Origin: Paramacrobiotus metropolitanus
Taxonomy: Eukaryota > Tardigrada > Eutardigrada > Parachela > Macrobiotidae
Assembly (NCBI RefSeq): GCF_019649055.1
Contig: NW_026570228.1
Coordinates: forward strand, 1,364,001-1,428,000
DNA: 64,000 nt
Direction of reading: 5' to 3'
The notes under the pieces were generated by a model. It did no database searches, was not told the DNA's origin, and was given only the letters and a program-made list of their open reading frames with translations. The position numbers and the translations under genes were made by a program. Of this stretch, positions 1 to 64,000 are shown piece by piece (position 1 is the stretch's first letter; each line of letters opens with the position of its first letter).

Positions 1-1704
1 GCTTCCCACACTGTCGACGCCACATCTCCGCCCACCGGCACACGCGTCCAGGGCAAATCAACATCCAGCTCCAGGCTGGTATCCCAGATCTTCAGCAGTT
101 TCGTCAAATCATACTGCAGGCGCACCCTACACCGGACCAGATGGATAGCATTACAAGGCAGATCCCGGAACGCTGCGATCAGATCGCCCAAGTGGCCGCT
201 GAAGCCATTCCCGGCGCCTGGCTTGTGCACCTCACAGGCTTGCGGGTCCGTGGAGAAAACGGGATGGCGCGGTTGCGAAAACAAATTCGTAACGCCGGCC
301 ACGTACACTCCGGTTAGACGGATCCCGGGGCGGTTTTGTGCTACGTAGTGAATCATGTCCAGCATGGTATAAAATTCCGGCACGTGGATGCTCTGCTCGC
401 GGTCATGGAGGATAACATTCTTCGTGGAGGAGCGCAGGCGCTTAAAGATGAGTGCCGTGAGGATGTACTGTAAATCAAGCAGCTGTGGGTTAGTACCACC
501 CGTCTCGATGATAATGTTGGCCGTCAAATCGGGAAAGTCCAGAACAGCGTCCCACGCTGGGCACACCGCGCGCAGCTGGATTTGTGTCGGCGTGTCCAAG
601 TGGGTAAACACTTCCTGCCACTCGTCCAGCCGCAGTACACAGCATTCATCCATCGTCCCCAAAACATTCACACACTTAACAGGAGCTTGAATCGCACGCA
701 AGATACCAGGAAGACCCCGGATTAGTGCATTGTGCATCGCCCGCACAATTTTCTATGAATGATGCATAAAAAAACTGAATTAGAAAATTAGCATTCGAGC
801 CTTTTTTTCAATCCACGCATTCTTAATCACAATTTGTGATAAAAGCGAAATCTAGCAACGCAGTTATAACTGGTCTGTCAAACTGTAAAATGAATCGGAT
901 CATTCAGCATTGTATTTTTGTGCAATAACCGGGCTAAGAATGATTCACGGGGTAAGAACTAAGATAACGACAAACCTGTGCCACGTCTTGGGTCTGTGGC
1001 GGCGGAAATTCCTCCGGACGCCCGTAGCTATCTTGAGTATCGCCTACCTCCACAATATACTGCACCTGCTCATCCGCGACATCAACCCAGACCACTTGAC
1101 CTTTGGAGTCACGTCGCCACATTGTCTGCAGATCCTGTATCACCTGCACCAGCTGCGCCACTGACGCCCCACGACACTCAAGGGGAAACGGCATGTTGCA
1201 CTTCACAAAGCGCCCCGGTCCAACGCGCAAGGGCAACGTCAGCCGCGACCACATAAAATGTATCGGCCGCTGCTCCGTCCACCAGTTATCCGGCACGGGA
1301 TCGCGGATACGGTGCTTGGGGACGATGTCCGTCCAGGTAACACCACCCTCGCTCTCGCCCTCAACCACGGCCACAGTGGAGCACTCCCAGAACTCACACC
1401 AATACGATGCGTCCCAAATTCGTGCAGGATTTATCATTTTTGCGGGACACCAGCGCCATGGCCCGTCGGGACACTCACGTCGGAGCACTTCCACGGGAAG
1501 GGGCTCGGTCTGATTCCAATACCTATTCAGGCAGCGCTCGGAAAGGGAGACCCTGTTTAACGACACGAATTCGCGTCGACGCCCGGGACACAGCAAATCG
1601 ATGTGGAGCCCGTTATCCGCCACGTCCACCACGCGGCCGAACAGCAGGGTGCGGTTGTCCCCCACAATGTTGATGTCACGGGCTCGTTCCACAGTGACAA
1701 ACAT
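1..1704 (-). CDS. Copy A: FMRP-N-like / F-box fusion protein, 3' end cut by window edge
   Basis: Two exons are visible. Exon 1 (1704-976, 243 codons) starts at the family start MFV and holds two Agenet/Tudor-like barrels and a KH0-like segment, ending at a CAG|GTTTGT donor. Exon 2 starts after an ATAG acceptor at 752 and runs off the window; it carries the F-box (DEWQEVFTHLDT...VCPAWDAV). Intron 1 is about 223 bp and both exon phases fit (phase 0). No stop or frameshift is seen, so the copy may be functional. It is the most divergent minus-strand copy: its start has an extra residue pair (FVTVERARD against FVARTRD). Role inferred from domains: binding of a methylated or RNP partner by the N-terminus and recruitment to an SCF-type ligase by the F-box. 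Exon 3 must lie outside the window. Confidence 0.7.
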
Positions 1705-3362
1705 GGCTTTGGTAATGGGTGTCCGGGCATAACCGAAAATGCAAAGCATAGTAGAAGTACAGATACATACAACAGTTCTGTATTTATGTACTTACTGCAG
1801 ATGTTGTACGACTATGACAGTACTGTGCAAGCTGAAGCGAATTCAAGCAATGAACGTAAGTAGGTGGCAATACTGTATCGTACCTAAGCTGGGAAGCAAC
1901 TGAACAGTCAGGAAAGATGAAAAGGATAGCCATGGCAGAAGAGAAAGCAAACAGGAGACCAGAAGTAATTACAAAAGTGCAGAACCCACGAGAAACCAGA
2001 AACCGTACACGATATACGGATTCTGCCTGCAACAGAAACGTACATATCTACTCTGTATACTACCCACAGATTCTCCGTACCTCTCTTTGCGAAGCGTAAC
2101 AGCCGTTACTGTCGTTACAACAGAACTGGAATACAGGATTGTATGAAGAATTTTCTGGCGTTGGGAAGGAAAACAGTGTATAGGCTGACTTTTGGATGGA
2201 TGAAGCGCAGCAGATCTGCAGTAGAAATAAGCAGACAACGATCGATGCAATGTCGATCGTCGTAGCAAATGACGTAGATTTGACTTATCCGTGCCGTTGG
2301 TTGACGATGGATTTCTGGGCAGTTTGTTAGAAAACACAATGACGAAATTTCGGGGACTTCGCAAAAATTTGGAAATGTTAACCGTTAACATAGCATTTCA
2401 TAAATCGAAAACCTCGAAATACTGGATCACGAAGGGAAGCATACTTACTAGAGCAACCGCGCTGCCACACTGGGCGGTTCTCCCTGCGTGGCTGCGTCAA
2501 CGGCAACCATCAGATTTTTGTAGATTGACTAAAAGATTGTAGATGTGACTGGTAACTGGTAAGTCGTTATAAAGCAATTTCCGTAGGAATACTCTGTATG
2601 TAAAGGTTAAGCTGAAGGGAGATCGTCCATATGCAGTTCTCGGTATCTGTGTAGAAATGACTCTGTGGCCCTTCCCAGTTCAAAATCTTGAGATATGCAG
2701 CGGCTTTATTTTGCAATCCGAAATTCGAATCTGATTACAAACTGTAACAGCAGAATCTATCTTTGAAAAAGTCCCGAAGGCAGTTTGTGTTTATGTTTGT
2801 GTTTTTTATGTTCGCCGAATCCGATCCGCATCATAAGTGTGTTAAACACGAGTTTCACTGCCTGGGAAGATCAAACCTGACTGGTTATCGATTCACCGGC
2901 GGTGCGGTTCCGTTGAAAATTAGGGAAACTTCGAGGGAAACACTTGGGAACACTTTATTTTGTTATACTTCTTACATATCACAGCAAAAGCGTAGTAAAA
3001 GTGCAAATACAGTGATCAGCTTACCGTGCTGCATCGCAACCATAATAAATTTGTCTTGAATTTGATGTTTTCCATTGACAAACAAACACCTTAAAAGTAA
3101 AAATGTCACCAAACAATTCCGAATATTTTGGTAACTGTACTTTCAAAAAACTCCGAAAAAAGGAGAAAGGGAGTCAGGAATTTGGTAACGGAAATTACGA
3201 ATCCGTCAAAGCACAAACGAGCCGCAAACCCGAAACCCACACACGAGAAACGATTACGCACAAACTCGGTGTCAAAAACATTACTTACTGCGAAACAATA
3301 ATCAAAAGCTAGTTACCACAGCACAAGACAACCGCCACAGCTAAAATAAGCTAAGCCGATCC
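1705..3362. other. Intergenic, no gene recognised
   Basis: Upstream of copy A and downstream of fragment B1. Open frames here are short, overlap one another on both strands and show no conserved motif. The last 250 bp (about 3110-3340) resemble the 3' flanks of the other cluster copies (near 17460-17600 and 31380-31450), so they belong to the duplicated unit. Confidence 0.5.
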
Positions 3363-4020
3363 TCAAAGGTCACTGCGCAGAGCCAGAAGAAAGCGCAGTG
3401 TTGTGAGGGACAGCTTTTCCACACGTAGTCCGTCCAGTCCATCCATGCATCACTCTTTACCGCGATACTGCAGTGACGGACGCGGATACGCGGTGTGTGT
3501 CGTGGACGTGCACAACACCTGCCAAACATAGAATGCGGTTGAGTGAACAATGAAGTAGCATTTCGCAAACACTGCATCGTCTGCATGTAATCAGTAATGG
3601 AGCCATATTATGTCCTAGCAACGACAACGATATCTGCGAATATTAGTTACAATCGATTGCCAAGAGAGTTGTGTACGAGCTGAAGGAAACAAAAGACCCA
3701 TCAGCACTTCCAAATACGCCACACTGCACTTCCTTAATAATTCTCAATAATTTGAAAAAATTTAGAAGGTTCTCTTACTTTACAGACGGCCCAGCGATAC
3801 AGCTCCAGGCTGTATCGGGGGCTTCGTTCCTCCCACGCGATCGCCGCCAACCACTCCCACAGTGCCCGCATCTCGTCCCTGCTGGGGACCGGTAGCGCCG
3901 CTGCCACCGCATTCCACACCGCAGATGCCACATCCCCGGTCAACGGCAGACGCATCATCATGTCGACATCCAGGCGTAGATTTGCGTCCCAGTCCTGCAA
4001 CAGTTTCGACAGATGCGCTG
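3363..4020 (-). pseudogene. Fragment B1: C-terminal half of an FMRP-N/F-box family copy
   Basis: The minus strand carries the end of exon 2 (about 4020-3779, from LLQDWDANL to AVCK at a GTAAGAG donor) and exon 3 (3518-3363). Exon 3 has a premature stop: the conserved Trp codon after YRGKE reads TGA. The whole N-terminal part is missing because the copy is truncated at about 4020, where an oppositely oriented copy (B2) begins. The lesions make it a pseudogene; orientation and exon order match the other minus-strand copies. Confidence 0.75.
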
Positions 4021-4055
4021 CGCTATGCGCTGGCAGTGCCCCAGCATCGTTAGCC

Positions 4056-5563
4056 CTGTTTGTGGTTCGGACCCGTGACATCATCGTAGTGGGCAACGGA
4101 AACGTTGTGCTGTATGGCCGCGTGGTGGATGTGGCGGACAACGGACTTTACATCGATCTGCTGTGCCGTGACCGTCGACACGAACTCATTCCATTCAACC
4201 GTGTCTTTCTGCCCAAACCAGTGGAATTTGAGGACTGGAAATACGGTAGCATCAGGAGGGACCAGCCGTGGGAGACCATTCCCATGGACGTGCTTCGCCG
4301 CGGAAATCCCGGTGGGGGCTTACGCTGGGTGCCCGCGAAAAAACCTAATCCGACGCCGCACTCAACGTTTTGGACGGATAACGCCACGGTGGCTATCGTC
4401 CAGGGATAGGACGAAAGCGGCTCCATCTGGACGGATATTGTAACCAAGCAGCGTCTGCGCCTTCCCCTGCCAAACGACTGGTGGACGGAAATCGATGATA
4501 AGGGACCACACTCACAGATGGAGCCATTGCCGCATGCAGTGGGACGCCATGTCAAGCGCAGTATGCCGCTGCCCGCCGAGTGTCGTGGAGCGTCACTAGC
4601 CCAACTGGCGCAGATGATCAGGGAGCTGCCGGCCAAACACCAGCAGGCCTCCAAAGGACAGGTGATCCACGTCGATGTCGCCGATGTGCAGGTGCAGTTC
4701 ATTGTGCAGCTGAACGGGACGTTTGGTCTCCGCTGCGGCAAGCCGAAGACATGGCGCAGGTAAGGTAATTCGTTACATTCTCACCGTAGTCGTATTTCGT
4801 TACATTCTCACCGTAATCTTCCGGGCATACTGGCATGATACTGCGTGCGATAACGGTGCCCGCAGAATCGTTGGATACCTGCATGACGACGGATGAATCG
4901 CTTTCACTGGGCGTAGATGTATGGCAGGAGTGTTCGCCCATTTGGACACGCTGACCCAGACAAAGCTGCGCGCGGTGAGCGCGGCAAGGAACGCTAATCT
5001 GGAATTACCAACCTTGACGGGCAACATTGCCATCGAGACGAGCGGTGCTAGGACATTTGCGATTGATGTGCAATATATTCTATGGCGCCACTTAATAAAT
5101 GCCTGCGCTCCTCCACCCGATTCGTTATCCTACACGATCGCGACCAATGCATCGACATGGCAGACGTCTTAATTGATGTTGGATATTATGCACTACGTGG
5201 CGCGGACTGACCACGGAATCCGTTCGGCGCTGTATGTGGTCAGCGTGACGCGCTTCTCGGAATTCGCCCGCATGAATCATCAACACTGCGAGGTGCATGC
5301 TCCCGACGACTTGAATGTCGGCGGGGTGTCGTTCGGGGGTCACCTCGATGCTCTCATCGCATCGTGTCGCGATCTGCCGTGCGCTGCCATTCGTCTGGTG
5401 CGGTGCTGGGTGTCTTTGCGCTACGATCTGGCCGGTCTGCTGCGTTTTTGGGACGCTCGTCTGGCAGCTGCAAGATTTGCGTCTGGAGAAACTGTCTTGC
5501 ATTGCCCTGAGCGTTCTGCTGACCCTGTGTGACCTTAAAGGTTCCAGCTTGTGGTCGGAATAG
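4056..5563 (+). pseudogene. Copy B2: inverted, multiply broken FMRP-N/F-box family member
   Basis: The plus strand carries exon 1 homology (4056-4759) whose start codon is CTG where paralogs have ATG. It has an in-frame TAG in the VQG(Q)DD motif near 4407 and a one-base loss near 4708 that shifts the frame before the QAEDMAQ end. The F-box region (from about 4895) is frameshifted inside the EWQEVF motif and has another TAA near 5170. At about 5460 the exon 2 sequence (RFWDARL) runs directly into exon 3 sequence (LQDLRLEKLS). The end of exon 2, intron 2 and the start of exon 3 are therefore deleted, giving an exon 2/exon 3 fusion that ends at 5563. Confidence 0.8.
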
Positions 5564-5977
5564 TTTATTCAGATGGGGCGATGTCTTGCAGAATAATAAT
5601 TATCTTTTTGCGCGTTTTTTCTATTGGTTGTGGACGTTGCGGAGCCGCTGGTCTTATGGCGTTCTACAAATTCCTGCTTCTGTTTCTTCTTTCATTAAAA
5701 TCTCTTGAAATTAACCAGTGAAATTACGAATTGTATGGTGACATGTTTCCATTTGGATGCGGATGCAGACATGCATTTACTGTTGGGAAATAAACTTTGA
5801 CGTTCAGTTTACAAACTTGACCCTAACCTTTCATTCACAGCGGCGAACATTAATTCCCAGCACAGCGCCACTATCCTAAGATTTTCCGCACCTTTGCTGA
5901 AAACAAAATACAACTTAGCGGAGGAGCTGATAGAGTTTCGGATGGCAAACTGCATAATCTACATACAGTCCTCAACA
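5564..5977. other. Intergenic, nothing recognised
   Basis: No conserved frame, RNA gene or clear repeat seen between pseudogene B2 and the foldback element. Confidence 0.4.
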
Positions 5978-6680
5978 GTTTTTAAGAGAAGTGGCCCGGT
6001 ACATGGTACCAAAATCGTGTATATGCACGAAAACTTTCACTTTCGCGCACTCCCAAACCCTTTTTTCTTTTGTTTTATGAGATTCTGTAGTCAGATGATT
6101 TGTATACACAGGCGAGAAAACCGTTTGTTCGCGCAGTATCCGGTTCGGGAGTTATGGCACTAAGAAAATTCCAAAAAGTTTAAATGCATTCAGGTGTACC
6201 AAAAGTCTCGTTATGGACTGATCTCCTTCAAATTTCGCACGTAAATGCACATGGCAATGAAGATCGTTTTTACACCGATCCACAGTTCCACGATTTTTTT
6301 CAAATTTTAAAATGAATTTTAAAATTTTTGAAATTCATTTTAAAATCTGAAAAACATGCTAGAACAGTGGATCGGTGTAAAAACGATCTTCATGGCCATG
6401 TGCATTTACGTGCAAAATTTGAAAGAGATTGGTTCGTAACTTCGTAATGAGACTTTTGGTACACCTGAATGCATTTAAACTTTTTGGAATTTTCTAAGAG
6501 CCATAACTCCCGAACCGGATGTTGCGCGCACAAACGGTTTTCTCGCCTGTGTGTACAAATCATCTGGCTGTAGAATGTCATAAAACAAGAGAAAAAAGGG
6601 TTTGGGAGTGCGCGAAAGTGAAATATTTCCTGTATGTACACGATTTTGGTACCATGTACCGGGCCACTTCCCTTAACACC
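5978..6680. repeat. About 700-bp foldback (inverted-repeat) element
   Basis: Two arms of about 330 bp are near-perfect inverted copies of each other. The left arm starts near 5983 (GAAGTGGCCCGGTACATGGT) and the right arm ends near 6675 with its complement. The axis is near 6315-6330 in an AT-rich palindromic stretch. Open frames on both strands here mirror each other and are not genes. No convincing target duplication was found. Diverged pieces of the same sequence lie in the introns of both kinase copies (about 57170-57300 and 62515-62625), and weaker ones near 16960-17260. Confidence 0.85.
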
Positions 6681-7207
6681 ATAGCTGCACAGTGCAGCTA
6701 TTTTGTAGGCCGTGTAGAGCTGTAGCCTGCACAGAAGTACTGTACATACTCGTATGTACTGTATCTGGCGTGCTTGTTTTCCATTATCTAGCTCCGCCAC
6801 TAATGAATTAATGTAAAATCAACACTATAAATTATTGTGAAATTTAGGAATAATAATCTTTTAATTTATCACATATCTTCGACCACGTTTTATGACACTT
6901 CGATCACGTAAGAATGAGTACATAAGTGACTAAGTCATCAGGTTAGAAATACAACCAGAAAACCGGAATAACAACAGAAAAAAGTAATGCCAGTTTCCTA
7001 CATAAGTTAACTCTTTTTTAACGGAAATCTCTAACGATGCTATTAGAATTCTTCTCGCTGAAATTAAAGGCACGAAGCTCCGCAAAAGGCAGCACATCAC
7101 CGGGCCGCAACACTCGAGATTCCGCAGAATTCACAACAACCCACAAACGATGTAAGAAAAGCGATAAAATCAAAATTAACAGCAAGGCTCCGACGCTGCA
7201 AAATAAG
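6681..7207. other. Intergenic, AT-rich, 3' flank of copy C
   Basis: No gene seen. Sequence near 7020-7200 resembles 20260-20440 downstream of copy E, so it is part of the duplicated unit. Confidence 0.45.
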
Positions 7208-10085
7208 TTACTGGGCCCACTCTGGCCACTTAAAAGAATTAGTAAGGCAGCCGTGCAGGAGCAGCAGAAAGCGCAGCGTTGTGCGAGACAGTTTCTCTAG
7301 ACGCAGATCCTGCAGGCCATCCATGCACCACTCTTTCCCGCGGTACAGCAATGACGGACGCGGATCCGCGGTATGCGTCGAGCACAACACCTACCAAATA
7401 AAGAATAAGTTTGAGTAAACATTGAAGTAGCACTTCGAAAACACTGCTTGTAATGGCGCAATACTATTATCTATCAGTACTCGTACCACAACGGTATCTG
7501 CAAATATTAGATACAAGTGTCAAGAGACTCGTGCACGAGATGAAGAAAACAAAACCTATTTTTTAAAACGCGACACTGCACTTCCCTAATGATTAGAAAA
7601 AAATTTCAAAGATTCTCTTACTTTGCAGACTGCCGTGCAATTCAGCTCTTGATTCTCATCCCGCGCGATCGTTGCCAACCAATCAGACAGCGCCCGCATG
7701 TCTTCTCCGCTGGGGGCCGGCAGCGCCGCTTCCATCGCATTCCACACCGTCGACGCCACATCCCCGTTCAGCGGCAGACGCGTCCTGGCCATGTCGACAT
7801 CCAGATGCAGATCTGCGTCCCAGTTCCATAACAGCTCGGACAGATCGTAGCGCAATCGGACCCGGCACCCCACCAGATGGATGACGTCACACGGGAGACC
7901 GCGGAAAGCTTCAATTAAACTCTCCAGGTGACTCACACAAAAGTGCGGACGGTCAAGCTCGAATAAACCTTCGGGGTAACCCTCCAAAAATATCGGCCCC
8001 CCGAATTCGTGTTCGGGATGGTGCACATCGCAGGTCTCCGGATCCAGGTCGCCATAGCCTAGGTCCGGTTCCGAGACCAAGTTTGTAATGCCGACCGCAT
8101 ACAGCGCTGTTAGACGGATTTCGGGACGGGTTCGTGCCAGGAAGTGAAGCATGTCCAAAATGGTAAGTAATTCCTCCATTCCGATGCTGTGTTGACGGTC
8201 ATGGATGATAACGCGCTTGGTGAAGGAGTGCAGACCTTTAAAGAGGGGAGCCATGAGGGAATACTGAAGGTCCAGCTGGCGCTCGCTAGCAACACTCGCC
8301 TCGATGACAATGTTGGCCGTGAGGACAGCGGTGTCCAAAATAGCGTCCCAGGCTGGGCACACCGCGCGCAGTTTAGTCTGGGTCAGTGTATCCAGATGAG
8401 CGAACACTTCCTGCCACTCGGCCACACCCAGAGCACGTGATTCATCCGATGTACCACAGACAGGCAAATGTTCAACGGGAGTCGTAATCGCACGCATTCA
8501 CAGCATTTATCCTCAGCTGGTAAGAGTGGAGGCATCTAGGGAGTAGGATTCCCCGCCCGGGTACCGTACCCCGGGCACGATGCCATGATGTTAAGTTGCT
8601 TCAAGCCGAATCCCTCCACCGTTCTCCAACCGGCATCCGCGAACCCCCGCCTCGATGAGGTTTAGGAAGCCCATCTTCATATTGTTCCCGTTTACGTTCC
8701 CTTAACCGAGTGATGTATGCGTCTCTTTTCGTTAAACACGCGTCCTCGCCCTAGATGCCTGGCGAATTCTATCATCACTCTCAGACTGCCTAGCATGGCT
8801 TTGAGCTGCATGACGAACTCTTACGTTCGTTTTGGGCGCACCACAACCCTCTGCAGCCAACAATTATTGCATGATACTCCACATCAACCACTTTAAACCT
8901 ATCTCTGATTTTCTGTGTCAGGCGTTGGTATTTCTCCACCTTGGCATTATATGCCTCACACAGTTTGTGCTTACTGTCATCCCAACGGACTGCCACATCA
9001 ACCACGTAGGCTACTTTATCCTTGCACGCTACGACGTCAGGCCTTAACATACCGACCTCCGTGTGAAACTGCACTTCCCTCCGACACTTGGTGCCGTTTT
9101 TCCCAAGTTCTGTACAGACAAACTCACAGATGTCGTTATGCCGACCAATCCACGCAGGATGCCCGGGAGGCGACCAATCAGCGCTTTTTGCAACGGCCCA
9201 ACAATTTTCTGTAGCAATCAACAACAATTCAAAAAAAATTCCAGACACCGATTAATCCCGTGACATGTGGTAAATCTCACTGGAAGGAAGACGGATGAAT
9301 TATAGACGAATGAGTATTAAGGCTGCTAGCGGATAATTGTGTTTAAAAAATTTCAACATATGCCAATTTACCTGTGCCATATCATCCGCTTGCCGCTGCG
9401 GAAATTTAGCGTCACCGTTAAGTTCCACAATAAAATGCAGATGCTCCTCCACGACATCAACACAGACCACCTGTCCTTGGCGTGCCCGTTGGTGCTTAGC
9501 CTGCACTGCCCGTACCACCTCCACCACCTGTCCTACTGACACTGCACGACACTCGTCCGGCAGCTGTATACTGCGCTTGACAAAGCGTCCCGGTCCGATG
9601 GGCACCAGACGCGTGACCGCCAACATCCCTGGATCCTCCCGGCGTGAATCCGGCCCCGAGACGTCCTGGACGGGATAACGGAGGCGGCACTTGGGGACGA
9701 TCTCCGTCCAGATGGCACCGCTGCCCTCCCGCCCCTGGACGACAGCCACCGTGTAGTAATCAAACGGGAACGATGGTCCAGTCCCCGTCAGACTCTCCAG
9801 TTCCCCGGGCCACCAACGCCACGCGCCACCGGGATATTGACGGCGCAGCACTTCCACGGGAAGGGCCGATGATGGCGCCAACGTTAAAACGGTATAATAA
9901 TCCCGTTCTGTGAAATGTCGGGGCTCGGATAGGAAGAGACGGTGGAACGGGATGAGTTCGCGTCGGCGGTCGCGGCACAGTAGGTCGATGAAGAGCCCGT
10001 TGTCCGCTACGTCCACCACGCGCCCATACAGCAGGACGTTGTTGTCGCCCAATACGTTAATGTCACGGGTTCGCGCCACAAACAT
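7208..10085 (-). pseudogene. Copy C: FMRP-N-like / F-box fusion gene split by a retrotransposon
   Basis: Exon 1 is 10085-9372 (238 codons): two Agenet/Tudor-like barrels (RRELIPFHRLFLS; EVLRRQYPGGAWRWWPGE; IWTEIVPKCRLRYP) and a KH0-like end, with a CAG|GTAAAT donor. Exon 2 begins at 9208 after CTACAG, is interrupted at 9151 by a non-LTR fragment, resumes at 8490 and ends at 7622 (AVCK|GTAAGAG); its F-box lies near 8370-8450. Exon 3 is 7390-7208. Without the insertion and one CACGCA copy, exon 2 is 927 nt, exactly in frame, so a 607-residue protein would be predicted. There are no other lesions, which points to a recent insertion. As it stands the frame is broken unless the element is bypassed. 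Confidence 0.85.
8497..9150 (-). mobile_element. 5'-truncated non-LTR retrotransposon with restriction-like endonuclease
   Basis: The insertion is flanked by a 6-bp target duplication CACGCA (8491-8496 and 9151-9156). The minus strand encodes about 120 residues of a C-terminal domain with the R-P-D-V-V...VVDVAVRW pattern, followed by AYNAKVEKYQ and a C-terminal Cys/Trp segment. This is typical of the PD-(D/E)XK endonuclease of R2/NeSL-type elements. The reverse transcriptase is absent (5' truncation). After the stop near 8790, about 290 bp of apparent 3' UTR end next to the duplicated target. It sits inside exon 2 of copy C in the same orientation. Confidence 0.85.
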
Positions 10086-10873
10086 GACAATGAAATTCTG
10101 GGGAACCGTTTGCCTACGCAAAGGGATGTATTTAATTGCAGACGTTACAATAAAACAGGCAGAAGCAGTCCTATTGATCCAGAGGATCGCAGGAATGTAG
10201 GCACTTTAATGGTCCAACGGAAAAAAGATCAGTTACTGGTGTTAAGGTTGTGAAACAGCAGAACTAAGGATCTACAGTGCGAGTCTGCGAGGCGATATTG
10301 AGAAATGCACACACAGGCAACGAGAACGCCAGCAGAGAAACAAAGCACCGTTCTCACACGGTATTGTTAAGACATAATCATTCTTACCTCTGAAAATTAG
10401 GAAACCTAGGAATAACAGATATATCGTTGAAGCTTGTAGCGAAACACTCTGTGAGTGTGAAGCTTTTTGGGTTCCTCGATGAACTCACTGACCGGAATTT
10501 CGCACTATGAAATCAAATCACGCATCTGATTTGCTAGACGCCCGTTCTTATGGTCGTAACTCGTAACCAGCTTCTCCAAGTGGCCGGGCTGCAAGTGGAG
10601 GCTGCTCTGTCTATCTGTTGTAACGCGAATACGCCCTCTCGTAGCGGCTACGTTAAGGCAACTGCCTGCCAGCTTAAACAGCTGCACGGCCTGACTGCAC
10701 TGAAGTGACTAAACAGTAAACACTCATAACGCCTGCTGTGATTTCGAATCCCTAACTTTTCTGATCTTTCTCTTTCTGTCTGCTTTCAATTTGTTTGTCA
10801 GTGTTGTGGAATTTATTGTCTCTCTCGTTTATTTTGTTCCTAATAGTTTATTCGCGTCCGATAAAGTGTAAGA
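10086..10873. other. Divergent intergenic region between copies C and H
   Basis: About 790 bp between two head-to-head family members. It is recognisably similar to 27690-28534 (between F and I), and its C-proximal part also to 33519-34000 upstream of G. It probably contains promoters for both directions. Confidence 0.55.
10138..10163 (-). promoter_or_regulatory. Conserved upstream block, copy C
   Basis: A block reading on the plus strand as GCAGACGTTACAATAAAACA, then GGCAGA, lies 53-78 bp upstream of the copy C start. Near-identical blocks precede copies E, F and G at similar distance. It is likely a core promoter or leader element of the minus-strand subfamily. Confidence 0.5.
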
Positions 10874-13481
10874 ATGCACTTATACGATAATGCTGAACGA
10901 ACTCTGGACGCGTGGAACTCTGTGGATGCGGAGATTGATGGCCAGCTGCAGCATGGCTGCGTCGTCGGCCTGGAAGACAAGTCAGGGGAGCGACAGCACT
11001 CCGCCGCGTCTGATTGTCGATTTCGGATGCTCGGCACAACGGGCAGTACTCGTCGAATATGGGAAGATCTGGGACTGTTCCATACTTCGATGCACGCGTG
11101 TGCGCCAAGGGGGACGAGGTGGAGGTCTTGCTGCACGACGGTGCGGATGGCCCGTGGAAATGGTATCCCGCGAAAACGCTGATGCGACGGTTCAAACGCT
11201 TTCATCATATGGCGCTGGTGGAGGTCACGATGGACGGGCAGGCTCGTCGCGAACTGCTTCCCTGGACACAGATTCGCGATCGCGCGGAAGAAACAATTAA
11301 GCCGGAACCCATTGCAGCGGGCCATTTTGTCCTGCAGACTTGCAGCGTGCCTAACGGTTTCTGGGCTCTCCAGCCGGCCTTATCGGCACGGCTTCTCCGC
11401 CAAATGGAACGCAACTTGCATCTGCGGTTTGTTAAGGTGCTCAGCCAGGAGATGCATTATTTGATGGTGCAATGGCGATCAGAGGCACCTTTGAGTGACG
11501 AAGATGTGGTAAGAAGTGGTTTCTACTCGTAGTGTCTGCTACAAACAAAGTTTTAAATATTTATTTTAGTTATTTTTAATATGAATCATATATCAGTTTT
11601 ATTTTTTAATTGTAACATTTATTTAAGCATCGCGTAACTTAATTTGAATAAATTTTAATTCGTTGAAATACTTTAAATTAAATTTAATTTTAAATTTAAT
11701 TTAATTTAAAGTAATTTAAATTTGTTACAAATTAAAATTAATTTAAATTTCTGTAGGAAAAAAACAAAATTACAGTAATATAAAGTAATTTAAATTTCTA
11801 AAAAACATTTTTTTCACAGCAATTTGAATTAATTTTAATTTGTCTAAAAAAGTTTTAATGGGCTACGCTTGCGGACTTCCTTACCGTAGGTCGTTGAGTT
11901 CGAAAACCAGAGAAAGGAGTCCACGGAGGGTGAAGCGTACCAAAAATTGCTCCAGAAAAGCGAAGAGTGGGATGCTGAGCCGAAGCGGGAACAGCCGCTG
12001 GCTGTGGAGGAAAGCGGTTTGCCGTTGTCTTTGAATGTGCTGCAGGAGGTCTTCCTGGCTCTGGACTCCATCGAGCAACAGCGCTGCCGCCGCACCTGTC
12101 AGCTGTGGGAAACGATGCTCACGTCGGCAGAGGTGCGCTCCGTTGTGATGGTTGCACGCCAGAATCCCAGCGAATCAGCCAGAGCGCTGTGCAATGGGAA
12201 TTATCTGCTGTACGCCGGCATCTTCAAGTGCATCGCTCCGGCAACCCGCACTATCTGGATTCGCGATGCCATAACGCAGTCCCGCCGTCGATGGAACCTG
12301 AAAGTGGCCCATGAAGTTGTAGCCCTAATTAAGAAGTTCTGTGACGATGCTGGCCTTCACATCGACCGTCTGATTATAGACCAGCGATCGATTAAGATCT
12401 CATATGATTATTCGTGGGGATTGATGGCTATGGATGTCTTCAAGCATTTGTCTCAGCTCGTGTCGTGCTGTGATCGGGTGATTTTGAAGAATTATGTGCT
12501 GGCACGGTTGGACGAGGAACGCGCGCCCTTGTTGGAGTTCCGTATTCCCGCTGCCGTCTTTACCCCGGGACAGGTCGATGCGGCGCAGACTGCGGACATC
12601 CTGGAGCAGCATGTGCACTATGAAGGGCCCCCGATGGATGTGCAGCGTATTGCGCTGTACTTGGCCAATCGGATCGGTGAGAAAGAGAAGGCCAAAATGG
12701 TGAAAAAGGTACTGACACGTTGAGAATTATCTTGCAACGGCTCTCCTAAATTGATAAGCTGAAAAACAGACCAAAACACCAAAAGTAGTATAGTTAATTT
12801 TTTTAAACTAAAGCATAGATTGTTTGTTCATCGGAACGGATTTTGACAGTTATTTTCCAGCAATCTTGGAATTTGTTTTAAAATTCGAAAAGACCGCAGG
12901 AGCGTTTCAGTTGAGTGTTGTGCTAATCAGGGCCACGTTTCCAGGGGAGAAAGGGCCAGCCTGAACGAAGGCACTTTCATTGAATCTGAGAACAGCGGTT
13001 GTGGAGATTTTTTCGGTTAGCGGTCACTGTTTTTCCTTGAACCCGGTGTGCTTTTGTAGTTCGATTTTCGATACATTATTCAACCGTGCTGTGATACATC
13101 ATCTTAAGATTTTTTGTCGGGTGTTGAAATTGCTTGGTTATTCTGCAGATTTTGAGAGAATACCTGTCCAGGGATCCGCGTCCATCCGCGCATTACCGAA
13201 ACCATACCTGGACGCTGGACAACGTGGCCAGTGTGGACACGGCCAAGCTGAGCCGCATGTGCCTGCACGCTTTATGGCGCTGCATACAGGACTGGGGGCC
13301 GGCGTCCCCGCCTGACAACGCACCAGTTGAGCCATCCAGCGTGTCCAGCAGTGGATACATCATACATCGCATCCAGGCCCTCCGACGAGGGCGAGGAGTG
13401 AAACGTGGAAACTTTTTCAAGATTGCCGAACGGTGTAATGTTCACTTGCTGGCTAGACTGAATAGTAGAGGAACTGTTTAA
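10874..13481 (+). pseudogene. Copy H: plus-strand divergent FMRP-N-like / F-box family member, frameshifted
   Basis: Exon 1 (10874-11508) gives the FMRP-N-like part in three successive frames. It starts at MHLYDNAERTL, shifts near 10985 to the frame of PPRLIVDFGC, then near 11090 to the frame of GDEVEVLLHDGADGPWKWYP. Each shift is one extra base relative to paralog I. Exon 2 (11890-12708, 273 codons) is fully open with an F-box-like segment (LPLSLNVLQEVFLALD...CRRTCQLWETML). Exon 3 (13149-13481) has the PRPSAHYRN and LSRMCLHALWRCIQDW tail, but its end is frameshifted relative to I. Splice phases between exons fit. It could be a young pseudogene; sequencing errors in exon 1 would be the alternative. 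Confidence 0.65.
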
Positions 13482-14304
13482 TTCTACATATTAACACGAA
13501 TAAACCTGGGCTTTTTTGGTTAATTTTAAAGTTAGTCAGGGGTTCAATGTTTATATAGTTTTGCTAGTTTATACAGTTTGGTAAAATCCGCCGACATTTC
13601 CAAGCCATGTTCTCCTCGCCCCATTCATGTAAGAGTATTTATGATTAACTACTGAGTAGGAATTGCGATATCTGCAGTCATTTCGTAAATTACGGTGTAC
13701 GTAATCGCAAGGCCCGGCTGTCTGTCCAACTTTACCACAATTAAAATCAATGTAGGTTTCGGTGGCTTCTGAGCATTGTGCACCGTAATAAGGGTAGCGG
13801 TAACAGCAATTCCGATTCAGTTAACATTCGGATTTTTTTGTTCGTCCTGCTGTTGGATCTTTTCAATGCTTGCAGATGACAAAGTCCGATGTAAACCCTT
13901 TAGCCCTTTGATTTGATACTATATTATATTTTTTGTTTGATAACGTATCTCTGATAGCGCAGTTCATTCTTTGACCAGATATTTAGACTGATATGAAAGT
14001 ACAGTACTTGTACAAAGGCACCAAGTACTGTACAAGTGCATCACGGCGTGATCAAGCGTCAGGTTAATCATGCTGCTTCGGCAATGGACATCGTAATGAA
14101 GTCGGCTTGAATTACTCGTATTTTAATGGTTGTTTTTGTCTGTTTATCTTTGTTTAGAGATTTGTTCTGCCACCACCTTCTAAATGGAATTATCAGTGAT
14201 ACGAAATGTCTTGGGTTACGAAAAAGGTTTCTCAAAAGATTTAAAAGATAATGAAAGGTCAGGAATGTGTCAAAGCTGTGACTGCAGCCCAGAGATTACA
14301 CAAA
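13482..14304. other. Intergenic; 3' flank of H plus a small hairpin
   Basis: The first 300 bp resemble 31000-31310 downstream of copy I. A short inverted repeat (GTACAGTACTTG and its complement) lies near 14000-14035. No gene recognised. Confidence 0.45.
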
Positions 14305-15950
14305 TTTCACTAGGACGGTCTTTGCGACAGCCATTGAGTGGGCGCTGATTGAGAATGAATTCGTCGACGACGACGAAAGGGACCGATTAGAGAGGGAAAT
14401 GTCGGCCGTTCACGTATATACCACCACAACCGAGAACTTCACTGCGGAGATGTGGACGGCGACATACAGGAAGAAGGAGCGACCGGATATGAAAGCGTGT
14501 CGACAGGAACGTGTCCTCGGTAGCAGTCGTGCTTGGGTGCTGCAGAAAATGTACGCTGACTACGGGTATTCCACAAACCTAGCACCAGTATCTGCGTTAC
14601 TCAAAGCTTACGAAGGGTTGATTCAGTCGGACAGGAAAATGTACTGGGACGATAAGGTTGTTACTGAGATCGGTGCCAATAGATCGTGTCAGTTTAGCGC
14701 CCTCCGTCCAAATACACTGTTTTACAACAGGGACACTATTATTACGATTTATGAGCACTATTATTACGAGCAGTGCCGATTACAACGTGGTGGCTAATGT
14801 CGGTGGGGCCGTGTCTGACGATGGACCTCAAGCTATCACAGCGAAATCCGGTAAGCCGTGATTAGAAGAGCTTCGCCGTCGCATACTGAATAATTTTGCT
14901 TTGCTTTTTAGATATCAAAACATTCACCGTCTCGAAAGCGGGCACTCGTTGGCAGGCACGCAATGCGGATAACCTGTGGGCTTTCAACAAAATATCGTCA
15001 TCGCCCTGCTGGGACGCCCATGACGAGTCGTTCGACCAGTCTGCCGTAACACCCAGTAATTTTAACGGCGAATTCTGCCTAATCTTGCCACGAAACAGTG
15101 GCTACAGCATTGTGTGCGACGCCAAGCAGTACAGCATCCAATCCCGCTGCGGAATTTCGCTGGTAGCTCCAGCTTAACCGGGGAGTTCATGCACATGGAG
15201 CCGTTGCTGTTTATTCCCACTTACCGGGGAACGGGAAACGGCCGAACAGGAGGAACCGTGCATCAGGTTCAAAGCAGTCAAACAGAGACAAAGCAGGCAT
15301 TCAAGTGGAGCTGAGCGCGGGACGGTACAAATTTATCGGGCCCGTAGCGGCCACCACCTACACTACGGAAAACGTGACCTGGTTGGCGGAACTGCCGAGT
15401 GGTCACTACACCGCCACAATCAGCGCACCCGACACGGATAACACTGCGCCGCCTTTCAGACCGAAAGCTGATAAATGGTGTGACGTGTGATGACCCAACC
15501 TTTGGATAACGATGAAACGGATTATTCTGCGAGCCACGGGATTCGATTCGTATGACGTGAAGCTGCTAGTCTCGGGACCATTGGAAAACAGTAAAGAACG
15601 TGCGGTAGTGCAAGCTAACGCAAGCATAAGCGCTGATGGCTTAATGATCTACAACACTGTGGACACATTGTTTGGCCAAGTTCTCATCAAAGAAACAGTT
15701 GCCGGGCGTTTACCGCATTCAGGTGTACGAAAATAACTACCGCCAGTACAAGGCAGAGTCGGATTGGGATCTGGCGAACTCGCAGCCTACGGTGCAGATC
15801 TACAGTGGCAACCGCTTGTTTGCGCAGTACTATATGCCGGTCTCTAGTGGAAACAAGTGGATTGTGGCGGAATTAAGCGACTTACGCCTCAGTGTTACTT
15901 CAGAACAATTTCAGAAGTGGTCCAACGCTCAATATTCAAAAAACTGTTGA
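14305..15950 (+). pseudogene. Unidentified multi-exon gene or decayed gene
   Basis: A series of plus-strand open segments looks coding but changes frame several times. An acidic/charged opening (about 14320-14700) is followed by a segment ending in SADYNVV. A clean 61-bp intron (14851-14911, G|GTAAGC to TTTTAG) with matching phase leads to an open part through 15174. Later segments around 15305-15487, 15512-15710 and 15690-15947 include YRIQVYENNYRQYKAESDW and WIVAELSDLRLSV, reminiscent of extracellular beta-sandwich domains. Stops and frameshifts between the later segments suggest decay, though unrecognised introns are possible. I do not assign a function. Confidence 0.35.
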
Positions 15951-16389
15951 GCTTATTAGTGCACGAGGAAATGAAATGCTCTTGCAAAAAGAACATTACT
16001 CGTGCTAAGCAAAGGTCTATCTCTGTCTGTTTCCAATCAATTTGCAATCTGTTTTCCAAGGCCTCGTCCCGAATTCGAAGTGAATCTTGTTGCGATACAG
16101 CAACTCCACCTCGCGAGGTGGCTTCGCGTACCGTATCTGTAGGCGTGGCCACTGCATACAGCCACCTCGTGCGGTTGAGCAACGGTACCAAAGCTAGATT
16201 CGCTTCGAATTGGAGACGCACCCCAAGACTCCTTTTGGTTTTCCATATTTTTGTATGGTGGGGTTATTTTTGTGATAGCATAAAGCGTAGAGAAAGTTAG
16301 GAATAAAATGGTGGTTTAGTGCAAAGTGCAATGGCAACGATGTCACGAGATTGTCTGTCCTCTGTGACCTTTGTGTCCATCAAAGCAGC
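15951..16389. other. Intergenic, no gene recognised
   Basis: Contains a short palindrome (CCACCTCGCGAGGTGG, near 16108-16123). Open frames are short with no motif. Confidence 0.4.
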
Positions 16390-16841
16390 TGCGGTAGCAC
16401 CGTAGCAGCATGCCACGTATAATGCTGTTACGCTGTCGACAGTCGAAAGTGATGAGACGCGGGCGCTGTCGGAATGGTTGAAGATGAACGCGGTGGACAA
16501 GAGCCAGGATCTGCATCGCAGCGCAGTCTGCCATGTACGAGCCAAGGGTGCATAAATTTCTCTTCTGTTAAGTCCTTGGTACAATTTCGATCTTTTTATG
16601 CTTTGCCAATTTTCGCCTGCGTTCTCCGTTTGGTAGGTGTTGTGCACGACGCATGCCGCTGAACCGCGTCCCTCCTCGTATTACCGAAACAAGAAATGGT
16701 GCATGGATGGACTGCAATGCTCTGCGCTGGGAAAGACTGTCGCGCATTGACCTGGATTTTCTGCGGATCCTGCATAACCGCCTTACTAGACCTGCTCCTT
16801 GGTCGGTCGGAATGACTGTCGACGTCCCGATTCTGTCCTAA
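16390..16841 (+). pseudogene. Relic J: end of a family exon 2 plus exon 3
   Basis: The plus strand near 16440-16540 encodes the end of exon 2 (ESDETRALSEWLKM...SAVCHV). Exon 3 starts after GGTAG at 16637 (VLCTTHAAEPRPSSYYRNKK). A frameshift after the WCMDGLQ motif separates it from LRWERLSRIDLDFLRIL in the next frame. The N-terminal exons are missing. Its exon 3 resembles the minus-strand subfamily, so this is an inverted fragment. Confidence 0.7.
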
Positions 16842-17625
16842 GGGGACTGGATATCTTCGAGCAATTTATAAATGCACTTTAGAAATTAGAGCGCCGTTTT
16901 GTCGGCTACTGTTTTTTGTCGTGGCGCGCTTTCGGTTTTTAGACAAATTTTGTTTTGCTTAGGTACATCGTACACGGCACCAAATTCGAGTAGTAAATCC
17001 ATACGCACGAAAACGTTCGCTTTCATTCAGTTTTTGCACTGGTTGATGACCTTCATAGCCATATACTTGGCATACGTTGGCGTGAAAACAGTTTTCGCAT
17101 TGCACCATCTAGTCCGTGAGTTTATGACTGAAATAAAATTCCAATGGGTTTAACGTCTTCTCTAGTAGAGGTGCACCAAAAGTTTCATTATTAACCGATC
17201 TGCTTCAGCTTTTACAAGAATCCATGAAGGTCATGTTACACCAAACCAGATTTCCACTAACCTTTTCGAATTTCATGATAAGTTCAAAAATTATTTATAT
17301 CAGGTCTAATTGCTGCTTCGGAAATCGATTCCATAATCAAGATATGCTTTTGGATTTAGTTACTGTACATTTACGGTTAATTTACAATCAGCACCTTCTT
17401 AAACGGAATTATGTACCAGGCCATGTGGGGTGGTCACTGTAATTTCAGAAAATTAAGAAAAAACTGAAGAGACTCAGGAATGTGTTAAACAATACCGAAA
17501 TAATAATCTGTCAAAACACAAGCGGGCCGCAAACAGGAAACGCCGACAAGTCAAAAACTAACACATAAAATCTGCAAGACATTTCAAAATTAATTACTGC
17601 AGACAACCGCCATCGTTAAAATGAG
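16842..17625. other. Intergenic with diverged foldback-like sequence
   Basis: About 16960-17260 shows weak similarity to the foldback element at 5978-6680 (for example the GGTGCACCAAAAGTTTCATTA stretch and the nearby GAAGGTCATGTTACACC). About 17460-17600 resembles the 3' flanks of other cluster copies. No gene seen. Confidence 0.4.
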
Positions 17626-19552
17626 CTATTCCGACCACAGGCAAAATCCAAAAAGATTGCTGCGCAGAGTCAGCAGAAAGCGCAGCGCAATGCGGGACAG
17701 CTTCTCCAAGCGCAGATCCTGCAATCCATCCATGCACCATTTTTTCCCGTGGTAATCCGTGGACGTACGTGGATCCGCGGTCTGCGTTGTGCATAACAGC
17801 TATCAAACAAAAAAGAACCCACTTGAATAAAAACTGAATGAGCACTCTTGAGAACACTGCATCGCCCAGATAACTCAAGACTGCCTTACTTTGCAGACTG
17901 CATTGCGATACCGCTCCTGGCTCCCATCCATCGCAATCGTCGTCAACCACTCCGACAGAGGCCGCAGCTCATCGTCGCGGGGTACCGGCATCGCCGCTTC
18001 CATCGCATTCCACACCGTGGACGCCACATCCCCGTTTAGCGGCATACGCGTCTTGACAAAGTTGACATATAATTCCACACGCGCGTCCCAAGCCTGCAGC
18101 ACATCCGCTAGGTCGTAGCACAGGCGCACCCGACACCGCACCAGATGGATGACAGCGCACGGCAGATCGCGACACGCGGCGATCAGGCCATCGAGGTGGC
18201 CCGCGAAAGGCGACTCTGCATCGGGAAGGTGCACCTCGCAGTATTCACGGTACATGGCGACAGATTTCGAGAAGTTCGTGCTGCCGACCACATACAGCGC
18301 CGTCAGACGAATCGCGGGATGAGTTCGCGCCACGAAGTGAATAATATCCAACACCATCAGGAAGTGTCCCATGTCGATGCTTTCGTCGCGATCATAAATA
18401 ATTACTTGCTTGGTGGAGGAGCGAAAACATTTAAAGAGGGGCGAAAGAAGGATGTATTGCACATCAGGCGAATATCCGCTGACAGCGCCCGTCTCAATGA
18501 CAATGTTGGCCATCAAAGTAGCCGTACTAAGGATAGCGTCCCAAGCTAGACACACGGTGCGCAGCTTGGTTTGTGTTAAGGTGTCCAAATGGCCAAACAC
18601 TTCCACCCACTCCCAGTGCAAGGGATTCATCCGGCGTCTCGCCGATATCCCAATATTCAACCGGCGCCGTCATCGCATGCAGGATGGCCGGAAGACGGCG
18701 AATCAGCGCTTTGTGCGCCGCTCGAACTATTTTCTACAATAATCAATACCAACGGTCTGGTGAAATCGATGAAAAGAGACGGACACTAAGACCCCCAGTG
18801 TGGTTAACCCGGCTGCAGTGAGGCAGTGACGAATTAGCTTACCTCTGCCATATCTTCGGCTTGCCGCTGCGAAAACCCGACGTCACCGTTCAGCTCCACG
18901 ATGAAATGCACTTGACCATCCGCGACATCGACGTGAACAACCTGTCCTTTAGAGGCCCGTTGCTGTTTAGCCGGCAGCTCTTTGATCACCCGCACCACTT
19001 GTGCTGCTGACGCAGCGCGACAGTGGGCCGGCAACGGCATACTACGCTTGACAAAGCGTCCCCGTGCAACAGGCAGCAGATCCGTCACAAGCCCCTTCTC
19101 TGAGTCCTGTCAGCTCGCTCCGTCCACCAGTCAGCCGGAACAGGATAACGGAGGCGGTGCTTTGGGACAATGTCCGTCCAGGTGGCGCCGCTGTCGTCCT
19201 GTCCTTGGACGAAAGCCACCGTGGCGTAAACCATCCAAACCAATGAGTGCGGCGCCGGATTCAGCATGTTCCCGGGCCACCAGCGCCACACCCCGCCGGG
19301 ATACTGACGGCGCAGCACGTCCATGGGGACTGTCTCGCAAGGCTGCTCCCTCCAAATGTTATCATATTCCCAGTCCTCGGATTGCATGGATCTGGATAGA
19401 AAGACACTGTTGAATGGGGCAAATTCGCGTCGCCGATCTGGACACAGCAGATCGATATAGAGCCCGTTGTCGGCCACGTCCACTACGCGGCCATACAGCA
19501 CGACGTTACCGTCGTTGACTACGTTGATGTCACGGGTCCGTACAACAAACAT
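17626..19552 (-). pseudogene. Copy D: FMRP-N-like / F-box family member with two frameshifts
   Basis: Exon 1 (19552-18843) is open from MFVVRTRDINVV to DWWTERAD, then shifts one base near 19090-19115 before continuing as LLPVARGRFVKRSMPLP to QAEDMAE at a GTAAGC donor. Its 710-nt length is not a multiple of three, as expected from the indel. Exon 2 (18733-17890) opens KIVRAAHKAL but loses bases just before the F-box near 18620, then stays open (EWVEVFGHLDT... to AVCK|GTAAGG). Exon 3 (17799-17626, 57 codons plus stop) is intact. Two independent frameshifts argue for a recent pseudogene; two sequencing errors are the alternative. Confidence 0.75.
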
Positions 19553-20443
19553 GGCTGACGATGGAGCGGTGGGGAACCTTCGGTGTACGCAATTTAATCG
19601 AAATGCAGGCACGCTAATGATTTCACCCAGTGTATCAATTAATTCAACCTTTAGTTATGTAACTTATGTCTAAATAACGGATCACTGAGATTTGTGAGTA
19701 TGCTGCCTGAAACGCGAAAGAATCTCGACAGTTGTGGAAAAAAGATGAAATGGTGTTATGATACCAGTAGCATCTAAAGTACTTGTAGGAGGCACTATCC
19801 AGTTATTATTAAGTGTACAGTACTGCATATCAGCGTATAAAAGTTTTATCGAGTCACGGAAAGTGACTCTACTCAGAGAACGCTACTGCTGGCTGATTTT
19901 AAGCAGCTTCCTAGTGAATTTTCTTGATCACTACCGATTAAAACATTTCCAGTTTGCAAAATTTGCGAATTTTATTAATTGGATCGATTAACAGACCGAT
20001 AACGAGTTGAGCGATTATAAGATTTCTTCGAGAAACTTTCTAAATTGGAATTTCAATCGCGTGGAAATTCTGAGTGCAATCTAGTGTTAAAGTGAGTAAA
20101 ACACTTACAAAATCAGAAATTTCGCATGTACAGTACTTACGGTTAATGAGGTCATCACACGGCTTCTGCACCATTTGTACCAGGATAGAATCAGAATATT
20201 ACGAGAAAAACTAGCACGTTAATTCCTTACGTACATTGTGATTAGGCGACCCTTTTTAATGATGATCTCCAACCACGCTATTAGAATTCTTTTCGTTGAA
20301 ATTACAACCACGAAGCTCTGCAAAAGGCAGCACAACACCGGGCCGCGAAACTCGAATGCCCGTAGGAGCAAGAAAAACCCAGCAAACCTTAGAAAAGTGA
20401 CAAAACCAAAAATAATCGCAAGACACCGACACTGCTGAACAAG
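19553..20443. other. Intergenic, no gene recognised
   Basis: The first 60 bp are a diverged form of the family upstream region. The remainder is AT-rich with no conserved frame; 20260-20440 resembles the 3' flank of copy C. Confidence 0.45.
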
Positions 20444-22527
20444 TTAATCGGCCCATTCATCAGATTTAGCAAGGCAGCTGTGCAGGAGTAGCAGAAAGCG
20501 CAGTGTAGTGCGAGACAGCTTCTCCAGACGCAGATCCTGCAGTCCATCCGCGCACCATTTCTTCCCACGGTACTGCAATGACGGACGCGGATCCGCGGTA
20601 TGCGTCGTGCACAACACCTACCAAATAAAGAATAAGTCTGATGGGGAATGGAAAACGGAGTAGTACTTCGAAAAGACTGCATGTAATCGAGCCTTCCTAT
20701 TGTTAGGTATATCTGTACTCTGTTCGACAACGGTATCTACGAATATTAGATACTTATACAGATTGTCAAGAGACTCTTGTACGAGCTAAAGAAAAGAAAA
20801 ACCTATTTCCCAATACGCCACACTGCTCTTTCCTAACGATCACCTAACAATTCCAGTCAGATGAATTTCAGAAGATTCTCTTACTTTACAGACGGCCGTG
20901 CGATTCAGCTCTTGGTTCTCCTCCCGCGCGATGGTCGCCAACCAATCTGACAGTGTCCGAATCTCGTCCCCGCTGGGGGCCGGCAGCGCCGCTTCCACCG
21001 CGTTCCACACCGTGGATGCCACATCCCCGTTTAGCAGCAGACGCGTCCTGGCCATGTCGACATCCAGGAGTAGAAACGCATCCCATTTCTGTAACAGTCC
21101 CGACAGATCGTAGCGCAGTCGCACCCGGCACCCCACCAGATGCATGGCGCTACACGGTAGACCGCGGCATGTTGCGATTAAACCCTCCAGGTGACCCTCA
21201 AAATACCCGTTGTCGGGATTGTGCACGTCGCAGGCCTCCGGTTCCATGATGTCACGGTCGAGATCCGGTTCTGAGGTCAATTTCGTAACGCCCACCGTGT
21301 ACAGCGCTCTTAGTCGGATCTCGGGACGGGTCCGTGCCACGAAGTGAAGCATGTCCAGCATAGTCAGAAATTCCGCCATTCGGATGATGTGTTGGCGGTC
21401 ATGGATGATAACGCGCTTGGTGAAGGAGTGCAGGCATTTGAAGATGGGCGCTGTGAGAGTGTATTGAAGACCAGGTAGACGCTCGCCACCCACGGTCTGG
21501 ATGATGATGTTGGCCGTCAGAAGCGGAGTGTCCAGGATAGCGTCCCAGGCTGGACATACAGCGCGCAGTCTGGTCTGTGTCAGCGTGTCCAGATGGGCGA
21601 ACACTTCCTGCCATTCGTCCACGCCCAGGGCACGCGAGTCATCCGATGTCCCAGAGATACGCAAATGTTCAACGGGAGCCTTCACCGCGCGCAGGATGCT
21701 CGGGAGACGACCAATCAGCGCCTTATGCAAAGACGCAACAATTTTCTGTAACAATCAACAACTCACCAAAAGCCAACAACAAGCGACAGACTCGAATTAA
21801 TACAGTGAAATGTGGTTATTTTGACTGAAGGAATATGATGGAGGAATTATGGACGAAAGACTATTTAGGACACCCTCGGATAAGTATCCCTACGAATGTG
21901 CAACAAATACCGATTTACCTGCGCAATATCATCCGCTTGCCGCTGCGGAAATTCAGCGTCACCGTCCAGCTCCACTATGAAATGCGCCTGATCATCCGCG
22001 ACATCGACACAGGCTACCTGCCCTTTGCGCGTCCGTTGGTGTTTTGTCTGCACTGCCCGTATCACCTCCGTCACCTGTCCTGCTGACGCTGCACGACATG
22101 CGCCCGGCAGCGGCATGCTGCGCTTGACAAAGCGATAGGGTCCAATTGGCAGCAGACGCGTCATCGCCGACACCCGTGGGACATCCGGGCACGAGTCCTC
22201 TAGCACCGGATAACGGAGACGGTGCTTGGGGACGATGTCCGCCCAGATTGCCCCGCTGTCCTCCTGCCCCTTGACGACAGCCACCGTGTAGTATTCACAC
22301 GGAAAGGATGGTCCCGTCCCTGTCAGTTTCACCAGTTCCCCGGGCCACCACCGCCACGCCCCACCGGGATATTGACGGCGCAGCACTTCCACGGGAAGTG
22401 TCACCCATGGCTCCAACGTCGAAACGATTGCATAATCCCGTTCTGTGAAACGTCGCGGCTCGGATAGGGATAGACGGTTGAACGGGATGAGTTCGCGTCG
22501 ACGGCCGCGGCACAGCAGATCGATGTA

Positions 22528-25368
22528 GGGTAAAATCGCAATATATGGATATGGCCAGATTTGCATAAAATGGACTGATCCTTTATGTTTCCTACTCAGA
22601 ATTTTTTTCTGAATCGAATGGACCGGGACAACAATGGTTCTGAAGTCACGTGACTGAGCTCCAAGCTAATTTGCATAAAGGTGCCTTGCTATAACTTTTT
22701 CAGGAACTTTCAAGCAAAAGTGGTCATTTTATAGCTTGTTTGGCTCAGAAAAAATTTCCGAGTCGAATGATATATAACTCATGCGGATGTAAAGTCACGT
22801 GACCAACTTATGCATTTTTTGCCTGTTATGGGCAATTTGTTATTGTGGTGGTTTTGACAGAAGGTTCGTATGACGTCACGAAGACTGAATTTTTTAAGTC
22901 GAAAGCTCGTGACCTTTTAGCACGATAGGGTCATCCAAAGGTCATGGCTCAGTACGGCTTGTAATAGCAAGTTATTCACTTCTAGCAATTTCCGGTGCAT
23001 GGGACCTAGAAACCAAACAAACTGAAGAATCCTAAAAAAGTCAGAAACCTGAAAAACCACCGCCAAAATAAATCGTAAGAAGCGTAACCAGTAAACTGAG
23101 TTACCTAAGAAAAACCTAAGAAACTCCCGCTAGCAACTGTAACTTGGTTTCCACGAAACAGTAACTTGGTTTCCACGAAACAGTAACTTGGTATCCCGAG
23201 CAAGAACTCTAAGAAACAGTAACCTGGTTTCCCGAGAAAGGACTCTAAGAACCAAGGAAACCACTGCTAATATAAAACAGCATATTGCGTTACGGTGTTA
23301 CCTAAGAAAGAGACCCTAAGAACTTCAAAAACCAGTAACTACCATCAGAAACCAGAAAGAAACCAAATAAGAATGCAATAAAAACTAAGAAATTACCTGG
23401 AGAAAGTGAAAAATAAGCTAGCATCTGTGCTCAAACATTGCTGTGAGTTGTTACTGTTTCTGTCTCGTTTAATGAAAGGAGTAGCACTGCTGTGGGGTGT
23501 TACTAGTTCTGTCTTGTCTAAAGAAAGGAGTATCACTATTGTGAGTTGTTAATTCTTCTGTCTCGTTTAACGAAGAATGTAGCATTGCTGTGGGGTGTTA
23601 CTAGCTCTGTCTTGTTTAAAGATACGAGTAACACTGCTGTGAGTTGTTACTTCTTCTGTCTCGTTTAATGAAAGGAGTAACACTGCTTTGGGGTGTTACT
23701 AGTTCTGTCTTGTCTAAAGAAAGGAGTAACACTATCGTGAGTTGTTAATTCTTCTGTCTCGTTTAACGAAGGATGTAGCATTGCTGTGGGGTGTTACTAG
23801 TTCTGTCTCGTTTAATGAAAGGAGTAACACTGCTGGGGGGTGATGCTACTTCTGTCTTGTTAAAGAAGGGAGTAACATTGCCGTGAATTTTTACTTCTTC
23901 TGTCTCGTTTAATGAAAGGAGTAACACTGCTGTGGGGTGTTACTAGTTCTGTCTTGTTTAAAGAAAGGAGTAACACTGCTTTGGGGTGTTACTAGTTCTG
24001 TCTTGTCTAAAGAAAGGAGTAACACTATTGTGAGTTGTTAATTCTTCTGTCTCGTTTAACGAAGAATGTAGCATTGCTGTGGGGTGTTACTAGCTCTGTC
24101 TTGTTTAAAGATACGAGTAACACTGCTGTGAGTTGTTACTTATTCTGTCTCGTTTAATGAAAGGAGTAACACTGCTGTGGGGTGTTACTAGTTCTGTCTT
24201 GTCTAAAGAAAGGAGTAACACTATTGTGAGTTGTTAATTCTTCTGTCTCGTTTAACGAAGAATGTAGCATTGCTGTGGGGTGTTACTAGTTCTGTCTTGT
24301 TTAAAGATACGAGTAACACTGCTGTGAGTTGTTACTTATTCTGTCTCGTTTAATGAAAGGAGTAACACTGCTGTGGGGTGTTACTAGTTCTGTCTTGTCT
24401 AAAGAAAGGAGTAACACTATTGTGAGTTGTTAATTCTTCTGTCTCGTTTAACGAAGAATGTAGCATTGCTGTGGGGTGATGCAACTTCTGTCTTGTTAAA
24501 GAAGGGAGTAACATTGCCGTGAATTTTTACTTCTTCTGTCTCGTTTAACGAAAGGAGTAACACTGCTGTGGGGTGTTACTAGTTCTGTCTTGTTTAAAGA
24601 AAGGAGTAACACTGCTGTGGGGTGTTACTAGTTCTGTATTGTTTAAAGAAAGGAGTAACAACGCTGTGGGTTGCTACTTCTTCTGTCTTGTTTAAAGAAA
24701 GGAGAAACATTACTGTGGGCGGTAACCGGTTGATATCTCGTTTAAGGAAAGGAGTAAGGGCTGTTGGCTGTAACCAGCCCATATGTCTCGATTAAAGAAG
24801 CGAATCACCTAGCTGTGAAGTGCGAACAAACAAACAGTTTGAGAAACCTGAAATATCTTGCGAGAAAATAGTTGGCTAAGTAATAACATTACCGCGTAAG
24901 TAACTATAATTTAATCGTAACTATTTTCGGTATTGACCTTTGAGACCTAGCTTGACCTTTACGACTGAAAAAAATTTCTGAGTCGACCGTGTCATTTATG
25001 ACTTACATATGACGTCAACAGCAGGAATGAAGTATTAAACTCCTAAAATCCAGAAAATGATTGAATAAATCGCTATTAAATTCATAACTTAGTCAAGTGA
25101 TCTCGCATCCACGTGATTCACATATCATTCGATTCAGAATTTTTTTCTGAACAAAATTAACTATAAAACGTGTGCTTATCAAAGGTATTCCATACAAAAA
25201 CTATAACAAAGCACCTAATATGCAAATTAGCCCGTAGCTCAGTCACGTGACTTCGGATCCGTTCCTGTCCCGGCTTATTTGATTCAGAAAAAAATTCTGA
25301 GTAAGAAACAGTCAAAATCAGTCCATTTTATGCAAATCTGACCATATCCGTATATTGCGATATTGCCC
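22528..25368. mobile_element. 2841-bp non-autonomous DNA transposon with long TIRs and internal minisatellite
   Basis: Flanked by the 6-bp target duplication GATGTA (22522-22527 and 25369-25374). The ends are inverted: the left begins GGGTAAAATCGCAATATATG, and the right, reversed, begins GGGCAATATCGCAATATACG. Inverted similarity continues for about 280 bp on each side (about 22528-22810 and 25085-25368). It includes repeated TCAGAA...TTCTGA and GTCACGTGAC blocks. No transposase frame is visible inside. TSD length and GGG ends do not let me assign a superfamily confidently; Dada, IS3EU or a relative are options on TSD length only. Confidence 0.88.
23440..24790. repeat. Minisatellite array, about 49-bp units, inside the transposon
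   Basis: About 27 imperfect units of roughly 49 bp alternate between a GCTGTGGGGTGTTACTAG type and a GTGAGTTGTTAATTCTTCTG type. Each contains a CTGTCTYGTTTAA core and AAAGGAGTAACACT. Several units are grouped into higher-order repeats of two to four units. A shorter array of about 22-bp units (GTAACTTGGTTTCCACGAAA) precedes it at about 23138-23230. This is not CRISPR: there are no unique spacers and the DNA is eukaryotic. Confidence 0.88.
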
Positions 25369-25530
25369 GATGTAGAGCCCGTTGTTCGCCACGTCCACCA
25401 CGCGGCCGTACAGCAGGACGTTGTTATCGCCCACTACGTTGATGTCACGGGTCCGTTCCACAAACATAGCTGACGATGGAACTCTGGGGAACCGTCTGGC
25501 GTCTGCCAGTGCACAGGGATGCGATTAAAG

Positions 25531-25556
25531 ACAGACGCTACAATGAGACAGACAGA
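25531..25556 (-). promoter_or_regulatory. Conserved upstream block, copy E
   Basis: ACAGACGCTACAATGAGACA on the plus strand, about 64-89 bp upstream of the copy E start, matches the blocks before copies C, F and G. Likely promoter or leader sequence. Confidence 0.5.
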
Positions 25557-25771
25557 GGCATGCCTACAGACACAGAGGATGCAGGAATCAAAACAGTTAT
25601 GGTGAAAAGGAAAAATATTACCAGTCTGGTCTTATATACCAGTCAGAATTAGCAATACAGTTATACAAGTCAAAATCGGGAACGGAGAACTGCGCTCATT
25701 CAACAACCAGAATTTGCACGCCAGGCTCCAGCAGGGACTGAAATAGTGGAAAATCAATGATGGACGCCCCT

Positions 25772-27689
25772 CTAGGGGGGGCGCTTCGCGCCCCCCCCCC
25801 AGGGGGCTGCAAATTTTTGGTCCTGCAATCCACCCGTGCACCATTTCTTCCCGCGGTACTGCGCGGACGGGCGCGGATCTGCGGTCTGTGTCGCGCATAA
25901 CAGCTATCGAAAAAAAAGAATAAAAAATAAATCAGAACTCTGAAAGCAGTGCATTTCCCAAATGGCTTACTGATAACTGCTGCATTAGAAAATTCGGCAG
26001 ATTCGCTTACCCGGCAGACTGCAATGCGATACCGTTTCTGCCTCCCGTCCGCAGTGATCGTTTTCAGCCACTCCGCCAGCACTCGCATCTCATCGTCGCC
26101 GGGCGCCGGCAACGCCGCTTCCACCGCATCCCACAGCGTGGACGCCACATCCCCGGTCAGCGGCAGCCGCGTCTTGACGAAATCAACAGACAAGTTCAAA
26201 TTCCACTGCCCATGAGCTTTCCGAAACCCTTTCAGGTCCGTGAGACGGTACGTGAGACGCATCTGACATCGCACCAGATGAATGGTAGCACACGGCAGAT
26301 CGCGGCAAGGTGCGATCAGAGCATCGAGGTGGTCTCTGAAGAAGGGCGCCGCCACGGGAACGAAGCCGGGAAGGTGTACGCCGCACCATGCACTGGTCAC
26401 TGAGACGTATTTCGACAACTGGGTGACGCCGACCGCATACAGCGCCGTCAGACGGATCCCGGAATAGATTCGCGATACGTAGCGAAGCAAGCTCAACAGG
26501 CCGTCCAAATCCGCCAAGGTGACGCATTGGCCGCGATCGTGAAGGATAATATGTTTGGTGGCAGAGCGCAGGCAGTTGAAGAGCGGCGCCGTGAGAATGT
26601 ATTGCAGATCAGGCAAATGTCGACTGGCCGCGTCCGTCTCGATGAAGATGTTGCCCGTCAAGGTAGGCAACTCCAGTACACCGTTCCATGCCGGGCACAC
26701 CCCACGGAGTTTTGTCTGTGTCATCGTGTCCAGATGGGCGAACACTGCCTGCCACTCATCGATACCCAGGGCGCAGGGTTCATCCCCCGTCCCGCAGATA
26801 TGCAAGGAATCATCAGGAGCCTCCACTGCACGCAAGATTCTCGGAAGACGATCAATCATGGCCGCAAGCAAAGCCAAAACAATTTTCTGTAACGATCAGC
26901 ACAAACATTTTGCCAGAAACCGATGAAAAGAAACGGACACTAACGATCACTGGTTAATCATTGCCTAGTTATCGTACCTGAGCCTTGTCTTCGTCTTGCC
27001 GCAGCGGAAACCCAACGTCACCATGCAGGTTCACAATGAAGTGCAACTGTTCATCCGCGACATCGATACTGATCAGCTGTTTGGAGACCCGTCGCTCTTT
27101 AGCCTGCATCGTCCTGAACATTTTCAGGAGTTTTGATGCCAGCGTCGCACGACACCCAGCCGGCAACGGTACACTGCGCTTGACAAAGCGTCCCGGTTCA
27201 ATAGGCCAAAGACGTGTCACAGTGTGCGTCGCCAACGTATATCCCCCCGCAAAGTGATCCGTCCACCAGTCTGCTGGCACCGGCAACGAAGGCGGTGCCT
27301 GGGGACCAGGTCCGTCCAGGTGGCGCCGCTGTCCTCCTGTCCCTGAACGACCCCCGCTGGAGGGTGGTCAGACCAAAACGATGAGGTCGGCGCCGCATTC
27401 AGCAAGGTCCCGGGCCACCAGCGCCACGCCCACCGGGATACTCCCGCCGGAGCACTTCGACGGCGATCGTCTCCCATGAGCGCCGCCTCATGTTGGTACC
27501 ATACTCCCAGTCGTCGAAGTGCATGGGCCGGGACAGAAAGAGGCGCTCGAAAGGGACGAGTTCGCGTCGACGGCCGGGGCACTTTAGATCGATGTAGAGC
27601 CCGTTCTTCGCCACATCCACCACGCGGCCGAACAGCAGAACGTTTCCGTCGCCCACTACATTGATGTCTCGGGTCCGTGTCGCAAACAT
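25772..27689 (-). pseudogene. Copy F: FMRP-N-like / F-box family member with frameshifted exon 1 and replaced exon 3 end
   Basis: Exon 1 (27689-26978) starts MFATRTRDINVV and carries two one-base losses. One is in the PGG(A)WRWWPG motif near 27433, the other after HRLR near 27290. The KH0-like part (FVKRSVPLPAGC) is open in its own frame to a GTACGA donor. Exon 2 (26886-26011, 292 codons) is fully open with the F-box DEWQAVFAHLDT. Exon 3 starts at 25903 normally (LLCATQTADPRPS...WCTGGLQD), but the conserved LRLEKLS tail is replaced by QKFAAPWGGGAKRPP and a TAG at 25772-25774, encoded by a GC-rich hairpin sequence. It is closely related to copy G. Confidence 0.75.
25775..25812. repeat. GC-rich hairpin at the breakpoint in copy F exon 3
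   Basis: GGGGGGGCGC, a TTC loop and GCGCCCCCCC form a strong hairpin, followed by a CCCAGGGGGCTG stretch. It replaces the conserved end of exon 3. It is probably the end of an inserted element whose other end is not obvious. Confidence 0.6.
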
Positions 27690-28534
27690 GGTTGACGAAG
27701 CTGGGGCACTGTCTGCCAAGCACAATGATGCAAATTAAATGCAGACGCTACAGTAAAAACAAGCAGACGGGCTCCTAGATTCATAGGATCGTAGGAATGT
27801 ACTACATTCTTATGATAAATCTAGCAGACCGTTATGGTGCCTAGGAAAAGAGTATTAACTTTTAAGGTGGCAAAACAGCAGATTCTACAGTAAGGGTCTA
27901 GGCCCCGGTCTACCAAAAAACACCGAAAACTGCACACTCTCGACAACGAGCACGCTAGCAGTGCAACAAGTTAGCACTGTTCTTACACGATAATGACGAT
28001 GTTATCAGCGCACTAGTAATCTCACCTCAGAAAAACTGGGAAATCTGGGAACAGGAGATACAGTGTGAAACCTTCACATTACGAGATAAGTGCTTGTTGT
28101 CTTGGCTGACTGTCAGACTGTGAGGAGCTCGCTGTCTGGATGTGGAATTGCACTATGAAATCAGAACGCAACGCAACTTAGGCAAGGCACGCACTACGCA
28201 GCCGTTCTTTTTGACGTAACCGGCTACGCAAAGTGAAAATGAGGCTTGCTCTGTTGTAATGAAAGTACGCCCTTTCAAAGCGGTTACGTTAAGCCGATGC
28301 CAGCCAGCTTCTTATTTTTTCCTGCAGATCACGGCTTGACAGCACTTTTGCCAAACTCAGTAGTTTTGCAGTATTGTCATGTGGCTGGGTTTCCAATTTC
28401 GGTCAGCTGCTTAATTTTTCTCTGTTTTACAGTTTACTAGTTGTTTGTCAGTGGTACGGATATATTAGGTACCTTCTTTCCGTTATTCATTGCAAACAGC
28501 TTGTTGACGTATATTCTTGTACGATAAAATTTAA
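27690..28534. other. Divergent intergenic region between copies F and I
   Basis: About 840 bp, similar to the C/H intergenic region (10086-10873) and to 33600-34010 upstream of G. It holds the upstream block of copy F near 27741. Confidence 0.55.
27741..27768 (-). promoter_or_regulatory. Conserved upstream block, copy F
   Basis: GCAGACGCTACAGTAAAAAC, then AAGCAGAC, about 52-79 bp upstream of the copy F start; shared with copies C, E and G. A TTTAATTTGCATC-like stretch on the minus strand lies just next to it. Confidence 0.5.
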
Positions 28535-30904
28535 GAATGCTGAACGATCTCTGGACGCGTGCAACTCTGTGGATGTGGAGATTGATGGCCAGCTGCAGCA
28601 TGGCTGCGTCGTCGGCCTGGAAGAAAAACCAGGGAACGACGGCACTCCGCCGCGTCTGATTGTGGATTTCGGATGCCCGCCACAGCGGGCAGTTCTGGTA
28701 GAATACGGGAAGATCTGGGACTGTTCCAGACAGCGATGCGCTGGTGTGCACGTGGGGGACGAGGTGGAGGTGCTGCTGCACGACAGTGCGGATTGCTCTT
28801 GGAAATGGTTTCCCGCGAAAACGCTGATGACGGTTCAAACATCTACAGCATACGGCGCTGGTTGAGGTGATGGCGGACGGACAGGCTCGTCGCGAACTGC
28901 TTCTCTGGTCACAGATTCGCGACTGTGTGAGAGAAGCGGTTAAGCCGGAACCCATTGCAACGGGCCACTTTGTCATGCACACGTGCAGCGTGCCTAACGT
29001 TTATTGGATTCTGCTCCATAAAATGGAACTCAATTTGTAGCTGCGGTTTGTCACGGTTTTCAACCAGGAGATGCACTGTTTGATGGTCCGACGGCGGCCG
29101 GAGTCGCCGTTGAGGGACGATGTGGTAAGTCGTTTCCAAGTAGTGAATTCAAATTATTTTTGATTTTCTAGTTTATTTTAATTATTTTTAATTTAAATTA
29201 CAATTTAAAACATTAATAATAATTGTAAGTTTCTTTTCTTAAACATCAGTTTAACTTGAATTAATTTTAATTCGTTTGAAATTTAAATTAATTAATTTTA
29301 ATTTGATAGACATTTTAAAAAATATTTTAATTTGTCTTAAATTTTTCGTAATGGGCTTGCGGAATCTCTTACCGTAGGCCGTTGAGTTCGAAAGCCAGAG
29401 AAAGGAGTTCACGTAGAGCGAAGCGCTCGAGAAACTGATCCAGCAAAGCGAAGAGTGGGATGCGGAGCCGAAGCGGAAACATCCGCTCACTGTCGACGAA
29501 TGCGGTTTGCCGTTGTCGCTGAATGTGCTACAGGAGGTCTTCCTCGCACTCGACACTGTCGATCAACAGCGCTGCCGCCGCACCTATCAACTGTGGGAGT
29601 CGATGCTCACGTCGGCGGAGGTGTGCTCCGTTGTGCGTGTCGCTCGCCAGAATCCCAGCGAATCAGCCGGGGCGCTGGGGAATGGCAAGTATCTGCTGTA
29701 CGCCGGCATTGGCAAGTGCATTACGTCGGCCACCCGCACTGTCTGCATTCGCGATGCCATACGCCCTCCGTGTATCGATGGAACCTGCGCGTTGCCCATG
29801 AAGCTGTTGGTTTTAAGAAGTTCTTGGACGCTGTTGACCTGCGCCTTGACCGTCTCATTATGGACCAGCGCTCGATCAAGATCGCATTCGATCGTCCATG
29901 GGCACGGCTCTCTGTTGACGTCTTCTCGCATCTGTCTGAACTCGTATCATGCTGTAAGCGTGTGATTTTGAAGAATTATGTGCTGGCTCTGTTGGACAAG
30001 AAACGCGCGCCCTTGATGGAGTTCCACATTCCCGTGGCCGTCTTTATCCGGGGACAGATCGATCAGGCGCACACTGTGGACATGCTGGAACAGCATCTGC
30101 GTTGTAGAGGGCCTCCGATGGATGTAGAGCACATTGCGCAGTGTTTGACCATCGGATCGATAGGAGAGCGAAGGCCAAAACAGTGAAAATGGTACAACAT
30201 TGGCATCGGCGCATCGCTGTGTGCTGATATGATGACATCTCGCATCGGTTAAAAACATTCTGCATAAGTTTCCATAAACTTTGAAAAGTTGAGAATGCAT
30301 TATGCAACGACTTCCATCAAGTTTTGGGTGATAAAACTCACAACATTAACGGTTGTTCTGCAGTGAAATTGGTTTAAGCCATCAGCTAGGTAATTGCAAA
30401 TTCTAGAGTACGTCTTGGAAATTTAAAATTATATCAAGTTATGGGTGTAATGTTGATTGTGAATGTGGCACGCGGTTCCGGCTGGCCTGAAGGAGTTTTT
30501 GACACTGTTGAGTGCAGACACGAACGCCGTGCACCTGACGAACAGTTCAATTTTCGCGAACACCCAAGCCCTTAGTTGTTATGGATTTTAAGATGTATTA
30601 TTTTGTTTGAGCGTGATACAAGGCACATATGATACCAAATTTAATTTCCTGTATATTTGTGCAGATTCTGGAAAACTATCAATCCTGCGATCCGCGTCCC
30701 TCCGCAGAGTATCGAAGTCACATTTAGACACTGGACAGTATGAACAAAGTGGACGCAGCCAAACTGAACCGAATGTGCCTGTACGCGTTATGGCGCTGCA
30801 TACAAGACTGGTCTCTGCATGGCGACGCACCAGTTGAGCCATCCAGCGAATCAAGCAGCCGGTACAACAGTGATTACGTCGATCCCGACGACGGCGAGGA
30901 GTGA
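28535..30904 (+). pseudogene. Copy I: plus-strand divergent family member, decayed
   Basis: Paralog of H. The exon 1 region is open from NAERSLDACNSVD to KTLM and shows the FMRP-N-like pattern (RLIVDFGC, GDEVEVLLHDSADCSWKWFPAK). It has no ATG in frame, a two-base loss near 28830 and a TAG near 29038. The exon 2 region (from about 29383 after CCGTAG) has a TAG near 29416 and a frameshift near 29765. The F-box-like part (LPLSLNVLQEVFLALDTVDQ) remains readable. Exon 3 (30665-30904) has TAG in place of the Trp codon found in H. Its end (DYVDPDDGEE, TGA) probably shows the ancestral C-terminus. The copy is clearly non-functional. Confidence 0.8.
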
Positions 30905-31542
30905 AAGTGTAGACATTTTGATGCAGATTGCCGACTGGTTTAGCTTTAACTTGTTGGCTATACTGAACATTAGAGGCAATGTTTTCTTTTCAACTTATCA
31001 ACACGAATAAGCCCGAGTTTTCTTCATAAATTTTAAAGCTAGGCAGACTCCACGGGTTTAATTTTTCGTATAGTTCTGCTGTTTTATCCAGTTTGATAAA
31101 ATCTCCGATATTTTCATTTACGTTCTCTTCACTCCATTCGTGTAAGAGCTTTTATGATTAATGATTAACTAGGAAGTCTTCAGTCGGTTCATAAATTACG
31201 ACGTACGTACTCTGTAATCGCAGGGCACGGCTGTTTTTTCAGCTTTACCTGAACTAAAATTAATGTGAATTTTGACTTTCGAGCATTGTGGACCGTAATA
31301 TGAATAACAGCAGTTTCGATTAAATTGTCAACTTCCATACATTGTGGGACGGTGACGTTTAATTTCTTATGCAACGCAGCCACACTGACGCGTTAGCGAA
31401 ACAACTGTCAAAACACAAGTGGGCTGCAATTACCTGATTCGCCCATGAGACAAACACTATTAAAAAATTTTTACTGCAAGACATTGATTAAATACTAGCA
31501 ACTACAGTACAAGATAATCGCCACAGCCAAAACCAGCTATTA
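30905..31542. other. Intergenic; shared 3' flanks of I and G
   Basis: 31000-31310 resembles 13490-13800 downstream of H; 31380-31450 resembles the 3' flanks of B1 and D. No gene seen. Confidence 0.5.
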
Positions 31543-33518
31543 TTATATCTGTAAACGTAATAAACCCCACCACGCAGAGCATCCACTGGATCCAGAATGC
31601 CATCCAGAATGATTGCTGCGCAGAGTCAGAAGAAAGTGCAGCGCAATGAGGGACAGTTTCTCCAAGCGCAGATCCTGCAGTCCATCCGTGCACCATTTCT
31701 TCCCGCGGTAATGCGATGACGGACGCGGATCCGCGGTGTGTATCGCGCATAACAGCTACCAATGAAAAGAACAGCGCTCGAATAAAAAAGACAGTGTAGT
31801 TTCTAATAATTTTCTCTTCAGAACATTCACCAGATTTGCTTACTCTACAGACTGCCCTGCGACCCAGCTCCTGGTCCCCATCCGCAGCGACCTTTGTCAA
31901 CCACTCCGACAGCGATCGCTTCTCGGCGTCGCCTGGCACCGGCAGCGCCGCCTCCACCGCATCCCACACCGTGGACGCCACATCCCCGTTCAGCGGCAGA
32001 CGCGTCTTGACCCAGTCAACGCACAGCTGCACATACGACCGACGATCGCCCCAACTCCGCAGCACTTCGTTCAGATCGTAGTCTAGGCCCATGCGGCACC
32101 GCACCAGATGGATGACAGCACACGGCAAACCGCGACACGCTGCGATCAAAGTATGGAGATGGCGCGGGAACCGAGGCGGCACCCCCGAGACACTCCAGTC
32201 GAACCGGTGCACCTTGCAGACAGAACCGGTAATGCGGACGGATTCCGAAAACTTCGTTACGCCAACCAGATACAGCGCCGTCAGGGAGATCCCAGGGCGG
32301 ACTCGCGCCAGATAGTGCAGAAAATCTAACACCATCAACAAACGTCCCTTCTCGATGCACTGGCCTCGATCGTGAATGATAACCCGTTTGGTGGAGGGAC
32401 GCAGGCAGTTAAAGAGGGGCGCCGTGAGAATGTATTCCAGGTCGGGCAAGTCTCGACTGGCAGCGTCCGTTTCGATAATAACGTTGGTTGTCAAGGTAGG
32501 CAACTCCAGTACACCGTTCCATGCCGGGCACACCCCACGGAGTTTTGTCTGTGTCAGCGTGTCCAGATGGGCGAACACTTCCTCCCACTCATCGATACCC
32601 AGGGCGCAGGATTCATCCCCCGTCCTGCAGATATGCAAGGAATCATCAGGAGCCTCCACTGCACGCAAGATTCTCGGAAGACGATCCATCATGGCCGCGA
32701 GCAAAGCCAAAACAATTTTCTGTAACAATCAGCACAAACATTTTGCCAGAAACCGATGAAAAGAAACGGACACTAATGATCACTGGTTAATCATTGCCTA
32801 GTTATCGTACCTGAGCCTTGTTTTCGTCTTGCCGCAGCGGAAACCCAACGTCACCATGCAGGTCCACAATGAAATGCAACTGTTCATCCGTGACATCCAT
32901 GCTGACCAGATGTTTGGAGACCCGTCGCTCATTAGCCTGCATCGTCCTGAACATTTTCAGGAGTTTTGATGCCAGCGTCGCACGACACCCAGCCGGCAAC
33001 GGCACACTGCGCTTGACGAAGCGTCCCAGTCTAATAGGAGAGAGACGTGTCACCCTGTGCGCCGAATCCGATAACGTAGACTGCTGCTCAAACGGATCCG
33101 TCAACCATTTGGCTGACACAGGATAACGAAGGCGGTGCGTGGGTACAAAATCCGTCCAGGTAGCGCCGCTGTCCTCCCGCCCCTGGACGACAGCCACTGT
33201 GCAGTACCCCGACGAAAACGAGGGGCTCCGCGCCGGATTCAGCATGGTCCCGGGCCACCAGCGCCACGCCCCACCGGGATGTTCACGGCGAAGCACTTCG
33301 ATGGGTATCAGTCCCCTCACGCCGTCAGCATATCCCCATTCCTCGAATTTCAAGGGTCTGGACTGGAAGATCCTGTTGAACGGGATGAGTTCGCGTCGAC
33401 GATCTCGGCACAGCAGATCAATGTACAGTCCGTTGTCCGCCACGTCCACCACGCTGCCAAACAGCAGGACGTTTCCGTCGCCCACTACGTTGATGTCACG
33501 GGTCCGTGCCACAAACAT
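31543..33518 (-). CDS. Copy G: intact FMRP-N-like / F-box fusion protein, 598 aa
   Basis: Three exons, all phase 0: 33518-32811 (236 codons), 32719-31844 (292 codons) and 31755-31543 (70 codons plus stop), with introns of 91 and 88 bp. Residues about 13-58 form a first Agenet/Tudor-like barrel ending RRELIPFNRIF. Residues 70-135 form a second (IEVLRREHPGGAWRWWPG; GATWTDFVPTHRLRYP). Residues 163-222 look like the KH0 segment of FMRP (GRFVKRSVPLP ... DEQLHFIVDL). The F-box spans about 279-311 (DEWEEVFAHLDT...VCPAWNGVL). The next 215 residues are mixed helix/strand with no recognised repeat. The tail has the family motif ADPRPS..YRGKKWC.DGLQDLRLEKLS, and the end of exon 3 is extended relative to paralogs. 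This is the best functional copy in the window. Domain assignment rests on motif pattern and order only. Confidence 0.82.
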
Positions 33519-33569
33519 GGCTGACGATGCTAGGGGACTATCTGCCAACGCATAATGATGCAATTAAAC

Positions 33570-33596
33570 GCAGACGCTACAGTAAAACAGGCAGAC
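33570..33596 (-). promoter_or_regulatory. Conserved upstream block, copy G
   Basis: GCAGACGCTACAGTAAAACA, then GGCAGAC, 52-78 bp upstream of the start of the only intact copy, preceded by GATGCAATTAAA. Same block as before copies C, E and F. Confidence 0.5.
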
Positions 33597-34267
33597 AGGA
33601 TCCTAGGTTCCTAGTGATTTACAGGATCGTAGAAATGCACTACATTCCTATGTTCAATCATGTAGACCGTTATGGTGCAGAGGGAAAGAGATGAGAGTTC
33701 GTTTTAATGTGGTAACACAGAAGGATCTACAGGAAGAATCTACCAGATACCGTCGAGAACAGCACACACTAGACAACGAGCACGCCAACATGTGCAACAA
33801 GTTAGCGCTGTTTTTACACGCTAATGACGATATTATCAACGCATCAGTTATCTCACCTCAGAAAAACTGGGAAATCCGAAAACAGGAGATACCGGATATC
33901 AGATCACGAGATTCGAGAAACGGAGAAAGATAAGTACTTGTTGTCTTTGCTGACTGTCAGACTGTGAGTAGGTCGGGTTCCTCGATGAACTCGCAGCTCA
34001 GTGCGCGTACTGTAAAATAGAAATTTCGCTGTACATCTTGTTGACGTAACCGACCACCCAAAGTGGCTACGCCGTGCGTCGACTACACTGAGCTTACATA
34101 CGGTAATTTACAGTACGAGTACGAGTACTCGTACTGTATCTTCAAAATCAAACGGTTTACTGTTGATCGAGTCTCTATTAAATTTTCGCTGATTGATCTC
34201 TGGATTGTAAACCGTTTACACAGTTAAAGTTTTTTGGAGCGGAGTCCCGTGGGTTCTCTAGAGGTTA
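33597..34267. other. Intergenic between copy G and the eL32 gene
   Basis: 33600-34010 is homologous to the divergent intergenic regions of C/H and F/I, but no plus-strand partner follows. A palindromic CAGTACGAGTACGAGTACTCG-type stretch lies near 34112-34138. The eL32 promoter must lie near the end. Confidence 0.5.
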
Positions 34268-34276
34268 CCTTTTTCC
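34268..34276 (+). promoter_or_regulatory. TOP-like pyrimidine tract
   Basis: CCTTTTTCC, 12 bp upstream of the eL32 start codon, fits the 5'-terminal oligopyrimidine start of ribosomal-protein mRNAs. The transcription start itself is not proven here. Confidence 0.4.
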
Positions 34277-34288
34277 AAAAGACTTAAA

Positions 34289-34856
34289 ATGGCTTACCCA
34301 ACCAGTTCAAATAAAACCCATATTGTTAAGAAGCGCTTCAAAAAGTTTTTCCGCCACCAGAGTGATCGCTATGGAAAATTACGGGTATTGCAACTATGGC
34401 GACATGCTCATCATGGTTCCCGCCGTCCTGTTTTGAGTAGTTCCTGTTGTTTGAGAATCTGTGGTTGATTAATCTGATGTTATAGCCCGGCTGGAGAAAG
34501 CCCCATGGTATTGACAATCGTGTCCGTCGCCGATACAAGGGAACCAACTGCATGCCAAAGATCGGTTATGGCGGTGACAAGCGGACCCGACACGTCCTTC
34601 CCAATGGTTGCCGCAAGGTCCTCGTCCGCAATGTTCAGGTAGTTCGCTCGCAACGCTGTTTCTCAATGCCAGATCAACAAGTTAGGGTTTATGATAGGAT
34701 TTGGAGGTGTTGATGATGAACAACCGGCGGTACTGCGCGGAGATTGCCAGTGGAACATCGGCCAGGAAGTGCGAAGTCATCGTTGCCCGGGCTAAACAGA
34801 TGAGCATCCGAGTTTCTAATGCTAATGCGCGGTTACGAGCGGAGGAGAATGAATAA
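34289..34856 (+). CDS. RPL32: 60S ribosomal protein eL32 (RPL32)
   Basis: Three exons: 34289-34384 (32 codons), 34486-34638 (51) and 34698-34856 (53 including stop), all phase 0, with introns of 101 and 59 bp. The product is 135 residues, the usual animal length. Recognisable family sequence includes [62 protein letters not shown] and the C-terminus [13 protein letters not shown]. It is a component of the large ribosomal subunit. Exons are too short to appear as long open frames. The gene lies tail-to-tail with U2SURP and marks the edge of the F-box cluster. No lesions are seen. Confidence 0.96.
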
Positions 34857-35357
34857 TTGTCATACTGTCTTTTATGCTCAGTTACCATCGATTTCGTATA
34901 TTATAAAAAACCGCGTCTTCACTTTGGGTTCTACCGTTCTGTCTGCTGTTCTATTCAGTTGTCAGCCCACGTTTGCCAAATCAGTTTCGGCCAGATTAGT
35001 TAACCCTTTTCATTGTTAACTACAAGTACCGTAAATTCCTATATTAACGTAAACTCCGATACTTCCGTTAAAGCCAAGATGATTCAGACAGACTTCCGGT
35101 GTTTTTACATGACCAAAACAACAGTACTTCGAGTTGGTAAATTCCCACCAGACTGATCAAACTAAATGACAATAAACGGTTACGACTGCATTAACATGAA
35201 AACATTCAGCAAATTGCGGCACACAACAAATCCAGAACATGGAAAACTCCCAATCAACACACAGCAAGAACATAGAAACCCAAAAAAATCCATACAAATT
35301 GAAAACATCGTCCTAACCCCCAAGAAAACAATCTCCCTCCATCCACCATTCACACTC
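34857..35357. other. Intergenic between eL32 and U2SURP 3' ends
   Basis: Convergent 3' flanks; the 3' UTRs of both genes should fall here. No further gene seen. Confidence 0.5.
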
Positions 35358-41914
<6,557 letters not shown>

Positions 41915-42877
41915 GCTGACAGATTATCCGCACGACGCACTTCAGGTTATAAACTCGCAATCAACATGATCAGCTTAAGGAAAAAAACAAAGATTACAAT
42001 TTACAAATTTTAAAGTGCTAATCTGCAGTCAAACTGCGAAAACGATCAGCGCAACGAAAATCGAAAAAACGGAAACTGACGAGCCTGTTGGTAGAGCTCA
42101 AGTTGTCAAGTTTGTTCTAAAAACAGCGAAGATTTGCAATGTCCCTGTACCGAGGCCGCCTATCGTCGAGCTACTTTACAGGGAGCGTATCAGAAACACA
42201 TGTCGTCTCGTACTTTTTTACGGCTGTTGTACCTTTTCCCTGTGATGATTTCACTGAAACGGCCTTGGTGAACATAAAAATTTCACCGGAAATCAAGTTT
42301 ACTGTCAAACGGCGCCCGTTGGATTTACGCGCTTGCGAAATTTCATTTCTTTGATAATTTCTTTTGATTCCAATTTCCAGCAGATTACGTATCTTGTTAT
42401 TATGACTTGATAATGCATTGATTTTTCGCAGTACAGTCACTACAGTGTATTCAAATAATTCGCTTTATTCGTGACAAAGTAATGATCGGAAATATTTCCT
42501 ATTTCCAATTTCTTTATTGTCAGATATTCACTAATTTATTACGAAGCTTCCTGATTTCTACGCAGCTGTGCGAACAAAATTTGCTAACGATGATTTTTTT
42601 CCATTTTTAATCTTCAAACGTTCCACCAGAAAGTGGAATTTTCGTCTCTTCAACTGACATTCCGAACATTCACATAACCTTTTAAAAAAATTAGAAATGA
42701 TCTGGAATTCCACAAGAATTGAGACCAAAAACACAAAGCGGGTTAAAAGAGTCGCGCAGGAAATTCTCTACCGGAAGTAATCAGCACAAAACCACCGCAC
42801 AGAGAGCGAACCATCAAATTTGGCTTGAAATAAAAAAAAACAAAAAACAGGAATGAGAAATTCCATGCCCGGGCGCT
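41915..42877. other. Intergenic, 5' of U2SURP and 3' of the 94-aa gene
   Basis: Should contain the U2SURP promoter. No conserved coding frame or clear repeat recognised. Confidence 0.45.
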
Positions 42878-43691
42878 TTACTTGCCCACGAAGGCGTCCT
42901 TGGCATCCCCGATCTTCTCGCCCAGGCTGCGGGCGTCCTTCACTTCCGTGCTCTTGGTGTGCACTTCCTTGCCGTCACGGATCTCGTGCTTCTCCTGTGG
43001 AGCAAAAAAAAACAGCAACCGTAAGTTACAGAACAACACAAAACAAATTAACAAAAAATTCTTCCTGAATTTCCAAGCTCCAAAACAAAATCAAAAAAAT
43101 TGCGGATAAAATACGTGAATTTTTAATAACACACCAACACAGGAAAATTAAGCACTAATTCGAATAATTTTCAAGAAATAATTACGCAAATTCATCAGCT
43201 ATATTATTACACACATTAATGATTAATGGAATTCGTATAATTTTCCAGAAATAATTACGAAAATTCATAGCTGTATAAAAGATTCAGGATCAAATAACTG
43301 AATTCAACCAAGAAATTCGGAAAGATTGATGCAAACAAAAATTCTTGAAGCATTCAACTTTTCGAAAAAAAAGGAAAGGTCACCAATTATTCAAATTTTA
43401 TCAGAATTAAATTAAAAAAATCACTACATGCTAATGTCCTACTGACTTCGCAAAACCAGATAAATCGTTGAATATTTTACAGGATTAATCACTGCACAAT
43501 TAGAAAACCAGCAAGCAACTTACATGTTCCTGCTTCTGGAGCTTGTCGGTGGTGTTGAAGGCGGCCTTGGCATCGTCGATCTTCTGGCCCAGGGAACGTC
43601 CGTCCTTCACTTCATCGGTAACGACATGCTTCTCGCTTCCGTCAGCATAAACCTTGTGCTCCTCCTGAACAACACGTTGGTTGGCAGACAT
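42878..43691 (-). CDS. Small charged protein with internal duplication, 94 aa
   Basis: Two exons: 43691-43524 (56 codons) and 42994-42878 (38 codons plus TAA), phase 0, with a 529-bp intron (GTAAGT ... CCACAG). The protein is very hydrophilic with no signal peptide or membrane segment. The two exons encode two copies of one unit: VKDGRSLGQKIDDAKAAF in exon 1 and VKDARSLGEKIGDAKDAF in exon 2, each preceded by a DG-containing segment rich in Glu, Lys, His and Val. The duplication therefore coincides with the exon boundary. I do not recognise the family; a stress-related disordered or helical protein is possible from composition. A TATA box and an AP-1-like site lie upstream. Confidence 0.75.
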
Positions 43692-43816
43692 GGTGATGGG
43701 TGAGATACGACTAAAGTCAGGAATTACAGGGAAAAAACGCGGTTATTCACTTGGAAAGTTCACTTCGGAAATTGCAAAAATATCAGATGTGATTTTGAAC
43801 TCCAAAACCGCTCCGA

Positions 43817-43824
43817 CTTTTATA
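43817..43824 (-). promoter_or_regulatory. TATA box of the 94-aa gene
   Basis: TATAAAAG on the minus strand, 126-133 bp upstream of the start codon, leaving room for a leader of roughly 100 nt. Confidence 0.6.
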
Positions 43825-43989
43825 CGTGCAGGCCAAGGAAGGAGGAGACAGATAAGCGGCACGCGTGGAAACAACCGCTGGAATGCGCTGCACGACGGAT
43901 CAATGATTCCGCGTTTCAATGAATGGGGTTTTACCCACGCTGCGATACGGCATCGCCGTGAATAACTGATAAGCAGCTGTACAATACCG

Positions 43990-43996
43990 TGAGTCA
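43990..43996 (-). promoter_or_regulatory. AP-1-like site upstream of the 94-aa gene
   Basis: TGAGTCA/TGACTCA, a perfect AP-1/bZIP consensus about 170 bp upstream of the TATA box. A 7-bp match can occur by chance. Confidence 0.3.
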
Positions 43997-44318
43997 TTCG
44001 CAATAAAGAAAGCGGCGCTCGCTGACTTTTGCATAAAACCGGTTTTAAAAGCTCTGCTTCCGTGGTATGTACGTACTCGGATGCACTCGGTGGTAAGCAG
44101 CAGTACGACGAGTACTGTACGCTCACTGGTCAGAAGGTACTTACTCAAGGAGACTGTCGAACATGAAAGTAAGTACTACAGTATTTCGGCCCTCAGCAGA
44201 CAGGTGCGGTCAAATATTCACAGTCCACTTTACAACTGTTGTTCAGTTGTTGTACTTTTATTTTTATTTTTAAACACTCGAGTATGCCATCGTACCATTG
44301 CACCGTACTTTGGCACTT

Positions 44319-44468
44319 TGTACTGTATTTTCACAAGTTTAAGGAACATGGTGGGGGCGTGGCCAGCGTAGCCGGACCGTCGGTCGGCTTTGATCTCAAA
44401 GGGGCCGACAACTCGTGTGCGCGGCCCGGCCCCTGGAGCGTTCCTTAAACTTGTGAAAATACAGTACA
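44319..44468. repeat. 150-bp inverted-repeat element with GC-rich loop
   Basis: A perfect 29-bp stem: 44319-44347 begins TGTACTGTATTTTCACAAG and is complementary to 44440-44468. The loop of about 92 bp is strongly GC-rich in an otherwise AT-rich region. It has MITE-like structure without a clear target duplication. Confidence 0.75.
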
Positions 44469-45664
44469 TTAATTTGTACTTTCGACGATGCACAACTAAC
44501 TGAGAATAATAATTATTAGTTATTTATTGCATTAACGCGTGTGACGCGTAATTTTGTTTCTATCCAATGTTCACTCGAATAACCCAATAAAGTTACTTAT
44601 CGTTACATTAATATTACTACACTTACGGTTAGTTACTGAAGAGGATTATTAAACTGTTATATCTATATCTTTGTTTTGTTTGTTAACACTCTATCCACGC
44701 GGTTTTTCTGTTCCCCATTCATTCATCAGCGCATAAAAATTTAAGTTAATTTGATTGTATTTAAGGAATTCCATTAATTTATCTGTTTTACCTTATTAAA
44801 ATATTTCGGTAATAAGCGCAGATTAAGATATGAACTTTACAGTATCTTTGCTATCGTGAAATGATGTTGTGTACAATGCAGGTTTAATTAATGGTACAAT
44901 GGTATGTATTTATAGTTAATGCGAGTGCGTACAATGTAACTATTACAAAGCAAGGATTATGATTACGCTCATACTTTACTGTCATATGTTCTTATAAACT
45001 TCGCAGTTACTTACACGGAAAAACGAGATCAGAACACAAATCACTATTTTACTGTAATTATAATTATTATCTACATCTGTAATATGAAATAATAAAATTT
45101 AATTTATACGGGGTATGTACTGCACTTACGATTGAGCTCGTATTTACATACGTATTTACATACTGTACCTCAGTACAAAATAAGAGTAAATCAGAACATC
45201 AGTACAAATCGTATAGATAGAAGTACTTATTATAAAGCTATGTATTCCTTTCTACAATAATTGTTCCGTTTTAACCTTGAATATCATACTTCTACACTTA
45301 CAATCGGTTACAATAACAATATAAATGTTTTATCGTATTTATAATTTACGGTATTGATGGCTATAAACAATTCCAAATTTCTTTGTGGCTTTAGTGAGTC
45401 ATGTGTATTCTATTTACTTTACGTCCGGTTTTGAAAGCTTTACATGACAGAGTTCATGGGAATACGTACCTAGCTAATGGCTAATATCATCAAAAATATG
45501 GTTCATACCATTTCGATAATCGTATCATAATTTTTTTTATTAATGTTTCTTTCTCACCACATTCGTTCGTGTAAGCGCACTACGGGCCTACGGTATCAGT
45601 ATCAATATTTTAAAATCAAACTTGAAGTAGATAAATTGATGTATACCGGTAATTTGGCGGTATA
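44469..45664. other. AT-rich intergenic stretch
   Basis: No gene, RNA gene or long repeat recognised. GTAC-containing short motifs are frequent. Confidence 0.45.
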
Positions 45665-46031
45665 CAATGTACGACAAAAAGAGGTCGAACCGATCAGTCG
45701 GTCCGCGGTTCAAAATAATCCCATAGACTTAAGCATTGATTGCAAGCCAAACGGTTATGCGCACAGATCCTATGTTGTGCCTACGAGAAAGCAAAATGGC
45801 TAGAATTTGTGCTGTTCGCCATAAACAGCCACAGGTTTAGTATCAAAAAGTTTAAAATTTGTTTCTACACCTTTTGATATGCAACTGGTATAGCTGCACT
45901 TTGATATTCACGGAGCGCGAGCGTCTGAAAGTAGTGAGTAAGCGTCCAAGTTTTAGTGGTGGCGTGTCGTTGCGAGGTTATTTTGAACCGCGGACCGACT
46001 GATCGGTTCAACCTCTTTTTGTCGTACATTG
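45665..46031. mobile_element. 367-bp TIR element flanked by TA (Tc1/mariner-type MITE)
   Basis: Terminal inverted repeats of about 54 bp with one mismatch begin CAATGTACGACAAAAAGAGG at the left and read as its complement at the right. Both ends abut TA (45663-45664 and 46032-46033). There is no coding capacity; an 86-codon plus-strand frame that crosses the left TIR is accidental. Confidence 0.7.
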
Positions 46032-46665
46032 TATTTAGTAATCGTACATAATGCATACTCGATAAGTACTGATTTACTGTTAATAGATTAATAATAATCG
46101 CAGTGCCGCCCGCTGGAGGTACTGTAAGGAGAATAGTATAAGTACGAGAACATAAGTTTGTTTTTGAATTTCTTGAAGGGTCATCGTGAAAAACTGCCAA
46201 ATCTTAGTCATCTATACGAGAATAATCCCCCAGTGTCGACTACAGATATGTAGAGTGATTGTAGACGTTCTATACGGTAGAACAACTGGAAAATTTGCCA
46301 TCGTGAACTCCTGCAGAATGTATGTACAGTAAATCGTTCATTATGATCGGGTAAATCACTATTTCGTTTGTTCTAGTCGTGCGCCCATTTTTCTGGAACC
46401 AGCCTTCACGTATCATACGTGCAAGGTTCGCATTCGTTTTTTAGGGTTACCCACAAACTGACCAGGCCATGAAAATATCGATCGCGACTGACAGATCTGA
46501 ACTGGTGATGAACCTAGCTCCTGTTGATTATTACCAAACAAATTACGAATACTGAATACATAAGTGTTACGAGCGACATGGCAGATGTTGGACGTCAGCG
46601 AGATTTCACATGTACAAGTACAGACACAGACGCACTCATACCAATACCGGCACATATCAAGCCGA
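46032..46665. other. Intergenic, nothing recognised
   Basis: 3' side of the secreted-protein gene; no conserved frame seen. Confidence 0.4.
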
Positions 46666-47208
46666 TCAAGAATTAGGATAGCTGGGAAACGGTTTAGCGT
46701 TGTACTTGGACACCATCTCGGAACTGATCACGTACAGCGGACCATTGAACGCCGACGCTGCTGATCCCGCATCCACAGCAGCTGATCCTGGATCGTAATG
46801 TGGAACGGCATTCACGACATCTGGATACGTCGGCGGGACATACGGCTCATCGTCGACGTTCTCCTCCTCAACCGGAAGTGGTTTGGGCGTTACCGGCTTC
46901 GCATAATTCACGGCGACAGGACGTACCGATGGTGCCGCATACAGGAGCGAAGCATACGGAGCAGGTTTATACGACTCCACGGCAATCGGGGAGTAATATT
47001 TGGGTGTATTGAGGTAGCTGGATACCGTCTGGATGCGGTAGACGTCCGATGGGCGGTATCGGTTGGTCACGGGGACAAAAACACTGGGATCGTCGCCGAC
47101 TTTCACGAGGTATCCGACCAGCGTCTGAGGTCCTAAATTCACCCCGGGATAACGCGCGCTGGTGAGCTGGATAAGCAAACAAACCGCAATGACAGCGAAC
47201 AGCGACAT
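46666..47208 (-). CDS. Secreted Pro/Tyr/Val-rich protein, 180 aa
   Basis: A single open frame starts MSLFAVIAVCLLIQLTSA, a classic signal peptide with likely cleavage after Ala18. The mature part is low in Cys and rich in Pro, Tyr, Val and Ala (for example YAAPSVRPVAVNYAKPVTPK, DDEPYVPPTYPDVV), with short Y-P spaced motifs. This resembles structural cuticle or extracellular-matrix proteins of ecdysozoans, but no chitin-binding Rebers-Riddiford motif is visible. The intronless structure is plausible. A TATATATA stretch lies only about 20 bp upstream of the ATG, which is too close for a normal TATA box unless transcription starts elsewhere. Confidence 0.7.
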   Translation of the reverse strand: MSLFAVIAVCLLIQLTSARYPGVNLGPQTLVGYLVKVGDDPSVFVPVTNRYRPSDVYRIQTVSSYLNTPKYYSPIAVESYKPAPYASLLYAAPSVRPVAVNYAKPVTPKPLPVEEENVDDEPYVPPTYPDVVNAVPHYDPGSAAVDAGSAASAFNGPLYVISSEMVSKYNAKPFPSYPNS

Positions 47209-49139
47209 TGTACAATATTAGTAGAAAACTATATATAATGTAGATTTCACATAATATACATTGTTCAGCTGCCCATCTAGCACATGGATCGATGTTATCG
47301 CGACCGAAAAGATTTTGCTATTAAATATCGATGCTGCACTCTGTGGTACTGTGCGGCTTAATTGTAATAATGATTTTCTAGCTTATGACTACGTTGTATG
47401 TATTGTACAACTAGTGCAGACTACAATAACCTCATTTACCGGCAATAAAAAACATCTGCTACCCGGTATCAGTCGCATATAATTTATTTAATGTCGAATG
47501 TTTCGGTGTGCAGGCGTGGTGCTCGCATAATTACTAGATCATCTACTTCTGATTGGTGAAATTATTCACAAATTATGACGGTTCTGGGCTGTAATAAATA
47601 ATTGGTACTGCTGACCCAGTGCAATTTCTAGAAACGAAATTAAGCCAGGTCGGGGCACGAAATACTCTGGCCTATCTGGAACATTTTCTGTTCCAGGATA
47701 ATGGCACTTCTGGGCCAACGTATTGTGGGCCAGATCTGGTTCAGATTCGTGGGAAGAACTTGCCCAGCGTGGCGCTGAAATATTCTGGCCCAGAAAATCG
47801 TAGTTCTGGCCCACAAATTAAATAAAGACTTCTTTATTTATTCAATTCAGCCAACAAAATCTAGCGGTGCCGACTGCACAGTTTCTATTGAATCACAAAG
47901 GATAATTTTGATAGTAAAGAAATAACCCGCCCAATGAAACAGCTTATGATTTATTCTGTGCTGACCCGCCAGACCGGCAGCAAGTATATGCATGCATGTA
48001 CTACGCCCGTGTATCCGGTCGAAAAAGTTCCGTAATATAATAATAATAAAATAATAATAATAATAGTCATTATAATGATCATTCACGTTTGCTTGAAACG
48101 TATGACACAACGTACGCGCTGCAGATCATTGCGTGTATATCTATATTATTTAAAATATATTAATGAACTATAGTTCTATAAATACAAAGTTGAAACCTGA
48201 ATTAGCACATTGAAAAAATAAAATATATTCGTAAGCAGTTAAATAAATATCATTATTAAAGCATAATTTACTGAAACATTTCGATGCTATTTGGAAACTG
48301 CCAGCCGTGGTAGTTCGCTTTCCCGCGCTTGGAGGCGGTACTACCGTTGCTGTAGATGTCATGATCACATGTACTTATTTGTTGCTCATGCAGCTACAAA
48401 GCGCAAATTTATAAATTCTCTTCTTCCACTGCTTTTAAGTTTTACGATATCCTCTGTTTCTCCTTTTAATTATTGTAATCACAAAGGCATTTTAGTGTAC
48501 ATCAGACCTATAAAGACTGCTCCTGGTAGATGGTTCATAGCGCCGCATGTCTTTGTGCTGTTATTTCATGCAGTTTAGCGTTTACTGTTGCAACGGTTCG
48601 TGGGCTTTGCCAACTCTGGACTTGCGTCAGCTGTCTGATCGTCGAAAAACTTTTTTCCACCTTGTCGAAACCTCCCATGGTATATGTCCAACAAGAGAAA
48701 GAAGTTCCGGAAAATGTGGAAATCATAAGTAACTGATAAACAGGATATTCCCGTACAGGTGCGTGCGTTGCGTTAAAAGTACTTTGAAAGCCATATGCAA
48801 ACAAATGTGCTGTATATTTTATTTGCATATTGGGAACTTATGTTTCAACTTTTTACTGATAGTTAAATTTCTATTTTTGTTTTATTTTTTAAATGTTTAA
48901 TTATTGTCGTGCATTATTATGATTTTCTTCGCGTGTACGGTGTATATGTAGGTTCCAGTTCGTGGAGAAAACCCAAATCATTTGTAGGCCCATTTTAATT
49001 ATTTTCAGAATGCAGTAAATTATTGATTCTAAATAATAAATAATTTTTTATTAACTATTGAGTTGATCAATAAGTTTGTTATTTAATTTCAGGATTTTGC
49101 GCATAGATTCTCCATTATCCGATGAAAATTTTTCACGAA
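47209..49139. other. Intergenic, repeats and microsatellite
   Basis: Contains a region rich in CTGGCC/GGCCAG motifs (about 47640-47810), with a related stretch near 49500-49720, and a TAA/TAATA microsatellite near 48038-48065. A minus-strand start (MTSTATVVPPPSAGKRTT) near 48362 could be the beginning of a gene, but no continuation was found. Confidence 0.4.
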
Positions 49140-49254
49140 CTCCTGCCCGCTGCCGTTTATAAACCTACCGAAGCTGCCGAATATTTCCGATGAGAAGAAG
49201 TAGCGAGAGAAGCTGTATGCCATCGAGTCGGAGGGCGTTTTCGAACAGAGCTGA
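49140..49254 (+). pseudogene. Possible remnant of a HECT-domain C-terminus
   Basis: One plus-strand frame reads LPFINLPKLPNISDEKK, then TAG, then REKLYAIESEGVFEQS and a stop. The spacing of NLPKLP, EKL, AIE and GVF recalls the last 35 residues of HECT ubiquitin ligases (N-L-LP-Y ... L--KL--AI---GF). A possible acceptor (TTTCAG) lies near 49092. The internal stop would make it dead. The match is short, so this is weak. Confidence 0.25.
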
Positions 49255-50229
49255 TGCGGATGTTAATTACGAATTTTTGCGCCGAAATGTTAAGAAATAA
49301 ATGTAGTTATATATACGCTGTGCATCATGTTTTTATGTTTATGACGTGATTAACGCAGACCTATGATCAGTGCATATGATGCGCTACGTGATCATAAATA
49401 AAGCTTAATAGGTTACTTAAATCATGCAAAGCAGCATTCGATTCAAGTAAACATGTAAAATATAAAACGAAAAAGCAACCGCAAATTCAAAGTAATTTTA
49501 ATGTTTGGACTGGGCCAGAACGCTGCTACATATCGTGTTTAGATAGGCCCAGGCGGAACCAGAACTTGCTCAGAGTGGGTCTACAAATAGGCCTTCCGCC
49601 CGTTTGCCGGTAGGCCTGAGCTCTCTGGCCCGCACAATGGCACCTCGGACTTCGTTTGTGGTCCCGAACAGGGGAGTTTGACAGGCCCAAACAACCCCTG
49701 TTCGGGTTACAGATTAGCACTGGGGAAGAGTGCACTGCAGCTCTAAAAGCCCAAAACATATGTTCGCGATACAGCGTCCGTTCAACTTTGCATTGCAAGC
49801 ATGTTGTCCTGTTTCCAAATTAATTAATAATACAGTATGCTTCCTTTCAGGCTTTCATGCAGCTACCTTTACCAACGGTATAATTAAATGTATTTACATG
49901 TGTATACTTTTGTTTACGGGTATTACGCATAATCCCCATAAAATATAGAATATTATAAAGGTATTTAGGTGTAAGTACTTTTGTGGAAGAAAATAAAAAA
50001 TTTTAATTAATGCGTCTTTGGTACTTATTATCAAGAAGAAGGGTAAACCTTTAATAAGTACAAACTATGTACCAAAACAAAACACATTTTAGAAAAGAAA
50101 AACTTCCTCTTTGCTATCCTGATCGGGGATCGTACCCGTTACACAAAAAATAAATCATAAGATCAAGAAAAGTAGCTAACATAAGATCTTCTAACAATCT
50201 AACATAATCATTTCGTTGGCATTCGAAAG
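49255..50229. other. Intergenic, nothing firm
   Basis: Includes the second GGCCAG-rich stretch near 49500-49720. No gene recognised. Confidence 0.4.
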
Positions 50230-50840
50230 CCACTCATGTATGTACAGTATGTTAATGGTGATTTCCTGGGCTTCACGAATCACTTCCACGAAAACTTCCC
50301 ATACCCGTACCAAGGATAGGAACGTTGACCTTTTGTGCATACTGGAATTTTTCAGCTGAAAGTGGATGTTAGCCAGCTGTGTCAAACGGGACACTGGTGA
50401 TGACGATAACCGATGCACAACTCAATTTTCGCTGTAGTGATTAATAGGAAATTTTTAGCGTTGTGTGGACACAAATGATTGCAGTTGCTTATTGCTAGCC
50501 TTCATTTGCCAATTTAGCAGTACAGTAGATAGCGCACGGCGACCTTTTATAAACGTCAACCTTTGGTGCGACCGGGAAAAGCGTGTCAGCGGGCTTCGGC
50601 TTGTGAATACCGACTAAGATGCGGCTGCGATCACTATGGGGTCCTTGTACAATAGCCAATGACAAACAGGGCAGCGTAATTACTGTCGAAGGCTGAAGCG
50701 AACTATGGACATGAGCGTTCTCATTAAAGGACCATGCATTAAGTCCGACTGACTCTGAGAAATGGGAAGGAAAATCCGTTTGCACAAGTTTACCGTTTGC
50801 CGTCTCCAGTGCCAGCCCTGGATGACTTCACGTACGCATA
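50230..50840 (-). pseudogene. Degraded coding-like segment of unknown family
   Basis: On the minus strand an open stretch begins near 50835 (GLALETANGKLVQTDFPS) and runs through LPCLSLAIVQGPHSDRSRIL and HKPKPADTLFPVAPKVD to a stop at 50495-50497. About 100 bp further on, another frame reads SVIVITSVPFDTAG, a stop, then HPLSAEKFQYAQKVNVPILG. The composition and continuity look like an old protein-coding gene with stops. I cannot name the family. Confidence 0.3.
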
Positions 50841-52684
50841 TGCAGAAAATATTATGAACAGCCTCATTGCCTGCCGCCTGGTACGATCAGAACAGCTGTT
50901 TGTGACCTCGCTTCGGTTTTGTAGCATTAGCATAAAGTAGTGTGCTTCCCTAAATTCTAATCCCTACTGGTAGTGTGCATATGTTGAACACTTTAACCAA
51001 CCAAGCAGAAGTGGCACGATCCGTACAACGTTTCGTTTCTGGCACCAGTGAACTGTTTCGTACGCATTTGCCATCGTAGCCATGTAGTATACCGCGTAGC
51101 ACGCGGGTTAGTATGCGGCTGACTATGCGACCGACTATGTCGCAAACTTAAATTATTTCGGTAAATCCCATTGGCTCGTAAGCGAGCGGGCTGTCATGTG
51201 CCGCCCACTTGAGTTTCTGTACGTACAGGCTAATACTTGCACTCATAGTCTCACAGTCAGCCCCGTAGCAACCACCACTTGTGCAAGCGCAACGTCTGCA
51301 TTTCGCAGTCTGCGCTCTGCAGTTACACCGTTATAAGCTTTCGAATTTAAAATTTGGAAACTCACAAACAAGGTTTCCTTTTCTACAACTGTCTGCTTAC
51401 GTGGTACCGTCTCGTGATGTTATAAAATATGGATTTGCTGATAATTCTGGAATTCCTGTTGGCTGTCATCATCAGTTTGGCTTCGAAATTTGGAGTTCTA
51501 TTCGGAAGGAATATCAGCAATACGGGATCGTCCTTATATGTTCGGGTTTTTAACTACTGTTGAGTTGCAACGTTCAACGGTAATACTTTGGCAATTCCAC
51601 GACGTAGAGAACATCATTCGAAGTTTGGCGTCAACACGTTAATCGGTATTTATACGCTTATTGGTAATTATTCTATGATTTTCCGGGAATTCCTGTTACA
51701 CGCTTGCGTGAATGTTGTCAGGACGGGTTCAAGGTCTTGAAAAATTATTAATAATTGTAAAACGTCAATAAGGGTATTTTATGATTTTAACGTCATTAGA
51801 TGTTTTTGTGAAAATTGTTAGTGCGCGCACATGCTTTTTCAGTAACGGGTAAACTGGCAATTATTGTTTCTTTTTTAACAGGAATTCCATCAACACATTT
51901 GGCTCTTGATAGATCGGACTTCAGAGATCGCAGCTTCTGATGAAACATAAATTGTAAGTCAGATTTTTCCGTAAGCTAAATAGTGCAAAAAGAAACAGGC
52001 GTAGGTTTACTTTCACCTAAAACAGTTGTATTTAAGATGTGTTTACAAATCCACAGTATACTGAGTGTGCCCTGTTTGTAGACTGCAACGCCAGATCGGG
52101 AATTCCTGTTCCAAACTATTTTGGATTTTTATCGAAGCGTCAAAGATTATTCTGAGCTCGCGTTTTTGATTGTGATTTTGATTTCTGCGAAGTGTGAACA
52201 GATTCATTTTGGGTAGTAACATTGTTTGTTGCGTTTTGTTATCCTGTCATTGCGTGCAATGCAAAATTTGTTTGACTTTATTGCACTTGTTCTGGAATTC
52301 CTGGTTTTAGTACTACGACCGTAATGTGTAGAAGTGATCTTGAAATTAAAATTTCTCGTATTAATGGCTGTCCCAAAAATAAACCAGGAACTCATATAAA
52401 ACGTCATCATCCAGAGCGGGTGGGAAAATTATGTACTATAAACGCACGAATCGCAGGAAGCATGTAAACGGCATCTGCAAGAATCCAGCCAATGGGACCA
52501 GCTGCACTGCCCAATAGCAATTGCATCAGCTCGTCCAATGGGGCAGACGCAATTAACAAGAGCTTGGGCTATGTGCACTAGCCAATCAAATTCGCTTTAA
52601 AACGACTCAAGCGGTGTAGTAGTCGGCGAAAGTTGAGTTGGAAATTCCGTTTTGATATCTAGTTAGCGGCATACTATTCGGTAG
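50841..52684. other. Intergenic with recurrent GGAATTCCTG motifs
   Basis: The motif (G)GGAATTCCTG(T) recurs near 51448, 51686, 51881, 52099 and 52292, in mostly unrelated contexts. No gene recognised. Confidence 0.4.
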
Positions 52685-53077
52685 TTAGCGGTGTAGTTGC
52701 TGCGTACTACGCCGCAGTCGGTTTTTCCTATGAGCAATCAGGCTCTTTCGTAACTGCCCTTCCAAATGTCGACCTTTACCCATTACGGTAATGACGCTTT
52801 TCATATCGGCCAGCGTACGGATCAGTTGGCGGCCGTTAAGTGCAAACGCTGCTAGACATAACAGGGAAATCGTCGTGCAAAGCTGTGACTGGGTGTTAAC
52901 GAAGAAGCATAAGAAGCCGCTATCGCAGGCAAAAATGCCCGGTGTGGCGGATGCCGACGGCAGCCAATAGTCACTCCACTCCAGAACCGTTGCTGCCACT
53001 TGGACAACACTAGCTAGAATCCAGAATACGCACTGCGCGGCATGCTGATGTACGTGGGGCATCTTTCTCCAGCACAT
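52685..53077 (-). CDS. Candidate polytopic membrane protein, 130-aa open frame
   Basis: The open frame has two or three hydrophobic segments (CVFWILASVVQVAATVL; GIFACDSGFLCFFV; TTISLLCLAAFALN) and a basic loop and tail (LIAHRKNRLRR). The arrangement is reminiscent of part of an invertebrate chemoreceptor. It could be the first exon of a longer gene or a truncated copy; no downstream exon was identified. Function not assigned. Confidence 0.4.
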   Translation of the reverse strand: MCWRKMPHVHQHAAQCVFWILASVVQVAATVLEWSDYWLPSASATPGIFACDSGFLCFFVNTQSQLCTTISLLCLAAFALNGRQLIRTLADMKSVITVMGKGRHLEGQLRKSLIAHRKNRLRRSTQQLHR

Positions 53078-53697
53078 AATTAAGTTAAGTAACTACGTAT
53101 TAAAACGATCAAAATGATTACTGCAGTGCACACTCCAGGACTCAAGTGCTTTACATGAGCAGTAATGAACTGCTTCCTAAAATTAATAAATTTCAACAAA
53201 TAGTGAGTGTCTGCTACCAATACTTGATAGTCACATGAAAGGTCACTGATACGAGACAAACTTATTGTTGAATAACATCTGCTGGCCGATGCCTGGTGTT
53301 ATATACGGTAAATAAAAAATTAATTCATTTAGTACGCATAAAATCAATGCGATAAATAAGGAGTGACCTTTTAATTTCACACGCGTACCTGTTGATCGTT
53401 AAAACGTGTCCATTAACGCCTGCTTATGCTCCTTTCGCTTATAAATACCGTATACTTGTATCTCTACTGACGCACCAATAATATTGTTTATGGCTGTATC
53501 AATACCTGAATCCAGTAAAGACCGGAAATCCTGGTTCGGTCCATGCAGTTGTGCACCATCACATAAAACGCGTTCACCCTCCTCAGCAAACCGTAAACAC
53601 TACTCTACGAGTAGGGTTTACAATAGAATACCAAGTAAAAAACCCGACTTCTGGAATGAATTTTAATGAATTAACTACTCTGAGTATTCAGCGCCCA
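53078..53697. other. Intergenic, nothing recognised
   Basis: Upstream of the membrane-protein frame; AT-rich, no conserved signal. Confidence 0.35.
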
Positions 53698-54276
53698 TTC
53701 ATCATATTTCTGCTCATAATCACAACTCATGTCTCATACCCGTACCACTACTCATACCAGTGCTTAGTGTTGCTCAGCGCGAGATCCGACTTTTCGCTGA
53801 CATAATTCATGCCTAAAAATGTTATGTTATTACTGAAAATCCACCTTTTGAACGAGATTTTATCACAAATTACAATTTTTGATGTTTCCTCGCTGTTCGG
53901 TGGGCAAAGAAGGTCACCCCCACTTCGCTAGAGCCCGCATTCGAATTAAAAAGGTCACGCATGCTCTGGAGATATGGAGTATTGTCAAGGGTATTCCGCA
54001 CCAGAATAAGTTGGAAATTACTCCAGGGGTATCATTTTTGGGCTGTAGGATCAACGAAATTTTATACCAAATTTCAAGAGAGAGGAACTGTTTTAAAATT
54101 TCTTGTTTCAAAACTAAGTGAAACTGAAACTTAAATAATAATAGTAGGGAATTTAAAATATGATTCATTTATGGGTGAAAAAAATTTTGAACGTTTGAAA
54201 GTTTATCTCAACCCTAGTACGTATGAGCTAGTAGTACGGGTATGAGTTATGATTATGAGCAGAAATATGATGACCG
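53698..54276. repeat. Inverted-repeat element, about 580 bp
   Basis: Arms of about 48 bp: 53698-53750 (TCATCATATTTCTGCTCATA...) and 54228-54276 are inverted copies with a few mismatches, enclosing about 480 bp. Open frames inside are short and lie on both strands. Probably a non-autonomous TIR element; no target duplication resolved. Confidence 0.55.
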
Positions 54277-55201
54277 GTAGGAGCAAAGTATGATTATGAC
54301 ATTCATTATGAGTATAATTTACCGATTATGAGTAGGATTAACGACTACCAACTACCTAGCCCGTGAGGCAGTGAGCCGGTTCCGTTATAATTATGCTCTG
54401 ATAGTTTCGCACGAACACAGTTGCATTATTCTTATAAATGTATGTACTGTGCTGTACGTACTGTGGTTACGCTAATTTTAGACCTCAACCATTCTAAGTA
54501 GACCGGCAAAAAGCAGAATGCAAAATTTTTAAAGATTATTTTTTTAACACCCGGGCGTTTTCATTTTTTCTCTTGCGCCTTCTAGGAAAGGCTTTATGTG
54601 GGATTAGGATTAGTTTTTGAGTCATGAGGAGGACACAGTTATCCTTTGCAAGGAATGTTTAAGAGAAAATTAAATGGATAGACTCGATTACGATGAATTA
54701 CAGTGCATTACTAGTATACAAACGCTTTGACAACAATACTAAATAATGAAAATTCATATGAAAAATTCAAATCCAGACGTCGATGTATCGCATTCGTGCA
54801 TTATCCGCGAAGTGTCGTCTTCGTGTAACAGTAAGTACTTTCGCCGTTTTCATAAATAAAACTGCTATGACGTACAGCATATGCATGCGTGAGTAAGGAG
54901 GAAATAAGCTTAAAAATGAATGAAAGAAATTAGCTGCGGAAAACCTTATTACAGCTCTCTGGATCGACTTATTGGTTAATTAGCCGGTTTGAGCAATACG
55001 TATGAAGTTAACTTTGTTGATGGGAGCCACCAGAAGCGCACAAATTGTCAATAAGACGCTCTAACCAGCCGCTCTTTTTTTTATGAGATTTTACTAATTG
55101 CAGGCACCAACGAGACGAAAGACGTTAAACACCGAGACACCGCCAGATTTGCTAGTGGTGCAAGAACCATAATCATATTTCTATTGCTACGATGATGATA
55201 A
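54277..55201. other. Intergenic, nothing recognised
   Basis: A GGTTAGAGCG-like stretch on the minus strand near 55056 is not part of a foldable tRNA. No gene seen. Confidence 0.4.
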
Positions 55202-55483
55202 TCAATTTTTACAGTTATCTATCCCAAAGGGTATCGCCCTCCGCCTGCCAGGGGAGCACCAGGTATATAATGGTAGGAGGCGCGTTTGCTTCGCTCCGCC
55301 GCGGCCATTCTGTAAGGGCTGTCCGCCGCGGGCATGCCACGCCCGTATGTATACGTAGTCCTCGGCACCGATCATCTGACGAGCAAAGCCAAACTGGTTC
55401 GGCTGACTATGCCATTGAGCCAGGCTGCCATGAATAACTCCGACGACGCACACGACCATCAAGCACATGTCGAAATTCGACAT
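55202..55483 (-). CDS. Candidate small secreted peptide, 93 aa
   Basis: The frame starts MSNFDMCLMVVCVVGVIHGS, giving a hydrophobic signal-like segment with a likely cut after LAQ. A Gln/Gly/Arg-rich mature part of about 65 residues follows, with a C-terminal CSPGRRR...DNC. A second ATG at residue 6 could be the true start. No dibasic-flanked amidated repeats are obvious, so a neuropeptide identity is not supported. Only length and signal peptide argue for a gene. Confidence 0.4.
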   Translation of the reverse strand: MSNFDMCLMVVCVVGVIHGSLAQWHSQPNQFGFARQMIGAEDYVYIRAWHARGGQPLQNGRGGAKQTRLLPLYTWCSPGRRRAIPFGIDNCKN

Positions 55484-56220
55484 TCTGGATTAATTAAGCA
55501 ACGGTAGTCTGATCCCAACGTAATGCAATCGACAAGAGAACTTTCTGATTCGAAGAACCAACGGGAAATGAAAATACTAGTTTGTCTCACGAACCATCTG
55601 CAAATGTGTTTGCATTGATACATGATCTTGGGTTGCTTTACGATTTCCCGTTGCTTGGTTGTTGGTGATAGACGAGTTTTCCCGAGTATACATACATACC
55701 ACATGCACGCACATACTTACTACATACACATAGTGCTGTACTTACAATTATTAATAATGATCAAGTACGTAGCGTTTAATTTAAATTGTACTTATGCATT
55801 GTGTTTTCATTAGAATAATAAAATTATTTTGTCCGGTAATCTGATTTACCGTAATCAAAAAAACTTTTCTGCCGTGGTATGTATGCGTTAAACCGGAATG
55901 ACACGGCATGCTGTCTTTGGGTTGTTATAATAATTATGGTAACGAGTTTTGGGCTGTAATTTTGCATTATTGTCAGCAGTGGCTATTGCTCAAAGCAGTA
56001 CGTGCTGAAATAGGGTGTCCGGTCAAATTTGAATGCAGAAAGCGCCTGTGTGCAGTTTGTTAATAACAGAAAACATTACAATATTATTAAATTTTTATTA
56101 ATTTTTAGGTATACGCATTAAATAAGTTTGAGATCTCTGAAAAGTACTGGTACGTACCGTATGTACATATACGTATGTAACAATATATTTTGACTTATAT
56201 GAGCATCTATTTTTAAAAAC
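55484..56220. other. Intergenic, nothing recognised
   Basis: AT-rich, no conserved frame. The duplicated kinase unit begins just after it. Confidence 0.4.
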
Positions 56221-57942
56221 AAAAAACCGATGACATATTGTCAGTGTGTGAATTCAGAAACATACAGTAATGTCTCACGTAAGACTAACACGAACAAACT
56301 GTTTCTTCGAGTAGACTGGAATTTACCAGTTGTCGTATCGCGGTTAAGCGGCATTTGTCCAATACCTCACAGGAAATTGGCACGATTAATTACAGTAACT
56401 CAGTGAAAATTGTTTGCTGTTGATTAGATTTCTTATGGTTTTCAACAAACTTCAAGAAAAGATTTCGTGTGTAAAGTGGCACTCAGCGTAGTAGCACAAG
56501 TTTATTGCCTGTTGCTTATCACAGCTGCTGACTGAGACCGGGTTCTTTCCGCATTTTTGATAGCAACGTTATTTCGACATCTATTCTGGCGGAAACCGCG
56601 TTAAACAAGCATGCGACTACCGGTATACATAGTTTGTTCGTTGACGTTGCCCGTAGTTCGTGCGGCTTTGCAAGGCGCCACAGAGAGAACGCAGCGAACT
56701 TTCGGTGCTTCAGACTTTACCCGTATTTTCTCCATGGATTCCTTCGAAAGCAAGTCAACGGGCAGTAACTGCCAGTACATGCTGTCTAGCTCGAAGAACT
56801 TTTGGCGTGGTGTATCGCGCAAGAATTACGGAACGCGGTGATTTTGTTGCCGAAGACCACTATGTCGCAGTAAAGGTCAATCATTTGGACAGCGAGGCAA
56901 AATTGTTCAGCGGTGTCTATACCTACAACTGGTTCAGTCTGATGCAGCCTTGGGAAAAATGTTGGCGTTCAAACAGGATCCTCTGGTCAACTATCATAAA
57001 GCCTACATTTTCCGGGGTATCGGTGCACCAGCTATATAGAATTCATGATGGATTTTTGCAATGGTAATTATTATGGTCTCAGACAGTAATGATTATTAAT
57101 AATGTTGTTTTGTTGTTGTTAATAATCAAACCATTAGGTCTCCACTAAATTATTGTTGAATCTTCAAAGAAGTGACCCGGTACATTGTATCACTTAATAT
57201 CGTTGTACTTGCACGAGGGCTTTGGCTTTCGCGCAGTCCAAAAATATGATTGGTTTATGACATTTCGTAGCCAAATGTTTTCGTAGGCATTGTTTCACTA
57301 CTGGGTAGTGCTGTAGGCACTGCAGTGTCTGCAGTGTCTCAGTGCAACATTTTGTCTATCATCCACAAACAGAAAATGCAGTTAACCGGAGTGTCTGCTT
57401 TCAGCTTTGAATTTTATTTAGGCGGAGACTTGGTTTCTTTGTTAAAGAAACACAAAAAGGACGGCCCTGTTCTGCATCCATCAACGGTCATCTGTTACGG
57501 AGCACAGATTTCGGAAGGTGTCAGGTTTCTGAACCAGAACCACATCATCCATGGTGACTTAAAACCGGGTAACGTCCTCGTCAAGTACCGCAATGACCAC
57601 CACCACCACCAAATGATGATTGGCGATCTAGACAATTTTGTCCAAATAAAGCGCAGCGTCAACACGTCCAGCATCTCCGTGGTACCATCATGTACATGTC
57701 ACCCAAAATGCTCAGGAAGTCCTCACTGGTTTTCGAGGACGTGCCGGGACGGACATTTGGAGTCTGGGCTGCATCATCCATGATTTGGCGCACGAATGGC
57801 TACGGCATCGCCGAGCGGGTCCTGCACAATACGACGACCGTTGTATCCGATCGCGATGACGTATCACTATCACAGCATACAAGCGCCAGCATGATCGCCG
57901 GGAAATTAATCGACAGTTACGTGCCAGTGACAGGGCCTTGAT
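56221..57942 (+). repeat. First copy of a 1.7-kb tandem segmental duplication
   Basis: From the ACCGATGACATA block near 56225 to about 57940 this segment is collinear with about 61565-63240 (offset about 5.3 kb). The two share upstream sequence, exon 1, the intron and most of exon 2 of the kinase-like gene. Confidence 0.85.
56734..57942 (+). pseudogene. Dead copy of the Ser/Thr-kinase-like gene
   Basis: Exon 1 homology (56734-57063) begins MDSFESKSTGSNCQY. Relative to the intact copy it lost 14 bp just before the glycine loop, lost one A near 56958 in a run of As, and has a small insertion near 57035. Exon 2 homology from 57422 retains GDLVSLLKKHKKDGP and HIIHGDLKPGNVLV, but has a deletion and frameshift near 57680 (after SSIS) and another near 57740-57760. 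Homology ends in a truncated region near 57940. Multiple frameshifts make it a pseudogene. Confidence 0.85.
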
Positions 57943-58156
57943 ACTGCCGTCTGCTGGTGAAGCTTGTAAATCGGCCGGAATTTGTGAAACAATTTGTTAT
58001 TAATTTCCCAAACGCGATTTGTAGCAGTTGTACTCCAGGCTTTGAGATTTATATGTTAAATTACTGCCATTCAACCAAAGAGGCTGTAGGCAGTTGTGGA
58101 TTGTTTAAACCACGTACTTTATTACTTGATAACTAATATTACAGGCTAAAAGAAAA

Positions 58157-58844
58157 GGTGACCACTCCGTACACACCCTTTCACACCCTTTTACTCCGTA
58201 CGCAACCTTTTGCACTACCTTTCATTCCGTGCTCAACCTTTTTGCGCTACCTTTCATTCCGTGCACAACCTTTTTGAGCACTACCTTTAACTCCGTACAC
58301 AACCATTCCCATTTGGCACATCCTTTATCTGCGTGCACAACCTTTTATTTTTTTAATTTATTCCCAGCAAAGTTGTTTCTTGAACTCCCGCGTTTTCGTT
58401 AGGAGCAGTTACTGCTGCATATTTCAAAGCATCATCGGCAGTTACAAAATCGAAATCCGGTGAGGAAATAATTCTAGGCGCCCTTGTGCCGGTTTTTCTT
58501 CGCAGGGTTCGGAATTTGGACAGTGCTTTCCAAGCTTGAAATAGTGCAATCTTCGCTTTCCGAGCTTGACACAGTGCAAAAGTTGTAAAGAAAACACTCC
58601 AGATTACCATAAGTATACTGTATACATAACAGTTATCAAAGAGCTTGAAAGACTCATTGCAGTAAACGTTTAGTAAGACTTTTACTGATCGTTGATTGGT
58701 AGTGTACCGAGTGATTGGTAGTGTCAAAGGTTGTGCACGGAATGAAAGGTAGTGCCCGAAAAGGTTGTGCACGGAATGAAAGGTAGTGCAAAAGGTTGTG
58801 TACGGAGTAAAAGGGTGTGAAAGGGTGTGTACGGAGTGATCACC
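58157..58844. mobile_element. 688-bp TIR element with 9-bp target duplication (Mutator-like MITE)
   Basis: Flanked by the 9-bp duplication AAAAGAAAA (58148-58156 and 58845-58853). The ends read GGTGACCACTCCGTACACAC at the left and, reversed, GGTGATCACTCCGTACACAC at the right. Inverted similarity runs for about 140 bp and is built of about 25-30-bp subrepeats (CACTACCTTTCATTCCGTGC). A 9-bp TSD and repetitive termini fit MULE-type elements. There is no transposase; the 197-codon minus-strand frame that crosses it is accidental. Confidence 0.82.
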
Positions 58845-58853
58845 AAAAGAAAA

Positions 58854-59345
58854 TGCAGGCAAAAGGTAGAGAAATAAGCACAAATGGTCATTCAATAAGC
58901 AACAACAACAAAGACAACTGCACAAAGTTGTTATTAGGCGTATCAATAAAAAAGACTATCCTAATTCAGATCTGTATTGCCACGAATGGGATACACCAGA
59001 GCCGGCAAACCAGAAAAGACTGACCAAAACCAGTATTACAATCTGAAAGCCCGTAGTCGAAAACCCGGCCAGATAGTATTCGTTTCTTTCAAAATCTCTC
59101 CCGCTTCGAATGCCAAAGCGGAAGAGTTTAGACTACCTTCACCAAATGCAACTAAATTATTGTAATAATAATTATCATCGTAGTACTTTTAACCAGGCTG
59201 TGTTGCCATGTAAACCAACTAAAACTTAGCTAAAAAATGAAAGCCATTTCTACTATTTAAATTATCAGAATGAGTTTAATTAACAGACCGTCATTGCGAC
59301 AAGAACGACTGCATATGTAGGACAAATTATGCCCGAGAGCCGGCC
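58854..59345. other. Intergenic, nothing recognised
   Basis: No conserved frame or RNA gene between the TIR element and the tandem repeat. Confidence 0.4.
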
Positions 59346-59692
59346 GACCAAGTGACCAAGCTACCGGTACTGTCCAGTGTACGGGACTCGTTAGGTGGGC
59401 GGGTGACCGAACTACCGGTGCTGTCCAGCGCAAATAGCCCGTTCGGCAAACGAGCTAGCAGGTGTCAAGTGTAAGGCAAACCAATGACTAAGCTACTCAT
59501 ACTGGCCTGTGCACAGAGCCCGTTAGGCGAACGAGTGACCAAGCTACCGGTTTTGTCCAGTGTAAGGGACCCGTTAGTTATCGAACTTTACACTGATTAA
59601 AATAGTTGAGTCACCCGCTCACCTATAGGTGAGCGGGTGACCGAGCTACCGGTACTGTCCAGTGTACAGAGACCGTGAGGCGAACGAGTAAC
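59346..59692. repeat. Degenerate tandem repeat, about 60-bp units
   Basis: Five to six units contain GACCAAGCTACCGGTACTGT, CCAGTGTA and CCGTTAGGCGAACGAG. Inside lies a perfect 30-bp palindrome at 59611-59640 whose half is TCACCCGCTCACCTA. Confidence 0.75.
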
Positions 59693-59930
59693 CAAATCCG
59701 TTTCTTGCGCTAATACGATGTACCGATTATGTTTCGACGAAATATGTTATTCTAAAGGATATTTATTGAAAACTAAATAAAGTGGCCGTTGACCACAAGA
59801 AACGCTGAGGCGAAGCCGAGGCAGTTTCTTGTAACTATAATGGCTAAAAGGTTATTCAGACTGAAAGTCACTCCCGAAAATGCCTCAAACAGCATTGCAT
59901 TCCTGTTCCGGCCCACTTGGTAAAGCGCAA

Positions 59931-60354
59931 TTATTTGCAATGCTTATTAAACTGCTTTACAATTTTCTCGACTGTGTCTGTGCTAACTCCAAATGTTTGA
60001 GCCACTTCCTGACGGGTTTTCCCTTCCGCACATCGTTCAATAATGCTTTTTGCGCGCGCATCGGGTTGTGGGTCCTGCAGAAACAAACAGGCTTCAAAGT
60101 TGATAGTAGCTTGTGATAGTGCAAATCGTGGTCCTCACGGTTTTTTTGCCGGTATCCTTGTTTTTGGCCGACTCCGTTTGGACAATCTGAACAAGCAGAC
60201 GTGTTAAATGGTAGAAAATCAGGTTTACCACCGTACAGTTACCGTAATCTAGTCCGTGCCAAAATACACATAATCAGGGTTCGACAGCTGCCTATGAGCT
60301 TACCATGGCCAAGACGACCATCAGGAGAACACAAGTTAGGCGTAAATAGTTCAT
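59931..60354 (-). CDS. Small secreted protein with HTH-like C-terminus, 80 aa (three exons)
   Basis: Exon 1 is 60354-60304 (17 codons, MNYLRLTCVLLMVVLAM, donor GTAAGC). Exon 2 is 60186-60139 (16 codons, acceptor TTCAG, donor GTGAGG). Exon 3 is 60074-59931 (47 codons plus TAA, acceptor CTGCAG). All junctions are phase 0 and introns are 117 and 64 bp. Exon 1 is a signal-peptide-like segment. Exon 3 (IIERCAEGKTRQEVAQTFGV, STDTVEKIVKQF) has the pattern of a helix-turn-helix but with two Cys residues flanking it. Fit of phases and splice sites supports a real gene; exon 3 alone could also be a stray transposase-type HTH. Function unknown. Confidence 0.5.
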
Positions 60355-60780
60355 CTCGTTGGTAAAATTATTGTGCGCAGATTAACTGTGTCTCCCAGAA
60401 TTCTGCACGAGATAGACTTTTAAATTAAGAAAGCCGCACTTGTCTCGATGTTTGACTGTCGTGTGTTTAAATCAAAGGGCTTTCTTACAACACTTCGTTC
60501 GCAGTTTCTGATGCATTCGGTTATTTGTGATATTGCACCGCTGTTCCGTTTTTTTATTGCCTCCATCACACAGATTTATTACATCCGTGTTTTTTCTGCT
60601 CAAACTTTAGCTAGCGGCTGTTTTTTTGCGCTCTGTTGGTAATGCAGTAAACCTAGTGACAAGAGCACACGATAGCGTGCTTGTTTAACGTTTTAACACT
60701 TATTAAAGCACTGGTTATCAAACAAAATATTTGGTAAAAGGTAGGAAATACTAGAAGTCGGTTACTTTGAGTCTTCGACG
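60355..60780. other. Intergenic, nothing recognised
   Basis: Includes the promoter side of the 80-aa gene; no other signal seen. Confidence 0.35.
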
Positions 60781-60818
60781 ATATAAGTAAACATCCTCCG
60801 GAGGATGTTTACTTATAT
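60781..60818. repeat. Perfect 38-bp palindrome
   Basis: The half-site ATATAAGTAAACATCCTCC is followed immediately by its exact complement. Confidence 0.9.
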
Positions 60819-60821
60819 TTA

Positions 60822-61017
60822 CCAAATTCCAATAATACTTCGTTTTTTTTCTTCGGTAATTATTTCGTTCGCTTGACGTACCATACGTTAATACTGTATC
60901 TCTTGATTTCTGTGCCTCTACAAATATGTCTGTCTGACTCTGTTGTATAACTTGTGTTTTCTAGCTGGACTGCTGGATCTTACCGAAGAAAAAAAACGAA
61001 GTATTATTGGAATTTGG
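60822..61017. repeat. Inverted repeat with 38-bp perfect arms
   Basis: 60822-60859 (begins CCAAATTCCAATAATACTTC) is exactly complementary to 60980-61017, with a 120-bp loop. It is adjacent to the 38-bp palindrome; together they may be one foldback element. Confidence 0.8.
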
Positions 61018-61564
61018 AAATACGTGCCATCTAACGTTTATTAGCAAACGAGGATGTTGATGAAAAAAAAGGAAAACACTGACAGCGGGCGCATCCTGTT
61101 GACAATATCAGACATAAAACATACAAACATGCACAGACAAACACAAAGCCGCAGATCATTTACTCGGCTACCAAAAAGTAAACCATTTCTCCTGAATCTG
61201 CGAGGGGGCGATTGTTTGGGTTCAAAACAATTATTAACTTTGTGCAGTAGATTAGTAAATGGAATTTGAGTGGGCGGAGAAAGTTGCGGTAGTCAGCGCA
61301 GTCAATCCATTATCAACTCGCACTGAAGTATGTATCTGCACTTTGCCAAGAGCGATTGTGTGCCTTCGGTTACGCAATGGCGGGGTTATACAAGGTTGTG
61401 GTCTTAATTTAAAACCAAGTATCTGTTTCTGGATGACCGGAAGTTTTTGTTCAACACTGAAATTGTTTTCTACTGATTCGCAAGCGTAGCCGCGTAGCCA
61501 CATACGACGTCCATTCCGTTCCCTTTGCAAGAAGCCGGCTTTTATATGAGTACCTATCTTAAAT
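61018..61564. other. Intergenic, nothing recognised
   Basis: Open frames on both strands overlap and carry no motif. Confidence 0.35.
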
Positions 61565-63240
61565 ATGAAAAAAAAACCGATGACATACTATGAATGTGCG
61601 AATTCATTAATATAACTTCACTCGTAAAACAAACACCAACAAAATGTTTCTTCGAGTAAATTATAGTTTGTCAGTTGCCGTATCGCGGTTAAGCGGTATT
61701 TGTCCAATACCTCACGGGAAACTGGCACGGTTGATTAACTCAATGAAAATTGTTTGCTGTTGATTAGATGTGGCTGCTGGTTTAGATCAGCTTCAGGAAA
61801 AGACTGCGCTTTGTAAAGTGGCACGACAGCGTAATAGGACAAGTTTATCGCCTGTTGCTTATCACAGCTGATGACTGAGACCGGGTTCTTTCCGCATTTT
61901 TGATAGCAACGTTACTTTGACATCTATTCTGGCGGAAATCCGCGTTGATTAAGCATACCATGCCGGTATAGCTTGCTCGTTGACGTTGCCCGTAGTTCGT
62001 GCGGCTTTGCAAGGTGCCACAAGCACAAAGAGAACGCAGTGAACCTTCGGCTTGAGACTTACCCGTGTTTTCCTCATGGACCCCTTCGACAGCAAGTCAT
62101 TAGGCAGTAACTGTCAGTACTACTACGACCATACATGCTATCTCGCTCGAGGAACTTTTGGCGTGGTGTATCGCGCAAGAATTACGGAACGCGGGGATTT
62201 TGCAGCCGAAGACCACCATGTCGCAGTAAAGGTCAGCCATTTGGACAGCGAGCCGGAATTGTTCGGCGGGGTCAACAGCTGGTTCAGTCTGATGCGGCGT
62301 TGGGAAAAAATGTTGGCGTTCAAACACGATCATCTGGTCAACTACCATAAAGTCTCCATTTTCCGGGGTATCGGTGCACCAGCTATTGAATTCATGATGG
62401 ATTTTTGCAATGGTAAATTGGTAATTATGTATTATGGTCTCACACACTAAAGACTATCATGTTGTTTTGAAAATCAAACCATTAGCTCTGCACTAAATTA
62501 TTGCTAAATCTTCAGAGAAGTGACCCGGTACATGATATCATTTATTACCGTAGGTGTGCTTGCACTAGGGCTTTGGCTTTCGCGCAGTCCAGAAATATGA
62601 CATCTCGTAGCCAAATGTTTTCGTAGGAAAATGTCTGCAGTGTTTCAATGCGGCATCGTGTCTATCGTCCACAAGCTGAAAATGCTGTTGACCGGAATGT
62701 CTGCTTTAAACTTTGAATTTGGTTTAGGCGGAGACCTGGTTTCATTGTTAAAGAAACACAAAAAGGACGGCCCTGTTCTGCATCCATCAACGGTCATCTG
62801 TTACGGAGCACAGATTTCGGAAGGTGTCAGGTTTCTGGACCAGAACCACATCATCCATGGCGACCTAAAACCGGGTAATGTCCTCGTCAAGTACCGCAAT
62901 AACCACCACCACCAAATGATGATCGGGGATCTGGATGATCTCGTCCAAATGCAGCGCACCGTCACCACGTCCTCCGACATCGAGCATCTGCGTGGTACCA
63001 TCATGTACATGTCACCCGAAATGCTCAGGAAATTCTCACTGGTTACCGAGGACGTGCCGGGACGGAAGACGGACATCTGGAGTCTAGGCTGCATCACCCA
63101 CGATTTGGCTGACGAGTGCTACGGCATCGCCGAGCGGGTCCTGCACAATACGGCGACCGTGGTACCCGATTATGTATCACTATCACAACATACGAGCGCC
63201 AGTATGATCGCAGGGAAAATCATCGACGGTTATGTGCCGC
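61565..63240 (+). repeat. Second copy of the tandem segmental duplication
   Basis: Collinear with 56221-57942. It contains upstream sequence, exon 1, intron and part of exon 2 of the intact kinase-like gene. The introns of both copies carry the foldback-like GTGACCCGGTACAT sequence. Confidence 0.85.
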
Positions 63241-64000
63241 TCGTCAGCGACAAAGTTCCTCTCGTATTTTCTGGCGTGATACAGAAATGTTTTGTTATCG
63301 AAAGCAAGGAAAGACCATCTGCTGGTGTTTTAAAGAGCATGCTATTCGAAGCAGCGACACAGTTGGTGTCGACTCATTCGGCTGAAATTACGGGCATACC
63401 AGAGAACTGCAAATTCCGGCACTCGTTTTTACTCCATACAACCAGTACGGATGCTATTCTTCCCACCATACACCACGAGATGAGTGAGTTATCCTTCTTT
63501 CCAACAAATTCTGCTTTTGATAACAGTGCAGTCCAAAATTCCCTCCAAGATCCTGGTGCAGTTAAATTGTCATCCCCGCCAGTTGTTACGGTACGACGAG
63601 CTCACAGTGATCGTGGCCGCTCATTCGTCAGCCACTGTGTCGACAAACTGAAGAGTTCAGCACATTCTGACCATCCGGTTTCACAGCATACTGTGTTGTC
63701 GAGTCAAGTGTTGTCGAGTCAACTTGGCGCCTTTTCGTACAGTGAGTTATACGCTAAGCGGATACGACTCACTGTAAAAAAGGGTGCCAAGTTGACTCGA
63801 CAACACAGTACTGATTTTTATAGCGGTCGTCGTGGATCTTTAGTGAGCCACTGTCTGGCAAGAATGAAGGCAGGTACCAAGCATTCAGACTTCAACAGCA
63901 ATGGACACTTGCTAACTTTACCGACACAGCGTTTGTCGTCATCTTTGTCCAGTCTGCCAGTACCAAGCTCGAATTTTGGTTCAACTACTCCAGTTTATGA
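62076..64000 (+). CDS. Ser/Thr-kinase-like protein, 3' end cut by window edge
   Basis: Exon 1 is 62076-62412 (MDPFDSKSLG..., donor GTAAAT). Exon 2 starts at 62728 after GTTTAG and is open to the window end, giving at least 536 residues. Kinase features: glycine loop RGTFGVVY (25-32), VAVK with Lys52, catalytic loop HGDLKPGN (156-163; Gly replaces the Arg of HRD), DLD at 180-182 in place of DFG, SPE at 208-210, DIWSLG at 228-233. Catalytic Asp158, Asn163 and metal-binding Asp180 are kept, so activity is possible, but the loop is atypical (non-RD). The C-terminal tail has two copies of a VSHC..(K/R)(L/M)K motif (near 63620 and 63845) separated by a hairpin sequence. No stop is seen. The first ATG in frame was chosen. 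Confidence 0.8.
63708..63807. repeat. 100-bp hairpin within the kinase coding sequence
   Basis: 63708-63746 (GTGTTGTCGAGTCAACTTGG...) pairs with 63766-63807 over about 40 bp with a few mismatches and a loop near 63747-63765. An extra direct copy of the outer 17 bp lies at 63692-63706. The reading frame stays open through it. Confidence 0.8.

Follow-up and report, generated by a model that had tools for sequence, protein, structure and literature searches.

An FMRP-type tandem Tudor module in front of an F-box in a tardigrade gene family

In a family of predicted genes from the tardigrade Paramacrobiotus metropolitanus, an N-terminal half homologous to the tandem Tudor part of FMRP and FXR proteins (here called the head) is followed by an exon that is predicted to carry an F-box. 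The homology of the head is supported by family profiles and by fold comparison. That the two exons form one gene is indicated by an order and strand that are conserved and by recurring phase-0 splice sites, in the absence of transcript data. The family was studied from a window of 64,000 nucleotides (contig NW_026570228.1, positions 1,364,001 to 1,428,000), which holds nine copies apart from fragments. Judged by reading frames, copy G is the only one that is uninterrupted; with eight of the nine broken, many local copies may therefore be dead or misassembled (Table 1).

Exon 1 of copy G contains two Tudor/Agenet barrels and a KH0-like stretch, the content of an FMRP-type N-terminal module, and its junctions with intron 1 and exon 2 read CAG/GTACGA...TTGTTACAG/AAA. 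The donor of intron 2 starts with GTAAG in all five window copies that could be aligned, and the DNA alignment of these copies places a common acceptor and third exon 88 to 267 nt past that donor. The third exon joins the second in phase 0 and reads LLCAIHTADPRP..., and its stop codon falls exactly at 31543, the coordinate at which the first-pass annotation had ended the gene. Differences between copies of exon 3 number 31, 24 and 56 at codon positions 1, 2 and 3, respectively (six comparisons among four copies, 111 nt). A genome search with exon 3 gave 97 matches; the query was another frame of the same DNA and not the frame later judged to be coding.

Table 1. Copy G, its parts and the other family copies, in window coordinates
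Feature	Positions	Strand	Description
Copy G, whole predicted gene	31543-33518	minus	three exons, 598 aa predicted
Copy G exon 1	32811-33518	minus	236 aa; open frame and splice site; PDB profile, Foldseek
Copy G Tudor/Agenet 1	33351-33497	minus	residues about 8-56; terminal motif IPFNRIF; alignment to FMRP/FXR chains
Copy G Tudor/Agenet 2	33117-33311	minus	residues about 70-134; IEVLRRE...WRWWPG...VPTHRLR
Copy G KH0-like stretch	32811-33038	minus	residues about 161-236; from model, inside Foldseek alignment to FMRP
Copy G intron 1	32720-32810	minus	91 nt, phase 0, GT-AG
Copy G exon 2	31844-32719	minus	292 aa: leading helix, F-box, C-terminal beta/alpha region
Copy G F-box	32471-32605	minus	exon 2 residues 39-83, or 275-319 of the joined protein
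Copy G intron 2	31756-31843	minus	88 nt; donor GTAAGC
Copy G exon 3	31543-31755	minus	70 aa and stop; conserved tail, frame LLCAIHTADPRP...
Paralogue a	3-1704	minus	exon 1 976-1704; exon 2 3-752, runs past window; stop inside exon-2 match
Paralogue b	4056-5460	plus	interrupted frames, opposite strand
Paralogue B	7390-10085	minus	exon 1 9372-10085; exon 2 7622-8497, stop in match; exon 3 from 7390
Group-2 paralogue	10916-12720	plus	Tudor exon in several frames; F-box exon frame 11890-12723
Paralogue D	17799-19552	minus	exon 1 in two frames, exon 2 likewise; exon 3 from 17799
Paralogue C	20617-22620	minus	exon 1 21919-22620, unlike N-terminus; exon 2 20885-21745; exon 3 from 20617
Paralogue F	25903-27689	minus	exon 1 pieces 26978-27689; exon 2 26011-26886; exon 3 from 25903
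Group-2 paralogue	28563-30171	plus	interrupted frames

Other features lie among these copies. A 49-bp direct repeat array (23338-24811) may have split paralogue C: on one side of it, near 25.4 kb, lies a 33-residue N-terminal piece and on the other the remainder of the copy. An isolated F-box exon end (3779-4012, minus strand) lies beside and opposite paralogue b. An inverted repeat of 232 nt (5982-6213 and 6445-6676, 92% complementary, 231 nt apart) has frames similar to ones that recur, by eye, at another locus (L042), which suggests a dispersed repeat. An open frame between exons 1 and 2 of paralogue B (8790-9251, minus strand) resembles by eye the endonuclease end of a retrotransposon. Beyond the cluster, an SR-related splicing factor like SR140/U2SURP (38694-41080, minus strand) and kinase-like genes (56657-57783 and 62043-62450, both plus strand) were recognized by eye.

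Relationship of the head to FMRP and FXR

A profile built from 26 hand-picked, diverse members was compared with 177,635 distinct PDB sequences. Six sequences of FMRP, FXR1 and FXR2 came out on top (E 2.1e-13 to 1.4e-11) and the next match, uL24m, followed at E 0.016; the alignment to FMRP/FXR spans both barrels and enters the start of KH0. With a profile of 45 exon-1 sequences, six FXR1, FXR2 and FMRP sequences again ranked first (E 2.9e-4 to 3.5e-3), followed by uL24m at 0.094. The protein of one locus, L070, retrieved FMRP from the PDB as a single query (E 4.1e-10) and also matched the genome's own FMR1 (C5:3433548-3433949, E 1.7e-7); the same locus has an F-box above the Pfam cut-off (C49:51116, 36.9 bits). 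When the 45-sequence alignment (A1) was compared with the genome's own FMR1 by hhalign, a probability of 94% was obtained; the controls gave at most 33% (100 shuffles) and 0.2% (reversed sequence).

Exon 1 of copy G as a single query retrieved neither an FMRP entry or relative from the PDB nor an FMRP-type Pfam model, and the profile of group 2 alone found no FMRP. The homology therefore rests on the family and not on copy G in isolation. For group 1, to which copy G belongs, 23 of 30 joined models (the 30 kept from 46, with L012, L017, L029, L031, L033, L034 and Wc left out) went into a profile that covers exon 1 and the 28 residues with which exon 2 starts. It gave FMRP/FXR as the best five PDB matches, at E values of only 0.067-0.12.

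Structure prediction agrees with the profiles. The AlphaFold model of exon 1, for which no sequences from outside the window were used, has low confidence (pLDDT 56.3), and both barrels are present in it, so that the outcome which would have refuted the initial claim of two Tudor barrels was not met. In copy G numbering the modelled strands are 9-13, 16-27, 30-34, 43-46 and 50-54 for the first barrel and 71-78, 85-92, 108-114 and 120-126 for the second. The Foldseek search that had been proposed as a check returned FMRP/FXR chains at ranks 1-10 (best E 1.3e-7 over 216 columns), and other Tudor-type folds appeared after them, from E 0.03 upward. TM scores by query length were low, at 0.38-0.41 for the six chains with KH0 and 0.23-0.25 for the four without. 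VIA-align likewise placed three FMRP entries at the top, with 164-177 residues aligned at rmsd 8.3-8.6 and Z 7.8-8.0, against Z 5.8 for the row that follows; these Z values are middling taken alone. Taken together, the family profiles, the L070 protein, the alignment to the genome's own FMR1 and the Foldseek ranks bear out the earlier proposal of an FMRP-type tandem Tudor module.

The evidence is thinner for the KH0 domain that the same proposal included. In the low-confidence model this stretch runs strand, short helix, helix, strand, strand (E167-173, HHH 176-178, H183-196, E202-209, E213-220). The type I KH order, according to the part of the source available, is strand-helix-helix-strand-strand-helix (PMC9603430). 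Thus exon 1 as modelled supplies the first five KH elements, and exon 2 is predicted to open with a helix (2-21). As a test of KH0 completion, a profile that included this leading helix matched FMRP/FXR more weakly (E 0.067-0.12), and the alignment ended short of the helix, which may still supply the last element. The element order, the Foldseek coverage and the entry of the profile alignment into the domain agree with the claim, whereas the KH0-like stretch as sole query had no significant sequence match. Only the model and the first part of the domain carry the label, and we say no more than that the head probably includes KH0.

FMRP residue numbering was transferred to the family through the PDB profile alignments. 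W87 and R131 in the second barrel of copy G are identical in 45 of 45 aligned members; all 45 have Trp at the position of FMRP W80 and Arg at that of R113. The putative methyl pockets of FMRP involve F32 and Y96 (PMC5430443, seen in part). The F32 position is aromatic in 20 of 43 members, Y96 in 14 of 45 and both in 8 of 45; L005 and L008, for example, carry Phe/Trp there. Invariant W80 and R113 together with variable F32 and Y96 indicate that the fold is kept while the pocket varies. Copy G has Leu at the F32 position, Gly at Y96 and Trp at the position of Y103, and the first two of these make the suggestion that it reads methyl-lysine doubtful.

The genome also contains other genes of related type. 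Its own FMR1 is a separate gene (L041, C5:3433812; Tudor_FRX1 E 7.9e-11), with one open frame of more than 600 aa, no intron there and a Tudor-KH-KH-RGG order by eye. Two more FMRP-type Tudor exons exceed the Pfam Tudor_FRX1 cut-off (L042 at C106:65813, and C209:97496); L042 has no F-box-exon match in the stretch examined, and repeats come after its Tudor exon. Two further loci (L043 at C57:921797 and L044 at C481:2993) represent another Agenet-type family, its frames about 300 aa long (NYGNTVLV...WWLGYVQD...). In the stretches examined it has a weak score with the head profile and none with the F-box-exon profile. A genome search with the Pfam Agenet model gave seven matches, none above the cut-off and one of them a family member (C8:1234270).

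The F-box exon and its connection to the head

At a threshold of E≤0.1, 40 of the 44 exon-2 members match the Pfam F-box model (best 1.4e-8) and 29 the F-box-like model. Against the PDB, the exon-2 profile gave five matches up to E 10, all to F-box-containing proteins, with FBXL3 first (E 0.0083, in the F-box region). These matches support the earlier assignment of an F-box to exon 2, and its location, put at residues 275-320 of the joined protein, differs from ours by a single residue. The F-box of copy G itself falls below the Pfam cut-off (E 0.016; 15.5 versus 20.5 bits). The model of exon 2, at pLDDT 48.5, is a poor one and shows strand-helix units after the F-box. It has helices at the F-box (42-52, 55-63, 65-71) with pLDDT below 50 there, and therefore neither proves nor refutes the F-box fold; a fold search with it gave no match. 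For the C-terminal region, weak LRR-type rows were obtained (NLRC4 and an SCF-SKP2 entry, Z 4.2-4.8). Glutamate-receptor rows equalled them in score (Z<5), and the quality of the model does not allow an LRR to be called. No LRR family is among the families matched by the 44 exon-2 members, and FBA2/FTH are absent from the six families that these members match at E≤0.1. The Pfam matches of exons 1 and 2 include no KH family, and the translation contains no RGG.

In all of 40 loci (L001-L040), which had been chosen beforehand as places with both halves, the head exon and the F-box exon share a strand and the head exon comes first. Both halves were listed in order at 50 of 63 loci in a first search (109 matches) and at 37 of 66 in a second (103 matches); a missing half shows little here because only the best candidates get scored. 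Of 46 modelled entries, 43 were given a phase-0 intron by a splice scan that demanded frame consistency and set no phase in advance; the three exceptions had the lowest scores. Two of the 46 models duplicate a gene already among them (L045/L049 and L047/L048), and a few (such as L021, L022, L026 and L033) took a non-homologous junction; eight entries were left without a model and six, having no profile match, were skipped. For seven diverged loci, scanned only past the KH0-like hairpin, the best model was phase 0 in six (the exception being L059), and the acceptor was often ambiguous. A first impression that some copies are intronless, based on long open frames, was rejected when introns were found in most on reading; L003 and L012 have an intron-sized insert without a stop. 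On this conserved order, strand and splice phase, the claim that exons 1 and 2 form one gene holds as a prediction from DNA, still without transcripts.

Family size, alternative readings and proposed function

The genome searched comprises 169,799,020 bases on 533 contigs. Pooling three queries, we found at least 245 distinct head-exon stretches on 73 contigs, a number that takes in copy G, its neighbours and FMR1, may include a broken copy twice and was reached without confirming the F-box at every stretch. At least 149 genome matches to F-box-like were obtained at E≤0.001, all above the cut-off, from the best 150 of 997 rough candidates that were scored. Both totals are lower bounds because each search scores only the best candidates, and the head has probably been multiplied hundreds of times. 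A head stretch lies upstream, on the same strand and within 3.5 kb, of 37 of the 149 F-box matches; such a stretch lies downstream in 7 cases and on the opposite strand in 5. When 20 of these F-box loci were sampled, a head exon was found upstream in 12 and, through a search with the L070 protein, in 3 more (L062, L065, L068), and none was found at the remaining 5, one of which (L058) had only 879 nt upstream examined. The 20 were chosen by hand and not at random (L057 for an adjoining Agenet match, L074 as the best F-box). The search with the L070 protein gave at least 149 matches; of these 149, 148 lack an internal stop (head exon only, FMR1 and some group-2 loci included). Skp1, with four matches in the genome, is not expanded.

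Pooled pN/pS values from nearest pairs were below 1 in every segment measured. They were lowest in the F-box (0.43), followed by Tudor 1 (0.48), Tudor 2 (0.60) and the KH0-like stretch (0.64), and were higher in the C-terminal parts (0.74 and 0.69), the leading helix (0.84) and the linker (0.96).

In the absence of RNA data, with only one half listed at 13 of 63 and 29 of 66 loci and with 5 of 20 sampled F-box loci lacking a head upstream, the head and the F-box exon could be separate neighbouring genes or chance neighbours. However, order, strand and the phase-0 junction are kept in paralogues of differing age on many contigs, at splice sites that match the consensus, and we consider this reading extremely improbable. 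Descent of the head from FMRP could be questioned on the ground that none of the members scanned (sets of 45 and 26) matches the FMRP-specific Tudor model of Pfam at E≤0.1, and that Agenet is the only Tudor-type model matched, weakly, by two members in the set of 45 (best E 0.0055) and three in the set of 26 (best E 1.5e-4). The head would then be a generic Royal-family (Agenet) tandem that is FMRP-like without descending from FMRP. Yet FMRP, FXR1 and FXR2 are the only Tudor proteins that the 26-member profile found in the PDB up to E 10, and the Foldseek ranking separates them from other Tudor-type folds, so that we hold a generic origin to be very improbable.

What the family does is less settled. 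The clusters, the interrupted window copies and the very high copy number would suit a selfish or largely neutral expansion, by birth and death or as toxin-antidote elements, with little role for most copies. Toxin-antidote elements of this kind exist among nematode F-box genes. Ultra-large F-box families have been discussed as possible genomic parasites (PMC5041008, in the part available). Against such an expansion stand the pN/pS values below 1 throughout and the near absence of internal stops among the L070-search head matches, which leave it quite unlikely. A further alternative takes the proteins to be decoys, whose heads compete with FMR1 or act in RNP granules and whose F-box serves self assembly or turnover and not the ubiquitination of targets. 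The divergent F-box of copy G, the unexpanded Skp1 and a head pN/pS well below 1 would fit decoys, but among all the segments that were measured pN/pS is lowest in the F-box, which also exceeds the Pfam cut-off in at least 149 genome matches, only part of which have been shown to belong to this family. Decoys are, in our judgement, rather unlikely.

We favour, with modest confidence, the reading that the proteins are SCF ubiquitin-ligase receptors in which the FMRP-type head helps to choose the target, a function that is inferred and for which there are no interaction data. According to this proposal, the head would descend from the tandem Tudor (probably also KH0) front of FMRP/FXR, and the F-box would dock on Skp1-Cul1, for which binding data are lacking. 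The head, perhaps with the variable C-terminal region, would hold a protein or RNP partner, and that partner, or something bound to it, would be ubiquitinated. The head would most likely be a protein-interaction module whose specificity differs by copy and not one conserved methyl-lysine reader. Provided that the heads have kept the ability to bind RNP proteins, the family could form an RNP-directed degradation system, possibly for defence. A bolder idea is that most of this tardigrade's F-box repertoire goes back to one fusion event between an FMR1-derived head and an F-box, giving hundreds of SCF receptors that would select RNPs, chromatin or foreign RNPs through the FMRP-type module. We regard it as tentative and somewhat unlikely; if true, it would describe an RNP-directed ubiquitin arsenal (viral or transposon RNPs included) without known animal parallel.

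Comparison with known systems

The N-terminus of FMRP, FXR1 and FXR2 (4QVZ, 4QW2, 4OVA, 2BKD, 3KUF, 3H8Z) likewise has two Tudor/Agenet barrels in the same order, and the likeness extends to the Trp and Arg at the W80 and R113 positions in all 45 members and probably to a following KH0-like stretch that starts F-x-K...P. The family differs in having an F-box where FMRP has KH1/KH2, and copy G in lacking aromatics at the F32 and Y96 positions. Until now the FMRP head has been known from a single small gene family, in which it is a conserved part; in this tardigrade it is multiplied and coupled to SCF by the predicted F-box, and the copies offer a natural set of FMRP-type Tudor modules for learning what the fold can bind.

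In the literature searched, which included no preprints and few subscription journals, we found no fusion of an FMRP-type module with an F-box and no F-box expansion in tardigrades, and the main text of a P. metropolitanus transcriptome study (PMC11191345) does not mention F-box, Tudor or Agenet. As far as this literature goes, the FMRP-type head is new among F-box receptors, and the earlier view that the architecture is new can be upheld for animals. In plants, Agenet proteins combined with an F-box are mentioned (PMC4634149, seen in part): the pairing is the same but, in the part available, is not shown to be FMRP-type or to include KH0. FBXL proteins such as FBXL3 provide the best PDB match of the exon-2 profile, but no LRR family match was found in the tardigrade family. 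In Caenorhabditis, F-box genes have expanded greatly, the F-box being constrained and the substrate part evolving faster (PMC8665587, in part), and the FBA2 and FTH families there likewise comprise hundreds of clustered F-box genes (PMC8665587 and PMC5041008, as far as the parts available report). In those nematode proteins the F-box is N-terminal and FBA2 or FTH follows, whereas the tardigrade family has an FMRP-type module before the F-box, a new receptor design in which the recognition module would stand in front.
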